Below, piece after piece: positions 1-45,479 of a stretch of DNA of 45,479 nucleotides. The notes under the pieces are model-generated. The model was given only the letters and a program-made list of their open reading frames with translations. It had not been told where the DNA came from and searched no databases. The stretch spans positions 1 to 45,479 of the IMG/VR virus record IMGVR_UViG_3300025099_000039. One strand, given 5' to 3'. The stretch's first letter is position 1. Each line of letters starts with the position of its first letter. The position numbers and the translations under genes were made by a program. The stretch is from a virus.

Positions 1-181
1 TTATGCTAAAACCGAATACCGCTCTTTGTTTGTTTGATGTTAAATTAAATTGTTTTGGTGTAAATTTTTCTGTGCGCTTTTCACGCAGTTTCTTGGGCTT
101 AATACCACGGTAGTCTGCGAACGCAAGTACGAAAGCATCTGCTCTGTCAGGCGATACATGACCCTTTGATCGTGCCTGTTT
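1..181. repeat. Terminal redundancy, left copy
   Basis: The first 181 bases recur at the right end of the window (45299-45479). The only difference I see is C at 82 versus T at 45380, which changes Glu to Lys in the terminase reading frame. Joining the copies gives one uninterrupted terminase gene, so this is best read as the overlap of a circular or circularly permuted assembly. A physical T7-style terminal repeat would more usually lie between genes. Confidence 0.93.
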
Positions 182-1438
182 CTTGCTTTCAAGTTGTAGT
201 TTGTTTTGCGGTGTCACTACGAAGTAGCGAGATGCTAGTTGTTTGCGGAGCTTTGATTCTCTAGGAACCATGATTTCTCCATATTCTATTAACTTGCCCA
301 CGCTGAACCAGAGTTCTGCGCCGCGATTTAAGTAAGCTAGATTGTTGTATGGCTTTGCTTGGTTTAAGACGTAGGTGACGTTCCAGTTAGCTTTTAGTTG
401 GTCGAGTATAGGTTTGCCTAAACCTCCTGCATCACCGTAGATTACTGACTGTTCGTGATCTAGTTTGTACTTTCTGAATAGATGTTCTAGGTGATTTATT
501 AGGGCGACTGTATCGCGAAAGTTAAATGCTTCGACTGCAAGCGTTTTGTTGCCGTTTCGGATTACTAGAACTTGCTCGTCACCTCCTGCTGATAAATCTA
601 GGCCAGCTACGTTGTATTCTTCTTCTAGGTGTTCTATTTCGTGCTTGTCCAAGTCTACGAGTTTCTGGTGGTTTATTACGACTTGTTCGTCCATACCACC
701 AAACTCAGCCATTATCATAGACTTGTATAAAGCAGAGGTTTCTCCATACGAGTCTTTGATTTCAGCAATGTATTCTTCTGATAGATGGGGGCAGTCAAAG
801 GCTGTGACATGGTATTGCTTCCAGTTACCTCCAGTACACATATTGTAGAAGTGACCGGAAGGTGGGCCGGGACTAGATACGTCCACTCGTTTGGTGAAGC
901 CCGTGCAACGAGCCAACGCTGTAAATATTTCGTCGGGTACTGATTTGGCTTCCGAAACAAATATTGCTAGTTCCCCGCCGGGAACTACCGGATGCCAACC
1001 CTCTGCTCTACCAGCCTCGTCCGTTACGAATAGTTCGATTGTTGAGCCATTTAGTAGGTTAGTATAATGGCGATAATTCATCTTCCAGACTTGTGTACCA
1101 AACATCTTGTTAATGGTGTTCATTAGCTGTTTAATGTACTTGTCTGTCTGACGGTCTAGCTGATTACCGGATGCGGTCGTAACTATCGAGACTGCATTAG
1201 CTGATGCCATGCAAGTCCATAAGGCGCAAGGTGCTATAACAAATTGATCTTTACCAGAACCATTCGCCGCTCTTACTGCGGCCTTGAATGGTTTACTGGC
1301 ATTTGATGGCTTGCCGTAATCCTCTAGGATTTCACGCTGCCATTTGTGTAGAGAAATGCGTCCCTCCAAGATGTCGTCGTCAATAACGGTCAACATCTCG
1401 TAAGGGTCTTTGAATTGTATGTTACCGCTTTTCTCCAT
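1..1438 (-). CDS. terL: Terminase large subunit (main part; C-terminus continues across the join)
   Basis: ATPase-nuclease motor that packages DNA through the portal. Read leftward from ATG at 1438, the frame stays open to base 1 and, across the circular join, to a TAA at 45236-45234, giving about 500 residues. A P-loop-like AANGSGKDQF segment lies near residues 57-66, and a strand ending in LAIFVSEAK near residue 160 fits the Walker B region. The C-terminal RNase H-like nuclease is marked by GLDLSAGGDE, then VIYGDAGG, and finally SPDRADAFVLA, which supply the usual acidic residues. The start overlaps the upstream nuclease gene by 17 nt. The stop lies 44 nt inside the portal gene, in the usual TerL-portal order. 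Confidence 0.95.
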   Translation of the reverse strand, partial: MEKSGNIQFKDPYEMLTVIDDDILEGRISLHKWQREILEDYGKPSNASKPFKAAVRAANGSGKDQFVIAPCALWTCMASANAVSIVTTASGNQLDRQTDKYIKQLMNTINKMFGTQVWKMNYRHYTNLLNGSTIELFVTDEAGRAEGWHPVVPGGELAIFVSEAKSVPDEIFTALARCTGFTKRVDVSSPGPPSGHFYNMCTGGNWKQYHVTAFDCPHLSEEYIAEIKDSYGETSALYKSMIMAEFGGMDEQVVINHQKLVDLDKHEIEHLEEEYNVAGLDLSAGGDEQVLVIRNGNKTLAVEAFNFRDTVALINHLEHLFRKYKLDHEQSVIYGDAGGLGKPILDQLKANWNVTYVLNQAKPYNNLAYLNRGAELWFSVGKLIEYGEIMVPRESKLRKQLASRYFVVTPQNKLQLESKKQARSKGHVSPDRADAFVLAFADYRGIKPKKLREKRTEKFTPKQFNLTSNKQRAVFGFSI

Positions 1439-1778
1439 GATAAGGTTCTGCGTAACCTTCTTCTACCAGAGTCTCGTTTAGGTTTTTGTCGTCAATGAAT
1501 AATGTGCCTAGCACACGACCGTATTTACCTTTCTTGTCGAGTGACGTTTTTATAATGCACTTGTTTTTGTTTTCCTTGAGCATTTCAACCAAACGTCTCG
1601 TCGCAGCTTTACCATGCTTCTTCTCGATTAGGTCGCGAGTTCTCGTCTCAGGTGCGTTAATACCGTAAAGACGTACACGCTGCTTTGAATGCATATCAAA
1701 ACCAAGATCAATAAAAGCGTCAACAGTATCACCGTCAACAACTCTGGTAACTTCTGCTTTATAATTGTATAGTTCCAT
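1422..1778 (-). CDS. Staphylococcal-nuclease-like (SNase) endonuclease
   Basis: A 118-residue protein covering a bare SNase OB-fold domain with no signal peptide, so it probably acts in the cytoplasm or the capsid. VVDGDTVDAF (residues 13-22) supplies the calcium-binding aspartates. VRLYGINAPETR (35-46) supplies the catalytic Arg and Glu, and GRVLGTLF near residue 90 supplies the second Arg. The end LNETLVEEGYAEPY is typical of the family. It sits between the small and large terminase genes and overlaps both neighbours by 1-17 nt, so it is co-translated with the packaging genes. A role in DNA processing during packaging or in host DNA degradation is inference. Confidence 0.85.
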   Translation of the reverse strand: MELYNYKAEVTRVVDGDTVDAFIDLGFDMHSKQRVRLYGINAPETRTRDLIEKKHGKAATRRLVEMLKENKNKCIIKTSLDKKGKYGRVLGTLFIDDKNLNETLVEEGYAEPYHGEKR

Positions 1779-1996
1779 TAATCAAGCCAGTCAGTTAACA
1801 AGTCTTTTTCGAGCAAGTCTTCTGGATTATCTTCAGCACGTTTTCGTGCTACTCGTAACTGGCTTGGCGTGAATAAGTAAGGTAACTCGTTGTCACCGTT
1901 ACTGTCTTCAAGGTACGTGAATACGTATTTATTTGTAGCACCGAATTTTCGGCTCTTGTTTTTTACGGCGAATAGCCGTCCGTTTTTTACTGTCAT
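1778..1996 (-). CDS. Unknown small protein between the terminase genes
   Basis: 72 residues that I do not recognise. The N-terminal half is basic (KNKSRKFGATNKYVF) and probably beta-rich. The C-terminal half is acidic and helical, ending DLLTDWLD. The start overlaps the stop of the small terminase gene, and its stop shares a base with the nuclease start. These overlaps suggest tight translational coupling and support it being a real gene. A packaging accessory role is a guess from position only. Confidence 0.65.
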   Translation of the reverse strand: MTVKNGRLFAVKNKSRKFGATNKYVFTYLEDSNGDNELPYLFTPSQLRVARKRAEDNPEDLLEKDLLTDWLD

Positions 1997-2349
1997 ACTT
2001 CTATGGCTTTATTCATAACCTCTCGCGCTTTTTCTAGTCGGAGGTTAAAATCTGATATGTTCACGTTAGTTGTACCGTGAGGTGTCTTGAGTCCCTGCCT
2101 CTGGTCAAGAACGTAAAAAGCAGCTTTCAGCGCAGGAGCATTCGCTGTTCCTGTTTGTAGCGCAATGCGAACTACGTCTAGTGCCGTGTCTTCTAGTTCC
2201 TCAAATTTTTTAGCAAGCGGAGTATCTTTAGCTTTCTTGTTTCCTGCTAGGATTAACTCGACGTTCTCACGTTCATACCCAAGGTCTTCTACAATTTCTT
2301 CAACCGAGAAACCTTCCTTCGCTAATCTAACTACTTGATGACTACTCAT
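1993..2349 (-). CDS. terS: Probable terminase small subunit
   Basis: 118 residues. The N-terminus (VVRLAKEGFSVEEIVEDLGYERENVELIL, residues 6-34, given here as adjoining pieces of one helix-turn-helix-like region) resembles the DNA-recognition domain of small terminases. The middle and C-terminus are helical, including RIALQTGTANAPALKAAF and a final coiled stretch. Size, fold type and position one block upstream of terL fit TerS, which binds phage DNA and regulates the packaging motor. It starts within the last codons of the upstream 1115-residue gene (ATGA overlap). Assignment rests on context and helix pattern, not on a diagnostic motif. Confidence 0.65.
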   Translation of the reverse strand: MSSHQVVRLAKEGFSVEEIVEDLGYERENVELILAGNKKAKDTPLAKKFEELEDTALDVVRIALQTGTANAPALKAAFYVLDQRQGLKTPHGTTNVNISDFNLRLEKAREVMNKAIEV

Positions 2350-5300
2350 GGACTAGGTGGATCATCTAAATCAATTGTTTCGCCGTAAACCGGAGCGTCA
2401 AGATCAGAGGCTTCCATTATACCTTGTATAGTGTTTGGTCGTCGCTTACTTGGGCCAGAACCTTCGGCGGTTTTGTCAGGCCCATATTCTAGTGCGCCGT
2501 CTTTATATTTTTCTAGGAATTCTGCGTCGTCTTTACTGATGTATGCGTAGCCTTTAATCTCACCATCTTTATTCTTTTGAGGGACGATCTTACCATCGCC
2601 ACCTTTATGTAAAATTTGTAGACCTCCTTCTGTCTTGGAAATTAAATCTGCTATTTCTTCCTGTGCGTCTGCTTCCTCCTGCGTCATTAAGCCCATCCTA
2701 ACAAGCTGATCTCGATCAGATTTTAAGTAGCCTTTAATCGCACCTAGAATCTTTTCTGCATTTTCTTGCTCTTGTTTTTGCAGCTCATCACGTTTTTGAT
2801 TTAAGTCTTCAATTTGTTTCTGCCCATCTTTAATGTTTTGTATCGCATCTTCAGACTGAACTCTACCTTCTTCAACTTGTTTTAACGTATTTTCTATGAG
2901 TGTGTCAGCAAGTTTAAACTGAAAGTCTTGTGAGCTTTGTTCGTAATTAGCTTTGCTTCTGTCTAATTGATCTGCTTGTTGTCGCTTTGCATTTGTGTAG
3001 TAATCATTAAACATATCAAGCGATTCTTGTGCTGAATATCCATTAGCATAAAACTGCATCGGTGATGGAATCTTTATTGGCTGTAAATTTTGTAATTGAA
3101 ACTCTAAATCTTGTATTTCAAATTCTTTGTCTGAGGCTTCAGCGTATAACTCCATAGCGTTTAACTGCATTATCTCTGCGTTTACATCGGCAATACGATT
3201 TTGAATTTCGCTATATTGAAACGGGTCTATGTACTCAAAGTCTTGTGTTCCATAGTTGAACCAATTCATAGATTGGTTATTAAGTTTACCGTCGCGAAGT
3301 TTTTCAAGTTCGCCTTCTTCAAAACTTGGAAATCCTTGACTTTGTATTTCAGCTTGGCGCTGATCGGCTCTTGAAAGTCTGGCGAGTTCTGCTAATGCCT
3401 CTGCGTCTAATGTTGTGCCTTTTTGTTCTTTTTGCTTTTCAGGTTTTGTCGGTTTAACTATTTGACCTTCTTTACCTTTGAGTGTTTTTGTTACTGGTAA
3501 TTCAGCTAAATCTAGTTCTGCCGTTTCTATGTTTGATGTATCTATTTCAGTTAAACCTTTTTCTAAATCTTTAACGTCTCTAATCGTTATTCCTTTTGGT
3601 GCAGTTTTTTCGTCTGTGCCTCCTTGTATTGTTACTGATTTAGGATCAGCTACTTCTGGCTGAATCGCTGGCGTTTCTAGTCGAGGTGTTTCTGCAAATT
3701 CTATTTCGTCTGTTCTGCCTGTTGGACTTACTACTATTGGGTCTGCTATTTCAGCTTCAACTGGTTGTCTGTAGCGTAAGTTTAGGTCTGCTGTTTCGAT
3801 TTCTTGTGGGTCAATACCGCGAACAATGTCTTCTGCTTCTTCGATTGTTATTCCTTTAGGAATTTCTGTTATCGTTCCATCTGGTGTTATGGTAATAGAT
3901 TTTGCATCAATTTGTTCTATGCCCTGTTCTGGCATTGTTAATTGAGGATTCTCAGCAAAAGTTTCTTGAGGTGTTGGTACATTTGTAATTGGCGCAACTG
4001 TAATGGGCCTTGCTGTCTCAGAGTATGTTGGCCGAAGTTCGCCTATCGTTTCTATCTCAGGTCGAGTAGGTGATGCTGTTGTTATGTCTCCTACATCTCG
4101 AATCGTGATGCCTTGTGGTGCTTCTACTGTCGGTGTATCAGTTGTTGGCGTAACTGTAAGTGCTTCGCGAGTTTCAACCTCTGGTCGTGTGCTTGTTGTT
4201 TGTGAGACAGGTGTATCACCGGTTTGAATTTCTTCTATTTCCGTTGTTGGTGCGCTTACTCTTATTGGTTTAGCTGTTGCCGGAGGTTCTGGTTCCGGTG
4301 CTATAAAAGGTTCTGGTTCTGTTGCTACGATTTGTTTGCGTTCTGTGGATGTTTCGGGTTCTGGTATTGTTATTGTGCCATCGGGATCGGGCATTGAGAT
4401 TACGGCTTTTGTACCCATTGTAGGACGACGAGGTGCTTTCATAAACTCGTCGATGTTTCCTAGCTTGTCCTTTATCCGTGTATCTTTGATCTTGGGTAAT
4501 ACTTGGCCGATTGTGTTGTTGTAGGTTTTTTGTAAGGTTTTGCCGAGCACCCATGTTGTACCATGCACAAAGTCTTGTATTGGGTTTCCTGCTAGTTCAG
4601 GACTCTTGGCAAACATATTGTTCATGCCTGACATAATGTCGTCCGAAGCTGTGACTAGCACGGGGATTGCACCACCGATTGCACCATACTGACTGATTAA
4701 AGCTGCCGTGTTTAATGCAGCAAGTAGCTGAAGGTCGCCATATTCTTGTGTGCGTATGTTTTCTTCGTTCTTGAGGATGCGACCAAAGTCAGCCAGCATC
4801 TTGCCATATTTCGGGCCAACAGGAGCGCGTCCTGTCGTTTCTGACGGTATACCTTTAGTCTCCCATAGCTTGAATTGTTCTTCGGTTAAGCCATCTGACC
4901 AATCTTTGAACTTTTTAAGTGTGTCAAATGTCTGACGTTCATCTTTGCGTAATGGGCCTTCTGCGTCATAACGTGTTTTACCAAAAAGTATTCTTGCTGG
5001 CTTTTCTGTTGCAGAGAATATGTCTTGTAATGTTTGTGCCGCTTTATCTCCTAGCGTTGGCTTGAATATTCCTGTTGTATTTTTTGGAGTTCCTTTTGCT
5101 GGAGGTAAATCTTTTTCTGGTTTTGGTATTCCTTTTGGCGTAATCGAAATTCTTGGACGATCCTGCTTTGGTTGTATTGTTCTTGGTGTTAACGGAGCAG
5201 GATCAGTAACAGGTGTTGTATATGGCGTAAAATTGCGGTCTGCGCTGATTAGGTCGCCTTCTAGGAAGTCAGGGTCATCTTTAGGGTCATAGCCGGTGTA

Positions 5301-5693
5301 GCCAATATCGCTGGTGTCCCATCTAATTTCCGGTATTGGTATGTCAATACGCTGTTCTGGTAAATCAACTGTGTAGTTTGGTGTATTAAAAATTGGCTCT
5401 TCATCGACTACAACTGTGTCAGGCGGGATTTGTGTCGGAGGTTCTGTCGGAGGCTTTACAGGGGGTTCTGTTGTGGACTTTGTGGTTGTGGGTGTGACGA
5501 GTTGACCCCAAAATTCTTCGTTGCCGAATTGGGCGCGAGCAGGTGGTAATCCAGTTGTCTCAGCCCGGAATTGGGCGAAACCACCGGGATTGTACTTTAT
5601 GAGTGGGCCTTCAGCTACTTTACCGAATGCGTCAACGGTGTCAGCAGTTGGCCCATCAGCGAATTCTTTGACGATGTTAGACTCGGTAGGCAT
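2346..5693 (-). CDS. Giant Pro/Thr/Glu-rich, mostly disordered protein at the head of the late operon
   Basis: 1115 residues; family not recognised. Residues about 65-230 are rich in Pro, Thr and Asp. Residues about 230-430 look folded, with a hydrophobic stretch around LLAALNTAALISQYGAIGGAIPVLV. Residues about 430-770 are low-complexity and carry three imperfect repeats built on PKGITIRDV or a variant, near residues 525, 608 and 697; the last two copies end in IETAxLxL. Residues about 770-1040 are charged coiled coil with Gln-rich helices. It is the first gene after the sigma-54-type site at 5784-5800 and overlaps the small terminase start. A virion-associated or ejected protein is plausible from composition, but its place ahead of the terminases is unusual. 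Function unknown. Confidence 0.75.
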   Translation of the reverse strand: MPTESNIVKEFADGPTADTVDAFGKVAEGPLIKYNPGGFAQFRAETTGLPPARAQFGNEEFWGQLVTPTTTKSTTEPPVKPPTEPPTQIPPDTVVVDEEPIFNTPNYTVDLPEQRIDIPIPEIRWDTSDIGYTGYDPKDDPDFLEGDLISADRNFTPYTTPVTDPAPLTPRTIQPKQDRPRISITPKGIPKPEKDLPPAKGTPKNTTGIFKPTLGDKAAQTLQDIFSATEKPARILFGKTRYDAEGPLRKDERQTFDTLKKFKDWSDGLTEEQFKLWETKGIPSETTGRAPVGPKYGKMLADFGRILKNEENIRTQEYGDLQLLAALNTAALISQYGAIGGAIPVLVTASDDIMSGMNNMFAKSPELAGNPIQDFVHGTTWVLGKTLQKTYNNTIGQVLPKIKDTRIKDKLGNIDEFMKAPRRPTMGTKAVISMPDPDGTITIPEPETSTERKQIVATEPEPFIAPEPEPPATAKPIRVSAPTTEIEEIQTGDTPVSQTTSTRPEVETREALTVTPTTDTPTVEAPQGITIRDVGDITTASPTRPEIETIGELRPTYSETARPITVAPITNVPTPQETFAENPQLTMPEQGIEQIDAKSITITPDGTITEIPKGITIEEAEDIVRGIDPQEIETADLNLRYRQPVEAEIADPIVVSPTGRTDEIEFAETPRLETPAIQPEVADPKSVTIQGGTDEKTAPKGITIRDVKDLEKGLTEIDTSNIETAELDLAELPVTKTLKGKEGQIVKPTKPEKQKEQKGTTLDAEALAELARLSRADQRQAEIQSQGFPSFEEGELEKLRDGKLNNQSMNWFNYGTQDFEYIDPFQYSEIQNRIADVNAEIMQLNAMELYAEASDKEFEIQDLEFQLQNLQPIKIPSPMQFYANGYSAQESLDMFNDYYTNAKRQQADQLDRSKANYEQSSQDFQFKLADTLIENTLKQVEEGRVQSEDAIQNIKDGQKQIEDLNQKRDELQKQEQENAEKILGAIKGYLKSDRDQLVRMGLMTQEEADAQEEIADLISKTEGGLQILHKGGDGKIVPQKNKDGEIKGYAYISKDDAEFLEKYKDGALEYGPDKTAEGSGPSKRRPNTIQGIMEASDLDAPVYGETIDLDDPPSP

Positions 5694-5832
5694 CGAATAG
5701 GTTGGGGTTGAAGAAGAGGGCGTACTGAATTAGGGGCGTTGACTTGCAGATTTCGATTGATCGTTCACACATGGAACGGTTGAAGCAGAGTTCGTGCCAG
5801 AATTTTATAAGATAAAGTATGTTTTGTCTCAT
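5677..5832 (-). CDS. Possible 51-residue leader ORF overlapping the late promoter (doubtful)
   Basis: An ATG at 5832 opens a 51-codon frame that ends inside the start of the 1115-residue gene. An internal in-frame ATG at 5772 lies one base downstream of the start point predicted from the sigma-54 motif, so a 31-residue leaderless peptide is also possible. No ribosome binding site is visible, and the promoter motif lies within the frame. It may be a chance frame. I record it because it competes with the promoter reading of this DNA. Confidence 0.2.
   Translation of the reverse strand: MRQNILYLIKFWHELCFNRSMCERSIEICKSTPLIQYALFFNPNLFDAYRV
5784..5800 (-). promoter_or_regulatory. Sigma-54-type promoter for the terminase/portal block
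   Basis: On the minus strand this reads CTGGCACGAACTCTGCT. The -24 GG (5798-5797) and -12 GC (5786-5785) have the spacing required of sigma-54 promoters, and the flanks match the consensus YTGGCACG-N4-TTGCW except for one T to C. The predicted start is about 5773, some 80 nt before the ATG at 5693. GGCACGAA is shared with the sites at 12358 and 42282. Confidence 0.8.
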
Positions 5833-5893
5833 AGTGTTTTTTGGGTCATTTTTTCAGAGAGGGTTATAGTCCACTCGCGCCGCGACTTCGAGG

Positions 5894-5920
5894 CCCCTCC
5901 CCCCTTTGATCCCCTCCCCC
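5894..5920 (-). other. G-rich tract able to form a quadruplex
   Basis: The minus strand carries four runs of G (5, 4, 6 and 4) separated by loops of 1, 6 and 1 bases. It lies in the 310-base stretch between the 1115-residue gene and the gene at 6006, just downstream of that gene's terminator. The first 11 bases of the plus strand (C4-T-C6) recur in the spacer of the promoter at 7723. No function is known. Confidence 0.4.
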
Positions 5921-5929
5921 TCTAGGCAC

Positions 5930-5956
5930 AAAAAAAGTCCCTCAATTGAGGGACTT
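5930..5956 (-). terminator. Rho-independent terminator after the 6006-6233 gene
   Basis: Perfect 9-bp inverted repeat (AAGTCCCTC, loop AATT, GAGGGACTT), followed on the minus strand by a run of T at 5936-5930. It ends the short leftward transcript of 6006-6233 before the late promoter at 5800, so the late block depends on its own promoter. Confidence 0.9.
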
Positions 5957-6005
5957 GATTACTACAATTATTATAAAGCCTAGCAGAAAGCATAGGCAGA
6001 ATTTA

Positions 6006-6233
6006 TCAGTTCTGTTCATCGGCTTCTACCGGTTCTGAGGCCATGCCGGTTTTTTCAAGGATACCCTTGAGCCTGTCAGTCTCTTTGGTTTCATCATGCC
6101 ACCATTGATAGTATCGACGTTCGTCCAGCTTGAGTTCGTCATACTTCTTTTGCAACGTATCCAACTCAAGGATGGTTTCATTCAATACTGAAGCCATTCC
6201 GCGAATTGCCAACTTTAGGTTTTCTATTGTCAT
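6006..6233 (-). CDS. Small coiled-coil protein, divergent from the early operon
   Basis: 75 residues, not recognised. The N-terminus is a helix (ENLKLAIRGMASVLNETIL) that leads into a heptad-like charged coil. A Tyr/Trp patch (YYQWWHDET) near residue 42 and an acidic tail follow. It has its own TTGACA-type promoter (6241-6288), a hairpin leader and a terminator, so it is a one-gene unit transcribed away from the early genes. That layout would suit an early regulator or host-takeover factor, but this is inference only. Confidence 0.7.
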   Translation of the reverse strand: MTIENLKLAIRGMASVLNETILELDTLQKKYDELKLDERRYYQWWHDETKETDRLKGILEKTGMASEPVEADEQN

Positions 6234-6240
6234 AACATTA

Positions 6241-6288
6241 TGCGGTGTTACCGCACCCCCAAAGTACCAGAATTAAGAATTGTGTCAA
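6241..6288 (-). promoter_or_regulatory. Early promoter with 5'-terminal hairpin, leftward
   Basis: Minus strand: TTGACA (6288-6283), 16-bp spacer, TACTTT (6266-6261). About six bases later a 6-bp hairpin begins (TGCGGT, loop AAC, ACCGCA; 6255-6241), which places it at the very 5' end of the RNA. ATG at 6233 follows closely with no Shine-Dalgarno sequence. Geometry matches the three rightward early promoters. Confidence 0.75.
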
Positions 6289-6311
6289 CCAATTTATTTT
6301 TTATTTTTATG

Positions 6312-6355
6312 TTGACTTGTTATGGATGGTTGATACTCTGTCCCTGCCTTCGGGC
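6312..6355 (+). promoter_or_regulatory. Early promoter with 5'-terminal hairpin
   Basis: TTGACT (6312-6317), 16-bp spacer, TACTCT (6334-6339). Six bases later comes a GCC-TTCG-GGC stem-loop (6346-6355), then TATT and the ATG at 6360. The stem-loop would sit at the RNA 5' end, and the leader has no ribosome binding site. The segment GCCTTCGGGCTATTATGA recurs exactly at 7757. Confidence 0.8.
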
Positions 6356-6359
6356 TATT

Positions 6360-6479
6360 ATGAGAAAACGTCTTATGATGAAATACGCAGGGCGCAAGTT
6401 TCTGTTTCCGCGCAATCCGCGCCAAACGGACATCATGCGCAGAGCAGTAAAGAAGTTGCAAAAACGCAACAGGTCATAA
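6360..6479 (+). CDS. 39-residue strongly basic early protein
   Basis: First gene rightward of the divergent promoters. The start is chosen because ATG follows the conserved hairpin-TATT leader, exactly as in the 7771 gene. The product is about one-third Arg/Lys (MRKRLMMKYAGRK at the start, KKLQKRNRS at the end) with few acidic residues, so nucleic-acid binding is plausible. No family recognised. A terminator follows directly. Confidence 0.55.
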   Translation: MRKRLMMKYAGRKFLFPRNPRQTDIMRRAVKKLQKRNRS

Positions 6480-6487
6480 CATTGGTG

Positions 6488-6509
6488 GGGGCCTCGGCCC
6501 CTGCCTTTT
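6488..6509 (+). terminator. Probable terminator after the first early gene
   Basis: GGGGC, loop CTCG, GCCCC (6488-6501), followed by TGCCTTTTC. A short strong GC stem with a moderate T-run. Confidence 0.65.
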
Positions 6510-6535
6510 CTACTGAGACGAAACTACAAAATATA

Positions 6536-6630
6536 ACTAACTAATTGTTCCTTTCCAGTCACCTCTGCCGAGTCCCTTCGGGTATTAGTTAGTACAGCCC
6601 GAGGGAGCTTCGCTCCAACGTGCGGGCTGT
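6536..6630 (+). ncRNA. Candidate structured RNA element
   Basis: This non-coding stretch holds nested inverted repeats. ACTAACTAAT (6536-6545) pairs perfectly with ATTAGTTAGT (6584-6593) around a small hairpin containing CCCTTCGGG. Directly after comes ACAGCCCG (6594-6601) paired with CGGGCTGT (6623-6630), enclosing GGAGC-TTC-GCTCC (6604-6616). It lies between the terminator at 6488 and the promoter at 6688 with no obvious promoter of its own. It is not a tRNA. It could be a small RNA, a processing product or a DNA cruciform site. Confidence 0.45.
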
Positions 6631-6687
6631 CCAGAGAAACGCAACCCCTAAATGCATTTTACATGAAGTTTTTTCTTTCATAAAGTG

Positions 6688-6731
6688 TTGACATATTTGT
6701 TGTTTATGGCAGACTGTCTTTGCCGCATGGC
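6688..6731 (+). promoter_or_regulatory. Early promoter with 5'-terminal hairpin
   Basis: TTGACA (6688-6693), 16-bp spacer, a weak -10 (CAGACT, 6710-6715), then after six bases GCC-GCAT-GGC (6722-6731). The hairpin falls at the same offset as in the other early promoters, which supports the site despite the poor -10. The hairpin would hide the ATG at 6727, so translation should start at 6739. Confidence 0.6.
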
Positions 6732-6738
6732 ACTAAAC

Positions 6739-6954
6739 ATGAATAAAGAAACTACAGAACAAATTGAGAGATTGTCCGATTACTTTGTAACGGAGATGAT
6801 CGGGATCATCCAGAAAGCAATTGATAAAAAAGTTGATGAACTGGATGCACAATTCGACACCGCAGATCGGACTGCTGAACGACGCGACGAGATCAGAAAC
6901 GTAGTCAGCGACATGGTAAACCACGGGGACATCACAGTAACAATTGAAGCATAA
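6739..6954 (+). CDS. Small helical early protein
   Basis: 71 residues from ATG 6739; an in-frame ATG at 6727 would add four residues but lies inside the leader hairpin. The protein is almost wholly helical and charged, with an amphipathic segment (IGIIQKAIDKKVDELDAQF) and an acidic-basic C-terminal half. No family recognised. It heads a three-gene operon (6739-7422) closed by a strong terminator. Confidence 0.65.
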   Translation: MNKETTEQIERLSDYFVTEMIGIIQKAIDKKVDELDAQFDTADRTAERRDEIRNVVSDMVNHGDITVTIEA

Positions 6955-6955
6955 C

Positions 6956-7195
6956 ATGAACAAATTAGTCGGAGAAGAGTACAAAACAAAGAGCGGGGTC
7001 GAGGTCATTGTCGCGCAAGCGGCAGACCTCGGCAGAACTTCGGACACAGTAATTGTGTACGCCAGCAAAGAAGGCAGACGTTTAGCGGCTGCTCTGGCAG
7101 CGGGTGAATATGCTGATATAGCCATCAACGAGATGGAGGTAAGCGAATACAATGAAGTTCTTGAACTGCTGGGCGCTGTATACTGGGAAGAATGA
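6956..7195 (+). CDS. Small early protein, unknown
   Basis: 79 residues from ATG 6956, one base after the previous stop (TAACATG). The N-terminus looks beta-rich (YKTKSGVEVIVAQAADLG, TVIVYASKEG), followed by an Ala-rich helix and an acidic tail ending GAVYWEE. The upstream ATG at 6944 lies inside the previous gene and is less likely. Its stop overlaps the next start (ATGA), so the three genes are coupled. Function unknown. Confidence 0.65.
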   Translation: MNKLVGEEYKTKSGVEVIVAQAADLGRTSDTVIVYASKEGRRLAAALAAGEYADIAINEMEVSEYNEVLELLGAVYWEE

Positions 7196-7422
7196 ACTAC
7201 TATATTAATAATCTAAAGAGCAAAGTTGAAGTTGCTGACGGCATCAAACGCTTGATTGAAGACATCGCCCCAACTAAATGGGAGATGGACGAAATCCAGA
7301 AAGCATGGGACGAAGTACACGAAAAGCACGAAGTCGAGATCAGCGAATACAGAACGCGAATCCGATACCTTGAAGGTAAACTCGACAAGGCAGACGTTCC
7401 CTATACAGTACCGAAAAAATAA
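7192..7422 (+). CDS. Small coiled-coil early protein
   Basis: 76 residues, predicted helical throughout: LKSKVEVADGIKRLIEDIA, then a Trp-containing charged helix and a coil (YRTRIRYLEGKLDKA), ending in a short PYTVPKK tail. Last gene of the operon, with a four-base overlap upstream and the terminator at 7430 seven bases downstream. No family recognised. Confidence 0.65.
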   Translation: MNYYINNLKSKVEVADGIKRLIEDIAPTKWEMDEIQKAWDEVHEKHEVEISEYRTRIRYLEGKLDKADVPYTVPKK

Positions 7423-7429
7423 ACGACAA

Positions 7430-7449
7430 CCCCCGCAAGGGGGTTTTTT
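7430..7449 (+). terminator. Rho-independent terminator
   Basis: CCCCC, loop GCAA, GGGGG (7430-7443), followed by six T. It ends the 6739-7422 operon just before the AT-rich repeat region. Confidence 0.92.
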
Positions 7450-7498
7450 CTTGGTCTAGTCTTCTTGTGTATCTAGTTAATGTAAATAAACGGGGCAA

Positions 7499-7662
7499 GG
7501 TTGATTATTAAATTTATTTATAAACATTAATCAACCACCCCCACACATTGACGCATTGACGAATATGTAAAAAAAGATACATATTTATATGTATATATAT
7601 AGACACAAGAGGGTATCCCCCTATGGTTGATTAATGTTGATAGATAAATTTAATAGTCAACA
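7499..7662. repeat. Long inverted repeat around an AT-rich core; candidate replication origin
   Basis: Arms at 7499-7536 and 7625-7662 are 38 bases each and match as reverse complements at 34 positions. Each arm is itself nearly palindromic (GGTTGATTA at one end, TAATCAACC at the other). The 88-base core holds two adjoining CATTGACG copies (about 7546-7561) and a palindrome ATACATAT-TT-ATATGTAT (7577-7594) in very AT-rich DNA. The stretch from 7450 to 7722 has no credible gene. Such paired repeats around easily melted DNA are common in origins. An operator array is the main alternative. Confidence 0.55.
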
Positions 7663-7722
7663 CAACCATGAGCAAATCAATATGTACAAAAAATAATTTT
7701 TTCAATAAATCTCATATAAAGG

Positions 7723-7766
7723 TTGACACCCCTCCCCCCTCTGCTAGTCTTGTCTCGCCTTCGGGC
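7723..7766 (+). promoter_or_regulatory. Early promoter with 5'-terminal hairpin
   Basis: TTGACA (7723-7728), 16-bp pyrimidine-rich spacer, TAGTCT (7745-7750), then after six bases GCC-TTCG-GGC (7757-7766), TATT and ATG at 7771. It matches the 6312 promoter in spacing, hairpin and leader. Confidence 0.82.
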
Positions 7767-7770
7767 TATT

Positions 7771-8361
7771 ATGAAAACCAAAATCATAACAAACGAAAAC
7801 GGCAAGGCCCAACTCGCCTTGGTTAACAACAACGAAACACTCGCTAACCTTGACTTGACTCTCCTTGAATCAACCAAGGGTCAAGACGGCCCCTTCAAAT
7901 ACTGGGCGCATGAAACCGGCTCCGATTCAACCAACGACTTGAACGACATCCGCGACTGGATTACCGCCCTCAACGAAGCTGGAGTCCTAGACAACGATGC
8001 AGACTCTTGGATAAAAGACGCTTGTCTCTACCGTCTCAATAACGGCAAATACAAAACCGTCCAAAAGAAATCAATCGACGGCAAAAGAACAGACTCCTAC
8101 ACCGACGAGGAAAAACTCTCCAACATTGCGCAAGCACTAGACGGGGATGCATTCAAGGAGCGCACAAAGTCAGACGGAAAAGCAGCACTCACCAAGAAGC
8201 TAGAAGCCTCCGAGACTCGCGCCCAACGGATGCAAGAAATCTTCGCGGAACGTCGCGCCCTTGAGGCTAAACACCGCAAGGAAAAATCTGCTGAAAAGGC
8301 AGCGACAATCCAAGCCAAGATTGATGCACTCGATGTCGAGGCAGACGCACTATTCGCCTAA
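7771..8361 (+). CDS. Early protein with acidic N-terminal and coiled C-terminal halves
   Basis: 196 residues from the ATG placed by the hairpin leader. The N-terminal part (to about residue 100) is mixed and carries Trp and Tyr in segments such as GPFKYWAHETG and RDWITALNEAG. From about 105 on it is a charged helical region ending in a coiled coil (KHRKEKSAEKAATIQAKI). It is a single-gene unit between a strong promoter and a strong terminator, which suggests abundant early product. The region resembles phage single-strand-binding or scaffold-like chaperone proteins only in general character; I do not recognise a family. Confidence 0.7.
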   Translation: MKTKIITNENGKAQLALVNNNETLANLDLTLLESTKGQDGPFKYWAHETGSDSTNDLNDIRDWITALNEAGVLDNDADSWIKDACLYRLNNGKYKTVQKKSIDGKRTDSYTDEEKLSNIAQALDGDAFKERTKSDGKAALTKKLEASETRAQRMQEIFAERRALEAKHRKEKSAEKAATIQAKIDALDVEADALFA

Positions 8362-8368
8362 CTTCAAT

Positions 8369-8392
8369 GGGGGGAGAAATCCCCCCTTTTTT
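8369..8392 (+). terminator. Rho-independent terminator
   Basis: GGGGGGA, loop GAAA, TCCCCCC (8369-8386), then six T. It isolates the 7771 gene. The next gene begins only six bases later, so downstream expression may depend on readthrough, as no promoter is visible. Confidence 0.93.
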
Positions 8393-8397
8393 CTCAC

Positions 8398-8676
8398 ATG
8401 AAATTCACAATCTGCCAAGACTGCCACACGCTTAACGCGACAGGCGATGCCTCATTTCTAGACTACCACTACCAAGGAGACGAGGCCCAAACAAGATACA
8501 CCGAAATAAATAACGGTCTCGATAAACTAGCCAAGCACGGCTACTTAATGACCGGAGACAAGACAGACGACTTCTCAAAACAACCATGCGAATCCTGCTT
8601 AACTAATCTCGCAGGTGAACGCTACTCTCTCACAACTTACACAACTTTAACAAATACTCTACATGAAAATGTCTGA
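8398..8676 (+). CDS. Small zinc-ribbon-like protein
   Basis: 92 residues with two Cys pairs, CQDC near residue 6 and CESC near residue 64. Their spacing would suit one zinc site formed by two knuckles. The stretch between contains HYQGDEAQTRY and a helix. First gene of a long operon (8398-12336) of small overlapping genes. Function unknown; zinc binding is inferred from cysteine spacing. Confidence 0.65.
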   Translation: MKFTICQDCHTLNATGDASFLDYHYQGDEAQTRYTEINNGLDKLAKHGYLMTGDKTDDFSKQPCESCLTNLAGERYSLTTYTTLTNTLHENV

Positions 8677-9040
8677 ATCCATAACTAAAATGGAAGCACT
8701 ATCCCAAAAGATAAGTAAACAAAGCGAAGAACGCGAGTCTCTTATGAGAGAATTAAGTCGCGCTCTCTCACTACAAGCCGCACTAGGCAAAGACATTTGG
8801 GGCGATGGTAAAATATCAACCAACATTCGCAGATGCCAAGGCGGCTTCTCTAACAAGATAGCAAGTAGACAACCTGACTTCAGCTTCAGCAATAAATTCA
8901 AGATCAAGATCAGTTCGCCAGTAAAGACACTTTACTCTGGCATTCTATCCGATCTCTACAACGACAACAAAGAACTGTACGACTGGGTAATCAATCACCC
9001 CTTAAATAAAGACTACAAAAACTACAAAAACAACAAATGA
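8663..9040 (+). CDS. Unknown early protein with N-terminal coiled coil
   Basis: 125 residues. An N-terminal coiled coil (to about residue 45) is followed by a basic region and a Lys/Asn/Tyr-rich tail. ATG 8663 overlaps the previous gene by 14 nt; ATG 8669, two codons on, is equally possible. No family recognised. Confidence 0.6.
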   Translation: MKMSESITKMEALSQKISKQSEERESLMRELSRALSLQAALGKDIWGDGKISTNIRRCQGGFSNKIASRQPDFSFSNKFKIKISSPVKTLYSGILSDLYNDNKELYDWVINHPLNKDYKNYKNNK

Positions 9041-9381
9041 GAAAAATAACACAAGACGCAGCACGCGCATTCAAACAAGGCAAGAACTTCAGTCGTGACA
9101 ACACTCGCGTCGAAGTCAAAAAAGACCTGCGATTCCCTGACGACAATGTCACGCAACTCTACTTGCATGGGCATTGCATCGCAGAACAGACAGTAAACTC
9201 GCTCCACATTTCACTTTGTGGCTGGCCCACAATGACAACTCGCGAGAGACTGAACGGATTACTCGACACGTTAAACATCCAGAAACACTTATACCAAGAT
9301 AAACATGAGCAATACATCTTTGACCGTAGCACTCAAACATCCGAACCGTTCCCGTCTAGCGGCTATCAGCGCGTTGCATGA
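9037..9381 (+). CDS. Conserved-type small phage protein with HG-x-IA and GWPTMTTRERLNG motifs
   Basis: 114 residues. The layout is an N-terminal AARAFKQGKNFSRDNTRV, a strand LYLHGHCIAE, then SLCGWPTMTTRERLNGL and a C-terminal tail. From memory this order (basic helix, LHG-x-IA strand, GW-x-T-x-TTRERLNGL) occurs in small uncharacterised proteins of many podoviruses, usually in early regions. The biochemical role is not known. It overlaps its upstream neighbour by four bases, and its last 77 bases overlap the next gene. Confidence 0.7.
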   Translation: MRKITQDAARAFKQGKNFSRDNTRVEVKKDLRFPDDNVTQLYLHGHCIAEQTVNSLHISLCGWPTMTTRERLNGLLDTLNIQKHLYQDKHEQYIFDRSTQTSEPFPSSGYQRVA

Positions 9382-9619
9382 ATGCAGCTTGTATGGATAT
9401 GGGCATGAGAATCTACGAAAGCATCCTGATTGGCATGGATACCACAAAGAACATCTTGTCCATTGCGACCTACCAGACATGGAAATACTATTCCCGCCAG
9501 ACTACTCGATACAAGGTAACGAACATTACCTAGACAGACAGTCAGCAAAGTGGGTACACAACCTGTTTCATAAATCACCAGACTACTTAAAGTTCAATGA
9601 AAGCAATAACAATAGTTAA
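9305..9619 (+). CDS. Unknown early protein, His/Tyr-rich
   Basis: 104 residues, not recognised. It has many His and Tyr residues (HECSLYGYGHENL, HPDWHGYHKEH) and a central acidic stretch DLPDMEILFPPDY. It begins 77 bases inside the previous gene in another frame and overlaps the next gene by 23 bases. The large overlap makes its start less certain, but no later ATG suits the spacing better. Confidence 0.5.
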   Translation: MSNTSLTVALKHPNRSRLAAISALHECSLYGYGHENLRKHPDWHGYHKEHLVHCDLPDMEILFPPDYSIQGNEHYLDRQSAKWVHNLFHKSPDYLKFNESNNNS

Positions 9620-9779
9620 TGGAAACGTCGAACTGGTAGACATACCAGACAGGGCAAGAAGCTGGACTAAACTAGACAGTCCAAGTCTTACTGAAAGTCC
9701 TAATCAATCCTTACGACAAGACAACTGGAGCGCAGCATTAACACGTTGCGTCATCAAGGCAAAGAAACATAAACGATGA
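9597..9779 (+). CDS. Unknown 60-residue early protein
   Basis: 60 residues. It begins MKAITIVNGNVELVDIP, a beta hairpin-like start, and ends in a basic helix (RCVIKAKKHKR). The stop overlaps the next start (ATGA). No family recognised. Confidence 0.55.
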   Translation: MKAITIVNGNVELVDIPDRARSWTKLDSPSLTESPNQSLRQDNWSAALTRCVIKAKKHKR

Positions 9780-9967
9780 GCTACAAAAAAAGAATTGTTG
9801 ATCTTTGCGAATTGTGTGAAGGCAAAGGCTACTTAAACGTAGCAGAATCGTGTCAAAAATGTGCTGATTGTGTTGGAACAGGTATGCAACATAAAGAATG
9901 TGAGAGTTGTGGACAAAAGATACTCAAGTTTAACGAGGCTTGTCACGATGAACATCTTTGTAACTGA
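9776..9967 (+). CDS. DnaJ-type cysteine-rich zinc finger protein
   Basis: 63 residues with CELCEGKGYL (CxxCxGKG), CQKCADCVGTG and CESC, which match the repeats of the DnaJ zinc-binding domain. There is no J domain, so it is not a full co-chaperone. A stand-alone domain of this kind could bind zinc and hold a partner protein or nucleic acid. Its last 20 bases overlap the next gene. Zinc binding is well supported by the motifs; the role is unknown. Confidence 0.65.
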   Translation: MSYKKRIVDLCELCEGKGYLNVAESCQKCADCVGTGMQHKECESCGQKILKFNEACHDEHLCN

Positions 9968-10481
9968 TGATAACCCGATTGTTGCAGCGCGTAATCTCTG
10001 CGACAAACATATAAACAAGATGATCGTTGAGTCAGCACAAATGCTGGCCAACGGTTTTCCTTTATCCAGACTCGCAGCAGACGACTGCCCTCGTAATGCA
10101 GTAGGTCGTGCTAGAGTACATAGCTATCGCTATCACCCATGCACACAATGGACGTTCAAGACTCAAGACAACATGAGCTGGCTGATAAGTCACGCCCTTG
10201 AGATGGGCGAAGAACGTCGATACCGCTGGGGTAAAGACCATTACACTCTCGACTTCATTGCTTGGTGCTACGAGAACCTCAAAGATTCTTACGCACCTAT
10301 CGGGTCAAGAACCGAGTTCGCTGTAGCCATAGCGAAGGACATGAACTGTCGCAAGCAACCAAACTTTGACGACCTACCAATAGTAGAAAAATACAGACTG
10401 TACATACAACTAGACAAACCATTCGCACAATGGACACGAAGAGAGAAACCAACATGGCACACACTTATATCTGGCAAGTAA
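9948..10481 (+). CDS. Conserved-type phage protein (DDNP..AARxLCDKHINKM family), unknown function
   Basis: 177 residues from ATG 9948. The N-terminal motif NIFVTDDNPIVAARNLCDKH followed by KMIVESAQMLANG, then HPCTQWTF, NMSWLISHALEMGEERRYRWGKDH, recalls a widespread uncharacterised family in phages and environmental bacteria. Conserved Cys, His, Trp and Tyr residues suggest an enzyme or nucleic-acid-binding site, but I know of no proven activity. The frame is open further upstream, but those codons lie inside the zinc-finger gene. Confidence 0.65.
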   Translation: MNIFVTDDNPIVAARNLCDKHINKMIVESAQMLANGFPLSRLAADDCPRNAVGRARVHSYRYHPCTQWTFKTQDNMSWLISHALEMGEERRYRWGKDHYTLDFIAWCYENLKDSYAPIGSRTEFAVAIAKDMNCRKQPNFDDLPIVEKYRLYIQLDKPFAQWTRREKPTWHTLISGK

Positions 10482-10690
10482 ATCATCTTGAACCAAGTGA
10501 CGTTGATATGCTACAAAATGAAATTGGACTCATTGTAGTAACCGATGAAGACCAAACAATCGACGAAATCTATCAGACGGGTACAGCAGAATGTTGTACA
10601 AGTGATAACAAATTTTTGTTTTATCAATTCGATAAAGCATTAACACAAAACCAAGTAAAACTAATCGAACAATGTATGAGTTCAATGTAA
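10454..10690 (+). CDS. Unknown small acidic protein
   Basis: 78 residues from ATG 10454; an in-frame ATG at 10430 lies deeper inside the previous gene. The composition is acidic (DEDQTIDEIYQTG) with paired cysteines (ECCTSD). Its end overlaps the next gene by 19 bases. No family recognised. Confidence 0.55.
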   Translation: MAHTYIWQVNHLEPSDVDMLQNEIGLIVVTDEDQTIDEIYQTGTAECCTSDNKFLFYQFDKALTQNQVKLIEQCMSSM

Positions 10691-11451
10691 AGAGTCGTCC
10701 CGTATTCAACATACGAGGACAAGAGATCGAAGGACATCGCGAGAACTTTCGCGAGGATACGGGTGAGCATCTTGCCCTTGTTTCAGATAAGTACAAGATA
10801 GTCCACCATAAAGAAGTAATAGACAGAGTTGAATCCTGTCTGAAACTCGGTGAGTTTCAGAGGAAAATCTATTGTCCCAACAATGGAGCAAGACTCTATG
10901 CAGTCTATGACTTCAAAGAACAACGTGCTGAAGTAGCAAAGGGAGACATCATCGGGATGCGCGTCACGTTACGCAATTCATACGATGGTTCTTCTGGTAT
11001 ACCAATAGATGCAGGAGCATTACGTCTTGTCTGCACTAACGGCATGACATCACCATGCATGAACACCAAGCAGTCAGGTAGACATTCAATGAACCTTGAC
11101 TTGGACTACATCAACGATTCAATCAACTCAGCCAAGCGTGAGTTTGACGCATCAGTTGAAGGCTACAGAGTCTTGCATGGTTTCAAGATCACCCAACAAA
11201 AGGGCGAATCCCTCATCGAAAAACTGGTAGAAACCAAGAAGATCGGTGAGAGGCGAGGCAAGGACATCTTGGATATATGGCGCAATCCCACATACTCACA
11301 AGATAAAGACCGCAACATATACAATCTATACAATGCGGTAACACAAAACCTAACTCCAGAGATGGACAAAAGTTTTGAGCTAGTGGCAAGAACCAATCGC
11401 AACGTACTCAAATTCTTACAGCATGAATCAAATGAACTTCACACAGCATGA
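10672..11451 (+). CDS. DUF932-like protein
   Basis: 259 residues. The order of segments fits the DUF932 (plasmid/phage) family: ALVSDKYKIVHHKEVIDRVE near residues 37-56, LYAVYDF, a central GDIIGMRVTLRNSYDGSSG near 91-109, ALRLVCTNGM near residue 116 and a helical C-terminal half. Members are common in phages and plasmids; the biochemical role is not established. It lies two genes before the sigma-54 activator, with overlapping ends on both sides. Confidence 0.75.
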   Translation: MYEFNVKSRPVFNIRGQEIEGHRENFREDTGEHLALVSDKYKIVHHKEVIDRVESCLKLGEFQRKIYCPNNGARLYAVYDFKEQRAEVAKGDIIGMRVTLRNSYDGSSGIPIDAGALRLVCTNGMTSPCMNTKQSGRHSMNLDLDYINDSINSAKREFDASVEGYRVLHGFKITQQKGESLIEKLVETKKIGERRGKDILDIWRNPTYSQDKDRNIYNLYNAVTQNLTPEMDKSFELVARTNRNVLKFLQHESNELHTA

Positions 11452-11626
11452 TGCATGGGGTCAGCGGGAGAACCAAGACCCTCCGCAACACAACGAACCC
11501 GAGCTAGATACAGTTGAAGTACATCTCAAGTTCAAGTGGAATCCTAAAGTACACGAACACCCACAAGACTGGAAGTGGGAAGACATACTTGATGCCGAAG
11601 GCGTAGAAGTTAAATGGAAGAACTAA
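11423..11626 (+). CDS. Unknown 67-residue protein directly before the sigma-54 activator
   Basis: 67 residues, rich in Trp, His, Glu and Pro (HDAWGQRENQDPPQHNEPE; HEHPQDWKWEDILDAEGVE). It overlaps DUF932 upstream by 29 bases and the activator gene downstream by 13 bases, so it is translated with the activator. That linkage makes it a candidate partner or inhibitor of the ATPase, but no sequence feature proves this. Confidence 0.5.
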   Translation: MNQMNFTQHDAWGQRENQDPPQHNEPELDTVEVHLKFKWNPKVHEHPQDWKWEDILDAEGVEVKWKN

Positions 11627-12336
11627 TCACAGAAGACAAGTTCATGCTAGAGCAAATCTACCATGCACACATTCTGTCCAGCCACGATTCCCCCGTCCTA
11701 GTGATGGGGGAGTCTGGCACAGGTAAGGAGACTATCGCTCAAATCTTACATGGAGACAGACAAGCAGCATCGAACGCCAAAATACAAAATAACTTCGTTC
11801 CTGTAAACGTAACTACACTCCAAGAAGACTTGTTTGAATCGCTTCTTTACGGACACCTCAAAGGCTCATTCACGGGAGCGACCAGAGACACAACTGGTTT
11901 CGTTCAGCGAGCGCACAAAGGCACGCTATTCCTAGATGAGATCGGAGAACTTCCCTTACATCTACAGCCCAAGTTACTACGCTTCATCCAACACAAGAAG
12001 TATAGTCGCGTAGGTGAAGCCGAGGAACACAACGCAACTTGTCGCTTCGTGTTCTCGACCAACAAGGACTTACGCAAAGAAGTCGAGGCAGGAAATTTCA
12101 GACTCGATCTCTACCACCGCATATCAACCTTCATCATCAAGACATCACCACTCCGAGATAGAACAGACGACATAACTCTCTACCTCAAGAAACACAATGT
12201 CCGAGAGACAGAAGTCGAAGACCCCGAAGGATTGATGCTGCAAATCCTAGATCAAACTAAACTCACCGGCAACTATAGAGAACTACAATCTATACTTGCA
12301 CGTTACAAGACATTGGGTAAATTAATCATCTATTAA
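11614..12336 (+). CDS. Stand-alone sigma-54 activator AAA+ ATPase
   Basis: 240 residues that align almost residue for residue with the PspF/NtrC catalytic domain. Walker A GESGTGKE is at 32-39 and the nucleotide-sensing Asn at 65. The sigma-54-contacting L1 loop is GSFTGA at 84-89 (family consensus GAFTGA). Walker B LFLDEIGELP has D108 and E109, sensor I is STNKDL with N150, arginine fingers are R163 and R169 in GNFRLDLYHR, and sensor II is GNYREL near the end. All catalytic residues are present. The chain stops right after the AAA+ domain: no receiver, GAF or PAS domain precedes it and no helix-turn-helix follows. Bacterial activators lacking a DNA-binding domain, such as Helicobacter FlgR, are known to work from solution. 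The expected role is to use ATP to open complexes of host RpoN-RNA polymerase at the three phage -24/-12 sites, the nearest only 22 bases past this gene's stop. Confidence 0.92.
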   Translation: MEELITEDKFMLEQIYHAHILSSHDSPVLVMGESGTGKETIAQILHGDRQAASNAKIQNNFVPVNVTTLQEDLFESLLYGHLKGSFTGATRDTTGFVQRAHKGTLFLDEIGELPLHLQPKLLRFIQHKKYSRVGEAEEHNATCRFVFSTNKDLRKEVEAGNFRLDLYHRISTFIIKTSPLRDRTDDITLYLKKHNVRETEVEDPEGLMLQILDQTKLTGNYRELQSILARYKTLGKLIIY

Positions 12337-12357
12337 TATCACCTACCCCCAAAAAAG

Positions 12358-12374
12358 TTGGCACGAAGGTTGCT
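12358..12374 (+). promoter_or_regulatory. Sigma-54-type promoter for the replication operon
   Basis: TTGGCACGAAGGTTGCT matches the sigma-54 consensus YTGGCACG-N4-TTGCW at every defined position; GG is at 12360-12361 and GC at 12372-12373. The predicted start near 12385 is about 18 bases before ATG 12403. It lies in the 66-base gap after the activator gene, the first clear gap since 8398. Confidence 0.88.
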
Positions 12375-12402
12375 TATATATTAACTGTCATATTTTTTGA
12401 AA

Positions 12403-12804
12403 ATGACCTATAAAAAAGAACAGTTTATCGACGGGGATTTCAAGGGTTTCGGGTTTTATACTCCGGTCTTTGAGTCTATTGAGGAAGTTGTTGATGCTTA
12501 CGGTGAGAAAACAACAATCGCCCTAATAAATCAACAAGCTCAGTTACGCATTCGTGCCAAGGTTAAGAATGGTTTACCAAAGAACCTACCGACATCAGAC
12601 TTGGAGAGATTCAAGGATGAATTATATCGTGAGAAACCGGATGGAATTCTTTTCTCGCAGGATGAAGCTGCAAAGTGGACTCCTTCACTCAAAGAACTTT
12701 CAGCCAAGAAACTCTTTATGCTGGCACAAGCAGAACTAGCAAAGGGTAATAAAGAAACTGCTGCTAAATACATGGATCAATGCAAATCGAAAACATTACA
12801 ATAG
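12403..12804 (+). CDS. Unknown protein, first gene of the replication operon
   Basis: 133 residues from ATG 12403; a TTG two codons earlier is less likely. The N-terminus is aromatic and acidic (FIDGDFKGFGFYTPVF). The rest is helical, with RIRAKVKNGLPKNLP, an acidic middle and a TPR-like Ala/Lys-rich helix (MLAQAELAKGNKETAAKYM). The sequence ALINQQAQLRIRAKVKNG resembles a motif in small phage proteins near replication genes. Function unknown. Confidence 0.6.
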   Translation: MTYKKEQFIDGDFKGFGFYTPVFESIEEVVDAYGEKTTIALINQQAQLRIRAKVKNGLPKNLPTSDLERFKDELYREKPDGILFSQDEAAKWTPSLKELSAKKLFMLAQAELAKGNKETAAKYMDQCKSKTLQ

Positions 12805-13292
12805 AACATAAACCAAAACCGAAACGCTCTACTTACAGTCCTAATGCGGCCAAGCAAGTACAGCCAATACTCGATAGACTAATCGAAACTGGACAAGACG
12901 TTTACGTCAACGCCCAGCAAACCGGATACACAGCAAATACTTTGTACGTCAAATTCAACGATGGATTCAAGTTCATCCTAGACAACTTTGACGAAGCAAA
13001 ATATTCGCTACTCCGAAACAAAGTAGCCATACGCAAGACTGATGACGGCATCATAATCTACTTCAAAGGTACGGTACAAAACGCACTAAAGTCTAAAGCA
13101 ATAGACTACGAGTTTAATGATTCTATTGCGTGGAAGAACGAACTAGAAACATGGTACAAGACTGCCAAGGACACAGAACTCTTTGAACGTAACGTCTCTG
13201 TCTCAGAAGCTGATCGTGAATTCGTATACAATCTAGTCAATGAAGATTCAGAAGTAGATATTACCGACACTTCTGTTCGCGTAATGAAATGA
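12780..13292 (+). CDS. Unknown protein of the replication operon
   Basis: 170 residues. A basic N-terminus (HKPKPKRSTYSPNAAKQ) precedes mixed alpha/beta sequence with GYTANTLYVKFNDGFKFIL and IRKTDDGIIIYFKG, and an acidic C-terminus. The middle might form a DNA-binding fold, but I do not recognise a family. It overlaps the previous gene by 25 bases and the next by four. Confidence 0.6.
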   Translation: MQIENITIEHKPKPKRSTYSPNAAKQVQPILDRLIETGQDVYVNAQQTGYTANTLYVKFNDGFKFILDNFDEAKYSLLRNKVAIRKTDDGIIIYFKGTVQNALKSKAIDYEFNDSIAWKNELETWYKTAKDTELFERNVSVSEADREFVYNLVNEDSEVDITDTSVRVMK

Positions 13293-13375
13293 TCTACTTC
13301 GACATCTTATGCGCACTCGGACTACTCTACTTTATATTCGGCGCAATCTGCGCAATTCTATCAGGACTTGAATGA
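13289..13375 (+). CDS. 28-residue single-span membrane peptide
   Basis: ATG at 13289 overlaps the preceding stop and its own stop overlaps the next ATG, both as ATGA. The peptide is almost entirely hydrophobic (ILCALGLLYFIFGAICAIL), one membrane helix with two cysteines. The two precise overlaps support translation. Its role is unknown; a small membrane-active regulator or inhibitor is possible. Confidence 0.5.
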   Translation: MIYFDILCALGLLYFIFGAICAILSGLE

Positions 13376-13536
13376 CAATAGAACAACTGCTGGAGATTTC
13401 AGTCGAGGAATTAGAGGCAATGCCTGACTCAAAGTTACAAGAACATCTAGCACCTTACTTAAAAATCTCAAGACCGGACGAGTTAGAAGAACTGAAAGTA
13501 CAAAAGAAAACCAGAGGAAAGATCAAACTTGATTAA
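13372..13536 (+). CDS. Small acidic helical protein
   Basis: 54 residues, start coupled by ATGA to the membrane peptide. Sequence is helical: a leucine/glutamate-rich first half (MTIEQLLEISVEELEAM) and a basic tail (KVQKKTRGKIKLD). The ribosome binding site for the exonuclease (AGAGGA) lies within its end. No family recognised. Confidence 0.55.
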   Translation: MTIEQLLEISVEELEAMPDSKLQEHLAPYLKISRPDELEELKVQKKTRGKIKLD

Positions 13537-14434
13537 ACTAGAAAAAGCCGAAGACCGCTACATTCTTCGCATAGACGCATCTGCCTACAAAGAATCTGCC
13601 TGTTCTCTCAAGTTCTACTACACAACTGTAAGAGGTTTGCGTAGTAGTTACATGAATCACAAGATGGAATACGGCACGGCATACCACAAGGCACTAGAGA
13701 CTTACTACGCAACTGGCAACAAAGCCAAGTCGCTGAACGAGGCACTAGAACATTTCTCTCATCCAGACATTCACGTTCCTGAGAATGATTGGCGTACTCA
13801 AGGGCATCTCGCCAACTGTATCACGCAATACTTTGATCACTACTCAGACGTTGATGGACTCAAGGTAGAGAAACATGAAGGCGAAGCACTACTCGAAATG
13901 AAGTTCGCTTATCCATTCTACACGAACGGATTCATCGACATCGTTCTTTGCGGAACAATTGACTTCATTGGTACATACTTTGGCCAGAACATTATCTGCG
14001 ATCACAAGTCAACGGCAGTCACAACAGTTGACCGTTACTTGGCTTCATATGAAATGTCTACGCAACTCATGTTGTATACCTTGGTGATGCGTAAGCTGTT
14101 CCCTGACAGGAACTATCAAGCGCTCATCAACGGCATCTTCTTGTCTCGCTCTGGTCGCAACAAGTTTCAGCGAAGCGCAATCCTAGATTACTCAGACCAG
14201 AAGCTCGGATACTTTGAACAGCATCTTACTGAGACTCTCGTCAACTTCGTTGAGCTACTCACCAAGAACATCAAGGAAGATAAACAATACTTCCTGCCTA
14301 ACTTTAACTGCTGCGAAACCAAATTCGGAATGTGCAAGTTCACTAAAATCTGCAATGCAGGAGACTTTGGCGAAGCAGTAATCGAAAACGACTTCTACAC
14401 TAAAAAATATAACCCATTAAACTTCAATGAATAA
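13529..14434 (+). CDS. Cas4/RecB-like PD-(D/E)XK exonuclease
   Basis: 301 residues from TTG 13529, chosen for its good AGAGGA site and the eight-base overlap. Family signs in order: GTAYHKALE near residue 50 (the RecB-family His motif), LCGTIDFIG near 140 with the metal-binding Asp, ICDHKST near 154 (D-x-K core), and a Gln-containing helix (YEMSTQLMLYTLV). A cluster NCCETKFGMCKFTKIC lies near residue 270. Together with a possible upstream Cys (KESACSL) it would form a Cas4/AddB-type iron-sulphur site. It probably resects DNA ends to feed strand exchange or annealing with the neighbouring ATPase and binding protein. Confidence 0.85.
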   Translation: MIKLEKAEDRYILRIDASAYKESACSLKFYYTTVRGLRSSYMNHKMEYGTAYHKALETYYATGNKAKSLNEALEHFSHPDIHVPENDWRTQGHLANCITQYFDHYSDVDGLKVEKHEGEALLEMKFAYPFYTNGFIDIVLCGTIDFIGTYFGQNIICDHKSTAVTTVDRYLASYEMSTQLMLYTLVMRKLFPDRNYQALINGIFLSRSGRNKFQRSAILDYSDQKLGYFEQHLTETLVNFVELLTKNIKEDKQYFLPNFNCCETKFGMCKFTKICNAGDFGEAVIENDFYTKKYNPLNFNE

Positions 14435-14819
14435 AATCAAAGTACAAAGTAAAATGACAGACGGAGACAACAAACCTCCCGTACTTAAATACGAACTAAC
14501 ACTAAATACTGCTGCTGGTTTTCAAGCAATGTACAATGCACTTGATTGCCTAGAGTTGCTTGACGCGAAACAACTGGACTACGGGCCATTGAACATTTCG
14601 TCCGAGGGACTACTCGGATTGAAGACTCGGCTCGTCGATAAAATCTTCAGACTCAAGAATCTCCTTGAGAACAATCGCGAACCAAACAACGAATCACTTG
14701 CTGATACTTTTCAAGACATAGTGAACTATGGATTGATCGGCCAACAACTAATCGAAAACACTTGGCCAACAACGGAAGAACCTCAACCTCGCAACATCGA
14801 AATCTTAATTAGACAATGA
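14427..14819 (+). CDS. DUF1599-like (nucleotide-modification-associated) small protein, tentative
   Basis: 130 residues. The middle, LDYGPLNISSEGLLGLKTRLVDKIFRLKNLL and then ESLADTFQDIVNYGLIG (quoted here as separate pieces of one region), has the helix pattern and the ExxxDTxxDxxNY signature of DUF1599 proteins. Members are thought to be linked to phage nucleotide modification. The rest of the chain is unusual, so the match is partial. It sits between exonuclease and Sak4-like ATPase with overlaps at both ends. Confidence 0.5.
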   Translation: MNKIKVQSKMTDGDNKPPVLKYELTLNTAAGFQAMYNALDCLELLDAKQLDYGPLNISSEGLLGLKTRLVDKIFRLKNLLENNREPNNESLADTFQDIVNYGLIGQQLIENTWPTTEEPQPRNIEILIRQ

Positions 14820-15460
14820 ACAAACCTATTATCGGAATAGTTGGCGGTAGTGGCACGGGCAAATCAACATCCCTGCGCAATCTACCAGCAGACAAGACAA
14901 CCATCATCGACCTAGAACGCAAAGGCTTCCCATTCAAAGAAGCAAAGAAGTTCGACATCATATCGGTAGACAAGATACCTGACGTTAATCCTGCCATCGA
15001 AAAGGCAATCAAGAACTCAGATATTGTTGTCTTTGAATCCTTCACCAAATACTGCGAACAACTATCCAGTTACGCCGGTAAGATGTACAAGGGTTACGAT
15101 GTCTGGTCGTACTACAACAAACAGATTCGTGACCTACTCGACAAAGTGAAAAATGAAAAAGCCATCTTCATATTCACAGCAATCGACGAGATCGTGCGCG
15201 TCACTCAGCCAACTGGCGGTGAGTACAATACTCGTCGCATCAAGGTGCAAGGCAAGCAGCACGAAGGTTGCATCGAGAAGGAACTGCTGATGGTTCTATT
15301 CACAGAAGTTCGTAAGGGAGAGAACTCAATCGACTATTGTTTCCAGACAAACTCTGATGGAGTGACATCTGCGAAAACTCCTCTTGGTATGTTTGATGAT
15401 CTCTACATACCCAACGATCTCAACGAAGTCATCAAGTCCTGCAACGCATACTATGCCTGA
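14816..15460 (+). CDS. Sak4-like RecA-fold ATPase
   Basis: 214 residues. Walker A GGSGTGKST at about residues 10-18 starts right after the first strand. IVVFESFTKY near 70 fits the Walker B strand. Later segments (IFIFTAIDEI near 120, and VTQPTGGEYNTRRIKVQGK) fit the single-domain RecA/Rad51-like phage ATPases called Sak4 or AAA_24. These act with a single-strand-binding protein in phage recombination and replication. An exonuclease lies two genes upstream and a binding protein two genes downstream, forming a typical module. An alternative is a DnaB-loader-type ATPase. Confidence 0.75.
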   Translation: MNKPIIGIVGGSGTGKSTSLRNLPADKTTIIDLERKGFPFKEAKKFDIISVDKIPDVNPAIEKAIKNSDIVVFESFTKYCEQLSSYAGKMYKGYDVWSYYNKQIRDLLDKVKNEKAIFIFTAIDEIVRVTQPTGGEYNTRRIKVQGKQHEGCIEKELLMVLFTEVRKGENSIDYCFQTNSDGVTSAKTPLGMFDDLYIPNDLNEVIKSCNAYYA

Positions 15461-15617
15461 CTATTATATAAGTGCTGTTGATCAAGCAGTTGACCAAGCA
15501 AAAGCATTGGAACTTAAAGATGAGCATCTAAAGTTTGCGTGGAATAGAATTCACCAACTAGAAGATCAACTAGAAAAAATAGAGAACGAACACGGTATTA
15601 CCGTAGAAGATAAATGA
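15453..15617 (+). CDS. Small coiled-coil protein
   Basis: 54 residues from ATG 15453, eight bases inside the ATPase gene. It is wholly helical with heptads (AVDQAVDQAKALELKDEH; RIHQLEDQLEKIENEH) and strongly acidic. It resembles other small coiled-coil proteins of this genome, at 6006 and 7192, in character only. Function unknown. Confidence 0.55.
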   Translation: MPDYYISAVDQAVDQAKALELKDEHLKFAWNRIHQLEDQLEKIENEHGITVEDK

Positions 15618-15667
15618 ATTTAAGACGGGTACATACTGCTATTAAGATGCAGACAGGTATACGCTGT

Positions 15668-15735
15668 TGTGTGGGGAGAGAGAACTTCGAGGTCATCGTT
15701 CGCAGAACCTCGATTAGAATCTCCTCCCAAACACA
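15668..15735 (+). promoter_or_regulatory. Structured leader of the single-strand-binding gene
   Basis: The 191-base gap before 15809 contains a long stem-loop. TGTGT (15668-15672) pairs with ACACA (15731-15735), and GGGGAGA (15673-15679) with TCTCC-T-CC (15720-15727, one bulge). TCGAGGT (15687-15693) pairs with ACCTCGA (15707-15713) around a 13-base loop. It has no ORF. An RNA operator for the binding protein is a reasonable guess; no known riboswitch motif is recognised. Confidence 0.5.
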
Positions 15736-15779
15736 GAACTCAGCTAGTTTGCCCTGCATTGATCGCCCGTCGATACTTT

Positions 15780-15796
15780 CTCACACGAAGTGAGGA
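15780..15796 (+). promoter_or_regulatory. Hairpin covering the ribosome binding site of the 15809 gene
   Basis: CTCAC (15780-15784) pairs with GTGAG (15790-15794). The likely Shine-Dalgarno GAGGA (15792-15796), 12 bases before ATG 15809, is partly inside the stem, so opening the hairpin could control translation. Confidence 0.45.
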
Positions 15797-15808
15797 TAAC
15801 TGGTAAAA

Positions 15809-16312
15809 ATGCCTACTATTAACCTAAATGATGTAAAGGAGAACGCTCGTCCGTTTCTGCCTTCAAACAACTACACTATTCGTGTAGCCGATACCGAAAC
15901 CCGTCAGTCACAGAGTGGCAACCCTATGGTTGTCCTGACTTGGGAAATCGTTGCACCTGAGTCTATCGAAGATCCAGACTTGGGAAATGTACGGATTGCT
16001 GGTTTGCAATTCCGCGAGTACCTCGTGTTTATCGAGAAGATGGCATTGCGCATCAAGCGTAATCATCGTGTTCTCGATTTGCCTTTCGAGTTGAACTGTT
16101 CCGACGAGAACGACCCTTGGGGTACTGTCGAGCCGGATGGTTCTATCTATAAGGGCAAGGCTGCCTACGCAACCATCAAGACAGAGAAGGTTGTAAGGAA
16201 GAATGCGGAAGGTGAGGCAATGGTAGACCCGTCTACCGGCGACCCTATCACCTTCAACTCGTATTCAGTTGGGGAACTGATCAGTAAAGCACCCGAACAC
16301 GATCTTGCGTAA
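15809..16312 (+). CDS. Single-strand DNA-binding protein-like (DUF669-type)
   Basis: 167 residues. It starts INLNDVKENARPFLPSNNYTIRVADTE (in two adjoining pieces), then GNPMVVLTWEIV, LVFIEKMALRIKR and a C-terminal KAAYATIKTEKVVRKNAEGE. This order of beta strands and helices matches phage DUF669-like proteins, which take the place of single-strand-binding protein beside Sak4 ATPases and exonucleases. A classical acidic SSB tail is absent; it ends APEHDLA. A structured leader upstream and a perfect terminator downstream suggest separate, strong expression. Confidence 0.72.
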   Translation: MPTINLNDVKENARPFLPSNNYTIRVADTETRQSQSGNPMVVLTWEIVAPESIEDPDLGNVRIAGLQFREYLVFIEKMALRIKRNHRVLDLPFELNCSDENDPWGTVEPDGSIYKGKAAYATIKTEKVVRKNAEGEAMVDPSTGDPITFNSYSVGELISKAPEHDLA

Positions 16313-16318
16313 CCACAT

Positions 16319-16345
16319 GGGGGAGGGTAAAACCTCCCCCTTTTT
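16319..16345 (+). terminator. Rho-independent terminator
   Basis: GGGGGAGG (16319-16326), loop GTAAAA, CCTCCCCC (16333-16340), then five T. Nearly the same stem is used after the capsid gene at 40764-40791. The next gene starts three bases later. Confidence 0.93.
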
Positions 16346-16347
16346 CC

Positions 16348-16581
16348 ATGAAAATATACGACCTAGAAATAAACAAGGAAGACCTTGATAGAAAATTTAA
16401 GAAATTTGCGCGACGGCATGGACTCAAGCCCAGCGAAGTTGGCCATCACGAAAGTCGCACAATGGATTACAAAGTAGACTTTCCGCACAAGAAGCGGCGA
16501 ACTGCTGAAGTAAGAAAAAGATACGGAACACCTGACTACGTTAAAAGAAAATACTGTGAAAGAATTAACGACCATAATTGA
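16348..16581 (+). CDS. Small basic protein before the polymerase
   Basis: 77 residues, rich in Lys and Arg (FKKFARRHGLKPSEVG; FPHKKRRTAEVRKRYG). It is predicted to be helical with a short turn, so it could bind DNA. It begins only three bases after a strong terminator, which implies readthrough or an unseen promoter. No family recognised. Confidence 0.6.
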   Translation: MKIYDLEINKEDLDRKFKKFARRHGLKPSEVGHHESRTMDYKVDFPHKKRRTAEVRKRYGTPDYVKRKYCERINDHN

Positions 16582-16828
16582 CGACGTTCGTACCAAAGAC
16601 AATGCACAAGCGTTGGAGCGGTTACGAATCAAGACAACTGAGATGCAAGCCGAGGCTTTAGCAGACGGTTATCTATCGGGAATCTCTGATGCAATCCTAA
16701 TGCTACAAGATTACATCAAACAAGATTCAATCAAGGACAAGCTCAAACAAGAAGCACTCAAGGCGCGTGAGACACAAACCAAGTCTAAAGTACAGCGGTC
16801 TAACGGTAATTCTCGAAAGTCCAAGTAG
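16556..16828 (+). CDS. Small helical protein with GTG start
   Basis: 90 residues from GTG 16556, 26 bases inside the preceding gene. It is helical and mixed in charge (RLRIKTTEMQAEALADGYL, ISDAILMLQDYIK), with a Lys/Arg/Ser-rich tail. It overlaps the polymerase start by 62 bases. No recognised family. Confidence 0.55.
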   Translation: MKELTTIIDDVRTKDNAQALERLRIKTTEMQAEALADGYLSGISDAILMLQDYIKQDSIKDKLKQEALKARETQTKSKVQRSNGNSRKSK

Positions 16829-19133
16829 ATTCGACAAGGGTAGTCTAATCTCAGGCTACGCTGGTCATCTATTCCAAAACGCCCTTGGTATTCCGAGACA
16901 ATCTTGCGACATCAGATTGCTCAATACCTTGGGCGAAGGCTTTCTCCCCGACACAAAAGTAATTTTGTTGTTGGGCGAGAAGGCTCTTAAAACTTTCAAG
17001 AACTCAAAACTCGGTGGTCAACGTGGCTGTCCTTGGATGGTACATGGACGCACTTACATTGCTACGTTCGCTCCGCAAAATGCCATTGATCGCAAGGCAT
17101 ACTTCAATCCGCTCGCACACGAAACCGAGTACGATTACGACGAAACTGAGAGACACGGCAAAACCAAACGATCTAACTGGCGATACTGGATGCAACGGGA
17201 TGTATCAAAAGCTGCCGGTTATCTCAAGACTCCACCTAATCCCATCGAAGGTGAGAGTGACATCTATCCCAAAGCATCCGAAGTTATAGATTTACTAACA
17301 AACACTAAAGGCAAGGATATGTTCTTTGACATCGAGACAAATCCTAGCCTTGAGATGACTTGTTTCGGATTCTCGTTTGGCGGCAAAGGTTACTGCGTAC
17401 CAATGCTGCGAATAAACTACTATCATTACGACGAGACTCCTCAGATTTTACGCGCACTCGCTGTTGCACTCAGGGACAACACAGTAGTCATACACAACGC
17501 ACTCTTTGACCTATTCGTTATTGCTTATCGTTATGGTATTCCTGCACCTCGCAAAGTCTACGATACAATGCTGGCGCACCATCGACTGTTCCCCGAAATA
17601 GAGAAGTCTCTCGGACATTGCATATCACTTTACACAGATCAACCTTATCACAAGAACGAAGGTTGCTACAATCCACAGAACGCAGAACAGTTTGATCAAC
17701 TCTACCATTACAACGTCAAGGACGTACTCACGATGGCGTTGATTAAACCATCAATTGACGAACTCGCAGTTACGATGGGCGCAACTAAATCCATCGAACA
17801 AGCTAACTCAATGGTAGTGCCGTACCTTACTGCGATGTGTCAGGGACTCCGCATCAATACAGCAGAGAAGAAAAAGATTCTGATGCGCAACGAACGACAC
17901 AAGAATCAACTTCGTAGAATGCTGAGTCTCCTTGTCGGTCACGACCTAAATCCAAACAGTCCGAAGCAAGTGTCTGTCTATTTGTATGACCGCATGAAGC
18001 TCAAGAAACCGGCGAAGGATTTAACAAACGAGAAGACTCTGCTTCAACATCGACTCAAGTATGATCTTCCAGCGATTTCAATAATTCTTAAGTACCGATC
18101 AATCGCCAAAGAATCCGGCCAACTCAAGTACAATCCTTACGATGGTCTACACAACATACCAATGGTTGATCGCATCACGACCTCGTACAACTTGGCTGGT
18201 ACATCTACATTCAGATTGGCAAGTCGCAAGCTACTCGGTCGCTGGGGTACGAACATCCAAAACATACCAAAGAAGCTGCGACATCTGTTCATTGCTGATG
18301 AAGGTAAGGTTCTTGTACAAGCTGACCAAGCAGGAGCAGAGGCAATGATCGTTGGCTACCTATGTACACAAGGCAACTTCCGCACACTATTTCTTGAAGG
18401 CATTAAGTCCCATGTGTTTGTTGCCATGCGCTTGTTTCCTGATGTCTGGTCTGCTGAACTTGGTAGAAGCATCGACGAATTCTGCGAAGCTCCCATCCAT
18501 GAACTCAAGGACATCAAAGGTTGGGATGAACTGAATAGTGTAATCAAAGATAGCGACAATTGGACTGCCGATAAACGCTACTACTTCATGGCCAAGATGG
18601 TTTGTCACGCATCGAACTACGGCATGAAGGCTCCGACCTTTCGTACAAATATCTTGCAAAAGTCTCAAGGTGCAATCGCACTTGAATCGAAGGAGGCTAA
18701 ACGATTTCTCAGTACCTATCACAAGTTGTTCCCTGAGATAAACCAATGGCACAACGAGACTGTCGAACGACTCAAGGAAACACGAACACTCAAGAATCTG
18801 TTTGGGTATCCGAGATACTTCACCGGCATCATTGATGAATCAATGTACAAGGAAGCGTATGCATTCGTGCCTCAATCGACTGTCGGATGCATTACGAACC
18901 TCGCATTTGTCGAACTACAGAACCGACAAGATTTGCAAGAGTTAGGAGTTGACGTACTCCAGAACAACCATGATAGTGTGCTGCTTCAATGCGCACCTGA
19001 GCATTCAGAATTTGTTGCCCAAGAGGCAATGAAGCATCTGAATCGTGAAATGATTTCTCCCCGTGGCGAGCGATTCTCCATGAGATCAGAAGCAATGATC
19101 GGGGATAACTGGAAAGAAATGATAGATGTCTAA
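16767..19133 (+). CDS. Family A DNA polymerase with 3'-5' exonuclease and N-terminal glycosylase-like domain
   Basis: 788 residues from GTG 16767. Residues about 1-115 (VILESPSRFDKG, IRLLNTLGEG, VILLLGEKALKTF, then YIATFAPQNAI) resemble a family 4 uracil-DNA-glycosylase fold. The exonuclease motifs are DIET near 188, HNALFDLF near 244 and YNVKDVL near 316. Polymerase motif A is VQADQAGAEAM near 520, motif B is KMVCHASNYGM near 609, and motif C is NNHDSVLL near 735. The catalytic Asp residues are present, but three sites differ from E. coli/T7 enzymes: motif A lacks SQIE, motif B lacks the upstream Arg and has His where T7 has Tyr526, and motif C has HDS instead of HDE. It is the replicative polymerase; no primase gene is recognised. 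Confidence 0.93.
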   Translation: MRHKPSLKYSGLTVILESPSRFDKGSLISGYAGHLFQNALGIPRQSCDIRLLNTLGEGFLPDTKVILLLGEKALKTFKNSKLGGQRGCPWMVHGRTYIATFAPQNAIDRKAYFNPLAHETEYDYDETERHGKTKRSNWRYWMQRDVSKAAGYLKTPPNPIEGESDIYPKASEVIDLLTNTKGKDMFFDIETNPSLEMTCFGFSFGGKGYCVPMLRINYYHYDETPQILRALAVALRDNTVVIHNALFDLFVIAYRYGIPAPRKVYDTMLAHHRLFPEIEKSLGHCISLYTDQPYHKNEGCYNPQNAEQFDQLYHYNVKDVLTMALIKPSIDELAVTMGATKSIEQANSMVVPYLTAMCQGLRINTAEKKKILMRNERHKNQLRRMLSLLVGHDLNPNSPKQVSVYLYDRMKLKKPAKDLTNEKTLLQHRLKYDLPAISIILKYRSIAKESGQLKYNPYDGLHNIPMVDRITTSYNLAGTSTFRLASRKLLGRWGTNIQNIPKKLRHLFIADEGKVLVQADQAGAEAMIVGYLCTQGNFRTLFLEGIKSHVFVAMRLFPDVWSAELGRSIDEFCEAPIHELKDIKGWDELNSVIKDSDNWTADKRYYFMAKMVCHASNYGMKAPTFRTNILQKSQGAIALESKEAKRFLSTYHKLFPEINQWHNETVERLKETRTLKNLFGYPRYFTGIIDESMYKEAYAFVPQSTVGCITNLAFVELQNRQDLQELGVDVLQNNHDSVLLQCAPEHSEFVAQEAMKHLNREMISPRGERFSMRSEAMIGDNWKEMIDV

Positions 19134-19311
19134 ACCAATAATAAGCTACAACATAGGTGATACTAATATAAGTGTCGCAATCGACAACTTCTTCGATGGA
19201 GATGAAAACCAACCTATACTATTCATCACGGTAAACGGGACGCTACATCCTGCTTTAACCTTTGAGCAGTATTCAATAATCGCAAAACTGATAGAAACAC
19301 TTGATGACTAA
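19126..19311 (+). CDS. Unknown 61-residue protein between polymerase and helicase-like gene
   Basis: 61 residues, beta-rich N-terminus (PIISYNIGDTNISVAIDNF), a strand pair with VNGTLHPALTF and a short C-terminal helix ending LIETLDD. The start overlaps the polymerase stop by eight bases and the stop overlaps the next start. It is a candidate accessory factor by position only. Confidence 0.6.
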   Translation: MSKPIISYNIGDTNISVAIDNFFDGDENQPILFITVNGTLHPALTFEQYSIIAKLIETLDD

Positions 19312-20542
19312 TCTTGAGAAGTGGCGGCACTATCTCAAAGATTTGGAATCGCCCGATCTATTTATTGATTGGAGTTTCTACAGTTTGATAAGTGCTGCGT
19401 TACAGAGGCGAGTCTGGTTGTATCCAGATTCAATGTCCATATACCCGAACATCTTTACGTTGCTTGTCGGGCCTCCTGCTGCTGGTAAGTCTCGCGTGAT
19501 CTCGCAAGTTACCGACATCATAAAAAGCGAGAAGCTGATGGAATTCGACGTTGAGAAAAACGAGATGGTTCCGATGTATCCTTACGGTGCAGACACAACT
19601 ACACAAGAATCGTTGCTTCGTTATATGCGTGATGATTGTATGCGGACGTTTACTATACCCGATACTCGTCTTGGTGGAAGTGCGCTCAAGAACAAGTCAC
19701 ATCATTCCATCTGCTTTATGATCGAGGAACTTGGTGTACTCTTTCGCAAGAACTCCGAGGACATGGTGAATATGCTGAACCAGTTTTATGATTCACGCAG
19801 TTACCATTACAAGAGTAAACACCAAGGCTCAGACGACATCACGAACATCTGCGTAACAATGCTGGGAGGAACAACACCTTCATTCATTCGCGAAGCATTT
19901 AGTGATAGGATTATTTCGCAGGGATTTACTTCTCGCGTCATCATTGTATTCGGTCATGCACCTAGATTCTTTCGTCAGTTTCCCGGTCTATCAGACGAGC
20001 AGATACGTTGCCGCAAAGACATTATCAGTTGGCTGTATGGACTGCGTGGAATCTCAGGTGAATGTAAGTTGGATGCTGAAGCGTCTGCGTGGCACAAGCA
20101 TCTTTATGAGTCAGGAGAACTGGATAGAAAGCGTGTGAACAAAGACCCTCGACTTGATAATTATTATGGCAGGAAGAATGTTCATCTATTGAAGACTGCC
20201 ATGCTAATGCATTTCGCTGATGGCACGACGAAGGAGATTTCATTGTCGCAGATCAAACGTGCATTCAAGTTGTTGACTGTAACGGAACACAAGATGCATG
20301 AAGCGTTCAATACTGTTGGACGTAATCCGATTGGTGAAATCACCAAACACATTTTAAGATATATTATTGACTCGGACTCAGGCGTTCGCTACAAAAAGTT
20401 ATGGCTGAAATTTGTATCTGAGGTTACGAAACAGGAACTAGACCAAGTATTAGAGTTCCTTGTAACTACGGAGCAAGTTGAGAATACCGGTGGTTGGTTT
20501 AGACCCTTGGTTGACGATGTTTACGATAGCCTTAACTTCTAA
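19304..20542 (+). CDS. P-loop ATPase, DUF3987-like, probable replicative helicase
   Basis: 412 residues from ATG 19304. Near residue 50 is YPNIFTLLVGPPAAGKSRVI (Walker A GPPAAGKS), preceded by a helical region with a WSFYSLISAALQRRVWLYPD signature. SICFMIEELGVLF near residue 148 fits Walker B. NICVTMLGGTTPSFI near 187 resembles the sensor region, and TSRVIIVFG follows. These features match DUF3987-type P-loop proteins, found in phages and mobile elements next to polymerases or primases. A C-terminal helical winged-helix-like region follows. Helicase or helicase-primase activity is inferred from family and position. Confidence 0.75.
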   Translation: MTNLEKWRHYLKDLESPDLFIDWSFYSLISAALQRRVWLYPDSMSIYPNIFTLLVGPPAAGKSRVISQVTDIIKSEKLMEFDVEKNEMVPMYPYGADTTTQESLLRYMRDDCMRTFTIPDTRLGGSALKNKSHHSICFMIEELGVLFRKNSEDMVNMLNQFYDSRSYHYKSKHQGSDDITNICVTMLGGTTPSFIREAFSDRIISQGFTSRVIIVFGHAPRFFRQFPGLSDEQIRCRKDIISWLYGLRGISGECKLDAEASAWHKHLYESGELDRKRVNKDPRLDNYYGRKNVHLLKTAMLMHFADGTTKEISLSQIKRAFKLLTVTEHKMHEAFNTVGRNPIGEITKHILRYIIDSDSGVRYKKLWLKFVSEVTKQELDQVLEFLVTTEQVENTGGWFRPLVDDVYDSLNF

Positions 20543-20549
20543 ACTGGGT

Positions 20550-20571
20550 CAGACATTTGTAGCGATGTCTG
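20550..20571 (+). terminator. Weak candidate terminator after the helicase-like gene
   Basis: CAGACAT (20550-20556) and ATGTCTG (20565-20571) form a 7-bp stem followed by TTTGCGGGTCTTGTTTTTC. The T-run is late, so efficiency is uncertain. Confidence 0.35.
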
Positions 20572-20617
20572 TTTGCGGGTCTTGTTTTTCTTGGTTTTCC
20601 AAGGCTCGACCAGTTTT

Positions 20618-20824
20618 ATGAAACCGCCAAGAGGAACAACTCATCTGCGTCTTGATACAAACGGCAAACGTGCTGTTGAATTAATCAAAGATAAAGATTG
20701 TATGGCAGGATGCGAGGGTAAGATTACTTACCTGCGGAAGCAGGGTAAGTCTTATAAAGAACTAGGCTCATTCGACTTTGATGGTAGCCTTGAGTCTTTC
20801 AGCCAACTCGATAGCGCGGAGTAG
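20618..20824 (+). CDS. Small protein at the end of the rightward arm
   Basis: 68 residues from ATG 20618; earlier in-frame starts give an unlikely hydrophobic extension. It begins MKPPRGTTHLRLDTNGKRA and contains two cysteines (MAGCEG) after KDKDC. The end is acidic. Its last 57 bases overlap the opposing 41-residue gene at 20768-20893. It is the last rightward gene before the convergent virion genes. Confidence 0.5.
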   Translation: MKPPRGTTHLRLDTNGKRAVELIKDKDCMAGCEGKITYLRKQGKSYKELGSFDFDGSLESFSQLDSAE

Positions 20825-20893
20825 AATCTTACGCTGACCTCTAGTCTCTGCGAGTTGTAGTGCTTCATGTAGGTTTTCTATTAATTCAGTCAT
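20768..20893 (-). CDS. 41-residue helical protein, last gene of the leftward operon
   Basis: ATG at 20893 overlaps the stop of the resolvase-like gene as ATGA. The peptide is a single amphipathic helix (LIENLHEALQLAETRGQRK, then LLRAIELAERLKA). The precise overlap and heptad-like pattern support it being real. It runs into the end of the opposing gene. Function unknown. Confidence 0.5.
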   Translation of the reverse strand: MTELIENLHEALQLAETRGQRKILLRAIELAERLKATIKVE

Positions 20894-21282
20894 CGTAGCA
20901 AGTCCCATGCGCCTTCATATTCGTGATACTTCTTGCCGTCTCTAAATATCTTCAGAGTCTTTGTGGCAACATCCTCTACTGGCACGACCCAAAAGCGGTT
21001 GCCATCAATAACACAACAAATGAAAAAATCAATGTGTTCTTTCGTGTACGCTTCTTTATTAAGGTTGCCGTGACTCAGACTGAATGCGTAATGCGGCCCG
21101 TGATGTTGAACTGTTAGTGTAACTTTCTCAGTACACTTAACTTGTATGCGACAAAAGTGATGAGACTTTTCTGCAACTAAATCGTAATAACAATTATCTC
21201 CAAAAGGAAAGGACACGTTCCAATCACGCTGCATCAATTCTTGCGCAACAATAAGTTCGCCCCTTGCTCCCAATGTCTTCAC
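20890..21282 (-). CDS. PD-(D/E)XK nuclease, Holliday-junction-resolvase-like
   Basis: 130 residues. GARGELIVAQELMQRDWNV (residues 5-23) has the first Glu of the fold, YYDLVAEK near 32 the catalytic Asp, and RIQVKCTEK near 45 the Q-x-K core. This pattern fits archaeal-type Hjc and the PDDEXK_5 group of small endonucleases. In a phage it would resolve branched DNA before packaging, matching its place at the end of the virion operon. It could instead be a homing-type endonuclease, but no intron or intein is seen. It overlaps the ejection-protein gene by four bases. Confidence 0.8.
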   Translation of the reverse strand: MKTLGARGELIVAQELMQRDWNVSFPFGDNCYYDLVAEKSHHFCRIQVKCTEKVTLTVQHHGPHYAFSLSHGNLNKEAYTKEHIDFFICCVIDGNRFWVVPVEDVATKTLKIFRDGKKYHEYEGAWDLLR

Positions 21283-24200
21283 AACAACTTACCTTTAGAT
21301 CCGATGTATCTATAGATGAGTGCTTTCTTTTGTTCCTTTAGTCTCTCGAAATCTTTCTCAGTTTTGATTAAGCCTTCTGCTTGTTCCCGCTCAATGAGTG
21401 TACCGGGCATCATCTTTGAACCAAACTTCCGAGATAACATTGCACCCTTCTCGCTTCGATTGATTGTTGCCAAGTCGGGGAACCTAGCTAGATCAGCTTT
21501 GCTTGGTTCGATTCCAAGGTACTGAATACGATCCTTCTGCCTTACATATTCTCTGGTAGATGGTAACGCAGGAGTTGCTGACCAGTTGCCGTGCCAGAGC
21601 GCATTTAGATTATCCTTAAATATCTTTTGTTGCGCAGCAAGATCGTTTGGTTTTTTCTGTATCGCATCACGCGCTGCCTCACGAACTGCTGCCGGTAGAA
21701 GTTTTCTTGCATCAGCTATGTTGTTGGCTTTTCTAAATTCTTTTTTGGCTGGATGAACATACTCATTACCAACATCCGGTGATACTTTTTGTTGATCTTT
21801 ACCTGTTGTTAGTCGATCCCATTTACGCAGACTCGCCCGTGCGTTAAACTCGGACATATCTTCAGACAACAACAGATGGTTTGCTGAGTAACGCAATGTC
21901 TGATTCAAGTCGGTAAATACTGTACGGATAAACTTTGTCCAGCTTTTCGCAAAGTTTTCTTCTGTCATTTCGCCTGACGAAAAGAACTTGGTAAAAGTAT
22001 TTACAATTGTTCTGGCTTGATCAAACGCAGGGAAAGTAAAACCACCGGGAATACCATCCATTATGCCGAATCGCGAAGCCTTAACTAGATCAAAGATCAA
22101 CGCAGACTGAAACCCAAAGAAACCTGCATACTGAACAGAATTAAGAATCGCATAAGCTAGTTCCTTATCGTTCTCCATGTGTAATGCTTCTATGATTTTT
22201 GGATCACTTTGCAGTTTGTTTGCGATTTCTTCGGAGATGTACACGATTGCCTCACCTCCAATGACTGCACCAATCGTTGCTTTAACTAAAGGTAACGGAT
22301 CGCCCTGAGTCTTCAATGGGCCGATAACATCCTTGACCATGCGGTCTGATTTCTCGATAGACCAACGTGACAATGAAGTCACCATGCTGAGAACACCGCG
22401 CTGCGTAAACTTCGGCAACCCTCTTGCATCATAGGTTCCCTGATTTATCTCAACCCATGCAGCAGCAGCTTTGTCCATCAACTCGTCTGGTGCTTTAGTG
22501 CCGCGACCAACATAATCCATTAAGTTCTGCTTCTTGCCGTTGATGACAACGTCACCCATCTGCTTCTGTAAATTTTTTAATAGTCTGTTCGCAGTCCAAT
22601 CTGTTGTGATTATATCGAGTGGCCTCATGTGCATTGCTGCCCATGTAATTTGTCTGCCAAATGCAAACTGTAAAGCGCGAGTACCCTGCTCAAGAATGTT
22701 ACGACCACCAGCACGAAGCATAGTATCAGCGACTCGGTTTGCGACATCAGCAACTCGGTTAATACTCTCAGCCTTGTACTCAAGGTTGTTTAAGTTGGTC
22801 TTGTTGATTCCATACTCAAAACTCTTGCGCCATGCATCTCGTATATCCAACAGGTGAGTTGCAAGAATTGGTAAGTCCTGCAACCTCATGTAAGGCAAAG
22901 CAAATAAGTAAGACGAAAAGAAATCACGAATACCAGCACCAGCACCCAACCAACTAGATGTAACTAACCTGTTGAATGTACGAATACCTAGATCATAACC
23001 TTCGTAGTATCCGATATAGTTCTCCATGAGTGCCTCAATCTCGTTTGAGTCATAGAGTGCTTTGCCGCTTTTTACTTTGATGTTCTCCTTGTCGTATGTT
23101 GGCAGATTGAACGGGCCTCCATGTTCCATGCCATCAAGGTCGTACTCTGTAATGTACTTACCTTCTTGATCTGGCATACCAAGAATCTGTCTGGCTTTCG
23201 GATCAAGTTCTATGTGCTTAAACATCGCCATGTCTTTAGCAAAGCGAACAACGTAACGAGTCATACGTTGAACTGCATTTGCTTCAACCCAAGCAGCAGG
23301 AATACCTAGCTTGCCGGTCGCAACACGGAGTGCCTTGAACTTGTGTGAACCTATCTGCTTGTCTGTCGCTCTTAATGCACCAGCAAAATTATCAAAAAGT
23401 ATCTCCAGCTTCTCGTCGTTGGTCTTACCTTTCTCACTCGGTAATGCTACATCGTCACTTTCATCCTTGACTCCTGCTTCTTCTGATTGCTTGACTGCAT
23501 TATTGAATTCCTCGTCAGACATATCCTTGGATATGGACTTCCAATACTTGATGAGTTGCGTCTTGAGTTCTTGATACTCTCTACTTTGCTTCTCGCCTTT
23601 CATCAAGATTCGGCGTTTGTCTTGAGCAATAATCTCAGGAGTATATTCAAGTGTGTGTTGACCGGGAACGTATTGAACCTCTTTGCCACGATAAACCGCA
23701 ACCTTCAATCCAAGGTCATTCTGTAATGTACGAGTGTCACGATACACGCTTTCTATCATACGATCATAGTATCGTATGCGAGCATTGCTGTTGTATGCTT
23801 TAGCAAGGTCATCATCTATCTTGTCGATTAAGCCTAGCTTTGTGTGCCAACGCTCTGTCTGGTATCGACCTAGTGCAGTCATTTCATCGCCTGACAAATG
23901 TACTTCGCTCACGGCGAGCATGGTTCGTTCTAGGTAACGACCAACCATCTCACGTTCTTCGGCGTGTACTGACTCAAATTTTGATGCAATGTACCCTGCT
24001 AGTTCCTTGGACTTGCCTTCACCAAGTTCACGAATCCGATCAATAACAGGACGAAAGTTTCTGGTAATTCTTCTACCGAGTTGCCATGTGCTTGGCTCGC
24101 CAAAATTGATGAGCGGTATTCTGCTATAGCGTTTTTGTTCATAACGATCTACAGCGGACAATCCTTTTGGAGTTGAATCCATCGGAATTGGAGTCTCTTC

Positions 24201-27200
24201 ATCAATCTTACCAATCGGATCAGCGCCACTTTCCTCTGATGCTAGTTTGCTGACACTCCAGAGTTCTTCAAAATCTGTCTGTCTTGGCTTCGGCGGTTGT
24301 GGATTGTGCGTTAGAATATCGAGCTTTGTGCCTACAATTTCCTCGGCAGTTTCGAGGAACTTGCTGCGCATACCACCGGCAAGAGCATCATCAACAGGAA
24401 CTTTCGTGTCAGCCCACAATGCTTGCAGTCGATCAAATTCATGGTAGATGGCTGATCCCTCATCTTTGACTAGGTCAAAGATCATCTTGCTGCGATCAAT
24501 TACATTGAAGGTTTCGTCATTAACGAAGTTCTCCAGCATCGCTTGAGGCGACCGTTGCATATCATCAAAGTTCTTACGAACCGATGAACCGGCAATACCG
24601 TAACTATCAAGTAGCGTGTCAAAAAATTCTACATACTCATCGTCGGACATAAAGAGTCCATCAACAGGTGCAACACGACGAGCAAACTCCTGCTTAATAT
24701 CAAGAGGCAACGCCTTAAAAATTCCGTGCAACGCATCACCTTGATGCATGATGCGAGTATCGTACTGTTGATTGCGGCCAATGTTGGTTCTGTAATCACC
24801 TCTTGGTGCTTCCAACTCAAGATGGTTCTGGTAGTAACGCAACTTGGCTTTGACTGCATCGTCCAACTTGTTGTTGGTGTTCAATGCGTAGTGCATGAAC
24901 TTGGCTACCATATAAGGTTCGTAGTTCTTAAACCACATACCCGACTTGGCTGTCATCTGCCATGCACTAGCCAGTTGATTCTTCATGCGAACATCACCAA
25001 GCAACTTGTGATACGTTAGATAGCGAGCGAGAGTTGAATCAAAAGTTTCGTTAATTGTCGGAACACCAATAACAATCTTGTCGTTCTCAAAGTAACCAGC
25101 AGCATCTTCTGGTCTGCGTGTGCGTAAAATTATTTGCGGCTTTGTGTAGTTTGAGTCATCCCTTAAAGCGTATTTTTTCCAGCTTTCTGACCCCTTATCT
25201 ACTTCACTTTTAAGTTTTTCTGTAAGTCGCCTTGCATCATCCCAACGCTTTTCGCCTATAGCAACTGCTATGTCTCTAGCAGTTGTTTGCGCTTCGTTAT
25301 ACGTTTGAAGTTTTCTGTGTGCATTAGCGTATGCTGTAAGTGCATCATCAACATCTTTTTGAAAAACATCTAAAGGTATATTTAGAGCCTTTGCGTTATT
25401 AGTTGCGTTCTCTTTTAGCTTTCTCTCCAGAAACTCAGAATTTAATGCATCCGACAGCGGGCCTAGCTTTTCTTTCATGTACTCCCAACCACCCGCGAAC
25501 CTGCCTTGCGCCTCGAGGGCGATGCGCTGAGACATTCTATGAGTTAAGTCGCCGCCATGTTCTACAAGATACGATAAAACGCCTCCGCCATGCATTCTCT
25601 GAATATTACGCATGATACTCTCAGGCTCACCCCAATGTTGTGCGTCAGCTAATGCATTAAAACGTTCTTCACGACTTTCTGTTTTTTGTAGCGACTTGTA
25701 CAGTTTCTTTAGCGGACTGTTCTTGCGCACCGCATTCATAAACTGATCGAAGTTGGTTTCATCAATCATGTAACCATCAAGGTATTCGACGGTTGAGTTG
25801 TACGAATGATTCTTATCGAGTGCGATCTTGAACTCGTTTAAGTCTTCTGCGTAGTTCTTCGCAAATTCTTTTGGTCGCTCCGGTAATCCAAGAAGTTCTT
25901 CAACTTCTTTAGGCATATCAAACACCTCGACCGATGACTCGTACTTCGTGCCATCAACAGTCTTTGATGCAGTCGCAGCTTGTCCACCAAGTTGTTTCGG
26001 CTTCTTTATTCCGATGTACTCGGCGTAATCAATTCCATCTCTGAGCCAAAGATCGTTATCGAATAAAGCAGCAGGGTCTAGTTCAAGTCTTTGCGCAATA
26101 TAATCTAGTATATCGTTTACTGCTGCTTTGCCGTACTTAACTTTCTGGCCTCGACGAACATCAGCATACCAACGCCGCATCTTATCGAACGTACCTTTCG
26201 GTAAATTACGAAGACGCTGCTCAAGTTTTTTACCACCTTCTTCAGCAAGAAACTCATCAAGGTACGCTTCATCCTTATCAAAGTTGTAGCCTTTTGCCTT
26301 AAATTTTTCTTTTATCTTTTTGAGATCAAACGATGAATCGTTGCTGAGTAATTCTTTGTACCAACCACGCGCAAGTTTCTGGTCAACTTCATTGGATGAC
26401 TCAAACAAATCACGAACAAACCGATGAACAGTTTCATGTAATGGTGTCTCAAGATTAAGATCGTCAAGACTTAAAACCATCTCAGGGTCTCTAACGCGCT
26501 GATTCTTGTTATGTAGAAATCCAAGAGCGCGTCCTTGTGCATTAGCAACTAGCTTGTCTACTGCGACACGCATGGTAATGTTGCGACGATTGGCCAAGTT
26601 CCTTGCAGTCTTAAATAAGTCTGCTGGCAGCTTGGTTTCAATCTCAGCCATCAACTCAGCGCGAGCATCTTCAATGGACTTGTTTTGATTCTGAAGAAAC
26701 CTCGTAGATACTTCGGCACGTTTACGCTTATTAAGTTTAGCGAATGCACGGGCAACATCCTCGTTGGACATTGCTGAAATTTTAGACTCTATCTTCTTCT
26801 TGCCTTGATCAGTAATTTTTACTTGATCTTCTTTAGATGGCTGTTGTTTCTTCTCAAGTTCTCTGAGTGCTTTATCAATCTTCGGGTCTTTGTTGATTTT
26901 CTCGAACTCACCCTCAACAGATGTTTTCGGACTCTCGGAAGTCTCTCGGATTGCATCAGCATCTTGTTGAACTTTAAGATTTGTTTCTGACGCAGCTTTC
27001 ATGTCATCTGCGACTTTCTCAAGCATATCATCAACAAGAGTCCTGCGACCTATCCCTGCGTCTTCACCTTTAACAATTGAGCGAGCAAGAAGTGCCTCTT
27101 GTACTGGCAAATCTTTAATGTCTTTTAAGTCCTCGCCTACTTGTATTCCAAATTCAACTGGTCTTTCTGGCGCGTCTGATGGTGGAGGTGCTGTTGTGCC

Positions 27201-27881
27201 AAGCAACTTACGCCCAAGACCGACTGGTTCAGTAAACAACGCGCCGCCTGTCATTGCTGCGCCTAATGCTGTTGGCTGAAAGTCTCCTTCTTGAAATTGT
27301 CTTGCACCTTCTACTGCACCACCGATACCAGCACCAACAACTGATTGACCAACGGCATATTTTGCAGCTTCGGATTGTTTAGCGCGTGTACCAAAACCAG
27401 ACTTAACTGCTTCGCCTAAACCTTTTGCTGTCTTTAATGATGGAGCAACACCACCACCAAGACTACCTCCAAGAATTTCACCTGTGACTGATGCAACAGG
27501 TTGCGCTTTGCGTCCAGCAGCAAGTTCACGCTCTGTCTGTCTAACTGCTTCTTCTCCACGAATCGCCTCGTCTACTTCTGTCTGAGCTATGTCTCCAGCA
27601 ATACCACCAACGATTGCGCTACCCAACATACCAACACCTTTAGCAATTGCTGTAGGTACATTACGGGCTGGTACTTTTGCAAGTGCCTTACTTGCTGCTG
27701 CCATTGCGCCAAGACCAGTAAGACCGGGGACTACTGATCTTGTTGCTGACTGAACTCCGACATCAAACGCAGAACGATCTTCTGCTTCTGCAATGTCGTA
27801 TTCTTCCTGCGTTAGAATTTCAACATTATCTGGAATGTTGTATCTTTGACGCAGTCTACGCTTTTCTTCTTCTAGCGTCAT
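21279..27881 (-). CDS. Giant ejection/internal virion protein with zincin motif
   Basis: 2200 residues, the largest gene. Residues about 30-110 and 150-215 hold Gly/Ala-rich hydrophobic segments (GAMAAASKALAKVPA; LGSAIVGGIAGDIAQTEVDEA). A HETVHRF motif near residue 482 with a later DEFLAEE near 541 fits an HExxH zinc peptidase with a Glu ligand. The rest, to about 1950, is mostly helical and polyvalent in character. A C-terminal hydrophobic stretch, ATIGAVIGGEAIVYI, lies near residue 1870. Length, membrane-like segments and position after the nozzle and two other ejection-type genes match the large internal proteins that podoviruses inject to extend the tail, such as T7 gp16. The peptidase may cut the cell wall or host proteins; this is inferred from motif only. 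Confidence 0.78.
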   Translation of the reverse strand: MTLEEEKRRLRQRYNIPDNVEILTQEEYDIAEAEDRSAFDVGVQSATRSVVPGLTGLGAMAAASKALAKVPARNVPTAIAKGVGMLGSAIVGGIAGDIAQTEVDEAIRGEEAVRQTERELAAGRKAQPVASVTGEILGGSLGGGVAPSLKTAKGLGEAVKSGFGTRAKQSEAAKYAVGQSVVGAGIGGAVEGARQFQEGDFQPTALGAAMTGGALFTEPVGLGRKLLGTTAPPPSDAPERPVEFGIQVGEDLKDIKDLPVQEALLARSIVKGEDAGIGRRTLVDDMLEKVADDMKAASETNLKVQQDADAIRETSESPKTSVEGEFEKINKDPKIDKALRELEKKQQPSKEDQVKITDQGKKKIESKISAMSNEDVARAFAKLNKRKRAEVSTRFLQNQNKSIEDARAELMAEIETKLPADLFKTARNLANRRNITMRVAVDKLVANAQGRALGFLHNKNQRVRDPEMVLSLDDLNLETPLHETVHRFVRDLFESSNEVDQKLARGWYKELLSNDSSFDLKKIKEKFKAKGYNFDKDEAYLDEFLAEEGGKKLEQRLRNLPKGTFDKMRRWYADVRRGQKVKYGKAAVNDILDYIAQRLELDPAALFDNDLWLRDGIDYAEYIGIKKPKQLGGQAATASKTVDGTKYESSVEVFDMPKEVEELLGLPERPKEFAKNYAEDLNEFKIALDKNHSYNSTVEYLDGYMIDETNFDQFMNAVRKNSPLKKLYKSLQKTESREERFNALADAQHWGEPESIMRNIQRMHGGGVLSYLVEHGGDLTHRMSQRIALEAQGRFAGGWEYMKEKLGPLSDALNSEFLERKLKENATNNAKALNIPLDVFQKDVDDALTAYANAHRKLQTYNEAQTTARDIAVAIGEKRWDDARRLTEKLKSEVDKGSESWKKYALRDDSNYTKPQIILRTRRPEDAAGYFENDKIVIGVPTINETFDSTLARYLTYHKLLGDVRMKNQLASAWQMTAKSGMWFKNYEPYMVAKFMHYALNTNNKLDDAVKAKLRYYQNHLELEAPRGDYRTNIGRNQQYDTRIMHQGDALHGIFKALPLDIKQEFARRVAPVDGLFMSDDEYVEFFDTLLDSYGIAGSSVRKNFDDMQRSPQAMLENFVNDETFNVIDRSKMIFDLVKDEGSAIYHEFDRLQALWADTKVPVDDALAGGMRSKFLETAEEIVGTKLDILTHNPQPPKPRQTDFEELWSVSKLASEESGADPIGKIDEETPIPMDSTPKGLSAVDRYEQKRYSRIPLINFGEPSTWQLGRRITRNFRPVIDRIRELGEGKSKELAGYIASKFESVHAEEREMVGRYLERTMLAVSEVHLSGDEMTALGRYQTERWHTKLGLIDKIDDDLAKAYNSNARIRYYDRMIESVYRDTRTLQNDLGLKVAVYRGKEVQYVPGQHTLEYTPEIIAQDKRRILMKGEKQSREYQELKTQLIKYWKSISKDMSDEEFNNAVKQSEEAGVKDESDDVALPSEKGKTNDEKLEILFDNFAGALRATDKQIGSHKFKALRVATGKLGIPAAWVEANAVQRMTRYVVRFAKDMAMFKHIELDPKARQILGMPDQEGKYITEYDLDGMEHGGPFNLPTYDKENIKVKSGKALYDSNEIEALMENYIGYYEGYDLGIRTFNRLVTSSWLGAGAGIRDFFSSYLFALPYMRLQDLPILATHLLDIRDAWRKSFEYGINKTNLNNLEYKAESINRVADVANRVADTMLRAGGRNILEQGTRALQFAFGRQITWAAMHMRPLDIITTDWTANRLLKNLQKQMGDVVINGKKQNLMDYVGRGTKAPDELMDKAAAAWVEINQGTYDARGLPKFTQRGVLSMVTSLSRWSIEKSDRMVKDVIGPLKTQGDPLPLVKATIGAVIGGEAIVYISEEIANKLQSDPKIIEALHMENDKELAYAILNSVQYAGFFGFQSALIFDLVKASRFGIMDGIPGGFTFPAFDQARTIVNTFTKFFSSGEMTEENFAKSWTKFIRTVFTDLNQTLRYSANHLLLSEDMSEFNARASLRKWDRLTTGKDQQKVSPDVGNEYVHPAKKEFRKANNIADARKLLPAAVREAARDAIQKKPNDLAAQQKIFKDNLNALWHGNWSATPALPSTREYVRQKDRIQYLGIEPSKADLARFPDLATINRSEKGAMLSRKFGSKMMPGTLIEREQAEGLIKTEKDFERLKEQKKALIYRYIGSKGKLL

Positions 27882-28843
27882 TAGTTAAACTCTCGCGATT
27901 CAACATCTACTGGACGTAAGTAAAATCCAGTACCACCTTCACCTTGTATTTGTTGTGGCGCATTATTTAAGACTTCTTCAACATCTACATCAACAAACTT
28001 CTGAGGCCCAGTTCCCATGCCACTATGACCAAGGCCCATTGCATTAGCCGATGCTCTTGAACCTTTGCCCAATACACGAAGTACGTTGTCAATTGTTGCT
28101 TCGGCTTGTCGGACTGCGGCTTGTATTTCATCATATCGTGGATCACCTTGAGAAACGCGAGGAAGACTTTCCAGAACATCTAACTGTTCTCGTAGCTTTG
28201 TTGATGTTGCTGCCTGAAGCCTTGCATCTGCTATAACTTGTGGAATCTTCTCTTCAGCTTCTTCAACTTTAAATTGCGCTAGTCTAATGGATGAATCAAC
28301 AGTACCTTCTGCTTGTCTAGCAGCGGCGTCTCTTGCGCGTGGCTGCGCCATCTGCATTTCAATTGCGCGTTGTCGCGACCATTCATCCAGCGATAAAGAA
28401 TCCGGTCTAGCTGGAACAGGCATACCTTGTGAACGCAAGAACTCCGCTGCACCACCAGTATCAGTACCGCGAGTTGTGTACTCCGCGTAACTACCTGGCC
28501 CCTCTCCTGCAACTGCTCCCGGTGCTCTAGTGATTGCTAGGTTTTCTGCAAGTCTGTCTGTCTCATCTTGCTGTGCTTGCTCTGCCCGTGCTGCTGCGTC
28601 TTCAGCTTGCATCGCATTCATGCCGCGAGCCATCAATGATCTGCGCAATGCATCGCCTTCCTCCAACTGACGTTGCAACTCGCCTCGTTGTAGGATCGGA
28701 CTAGCTGATGGTTCTTGGTAGTAACGATCAAAGAACTCACGCTCCGACTCAGTTGCACCTTCGCGAAACCGATCAGCAAACTCCTGCGCTCGCCGCCTCC
28801 TCTTTGTTAGTTCAAATAAATTAGCCACCTGTGATTCCTCCAA
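27881..28843 (-). CDS. Probable ejection protein (internal virion protein)
   Basis: 320 residues, mostly helical, rich in Ala, Gln, Arg and Glu. The N-terminus is FELTKRRRRAQEFADRF, followed by a long region of coils. A Gly/Pro-rich patch (ITRAPGAVAGEGPGSYAEY) lies near residue 108. The C-terminus is partly folded (VDVDVEEVLNN). Such composition is usual for proteins packed inside podovirus heads. It begins 23 bases inside the upstream gene and its stop shares a base with the giant gene's start. Confidence 0.62.
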   Translation of the reverse strand: MEESQVANLFELTKRRRRAQEFADRFREGATESEREFFDRYYQEPSASPILQRGELQRQLEEGDALRRSLMARGMNAMQAEDAAARAEQAQQDETDRLAENLAITRAPGAVAGEGPGSYAEYTTRGTDTGGAAEFLRSQGMPVPARPDSLSLDEWSRQRAIEMQMAQPRARDAAARQAEGTVDSSIRLAQFKVEEAEEKIPQVIADARLQAATSTKLREQLDVLESLPRVSQGDPRYDEIQAAVRQAEATIDNVLRVLGKGSRASANAMGLGHSGMGTGPQKFVDVDVEEVLNNAPQQIQGEGGTGFYLRPVDVESREFN

Positions 28844-29912
28844 GTATTACATTGCTGAGTAAATCTTTGCCTTTAGTGCCTTGACCTTGCATTGTTGCTG
28901 TAGTGCTAATTGGTGCAAGTGCTTGTGCTGCTGTGTTGCCAAACGAAGCAACTTGTCCCGGCATCGTTGGCATTGTTGTTGTACCTTCGCCAAAGACTAC
29001 GCCGGGATTTATGTTTGATTTCAGACTAGGAACAACGCTGCCTGTTTGACCGAGTGCTTGACCGAGACGTTGTTGCTTCGCAGCTAACGCATCACCAAAT
29101 GTCATCGCAGCGCGGTACTTGTCCATTTCAGATGTACGACCAATGCCGAGTCCCATTCTACCAAGACCTCGTTCTACTTGCGCTTCCTCTGCGCCAGACA
29201 ACCTAGTTGGGTCTTGTGCTGCAAGCAGTCCACGAAAACTTTGTCCAACTTGCTGTTGAGTTTGCTGGACTTCCGGTGAAAGCGTTTGCTCCATGCGACG
29301 AAGTCCTTGCGCTAATGGCTGACCTGACTGCGCCAACTGATCTACTCTTGTAGCGGATTTAGCTAAATCACTTTTATACTGTTCTCCGCGTTTCGCTTCA
29401 CCGGCTCTTTGAACTAGGCCGGGTCTACCTGTGCTTACAGTTTTAGGATTGCCTGTTTGCTGATCAATAACAACATTACCGCTTGCATCAACCTCATACT
29501 GCGGTTTGACTCCATATAACTGCTCATACTCAAGATCAACTTTACCACCCAATGCTTCTTGTTTGCGACTTATAACCTGACCTTGATCATTACGCTTTGT
29601 AACAACGCCATAATTTAATAAGTCATTCAGATCGGAAAGCGCAGTCTGCTCCATCTTACCCGCAGCAACTTTCTGCTCAACATACTTTGGCAGAAAATCC
29701 ATAAACTGTTTTTGCAGTTTTTTAGCTGCTTCTTTTGATGGTTCGTCTTTGCCTAGAATTTCACCTAGGCCAAACACAAGCATTAGACTGCCAATGTTGC
29801 CCATACTTAACGCACCATCGTCACTAAAATTACCTAAAAGACCTTCGGCAATTTTTTGTCCTGCGTTGCCTAGTCCTTTAAGTGCTTCACCTATCCATTG
29901 TCCTATATCCAT
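28821..29912 (-). CDS. Probable ejection protein with hydrophobic N-terminal region
   Basis: 363 residues. The first 55 residues contain a Gly-rich membrane-like stretch (NIGSLMLVFGLGEILG). A long Gln- and Ala-rich helical region follows (QQVGQSFRGLLAAQDPTRL; GLGRMGLGIGRTSEMDKY), and a Ser/Thr/Gly tail ends the chain. The Gly-rich N-terminus and helical Gln-rich body resemble internal proteins of the P22 gp7/gp20 type. Position between the nozzle and the giant ejection protein supports that role. Confidence 0.62.
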   Translation of the reverse strand: MDIGQWIGEALKGLGNAGQKIAEGLLGNFSDDGALSMGNIGSLMLVFGLGEILGKDEPSKEAAKKLQKQFMDFLPKYVEQKVAAGKMEQTALSDLNDLLNYGVVTKRNDQGQVISRKQEALGGKVDLEYEQLYGVKPQYEVDASGNVVIDQQTGNPKTVSTGRPGLVQRAGEAKRGEQYKSDLAKSATRVDQLAQSGQPLAQGLRRMEQTLSPEVQQTQQQVGQSFRGLLAAQDPTRLSGAEEAQVERGLGRMGLGIGRTSEMDKYRAAMTFGDALAAKQQRLGQALGQTGSVVPSLKSNINPGVVFGEGTTTMPTMPGQVASFGNTAAQALAPISTTATMQGQGTKGKDLLSNVILGGITGG

Positions 29913-29918
29913 GATGTT

Positions 29919-30245
29919 TTATGTTAGTATTCCTGCGCTGCGTAAGACGCTTTTGAGGTGATTAATTTGTGCTGATATTTCTACTAAAACTGCTTTGATT
30001 TCAGCTTCTGTTGGATGAGCTGAATCTGAAGCACTAAATGAAATTCCAGTAGTTGCCGCCGCTCCTACTGATGAGCCTCCAACAGTCGCAATATCTGCTG
30101 AAGCTGCGGCTTTCTTGACTACCCCGTCTGTGCTAGTTGTCGCATCCGGTACTGTTAAATTATCCAGCATTGCGTTAGCTGCTGCTAGATTCGTGAACAG
30201 CGTAGTTGCGTCCGTAAAATCTGTGTGTGTTACATTAACTGACAT
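29919..30245 (-). CDS. Small virion-region protein, unknown
   Basis: 108 residues with low charge and many Ala, Thr and Ser. VTHTDFTDATTLFTNLAAAN is followed by VPDATTSTDGVVKKAAASAD, a pattern seen in short phage structural proteins. The C-terminus is a helix (IKAVLVEISAQINHLKSVL) that could form a trimer or coil. It overlaps the nozzle gene by 11 bases. A head or tail completion part, or a fibre-attachment protein, is possible. Confidence 0.6.
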   Translation of the reverse strand: MSVNVTHTDFTDATTLFTNLAAANAMLDNLTVPDATTSTDGVVKKAAASADIATVGGSSVGAAATTGISFSASDSAHPTEAEIKAVLVEISAQINHLKSVLRSAGILT

Positions 30246-32175
30246 AAGCCTGTGATAACATTGGGTTCATTGGTGTAATGTTTTGTGTTTCTAACTGTAA
30301 ATTCGATAACGTAATTCCGTTAGTCCATGTCAGGGCGTAAGATATTTTCCAACCCTGCTGACCACTTTGGAAATTGTAAAGTAAGTTTTGTATTTGCTTT
30401 GGCCCACTCCAAACAACCGGGAATGTGACAGGATAATCAATGTTTATTGTCGGAGCTGCCAAAGTTTTTGTCTGAGTTCCTGCTGATGAGTCTGGCGTGA
30501 CTTCATCGTTTACACGTTGAATTGCTTTAACTGATGAGGCCGATTGTACCTTGTTAAATAGTATGCGTAACTCTTGTGGCTTTTGTTCAATGCGAGTGTC
30601 ATTGGTACAAAACGCGCGGGTTTCAACATACGCTGTTTCATATCCAGTACCTTCGTAAAGTTTAACGCATTTGTGTGCGCCGGTATCTCCATCCTCATTA
30701 TTAATTACTTCATTTACAGTTAAGTTTCCTGACAAAGTAGTAACACCAGCATTTGCATCTGCTGTGAGTGTGAATATTCCCCCGTTAGTAAACTGTAAAA
30801 CTTCACCTGCAAATAGCTTTGCTGATGTTGTATCAACAGTTATTGAAGTTGCCCCAACCGAAACTGTACCAGAATTAATTTTTACTGCTTTGTTTTCTGC
30901 TTTCGTGCCGTGTGTAATAGCAAAAAGTTCTCGTTTATTGTTTGTTTCTACTTTTGCAAATTCCATAATCGGCCCGATATTTCCTGTTGCATCTGTAAAC
31001 TGATCAAAACTTACAAACTGTTGCGTAAGAATGTCATAAACCAAAATGCCGTGACCGTAAATAGTGTTGCAAGCAAAGAGCGCATAATCATCAAATGTGA
31101 TTGCGGCGCATTTGTTGGTGGTCTGAACAACATCTTTGAATAGTCGTGCGACCTTGAGCGAAAATACCGAATTACGTGCCTCATTCTTTGACTGCATTAC
31201 TGCGTTAAACGAACGTAATCCCTCTGGATCAAGAAACGCAAAGTCACCAAGTAACTCAATAAATGATTTTTGATTTACCGAGTTTGCTGTAAACAGAAAT
31301 TGTTTGGTGAACGAGGGTTCACCAAAAACCATAAACGAATAGTCTAATGATACAGCATAAGAACCACCCAATGTTGAAACAAACAAGGCTTCACTATTCA
31401 AGACCTTCAATGCTGTAATCTCGTTGTAGCCTACCGTGTATGATGTGGCCGGTGCGCCTCCAATAGTTTCGTCTGCATTTATCTTGTTACCTGACGTATT
31501 TATCGGTATCACAAAATCCATTGGACGGCCACTCACACTATGGTATAATTCAGTTCCATCCGTGCTAACAACAAACAACTTATTGTTAAAGAAAGCCATC
31601 TGCTTTCCTATCGGTATGTATTCACGGGATGCGTGTGTACCGTCAGACCATTGTGCATAAGTCTTTGCTGCGCGATCAGAAACTGTTCCGCCAGAAATTT
31701 CTATAACTCTCGGTGTGCTGACTCCGTCTTGTACAATAATTGACGCAACAGTTTTTTGTACAGTCTGTGCTGTATCAAGTTCCAATGCTGACCCTGCTAC
31801 TCTTGTTTCTTTTCGTAAAAAGTTTTGTGTGGATGCGGGTACGGCTTGCACAAATATCTCGTTGGATTCGTGCATGGTTCCTCCAGAATAAAGAACCGAC
31901 CAAGTAGTATCTGGATTTTGCGGCTTTCTGTACTTACAGCCTCCCTTGAAGAATAAAAATACATACTCACCTACAGAGTAAATTGCTTGTATTGGTGGAT
32001 TATCAACAAATGCATCAATATCAATAGAAATGTCTTTAGCTTTTTTGACTCCTTCAAGTGTGCCAAATCGGTTGCGTATGTTGTGCGCGAACTTATACTC
32101 GTCTTCTGTCAGGCGTGTATCATCCACCGACATATTCATGCCGCCAGAAAACGATGTTTGTACATAACTAGCCAC
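30235..32175 (-). CDS. Tail nozzle / tubular protein B-like
   Basis: 646 residues, nearly all beta. The N-terminus SFSGGMNMSVDDTRLTEDEY, then NRFGTLEGVKKA, is the opening typical of podovirus tail hub proteins (T7 gp12/P22 gp10 type), with a small-Gly patch before an acidic loop. Propeller-like repeats follow, for example IYSVGEYVFLFFKGGCKYR, FFNNKLFVVSTDGTELYHS and LLGDFAFLDPEGLRSF. Its partner is the adaptor encoded just upstream, with eight bases of overlap. This protein closes the tail tube and is retained until DNA release. Confidence 0.82.
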   Translation of the reverse strand: MASYVQTSFSGGMNMSVDDTRLTEDEYKFAHNIRNRFGTLEGVKKAKDISIDIDAFVDNPPIQAIYSVGEYVFLFFKGGCKYRKPQNPDTTWSVLYSGGTMHESNEIFVQAVPASTQNFLRKETRVAGSALELDTAQTVQKTVASIIVQDGVSTPRVIEISGGTVSDRAAKTYAQWSDGTHASREYIPIGKQMAFFNNKLFVVSTDGTELYHSVSGRPMDFVIPINTSGNKINADETIGGAPATSYTVGYNEITALKVLNSEALFVSTLGGSYAVSLDYSFMVFGEPSFTKQFLFTANSVNQKSFIELLGDFAFLDPEGLRSFNAVMQSKNEARNSVFSLKVARLFKDVVQTTNKCAAITFDDYALFACNTIYGHGILVYDILTQQFVSFDQFTDATGNIGPIMEFAKVETNNKRELFAITHGTKAENKAVKINSGTVSVGATSITVDTTSAKLFAGEVLQFTNGGIFTLTADANAGVTTLSGNLTVNEVINNEDGDTGAHKCVKLYEGTGYETAYVETRAFCTNDTRIEQKPQELRILFNKVQSASSVKAIQRVNDEVTPDSSAGTQTKTLAAPTINIDYPVTFPVVWSGPKQIQNLLYNFQSGQQGWKISYALTWTNGITLSNLQLETQNITPMNPMLSQAYVS

Positions 32176-33232
32176 GGTGATAATGCCAACGACGACCTAA
32201 TGTTAAATTGTCATGGGGATGACGACCAAACTGCATCTTGCGTTCTTGGCCTCGTTCCATGTCTGCAATCTTTCTACCTAGATCGCGGTTTACTTTGTTC
32301 TCAAAAACGATTGCTTCTTGTATCTTGCCTTGTTCCTCAAGAAACAATTGCATCGCTTTATGCATTACAATGTTTTCGTATCCGACAAGCGGAAAAATAT
32401 CATCATTGCTCTGAATGTATCTGAGCTTTTTCTTGTACAGAATCTGTAACGTATGATCGTCATCTTGTGCTGAGTTTTCGTCCCATGGAAACTCTGATAC
32501 ATCTACAATTAAATAACTTGATTCACTTTGGCCCGAAGGTATCTCAGCGTAAACTGTACCGTCTGCTGTATCTACAACTTGAAAAATACCGGGAATTTGT
32601 TCTGATGCTGTAGAAGTGCCGTATCTTTCGCGTGTAGCATTATCAAATCTGCGGATATTAACAATATCCGATATGATATTTGTATTGTCTAATTGAAGTT
32701 CACTCGTACTTACTGCATGACTTCCAGTGGTAGCAACATAAGAAACTACTTTATTCTGGAGAACTGCAAGAGAGTTTGCTTGTCTGGTTTCAAATGTAAC
32801 GTGCAGAGTTTCAACCGAAATTTGTCCATGTGCTTTTACTGTAACACCAGTTGCGTTTGAACTTCTTGCTGCTGTTATTGCAGACTTTAACGATTCTTTA
32901 ATTGCGCTGTATCCTACAATACGAAAACAACGACTGTCACTTCTCCAATTGTTGTAGTTGTATTCAGAGATTAGATTCTGTGACTTCCATGGGAGCTTTG
33001 ATTCTTTCTCCCGCATTGCACGAATTGATTGAACGTCGCGACTCATTGCGATGCGCTTGTTTCCTGCAACATAAAATTCTTCTTCAACTAACGAACCGGG
33101 AATATCTACATATTCATAGATTGTCTGCAAGGCTTCATTAACAAAGTCTAAAATAACATAGCGTTGATTTATGTCATCTGGATTTAGGCCAACCTTTCGG
33201 CCAAATCTTTCTATAATGTATTGTGAACTCAT
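32168..33232 (-). CDS. Tail adaptor / tubular protein A-like (head-tail connector)
   Basis: 354 residues. The N-terminal helices (IIERFGRKVGLNPD, FVNEALQTIYEYVDIPG) resemble the adaptor helical domain of T7 gp11 and P22 gp4. The middle is beta-rich. The C-terminal helices contain IFPLVGYENIVMHKAMQLFLEEQGKIQEA (in two adjoining pieces), followed by a basic tail ending GRRWHYHRG. It should bind under the portal and connect it to the nozzle. It is larger than T7 gp11 (196 residues) because of a beta insertion around residues 130-260. Confidence 0.75.
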   Translation of the reverse strand: MSSQYIIERFGRKVGLNPDDINQRYVILDFVNEALQTIYEYVDIPGSLVEEEFYVAGNKRIAMSRDVQSIRAMREKESKLPWKSQNLISEYNYNNWRSDSRCFRIVGYSAIKESLKSAITAARSSNATGVTVKAHGQISVETLHVTFETRQANSLAVLQNKVVSYVATTGSHAVSTSELQLDNTNIISDIVNIRRFDNATRERYGTSTASEQIPGIFQVVDTADGTVYAEIPSGQSESSYLIVDVSEFPWDENSAQDDDHTLQILYKKKLRYIQSNDDIFPLVGYENIVMHKAMQLFLEEQGKIQEAIVFENKVNRDLGRKIADMERGQERKMQFGRHPHDNLTLGRRWHYHRG

Positions 33233-33357
33233 CGTTTTGTTATCGCTGACACGCTAGGTTTAGTTCTTTTTGTTATTGCGCTTACGGCTTGCTTGCTTCT
33301 TTTTGTAATCGCGCTTGTTGCGGACTTTGTTCTTTTCGTTATGGCGGTCACGCTCAT
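33229..33357 (-). CDS. 42-residue tandem-repeat peptide, (V)SAITKRTKxx
   Basis: ATG at 33357; the stop overlaps the adaptor start as ATGA. Apart from Met the peptide is four 11-residue units: SVTAITKRTKS, ATSAITKRSKQ, AVSAITKRTKP and SVSAITKR. It is strongly basic with no acidic residue. The DNA has a 33-base periodicity to match. It may be a small virion or nucleic-acid-binding protein, or a vestige of a longer repeat protein. Confidence 0.6.
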   Translation of the reverse strand: MSVTAITKRTKSATSAITKRSKQAVSAITKRTKPSVSAITKR

Positions 33358-33368
33358 AATTTACGTCC

Positions 33369-33560
33369 TTATTGTCTCTCCAATTCATATTCAAGTCGAG
33401 CTATCGTTCGCATCGCTTGCCTTGTGAAGTCCGGTGCGTGAAACGCCGCCTTCGGAAATTGAGGATGTGCCGTCAGTTCCTTGACATTCTCGTACTTTGG
33501 CGTCGTCTGGCAACCCGTGGACACGCAAAGCATTATCAATATGAGTAAGTTTATCCTCAT
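33369..33560 (-). CDS. Outer-membrane spanin-like lipoprotein
   Basis: 63 residues from ATG 33560. A signal sequence NLLILIMLCVSTGC near residues 4-17 ends in a lipobox-like STGC with Cys17 as the acylation site. The mature chain (QTTPKYENVKELTAHPQFPK, helical tail) is Pro-containing and short, like o-spanins. It is encoded in another frame within the end of 33391-33669 and beyond, the embedded layout typical of Rz/Rz1 pairs. It would disrupt the outer membrane in lysis. The frame is open up to an ATG at 33647, but the signal peptide favours 33560. Confidence 0.65.
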   Translation of the reverse strand: MRINLLILIMLCVSTGCQTTPKYENVKELTAHPQFPKAAFHAPDFTRQAMRTIARLEYELERQ

Positions 33561-33669
33561 ACCTTTTCGCTGCGTTGGCTTCTTTAACTGCATCTGATAT
33601 ATGCATAAAAAGCCTCTCCAAAGTAGGAAAGGCTTTGAACAATGCAAGTATGGCTTTAATTAGCCCCAC
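33391..33669 (-). CDS. Inner spanin-like protein, partner of the 33369 lipoprotein
   Basis: 92 residues. A short N-terminal hydrophobic helix (IKAILALFKAFPTLERLFMHI) is followed by a charged coil (AVKEANAAKRYEDKL) and a Ser/Gly-rich end. It overlaps the lipoprotein gene in a different frame over most of its length, as in Rz/Rz1. Its hydrophobic segment is weak for a membrane anchor, so the i-spanin assignment is tentative. It starts within the last codons of the holin-like gene. Confidence 0.5.
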   Translation of the reverse strand: MGLIKAILALFKAFPTLERLFMHISDAVKEANAAKRYEDKLTHIDNALRVHGLPDDAKVRECQGTDGTSSISEGGVSRTGLHKASDANDSST

Positions 33670-33829
33670 TCGTATCGCTCTTTACACCTTTCCGTAGAAA
33701 CACGGCAAGCAACGATGTAACAACAATGTTTATCATCGTACCTATTTCCATGTCTCCAGAGAAGTATGCACCTACAGCCGCGAGAATACCACCGGCTGCC
33801 GTCATGTATGTTTTTTTACCGCTTAACAT
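33656..33829 (-). CDS. Holin-like protein, two membrane spans
   Basis: 57 residues from ATG 33829, which overlaps the preceding stop as TAATG. Two hydrophobic segments are visible: YMTAAGGILAAVGAYFSG (8-25) and TMINIVVTSLLAVFLRKG (31-48), with a short turn GDMEIG and a polar tail. The GKKTYMTAAGGIL start and LLAVFLRKGV end are typical of small phage holins. It sits directly before the spanin-like genes, forming a lysis cassette. Confidence 0.8.
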   Translation of the reverse strand: MLSGKKTYMTAAGGILAAVGAYFSGDMEIGTMINIVVTSLLAVFLRKGVKSDTSGAN

Positions 33830-33945
33830 TAATACATCTTTCGCTTTGGTTTCTTAACTTTTTTTACAACACGTTTCATTGTTGTTTTTGCTTTTTTAGG
33901 TGGTCTACCCATCTTACTTCCATAACTTCCTTTTCCGTACGGCAT
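33829..33945 (-). CDS. 38-residue basic protein (MPYGKGSYGSK type)
   Basis: ATG 33945 overlaps the preceding stop as TAATG, and the stop overlaps the holin start the same way. It begins MPYGKGSYGSKMGRPPKK, followed by a long Lys-rich tail. From memory, short proteins with this MPYGKGxYGSKxGRPPKK start are frequent in marine phage genomes. They are unnamed. Nucleic-acid binding or virion packing is possible. Confidence 0.6.
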   Translation of the reverse strand: MPYGKGSYGSKMGRPPKKAKTTMKRVVKKVKKPKRKMY

Positions 33946-34211
33946 TATTTTTTCTTTCTTTTTGCAACAGAAACTCGTCTTGGCTTTCCTGCTGGTTGTC
34001 CTAAACGCTTCTTCTGCGAAATTCTTTTACGTTTTTCTGATGCGGTCATCTCACTTGCAGTTTTCGGAGTCTTACTTGTGACTCGTTTCTTTGGTCTGCA
34101 ATATGGCGTGCCGCGTTTCTCGCCTTTCTTCCTGCCACAAGGCTTTCCTGTTCTAACGTCAATCCATTCTTCTTTAAACCAACGAGTCAAGCCTTGCATT
34201 GGTTTAGGCAT
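33945..34211 (-). CDS. DUF5872-like basic protein
   Basis: 88 residues from ATG 34211, eight bases inside the upstream gene; the frame is open to ATG 34265, but that part overlaps the other gene. WFKEEWIDVRTGKPCGRKKG, then YCRPKKRVTSKTPKTASEM, is the characteristic run of the DUF5872 family (W-x5-W-x5-TGKPCGR ... CRPxxRVxxKTP). The tail is almost wholly Lys and Arg. Members occur in phages and other mobile elements; function is unknown, but RNA or DNA contact is likely. Confidence 0.7.
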   Translation of the reverse strand: MPKPMQGLTRWFKEEWIDVRTGKPCGRKKGEKRGTPYCRPKKRVTSKTPKTASEMTASEKRKRISQKKRLGQPAGKPRRVSVAKRKKK

Positions 34212-34353
34212 TCTTCCATCTACCTCCCATTTTCTTGTACTCTTTGGCCGCCCATGCATTTGCATAAGCTGATGGATACACTTTAAATTTTCCTTTAGCC
34301 ATTGACTTGGCTTTTGACCATAACGCTGGCCTTGTTGGTTTTGGTGATGCCAT
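34204..34353 (-). CDS. 49-residue basic protein (KVYPSAYANAWAAKEY type)
   Basis: ATG 34353 is coupled to the preceding stop (TAATG). PALWSKAKSMAKGKFKVYPS, then AYANAWAAKEYKKMGGRWK, is a motif common in marine and environmental phage genomes, usually close to DUF5872-type genes as here. The family is uncharacterised. It is short, basic and aromatic. Confidence 0.7.
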   Translation of the reverse strand: MASPKPTRPALWSKAKSMAKGKFKVYPSAYANAWAAKEYKKMGGRWKNA

Positions 34354-34514
34354 TATTTTCCAACTTTCTTCATGGCAATCTTATGAGATGCCGTGAATGT
34401 TTTACCAGACTTCATTAGTTTTCTCATCTCAGCCATGTGTTTACTTGTATGGTGAACTGAATGACGCTTTAATGTGTCATTCTGTCTTTGAGTGAGTTGT
34501 TTTTTTGCTGCCAT
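34353..34514 (-). CDS. 53-residue basic helical protein (KRHSVHHTSKHMAEM type)
   Basis: Starts at ATG 34514, two bases after the upstream stop. LTQRQNDTLKRHSVHHTSKH, then MAEMRKLMKSGKTFTASHKI, resembles a family of tiny phage proteins found in this kind of cluster. The chain is helical and very basic, with four His residues in the middle. Its function is unknown. Confidence 0.68.
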   Translation of the reverse strand: MAAKKQLTQRQNDTLKRHSVHHTSKHMAEMRKLMKSGKTFTASHKIAMKKVGK

Positions 34515-34515
34515 G

Positions 34516-34824
34516 TTATCCCTTCTTCCACTTACTAGAACTTGACTTTGTTTTGCTTGGACTCCACTTGACCTTGTCTGCCCAAAAAGCCGCTGACATT
34601 TTTCCGCGAGCTATGTTTTTGGAGTGACGAGATTTGAACGCTTTTCGTTGTCCGGCAGTCTGATTTGTTTTAACTCCCTGTTGACCAAAGCGAATCGTCT
34701 TAACTTGATCACCGTCTTTAGCCACAACAATGTGTGACTTCGTAGGATGACCGGGAGTACGCTTGGGCTTGTTGTAGCCTGTGACTCCTGCTCTTGTTAA
34801 TCTTGAGTCTTTCTTAATCGCCAT
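34516..34824 (-). CDS. 102-residue basic protein (YNKPKRTPGHPTKSH type)
   Basis: The start RAGVTGYNKPKRTPGHPTKS, the middle HIVVAKDGDQVKTIRFGQQG and the late segment FKSRHSKNIARGKMSAAFWADKVKW (read as two adjoining parts) match a family of uncharacterised phage proteins that I know as DUF6321-like. It is a small basic beta/alpha domain with a Ser/Lys tail. The start lies 11 bases inside the upstream gene. A structural or DNA-binding role is plausible. Confidence 0.7.
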   Translation of the reverse strand: MAIKKDSRLTRAGVTGYNKPKRTPGHPTKSHIVVAKDGDQVKTIRFGQQGVKTNQTAGQRKAFKSRHSKNIARGKMSAAFWADKVKWSPSKTKSSSSKWKKG

Positions 34825-34969
34825 TTAAGAACTCTGTTATTAATATTTGCTTCGCTACTTCAAGTGAGCCGATAAGCTGTTCAGCGGTAAGATCAAGTTC
34901 TTGATCTGCGTACTCAATGGCAGCGCAGAGTCTCCGAGTAAACTCGTTTGCTTGATCTTCTTGTGTCAT
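34814..34969 (-). CDS. 51-residue acidic helical protein
   Basis: ATG 34969 overlaps the preceding stop as ATGA. It is the only acidic product in the cluster of basic genes (RRLCAAIEYADQELDLTAEQ, then LIGSLEVAKQILITEFL). The pattern of two short helices resembles small conserved phage proteins with an IEYADxELDL core. It might neutralise or chaperone the basic neighbours; this is a guess. Confidence 0.62.
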   Translation of the reverse strand: MTQEDQANEFTRRLCAAIEYADQELDLTAEQLIGSLEVAKQILITEFLNGD

Positions 34970-36186
34970 CGCTTGCCGCGCTTCTTCATGTTCCTTTTAA
35001 GCTGATCTTGCTTAAACTTGGTTTGCGGATTTTTAGCCTTGTTTACACCCTTCTTTAATACAGACGGCTTTTTAGTCTTTGCTTTAGCCTTGGACTTTGA
35101 TGTTGCTTTGGGTTTTGGCGCTGCTACCTTACGAAGACTCTTGCGTTTAGCTTGCCTCGCCTTATTGTCTTTAGGCATTGCTTTGTTTACTGGCTTGGTT
35201 GCGCCTTTAGTTGCTTTTCTTACTGTTTTAGGTTTTGGTGCTGGTATATCTATTTCAATAGCCTTGCTTTTCTTTACCGGTTCGCCTTTTGGGTTGAACG
35301 GATTTTTTGCAGAAAACGGATTCTTGCCTGACTTTTTAGAAGAAGTCTTTGCTGGCTTTTTAGTACCACCTTCTCTAAACGGATTCTTGCCTTTTGGTGA
35401 AGCCTTCTTTTTAGGCTTTGGCTTTGTGCCGCCCTTCTTAAATGGATTCGAGTCTATTTTTTGTATGCGACCTTTTGTGTCTCTATAGTTACCGGCTTTT
35501 CGTAACTTGCGACCTGTTGGAGTTAAACCTCGTTTAGCAACTTGCTCTTTTACTTTTTTACCGGCAGTTGTCGCTGCACGTTTTGCACCACTTAATGCTG
35601 CTTTTCCTAATGCTGCACCACCACGAACTGCACCGCCACCTATAGGTAAAGTAGCTACAGTTATCGCAGCGTCAGTTGCTGATCTTGCCTTATCTAAATC
35701 TTTGGTTAAGCCGCCAGCAAGTTTAGACATACCTCTTGCTTCTGACATTTGATTCATCAAGCGTTTCCTGTCAGCAGCGCGTTGTGCTTCCGTGCGTAGA
35801 TTACGCGGAGCCATGCCCTTTGTTGGATTCTTACGGTAATCAGCTAGCTTTTGTGCATCAGTCTTCGCTGGCTTTTTAGCTGCGGGTTTCTTTGCAACAG
35901 GCTTCTTCGCTGGCTTTGTAGTGGCAGCCTTTTTGACAGTTCTTGTAACTGGGCCTTTTGCTATATTGCGCTTTGCTGCCTCAAGAGTTTTATTCTTGGG
36001 CTTCATCGTTATCTGAACCTTTGTCCTGCCTCTTGACGGAGTTGACCCGCGAGTTACTGGGCCTTTCTTGATGTTGGCGCGAGCTTGAGCCAGCGTCTTC
36101 TTCTTGCGATCAGCTCGGCGTTTTGCGCCAGCCCGTGCCATTTCCATGAGGCGTTGTCCGCCTTTTTTACGTTTACCGTATGCCAT
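34966..36186 (-). CDS. Large Lys/Ala/Pro-rich, histone-H1-like protein
   Basis: 406 residues, about one-third Lys or Arg. The N-terminus, MAYGKRKKGGQRLMEMARAG, leads into Lys-Ala-Pro repeats (KKPAKKPVAKKPAAKKPA). Gly-containing helical patches lie near residues 165-205 (ATLPIGGGAVRGGAALG). Repeats built on NPFKKGGTK, NPFREGGTK and NPFNPKGE lie near 245-305. The C-terminus is again Lys-rich. The composition suggests DNA or RNA compaction inside the virion, or disorder with charge binding. No catalytic motif is seen. The repeats are a property of this protein and are not in its neighbours. Confidence 0.75.
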   Translation of the reverse strand: MAYGKRKKGGQRLMEMARAGAKRRADRKKKTLAQARANIKKGPVTRGSTPSRGRTKVQITMKPKNKTLEAAKRNIAKGPVTRTVKKAATTKPAKKPVAKKPAAKKPAKTDAQKLADYRKNPTKGMAPRNLRTEAQRAADRKRLMNQMSEARGMSKLAGGLTKDLDKARSATDAAITVATLPIGGGAVRGGAALGKAALSGAKRAATTAGKKVKEQVAKRGLTPTGRKLRKAGNYRDTKGRIQKIDSNPFKKGGTKPKPKKKASPKGKNPFREGGTKKPAKTSSKKSGKNPFSAKNPFNPKGEPVKKSKAIEIDIPAPKPKTVRKATKGATKPVNKAMPKDNKARQAKRKSLRKVAAPKPKATSKSKAKAKTKKPSVLKKGVNKAKNPQTKFKQDQLKRNMKKRGKR

Positions 36187-36337
36187 TGTTCTTATTGATT
36201 AGTTCTTTAATTTTTAAGATTATGTAAATTAATGATGCAAGTGATATGGCAACTTTAAGTACGAGGTCAATGGAAACCATCCAGTTTCCGATCCCCGTTG
36301 CACTAGCAATTGCCACTTTAATGTCGTCAAAATTCAC
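36173..36337 (-). CDS. 54-residue single-span membrane protein
   Basis: GTG at 36337 overlaps the lipoprotein stop (GTGA), and its end overlaps the next start by 14 bases. A hydrophobic helix VLKVAISLASLIYIILKI spans about residues 26-43, followed by a basic tail (KELINKNNGIR). It could be a small holin or antiholin-like partner to the neighbouring membrane proteins. It does not resemble the holin at 33656. Confidence 0.55.
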   Translation of the reverse strand: MNFDDIKVAIASATGIGNWMVSIDLVLKVAISLASLIYIILKIKELINKNNGIR

Positions 36338-36525
36338 TCCTTTGCGCCTTCATATTCTATATCAAAAAACGGTGTATCTATCTCCAGATTACCGGGCAAC
36401 GACTTGCACCCGCTCATCAATAAAATAAATACTGAAAGTAACGACACAACCAAGAATCTTTTGGTTGGCGAATCTAAACACTCACCTCGGCAAGTATCTT
36501 CAAAACAGTTTGGGTTCTCACACAT
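36334..36525 (-). CDS. Lipoprotein with cysteine-rich N-terminal extension
   Basis: 63 residues from ATG 36525. An unusual Cys-rich start (CENPNCFEDTCRGECLD) comes before a signal sequence KRFLVVSLLSVFILLMSGC; Cys40 would be lipidated at an MSGC lipobox. The mature part is short and acidic (KSLPGNLEIDTPFFDIEYEG). An outer-membrane lysis factor or superinfection lipoprotein is possible. A shorter start inside the frame is not visible, so the extension may be genuine. Confidence 0.6.
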   Translation of the reverse strand: MCENPNCFEDTCRGECLDSPTKRFLVVSLLSVFILLMSGCKSLPGNLEIDTPFFDIEYEGAKE

Positions 36526-36910
36526 CTTGATCTACTAATTCCACTTTCATTACGCCACCTTCATCGCCTTTCGGCAAGTAGGCTTCGCCGCCATTGACGG
36601 GTAGCTTTTTCTCTACAACAAGAGCCTTTAGCTGTTCGTTAGGTACAATCATTTTTGTCTGCCTATCAGTCATAAAGAAAGTAGTAGAGGTCAAGCTGAG
36701 TCGTATAACTCGCGCTTGCCTCCCACTAATGTAAAGAATCTCGTCATTCTCAAAACTACTGCCCCAGTAGATTAGTAAACCTTGAGCGAAGTTGAACAAG
36801 ATGTCCTTAAACAGCAGCGCACAAAACGCAGCAACAATCATCCAGCCGTAATGGCCAATTGCTTGTTCTGCTACGCGTTCAAATGCTGCATGATCTAGGA
36901 CATTAGTCAT
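36518..36910 (-). CDS. Minimal MscS-like channel protein
   Basis: 130 residues. A membrane helix (YGWMIVAAFCALLFKDILFN) around residues 21-40 continues into FAQGLLIYWGSSFENDEILY. Next is SGRQARVIRLSLTSTTFFMT, then DRQTKMIVPNEQLKALVVEK. This is the order of MscS TM3 followed by its beta domain, where the family shows G-x-V-x-x-I-x-L-x-x-T-x2-x-T-D-G-x-x-V-x-IPN. The first two TM helices and the large C-terminal domain of MscS are missing. It might let ions through and cooperate in lysis, or alter host turgor. The match comes from pattern recognition only. Confidence 0.62.
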   Translation of the reverse strand: MTNVLDHAAFERVAEQAIGHYGWMIVAAFCALLFKDILFNFAQGLLIYWGSSFENDEILYISGRQARVIRLSLTSTTFFMTDRQTKMIVPNEQLKALVVEKKLPVNGGEAYLPKGDEGGVMKVELVDQDV

Positions 36911-37136
36911 TCACTGCTTTATCTACTGTGTCTTCTTCTAGCGACTGATTCAACAAACCCATGAAGTGATTTCTCGCTCCAAGTGTTTGCTCCAAACTGA
37001 AGTTAATCTGATTCGCTTTGCGGTCAAGATCACTTACATGGTTTATTAGTGTGATTTGTTGTGGAGTCAAGTCTGCTACGTTGTGTTCTTCCCCGTTAAT
37101 AATAACGGTTTCCTTCTTTGGTTTTTCTGCGTCCAT
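36903..37136 (-). CDS. DUF6447-like small protein
   Basis: 77 residues. The early VIINGEEHNVADLTPQQITL, then a coil (NHVSDLDRKANQINFSLEQT), matches the pattern of phage proteins related to DUF6447: a short beta hairpin with an IxINGxExxVxDL strand, followed by two helices. It is acidic at the end. It overlaps the MscS-like gene by eight bases and lies directly after the fibre gene; function unknown. Confidence 0.62.
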   Translation of the reverse strand: MDAEKPKKETVIINGEEHNVADLTPQQITLINHVSDLDRKANQINFSLEQTLGARNHFMGLLNQSLEEDTVDKAVND

Positions 37137-37141
37137 AAAAA

Positions 37142-40100
37142 TTATCCTTTGAGTGCTTTAACTTCTGCACTTAATTCTTGCACCGCTTTCAACAGCGGAA
37201 TCACCAGTTGACTGTATTCAACAGATAACTTTCCTTTCGGGTCTTCGCCAACCAAGGTGCAGTCGTAGCCAACTTCATCCATCGCAGCTTTTACGTCCTG
37301 TGCGATAAGGCCAACACAAGTTGTGTCATCATCGTCTGGTCGTTCGTCAGCCGGTACAGTCACCGTCTTGTAAACTGCTTCTTGTGCTTCGACTGCTGGT
37401 TTAACCAAGCGGCGTTCTGTAACTTCCTCAACAGCAGGTTCGGCTGGTGATTCTAATTTGCGTTCGGTGCGCTCCTCCTGCGCCTCTTGTACGACGTACT
37501 CCTCCATCACCGGACATTTGTGAGTCATTTGTTCGGTAACAGCCGCTTTGGCTTCTACTGCTGGTTCTATTTCATTGCCGTCTTCATCAAGAACCGCGTC
37601 CTTGGCTTCAACAGCCGGTGAAATAATGTTCAAGCATGGAGTACCGTCCTCGTTGACTACTGGGTGTTCGACGTACAGCGGCGTGCGCTCAATGCGAGTG
37701 ACTGTTTCGGTGGTGACTTTTCGGATGTAGTTGTCACCTTCACCCTTAACCATCTCCACCTTCTCAACTTCCTCGGTGACTTCCTTCTCGTCGTGCTTGT
37801 GGCGTTCACCTTTAACTTCCTCAACAGCGGGAATGACTACATTTTCGTAAACCGCTTCAACAGCCTCGCGTGCTTCGACAACGACAACATCCTCGTAAAC
37901 AGCTTCAGCAGCTTCAACCGCTGGCGTGACAAGTTCTTGATGTTCTTCTTCACGGAAACGACTCTCAAGTATCTCGGCTGGATAGTCGGCTGGGTTTACT
38001 CGCTTGAACGTAACTGGTTGTAGCTTCTCAATGAACGATAAGCCGACGTTGTTATCGGTGATGTCACGCTTGATGCGGCGATCTGAATATTGGGCGTATG
38101 CAACTTGGCCTTTAATTGCCGACATACTGGTGTTACCGAGTGCTACTGAGTTAGAACCAATTCCATCTGTACCATAACCAATAGCTATTTCGTTGGTAAT
38201 TCCAGTTCCGTTGCCAGACGATCTTGTATCAACACCAATATAAACGGATGTAGCAAGATCAGTTGCGGCAGTTCCGTCAGCGGCGTACCGTGCTGCACTA
38301 AAACCAATAGCAACATTGTTGTCAGCATCATCGTCGTCCAGTTCCGTTAAAGCTGCATAACCTATAGCTACGTTATTGCTTTCACCACCGTTAGCAGCAT
38401 CTAGTGCGTATGTGCCTACGGCTACGTTGTTAATACCGGAAGTCAACAAAGCTGCGGCTGAATTACCAAATGCCACATTTCGTGCGCCGGTTGCCGCTTT
38501 AAGTGCGTTGTATCCTACCGCAGTACAGTTATCGCCTGCGTCAGCAGCACCACTCGCAAGCGCACCTCCTGCTTCATGGCCGATTAGTACGTTGCCTGTT
38601 CCATCTGTAATTGCAACACCGGCATTTACACCAATTGCCAAGTTGATTGCTGACGCATCGTTTTGTGCGGTCAGCGCAGTAGAACCGATAGCAATGCAAT
38701 AATCCGCACCGCTCGTTTCAGCAGCTAATGCACCTTTACCAACAGCAATGTTGTGGTCGGAAGTACCATCCATTGCCACCGCCGCTTGATAACCGATGGC
38801 GACGTTGTAATCGCCGGTTGTCATTGCAGCGCCAGCTTGATAGCCGACTAGTACGTTGCCGGGGCCGTCTGTGAGTGCTGTTCCAGCTTGATGTCCGACG
38901 GCAACATTTGAATGACCAGTAGTCGCTGCATCCAGCGCGTAACTACCAATCGCTATGTTGTTGTTGCCGGTGGCGTTGTCAGAATTATCGCCAGCATCAT
39001 CTGCGGCTTGTAGTGCGCCGTAACCAATCGCAATACAATCGTCTGTGCTGGTTGCGTATAAGCCAGCACTTCGGCCAAGGTATATGTTACGACTTCCGGT
39101 TGTGCTGTACCCAGCAGAAGCACCCAATGCAACATTGTTATCACCACCAGTACCCGCGCTACTACCCGTTCCTACAAGCGAAAAAAGTGTGTTTGCTCCA
39201 ACCGCCGTGTTACCTGATCCTTCCGAACAAGCACCCAACGCATTAAACCCAACCGCAGTTAGATAAGGCGCATTCGTCGCTGCATCTGCTGCAAGACTAC
39301 CTACTGCAACTGCGTTCGATCCTTCAAATACGTTTAGTGCTTCGTTGCCAACTGCTACGTTATCATCACCCGAAACAACTGCCGACAACGACCCAAAACC
39401 GACCGCTGTGTTTTTTGCACCGTCTTGACAAGCATCAGCAGCAGCAGAACCGACTGCTGTGTTTTTATCACCGTCGTTGTGGTTAACTGCTGTAAGCGCA
39501 CCATTGCCTACCGCTGTATTATTTGTACTCCCAGCTAGACTACTGTCTAGCGCACCAGTTCCTATTGCCGTACATGATGTGTCACCACCTAAACCGTGAC
39601 CGATGTCGAGTGAACCAAGTGTGAGCGTGCCAGACGAAATGCTGACTGCGCCGGTGCTGGCTACCCGCATCCGCTCTAACGGCGAAGTATACATAGGCGC
39701 ATTGCCGCCGGTTTGGGGGCGCGTGTAAAAAACCAAATCTGTTGCCGCGGACGCTTGCGTTTGATCTGCTGCCGCGACTGCGGTTATTGCTGCTTCCGCC
39801 GCTGCTACACTTTGGCCAGTGTAATCACTAGCTTTGAAAGCATACGCACCTAGAATAGTCCCGCTCGCGTTTATAACATTCGTCGCGTGATGCGTGTTAT
39901 TCGCAATTTGTATAACGCCTTTGGTCACGCCAGCCGTTGCGCCAACTACTAAATTACCGCTGATGTTAGATGCGCCTAAAGTGTGAGTTTCACCGGTGCT
40001 GAATATGGTGAGCGCCTCCGTGGTGTTGTTTGTAAAAAACTGCACCTTGGAGTTCTCAAAATTCTGAATGCGAAGGTCGCTGCCGTTATAGCCAATTCGC

Positions 40101-40384
40101 GCCCCGTCTGTTGCGGTCGCTCCGGTGGCGGCCGTTGTTAACTTCAAATAGCCTTCACCATCTGGCCCGTGAACTTGCAACCTGTTAACCGGCGCAGCGA
40201 CTCCGATACCCAGTCGCAACGGATCACCAGCAGAACCACCTTCTACTATGTAAATACCATCAGCACCGCCATCGGACGGTTGCCATTGCATGATCTCGCC
40301 AGAACCATCTGACTTGATAATAGGTTCGTTCTCAAAAGAAACTCCTGATGTGGTGATTACACCCTGCTGTACAATCCGTGCCAT
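37142..40384 (-). CDS. Tail fibre with S74 intramolecular chaperone
   Basis: 1080 residues. The N-terminus (to about 280) is beta-rich and may join the virion. Residues about 280-745 are over twenty YadA-head-like turns of the form NTAVGxxAL or NVAIGxxAL, a beta-roll seen in trimeric fibres. YSDRRIKRDI near residue 766 opens the S74 chaperone, with its usual Ser and Lys dyad; self-cleavage should fall next to this Ser. The C-terminus has GLIAQDV and a final coil. A Glu/Val/Ala-rich insertion of about 195 residues (about 800-995; repeated PAVEAxEAVY) splits the chaperone. It is probably the receptor-binding fibre. Confidence 0.88.
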   Translation of the reverse strand: MARIVQQGVITTSGVSFENEPIIKSDGSGEIMQWQPSDGGADGIYIVEGGSAGDPLRLGIGVAAPVNRLQVHGPDGEGYLKLTTAATGATATDGARIGYNGSDLRIQNFENSKVQFFTNNTTEALTIFSTGETHTLGASNISGNLVVGATAGVTKGVIQIANNTHHATNVINASGTILGAYAFKASDYTGQSVAAAEAAITAVAAADQTQASAATDLVFYTRPQTGGNAPMYTSPLERMRVASTGAVSISSGTLTLGSLDIGHGLGGDTSCTAIGTGALDSSLAGSTNNTAVGNGALTAVNHNDGDKNTAVGSAAADACQDGAKNTAVGFGSLSAVVSGDDNVAVGNEALNVFEGSNAVAVGSLAADAATNAPYLTAVGFNALGACSEGSGNTAVGANTLFSLVGTGSSAGTGGDNNVALGASAGYSTTGSRNIYLGRSAGLYATSTDDCIAIGYGALQAADDAGDNSDNATGNNNIAIGSYALDAATTGHSNVAVGHQAGTALTDGPGNVLVGYQAGAAMTTGDYNVAIGYQAAVAMDGTSDHNIAVGKGALAAETSGADYCIAIGSTALTAQNDASAINLAIGVNAGVAITDGTGNVLIGHEAGGALASGAADAGDNCTAVGYNALKAATGARNVAFGNSAAALLTSGINNVAVGTYALDAANGGESNNVAIGYAALTELDDDDADNNVAIGFSAARYAADGTAATDLATSVYIGVDTRSSGNGTGITNEIAIGYGTDGIGSNSVALGNTSMSAIKGQVAYAQYSDRRIKRDITDNNVGLSFIEKLQPVTFKRVNPADYPAEILESRFREEEHQELVTPAVEAAEAVYEDVVVVEAREAVEAVYENVVIPAVEEVKGERHKHDEKEVTEEVEKVEMVKGEGDNYIRKVTTETVTRIERTPLYVEHPVVNEDGTPCLNIISPAVEAKDAVLDEDGNEIEPAVEAKAAVTEQMTHKCPVMEEYVVQEAQEERTERKLESPAEPAVEEVTERRLVKPAVEAQEAVYKTVTVPADERPDDDDTTCVGLIAQDVKAAMDEVGYDCTLVGEDPKGKLSVEYSQLVIPLLKAVQELSAEVKALKG

Positions 40385-40385
40385 G

Positions 40386-40760
40386 TTAGTGTCCGTTTAT
40401 GTTGTTGCTAGGCTGTGCTGGAGTAACACTTACCGCAGTGTCTGGTGATGCTAGTGTTAAAACAACCTTGCCACCAGCGGCACTAGAAATTAAGTTTAGA
40501 CTGCTGCGAACTGTGTCAGTTAACTCAACTTGCGTGCCGGGGACAAGTTTGGTGTGATAAACTGATGTAGTTGCTGCTGCACCGTTTCGTAAAAAGATAT
40601 TTGTAGAACCTACGTTTTGCAGTAATGCATAACGATAATCTACGTTAGTATCCCAACCAAGAGACGAGTCTGCAACATTTGATGTACCAACAGTTACCTC
40701 AGAAGGCGTGTTGTAAGTAACATCGTAATTTGTGTGAGCCTGTGCTTTTACAATAGCCAT
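40386..40760 (-). CDS. Probable head decoration protein
   Basis: 124 residues from ATG 40760, chosen because the longer frame would run through the terminator. Mostly beta: AHTNYDVTYNTPSEVTVGTS, then YRYALLQNVGSTNIFLRNG and a GTQVELTD strand. Such a small beta-sandwich directly after the major capsid gene is typical of head decoration or head-fibre proteins. It lies past the terminator at 40764-40791, so its expression is probably set by readthrough. Confidence 0.65.
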   Translation of the reverse strand: MAIVKAQAHTNYDVTYNTPSEVTVGTSNVADSSLGWDTNVDYRYALLQNVGSTNIFLRNGAAATTSVYHTKLVPGTQVELTDTVRSSLNLISSAAGGKVVLTLASPDTAVSVTPAQPSNNINGH

Positions 40761-40763
40761 AAT

Positions 40764-40791
40764 AAAAAAGGGGGGAGGAAAACCTCCCCCC
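40764..40791 (-). terminator. Terminator after the capsid gene (attenuator)
   Basis: Minus strand GGGGGGAGG (40791-40783... read leftward), loop TTTT, CCTCCCCCC, then six T at 40769-40764. This is a perfect 9-bp stem. It lies between the capsid stop and the next ATG. It should cut transcription of the fibre and downstream genes relative to the capsid gene. Its stem is nearly the same as at 16319-16340. Confidence 0.92.
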
Positions 40792-40800
40792 ATGTTAGAA

Positions 40801-42195
40801 TTAAGAAGTACGACGACGACGGAAGACAATCGGTAAACAATGTCTTGCGTCACCGGGAATACCCCCGTGAATTGTCTGCGAGATGAACTTCAAGTAGTCA
40901 CCATAGACGTTCATGTCCCAACCTTCTGAACCACCGTCTGTTATGTCAGTAGTTGAGGCAGTCGGAACCAAGAACTGATCGGTCAAATCAATCTGACCAT
41001 TCCAGTTCATGCCGTACAGCTTCTTCTTGGAGACATTCTTACCGGCAAACTCGCGTGGCGGTGGGCCAACGGAGATTGTCTTGAACGCATCTGCACCACA
41101 CAAGAACGCAACCTCGTTTGTACCAATAGTGTTACTTGCAGATGAAGCAATCTTGGTATAAAGCGAGTTAGGCACAACCTTGTTGTTCGTGACAGTTTGC
41201 GGCTGAACCCATGCGCCAGTATCAGTAAACCGTAAAGGATACGGATCGTACTTGACTGTGATCTTGCCAAACAAGTCGCCAGCAAAACCATCTTTGATGT
41301 AGTCTTTACTTGTAGAGGCGAGTTCATGACCGCCAGACTTTTTCAAGTCGTCATCCCACAAGAGAGATGCCCAAGCCTCTGTAGAACAGACAAGGATATA
41401 TTTACCCTTGACCATCTCAGAAGTTTTCGGCGCACCAAAAACGCGATCAAACGGAGCAGCTTGTACGTCTTCCTGCAAGACAAGCATAGCTTTATACAAG
41501 TCTTTCAGAGTCAACGCACCGGCTTCCTGACCGGAACCTCCTGTCACCAGTGAGTCACGATACTCTTGTCCACCACCTTCACCAATTGCGGCTGAAGTAG
41601 AGGATGTGCTGTCATCATCACCGTCAATTGTACGAATCTGAGTCTGAGTCAACGCAGCTTTTTCGGCATCACCATCAAGGTCTACAGAACTCGACAAATA
41701 ACCAGAACCGCCTTTAGCAATGTAAAGGTCTGGTGTCTGATACCACATTAGTGTGCGAACAAACTGGTTGTTTGCATTCTGAATCTGACGAACAATGTCA
41801 GCGTGAGCGTAAGACAACTGGTCGCGCCAGAAAGCCTCAAAGCTATTCAAGAAACGAAAACGCGTACTCTCATACCTATGGTAAGAAAGTTTTGCAGACT
41901 CATTTCGTTCGCCAATCTTGTAGATGTCCTTTAACGGTGCGTCAGAAAGCACATTCGGTGCGAACGTAGATCGTTGAACTGGACTCGGAGTTGGAGTCAA
42001 CCCTTGTAGGGTGTCTCCCATATTAGGTTGCCACTTGATTGAACCGTACATGGTGTCATAGACATTCCATTTCGGAAACAGGGCAACCTCGTTCTTAACT
42101 AGGTAGAAATCCAACTTATTAAAGTTGTTGGATACTGCCGTAGTAGCCATCGCTTGAGCAAAACTACTACTAGGATCAACTGCTGTTACTGCCAT
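40801..42195 (-). CDS. Major capsid protein
   Basis: 464 residues, following scaffold as expected. The N-terminus SSFAQAMATTAVSNNFNKLD is helical. Next come QPNMGDTLQGLTPTPSPVQR and a long helix with ESAKLSYHRYESTRFRFLNS, FEAFWRDQLSYAHADIVRQI. Later segments include an insertion-like loop with Ser/Thr/Asp runs (IDGDDDSTSSTSAAIGEGG) and a beta-rich C-terminus with GPPPREFAGKNVSKKKLYG. The length and mix fit an HK97-fold shell protein of a podovirus, but I cannot point to a diagnostic motif. A sigma-54-type promoter and a leader with paired hairpins lie directly upstream, and a strong terminator follows, suggesting very high expression. Confidence 0.85.
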   Translation of the reverse strand: MAVTAVDPSSSFAQAMATTAVSNNFNKLDFYLVKNEVALFPKWNVYDTMYGSIKWQPNMGDTLQGLTPTPSPVQRSTFAPNVLSDAPLKDIYKIGERNESAKLSYHRYESTRFRFLNSFEAFWRDQLSYAHADIVRQIQNANNQFVRTLMWYQTPDLYIAKGGSGYLSSSVDLDGDAEKAALTQTQIRTIDGDDDSTSSTSAAIGEGGGQEYRDSLVTGGSGQEAGALTLKDLYKAMLVLQEDVQAAPFDRVFGAPKTSEMVKGKYILVCSTEAWASLLWDDDLKKSGGHELASTSKDYIKDGFAGDLFGKITVKYDPYPLRFTDTGAWVQPQTVTNNKVVPNSLYTKIASSASNTIGTNEVAFLCGADAFKTISVGPPPREFAGKNVSKKKLYGMNWNGQIDLTDQFLVPTASTTDITDGGSEGWDMNVYGDYLKFISQTIHGGIPGDARHCLPIVFRRRRTS

Positions 42196-42219
42196 TTTAC
42201 TATATAATTAAGTGTTTAA

Positions 42220-42269
42220 CGTGTGATGCCCTTCACAAGTAGAAGCGTGCCATGCCCTTGGCGTAGAAG
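42220..42269 (-). promoter_or_regulatory. Capsid-leader pair of hairpins with the same loop
   Basis: The leader holds two tandem copies of a 24-26 base unit (42246-42269 and 42220-42245). Each contains a hairpin with loop AGGGCA, but the stems differ and remain paired: GCCA/TGGC at 42262-42249 and TGTGA/TCACA at 42237-42222. Both copies are preceded by CTTCTAC. The base changes that keep pairing argue for a functional RNA structure, such as an mRNA stabiliser or protein-binding site. No clear ribosome binding site precedes ATG 42195. Confidence 0.6.
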
Positions 42270-42281
42270 CGAATGTATTCT

Positions 42282-42298
42282 AGCAAACTTCGTGCCAC
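42282..42298 (-). promoter_or_regulatory. Sigma-54-type promoter for the capsid gene
   Basis: Minus strand GTGGCACGAAGTTTGCT. GG is at 42296-42295 and GC at 42284-42283, with consensus spacing; only the first base differs from YTGGCACG-N4-TTGCW. The predicted start near 42271 is about 76 bases before ATG 42195. It lies in the 107-base gap between scaffold and capsid genes, the only such gap in this part of the late region. Confidence 0.87.
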
Positions 42299-42302
42299 TA
42301 TT

Positions 42303-43415
42303 TTATGAGAAATAGTCTGCCATGTCATCTCCTATAGAAATTATGTCGTCATCTTCTACGCCAGATGTTGTTGCTTTGGGTTCTCCACGAAGCATATCTT
42401 TCTTGTTTGTGTTCTGCTTCTTGATCTTTTGAGTTAATTCTTGCTGTTGTTTAGCAAGAATCTGGTTCATTACCCAAAGATTCGTGGCAAGTTCTGACAT
42501 AGGATGGTTTGTGAATACTTTGGGGATAGCTTCACCAAACGTCTTTCTGAGCTTATTTATCGAGGTTTTACCGAGATTTGGTATGTCGATAACTTTCTTG
42601 CCCATCTCCTTATCTTGTAGCCACTTGAACTGTTTACGCTGTTCTTCCTCCAGCATATCAGTAGACTCTTTGTAGTCTTTCGTGTGATTTTTCTGGATGT
42701 CGTGCGCACGTTTGCTGTAGCTTTTACTCAATGTTTGAGCTTCTGTCAGCGCAGATTGCACATCAATTTCAGACTCCCCCGTTGGCTTATATTCTTCTTT
42801 GCCAAGTACAAGTTTACCGTTCTTGTCGTAGCCTTCAATTGATCGCCAAGAATCTCCGTTACGAATAGCAACAAGCTGACGCTTCCAATGCGCCTGTTCT
42901 TGCGATGCTTTATCGTAGTCGGTGACGAGTCCTTGGTATTCTGGATTTAACGTGTACGCCTCTGGATGAGACATTAAATCCTGCGTTTCTTCTGCTGCGT
43001 CTTTCTTGGTTTTTAGTTCCTTGAGCTTTTTCGAGAAGTGTTCATACGCATTGTTAGACATCTGCTTTGCGTATTGTTTATCTTCATCGTCAAAACCTTC
43101 ATAGTTTCGACCATCAGACTTTTCTTCTTTTTCCTCTAGCGGATCACCAAGAATATCTTCAGTCGATAATTCTTCACTAGATTCTTCGGTTGAATCTTCG
43201 CTAGGTTCTTCAGATGAGTCTTCTGTAGATTCTTCTGTAGATTCTTCAGCGGGTTCATTCGATTCTTCGCTGGATTCTTCTTCAGAACTTTCTTCTTCAG
43301 AACTTTCTTTAGTTTCCGCTGGTTCTTTAGCATCTAATTCTTCGGGTTCCAAAGAATCACCTACTTCGATGTCGCCAAAGTTGAACTCAACTTCCTTTGT
43401 ATCTGTTTCTGTCAT
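42303..43415 (-). CDS. Scaffolding protein
   Basis: 370 residues between portal and capsid, where scaffold genes belong. The N-terminal third is extremely acidic, built of Glu/Ser blocks (EESSEEESSEESNEPAEEST), a repeat tract at DNA level too. The middle is helical and mixed (AYEHFSKKLKELKTKKDAAE; ALTEAQTLSKSYSKRAHDIQ). The C-terminus is Gln/Lys-rich coil (LAKQQQELTQKIKKQ), then a short acidic end. Acidic disorder and coils fit an internal scaffold that guides shell assembly and then leaves. It overlaps the gene upstream by 29 bases. Confidence 0.8.
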   Translation of the reverse strand: MTETDTKEVEFNFGDIEVGDSLEPEELDAKEPAETKESSEEESSEEESSEESNEPAEESTEESTEDSSEEPSEDSTEESSEELSTEDILGDPLEEKEEKSDGRNYEGFDDEDKQYAKQMSNNAYEHFSKKLKELKTKKDAAEETQDLMSHPEAYTLNPEYQGLVTDYDKASQEQAHWKRQLVAIRNGDSWRSIEGYDKNGKLVLGKEEYKPTGESEIDVQSALTEAQTLSKSYSKRAHDIQKNHTKDYKESTDMLEEEQRKQFKWLQDKEMGKKVIDIPNLGKTSINKLRKTFGEAIPKVFTNHPMSELATNLWVMNQILAKQQQELTQKIKKQNTNKKDMLRGEPKATTSGVEDDDIISIGDDMADYFS

Positions 43416-43611
43416 TTATGGTTTCTATTATGTCGTCTGTTGTTTTTAATTGTGCAGCAATAATACGAACTTCCGAGTCCGATACTCCACGCTTAACCGC
43501 AACATATTCTATATCTTTAACCAAGCGTTCCCGCTCCTGCTTGAGGAGGTTGAGGAATACCTTGGTTGTTGGGTTGTCCAGCCATTGCTGATGGGCTTGC
43601 TCCTCCAGCAC
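43387..43611 (-). CDS. Small helical protein overlapping the portal 3' end
   Basis: 74 residues if GTG 43611 is used; this start has a GGGAGG site. The frame is open to ATG 43674 (95 residues), where it overlaps the portal coding sequence by 158 bases. EEQAHQQWLDNPTTKVFLNL, then LKQERERLVKDIEYVAVKRG, is helical and resembles small proteins often encoded between portal and scaffold in podoviruses. Function unknown. The exact start is uncertain because both frames have plausible codon use in the overlap. Confidence 0.6.
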   Translation of the reverse strand: MLEEQAHQQWLDNPTTKVFLNLLKQERERLVKDIEYVAVKRGVSDSEVRIIAAQLKTTDDIIETINDRNRYKGS

Positions 43612-45277
43612 CTTTCTGGTCGCCTCCCGAAAGTGCTTGGACTTGTTGTTGTAATTGTTGTAGCTGTTGGGCATACGGTTGCGCTTCTTGGTTTAGTTGT
43701 CCTGTTTGTGGGTCTGTGACTAGACTTTGAATTACTGTCATCATCTGCTGGATCAACTGAGCGCGAGCCGTATCCTCTTGCATCATGTTGATATACTTTG
43801 GTGCTTCGTCAGGGAATAGCATACTCAGCATATCCTTCATGTAGTCTATTGCGAGTGCGCTGTTCTGTTGAATTACCGGCCAAACTTGCAGCATCTTTGA
43901 CGCTTTCTCCTGTCGCTCTACAACATCGGTGTCACCCGCTGGCTTCATGTTGTACTTGTGATCTGTAAAGTATTCTAGCGAAATGTTTGGTTCGATTAGA
44001 CCGTCAAGGACGCGAGAGTTGTATATGTCGAAACACTTTTCGTAGATGCGTTTGATGGCGATGCTGAATAGTGCAACTTGTGTTGCAGATAACATCTGTG
44101 CTTCAGCGGTTGCTGTCTGAATCTCTGTTGCTGTTTTGCGTGAGTCTTGTCGATTCATCGCGGCATAGTTCATCTGAGATTGCTCCTGTGCATTTTGTGT
44201 TATCAATGTTTGTATCGCTGATAACATCTGTGCATTAGGTGGTGACAACTGGAATTGCCTGACGTTTGAGTCTATTAGTGCGCCGGGAACAAACTGTACG
44301 TTTGTTTGCTCGTTGCTTTGATTCGGATCATCAGAGTCTTTGGCAAAGTAAAAGTTAGACGCACGACGATGCGCAGTCACAAACGATGACATCATTGAAC
44401 TAACTGCCTCTTGTGTATGCTTATCTAGGAAGGCACGACCAACAGAGTTCTTGATGGTCATGTCCTCTGCTATTGTGTAATGGAATACGACGTATGGATA
44501 TTCTGTCTCGTAGATTTCTCCTTCTGCGTCTCGCTTGCCCAAAAAGAGGGGACGTGGCTTGCGCAACCAGTCGTTGCATCTAGCTGCGCAAGACCACCCC
44601 ACTTGAACTATCCCCTTGCTTCTAAACATGACCTTCTCAATCTTAAACAAGGATTCCGTCTGCTCGTCAACAGGCTCGCCTACTAAAGCCTCGACTTCCG
44701 ATTTGCTAAAGTCTCGTGTCTTAACCATGTCCAACAGTTGCTCACGAGTAAAGTAATGTCGATGAACTAGCATACCACACGCTTGTATGTCGCGAGTGTC
44801 ATCTGGAAATGCAATGTCCTCGTAGTTTACAGATTCTATTCCAAAATGACCGGGCTTTGTGTCATCAAATTCTACTTCTGCAATACAGTAGCCGTGCAAC
44901 TGCATACAGTCTATGACTCGGAATAATGGTATCTGCCAACCGTCGTAGCGCGAGCGTTCTGTAAAGTCTCGCTCTAGTGGGCCGGTGTTAAAAGCTGGGT
45001 CTGTCGAGCTTGAGAAAATCGCTGTGCGTCTTGAGTTTACGATGTATGAAACATACTTGGCTTGCTCACGACGAATGTTTGTGTCGATGATGTGCGTTGG
45101 TATGTAAATCTCATCCGGTGCTAGATAGCCATCGCGACGTTCTAAATCGAGATCGACATTAAGACGACGTTGCTGACGTTGGTCGTTGGCACGAACACTT
45201 TGGGCATCACATATACCGACTAACTTGTGTATGTTAGTTGCGGCTTCTTGATAATTCTTGTAGTTGTTGTATTTCAT
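43517..45277 (-). CDS. Portal protein
   Basis: 586 residues. After a helical start come LDLERRDGYLAPDEIYIPTH, IDTNIRREQAKYVSYIVNSR and YDGWQIPLFRVIDCMQLHGY, the clip and wing regions expected of podovirus portals. A long helix (LDKHTQEAVSSMMSSFVTAH) near 310 and the MLSAIQTLITQNAQEQSQMN and ATEIQTATAEAQMLSATQVA segments fit the crown helices. The end is Gln-rich, then Pro/Gly-rich. It lies directly after TerL with a 44-base overlap and before scaffold and capsid. It forms the dodecameric DNA channel of the head. Confidence 0.88.
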   Translation of the reverse strand: MKYNNYKNYQEAATNIHKLVGICDAQSVRANDQRQQRRLNVDLDLERRDGYLAPDEIYIPTHIIDTNIRREQAKYVSYIVNSRRTAIFSSSTDPAFNTGPLERDFTERSRYDGWQIPLFRVIDCMQLHGYCIAEVEFDDTKPGHFGIESVNYEDIAFPDDTRDIQACGMLVHRHYFTREQLLDMVKTRDFSKSEVEALVGEPVDEQTESLFKIEKVMFRSKGIVQVGWSCAARCNDWLRKPRPLFLGKRDAEGEIYETEYPYVVFHYTIAEDMTIKNSVGRAFLDKHTQEAVSSMMSSFVTAHRRASNFYFAKDSDDPNQSNEQTNVQFVPGALIDSNVRQFQLSPPNAQMLSAIQTLITQNAQEQSQMNYAAMNRQDSRKTATEIQTATAEAQMLSATQVALFSIAIKRIYEKCFDIYNSRVLDGLIEPNISLEYFTDHKYNMKPAGDTDVVERQEKASKMLQVWPVIQQNSALAIDYMKDMLSMLFPDEAPKYINMMQEDTARAQLIQQMMTVIQSLVTDPQTGQLNQEAQPYAQQLQQLQQQVQALSGGDQKGAGGASPSAMAGQPNNQGIPQPPQAGAGTLG

Positions 45278-45479
45278 CTTGTAACCACGGATTCGGTTTT
45301 ATGCTAAAACCGAATACCGCTCTTTGTTTGTTTGATGTTAAATTAAATTGTTTTGGTGTAAATTTTTCTGTGCGCTTTTTACGCAGTTTCTTGGGCTTAA
45401 TACCACGGTAGTCTGCGAACGCAAGTACGAAAGCATCTGCTCTGTCAGGCGATACATGACCCTTTGATCGTGCCTGTTT
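45234..45479 (-). CDS. terL: Terminase large subunit, C-terminal end (repeat copy and tail)
   Basis: Continuation of the 1-1438 gene across the join. Bases 45299-45479 repeat the start of the window. Bases 45298-45234 supply the last codons, ending NPWLQDEIQQLQELSRSRN and TAA, which lie in another frame within the portal start. In this copy, T at 45380 gives Lys where the left copy has Glu. Confidence 0.9.
   Translation of the reverse strand, partial: KQARSKGHVSPDRADAFVLAFADYRGIKPKKLRKKRTEKFTPKQFNLTSNKQRAVFGFSIKPNPWLQDEIQQLQELSRSRN
45299..45479. repeat. Terminal redundancy, right copy
   Basis: Second copy of bases 1-181, with one substitution (45380). It shows that the sequence is circular or circularly permuted. 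The mismatch could be population variation or an error at a contig end. Confidence 0.93.

Follow-up and report, generated by a model that had tools for sequence, protein, structure and literature searches.

A candidate phage-encoded sigma-54 activator and matching predicted promoters in a family of uncultured phages

The locus and its activator gene

The window, by which we mean the whole stretch of DNA that was analysed, is an IMG/VR virus contig of 45,479 bases in which, according to the ORF layout, the genes between 6245 and 20824 point rightward and all others leftward (Table 1). Its polymerase is far from that of every deposited phage, with best GenBank matches of ~22-26% identity, and when compared by the polymerase 77 uncultured IMG/VR loci are related to the window at 56-100%. 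The two rightward blocks meet at a gene for a sigma-54 activator (bEBP), with a predicted sigma-54 promoter, P1, immediately behind it, and two further predicted promoters of this type, P2 and P3, face the leftward genes.

Table 1. Coordinates of the features discussed (predicted promoters with their predicted +1 positions)
Feature	Position	Strand	Remarks
1115-aa protein	2346..5693	-	directly downstream of P3; ORF; no solid family match
P3, predicted sigma-54 promoter CTGGCACGAACTCTGCT	5784-5800	-	2 mismatches; +1 at 5773; ahead of leftward block 5693->1422
Rightward small-gene block upstream of the activator	6245..11626	+	ORF layout and synteny; presumed early genes, with presumed early timing
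Sigma-54 activator (bEBP), AAA+ domain only, 240 aa, ATG start	11614..12336	+	last gene of the leftmost rightward (early) block
P1, predicted sigma-54 promoter TTGGCACGAAGGTTGCT	12358-12374	+	perfect consensus (0 mismatches); +1 at 12385; ahead of replication block
Replication/recombination block	12397..20824	+	downstream of P1; PHROGs matches
Exonuclease	start 13529	+	PHROGs; in replication block
Sak4-like annealase	start 14816	+	PHROGs; in replication block
PolA-type DNA polymerase, single 788-aa ORF	16767-19133	+	PHROGs
Primase	19301-20542	+	PHROGs
Tail spike with Peptidase_S74 chaperone domain	37142..40384	-	in P2 block; phrog_4636 1e-65; PF13884 8e-9
Conserved 464-aa protein	40801..42195	-	directly downstream of P2; kept down to 27% identity
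P2, predicted sigma-54 promoter GTGGCACGAAGTTTGCT	42282-42298	-	1 mismatch; +1 at 42271; ahead of leftward block 42195->20890

The first-pass annotation had read the gene at 11614 as a complete AAA+ domain of the NtrC/PspF class, and this reading is borne out. The protein matches Pfam Sigma54_activat (PF00158, E=4e-54), phmmer relates it to the AAA+ domains of FleQ, NtrC1 and PspF (E<=1e-35), and all motifs were found intact by reading, namely GESGTGKE (Walker A), GSFTGA (L1 loop), LFLDEIGE (Walker B), FSTN (sensor I), FRLDLYHR (containing the arginine fingers R163 and R169) and GNYREL (sensor II). A structural likeness to PspF was recovered with an AlphaFold model of the activator (pLDDT 84): the best Foldseek matches are all sigma-54 activators (FleQ, NtrC1, ZraR and PspF AAA+ domains; TM 0.74-0.81 among the best 50 matches), with the AAA+ fold of PspF at TM about 0.75-0.78. 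Across 16 diverse relatives the Walker core (G-TGKE and DE), R163, R169 and GNYRE are invariant, and the L1 loop reads G[AS][FY]TGA in all aligned marine relatives. Furthermore, dN/dS values of 0.03-0.18 indicate that the gene is under purifying selection. In a tree, 28 viral activators group together (99/97), separate from 34 bacterial bEBPs, and the two long-branch viral members L098 and L201 fall outside this clade of 28.

The window's activator stops about 22 residues past sensor II and, as in its relatives, no C-terminal HTH was found in it; nor was an N-terminal receiver, GAF or PAS domain found, viral bEBPs having only a short extension before the AAA+ core. The absence of an N-terminal sensory domain is consistent with the earlier suggestion that such an activator would bypass host signals. 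The HTH is not strictly defining for the bEBP class, as it is also absent in FlgR and CtcC (group 5 bEBPs) and in FleT (PMC7175178). Because it lacks this domain, the activator should act from solution and not from a far-upstream enhancer.

From its position, the 464-aa protein behind P2 is a candidate for a major structural protein, possibly the capsid. It has no PHROG match, its AlphaFold model is unusable (pLDDT 40) and the only PDB profile match is a weak local one to a lectin. A phage RNA polymerase was looked for in a 2200-aa protein, which has no match in PDB or Pfam. In a scan of the window for sigma-70 promoters, promoter-like sites were rarer than in shuffled sequence, and we therefore left the early promoter unassigned.

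Predicted promoters and their conservation in relatives

All three sites in the window have the fixed spacing and the GG at -24 and GC at -12 of the class consensus, TGGCAC-N5-TTGC, and the spacer bases vary among the relatives. Counting mismatches against a 13-base consensus, P1 is the sole perfect match to TTGGCACGN4TTGCW in the window. The first-pass annotation had placed a full -24/-12 match twenty-two bases after the activator's stop and just ahead of the replication genes; both statements are accurate, with exactly 21 nt in between and the site beginning at +22. The other two start sites that it had proposed likewise correspond to real motif sites, P2 and P3, the latter lying inside the early/late divergent region.

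Using a motif model built from the relatives, P2 and P3 score 13-14 bits and P1 23 bits. Random windows of the same composition contain three sites of at least 13 bits in 3% of cases and one site of at least 20 bits in 2%; taken by the window alone, the three sites are thus suggestive and only modestly improbable (P about 0.03). A looser pattern, TGG-N10-GC, was uninformative, with 71 matches against 62 expected. Since these window-only statistics are too weak, we moved the case to comparative tests.

The relatives were gathered via the polymerase and not via the activator. In the 44 marine loci that include the region upstream of the polymerase and in which the activator gene was found, a P1-type site lies 1-44 nt past its stop in every case (44/44), at activator identities of 40-100%; nine relatives are nearly duplicates (96-100% identity) and add little independent evidence. 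On representative contigs, a textbook site is present at most 62 nt from the stop for 16 of 18 bEBP ORFs, compared with 10 of 447 other ORFs, and in 737 kb there are 70 occurrences of the textbook pattern and 5 of a reversed (mirror) control. A P2-type site was observed 87-240 nt upstream of the orthologue of the 464-aa gene in all 17 contigs that have it, including soil contigs in which this gene is only 27-44% identical. The third site recurs at the early/late divergent region in marine groups, with P3 orthologues in G001, G002, G004, G005, G006, G007 and G009 and candidate sites in G012, G013 and G016. In most soil relatives, too, a sigma-54 site directly follows a bEBP gene, and among out-of-sample soil relatives, fetched by distant polymerase only, both that include the upstream region have the activator, followed by a site at 29 or 255 nt. 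A phage activator paired with matching phage promoters, as originally claimed, predicts conserved coupling, and this is what the marine and most soil sequences show. Judged by this sequence comparison, which we regard as the decisive test, conservation puts the pairing of activator and promoter far beyond chance.

Exceptions were found among distant carriers of the activator: L186, L191 and L192 have no adjacent sigma-54 site, and the strong site closest to the activator gene in L168, L189 and L201 lies at a distance of 0.6-2.2 kb. Matches to the activator in GenBank ‘phage’ records have less than 43% identity and many bear bacterial annotations (NR(I), AtoC); these look like host sequence and were set aside. 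The gut phage DP SC_2_H4_2017 (L259, MT121960.1) contains at 22580-23188 an unannotated, AAA+-only bEBP-like gene with GAFTGA. We did not use it as supporting evidence, since its Walker A reads GTDKE and the motif model found no sigma-54 site.

Some promoters also share sequence beyond the -24 and -12 elements. Directly upstream of -24, P2 and P3 agree in register at 16 of 24 positions, a level reached in 0 of 1000 shuffles (window 5801-5822 and 42299-42320, minus strand), and in another subgroup (G010, G011, G016) a TTTAGAAGATAG-like upstream sequence is common to P1 and P2. These shared sequences are possibly an UP element or the site of another factor. A conserved CTCTGAAAAAATGACC element lies ~45 nt upstream of P3 (window about 5838-5862, minus strand) and is found at the same place in G006, G007, G009 and G013.

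A proposed timing switch and its alternatives

No RpoN was found among the window proteins scanned against Pfam, nor in five viral records searched with PF04552, and host RpoN would therefore have to be used. In the mechanism that we propose, whose predicted parts are ATPase and promoter activity, RpoN dependence, the order of expression and action from solution without a DNA-binding domain, the early rightward block would be transcribed with the activator made last, at the block end. Having no sensory domain, the protein would become active once there is enough of it to form a ring (hexamer). Host RNA polymerase with host sigma-54 would be waiting as a silent closed complex on P1, P2 and P3, and ATP hydrolysis by the activator would open P1 and turn on the replication block, after which P2 and P3 would be opened and the two leftward late structural blocks turned on. 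With P1 directly behind the activator gene, the early-to-middle switch would depend on the activator.

Based on the family assignment, the intact catalytic motifs, the consensus sites, which are conserved at three orthologous places, the absence of RpoN from the phages searched and the purifying selection, we consider it highly probable that the phage expresses an unregulated AAA+ ATPase early and that this ATPase remodels host E-sigma54 at the promoters of the phage, turning on replication and late genes. It also seems likely to us that in a tailed-phage family extending from marine to soil habitats a self-standing ATPase of this kind, opening host sigma-54 polymerase with neither enhancers nor signals, is the main timing switch for replication and virion genes and represents a class of viral transcription control of its own, different from phage polymerases, sigma factors and antiterminators.

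Such an activator should fire host sigma-54 genes too, and its main role could be to reprogramme the host sigma-54 regulon (e.g. nitrogen assimilation) in order to feed the infection, the phage sites being secondary. Some host effect is indeed expected, as AAA+ activators that lack both an HTH and regulation are known to act promiscuously on host sigma-54 promoters (PMC3844500), but a role centred on the host is unlikely, leaving unexplained the sites at three conserved orthologous places and above all the one directly past the activator gene. A preference for phage promoters without an HTH could possibly come from template number after replication, from strong -24/-12 matches or from the shared upstream sequences. 

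The phage sites might instead be real sigma-54 promoters driven by host activators, with the phage protein modulating or blocking host bEBPs in mixed rings and tying infection to the nutrient state of the host. AAA+ bEBPs can form mixed rings, and the absence of DNA-binding and sensory domains from the phage protein would fit such a role. However, diverse marine relatives have retained the Walker motifs, GAFTGA and both arginine fingers, as expected of an active motor, the activator gene and promoter are tightly linked, and no common distal enhancer-like site was apparent in an unsystematic look; we regard this explanation as very improbable. Short upstream sequences shared between promoters in some subgroups mean that other factors may bind there, and one could suppose that the TTGGCAY-N5/6-TGCT sites belong to an unknown phage factor and resemble sigma-54 promoters by coincidence. 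This is barely credible given that conservation falls precisely on the -24 and -12 elements, the spacer bases between them varying, in phages that always have a sigma-54 activator.

The reading that we prefer, a phage activator opening phage promoters, can be set beside the classical switches, in which an early product redirects transcription to later phage genes (T7 and N4 RNA polymerases, T4 gp55/gp45, lambda Q, P2 Ogr, Mu C). They rely on a new polymerase or sigma factor, an antiterminator or a recruiter of sigma-70, whereas here an ATP-driven remodeller of the host sigma-54 polymerase would do the work. The AAA+ domain of DctD alone, acting from solution and with no enhancer, activates almost every known sigma-54 promoter of Salmonella (PMC3844500). 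Like this DctD250, the phage protein is AAA+ only and is predicted to be constitutive and to act from solution without an enhancer; DctD250 is a laboratory truncation, whereas the phage protein would be a naturally occurring counterpart that stands alone. Neither regulatory nor DNA-binding domains are present in FleT, which has been called the only known bEBP of that kind (PMC7175178). It is, like FlgR and CtcC, encoded by a chromosomal bacterial gene for cell functions, whereas here both the gene and its putative target promoters are viral; FlgR and CtcC moreover keep a response-regulator domain, which the phage protein lacks. PspF (group 4) shares with the phage activator the fold and the lack of an N-terminal regulatory domain, but it has an HTH and enhancer sites and is held in check by the PspA brake, and we found none of these for the phage protein. 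The genome of the dwarf myovirus phi1422 is likewise annotated with a ‘sigma-54 regulator’, described as a co-opted cellular regulator, although the excerpted part of that report mentions no phage sigma-54 promoters or timing role (PMC3391216). In the open-access full-text literature we found no account of a phage activator that drives sigma-54 promoters of a phage; an earlier description elsewhere is possible.

Sigma-54 promoters are a textbook case of strictly signal-gated bacterial transcription. If the proposal is true, these phages would take over the host by a route that requires both an alternative sigma factor and the hydrolysis of ATP, and their host range would be tied to RpoN-bearing bacteria. 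They would also provide natural enhancer-free AAA+ activators for mechanistic work, as well as a regulon that can be read from the genome, with three promoters per marine genome, and is directly testable.

Host indications and genome organisation of the relatives

A polymerase search of genome assemblies identified one related contig, in the Deltaproteobacteria MAG RA.bin139, and none in a further 155 genomes of its class. This phage-like contig of 49.9 kb (L216-L218, JAKLES010000002.1) belongs to the same extended family, and in its activator the GAFTGA loop reads GSFTGS. The MAG encodes RpoN, mis-binning of the phage contig being possible. In the window, Shine-Dalgarno-like motifs precede 2 of 44 annotated gene starts, and over 150-aa ATG ORFs their rate is 14% compared with 10% in shuffles. 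In most of these phages the frequency of such motifs is close or equal to that expected by chance, and the host may be poor in them or initiate translation without them.

Two features of genome organisation in the relatives differ from the window. The 65,640-base relative G004 has one full gene set over ~42 kb and a further ~23 kb without similarity to window genes, and is either a chimeric contig or a larger genome. In several soil relatives and the MAG contig (L199:16483-19552, L193, L198, L219, L217) the DNA polymerase, a single ORF in the window, is split into an N-terminal exonuclease ORF and a C-terminal polymerase ORF, with intervening sequence between them.
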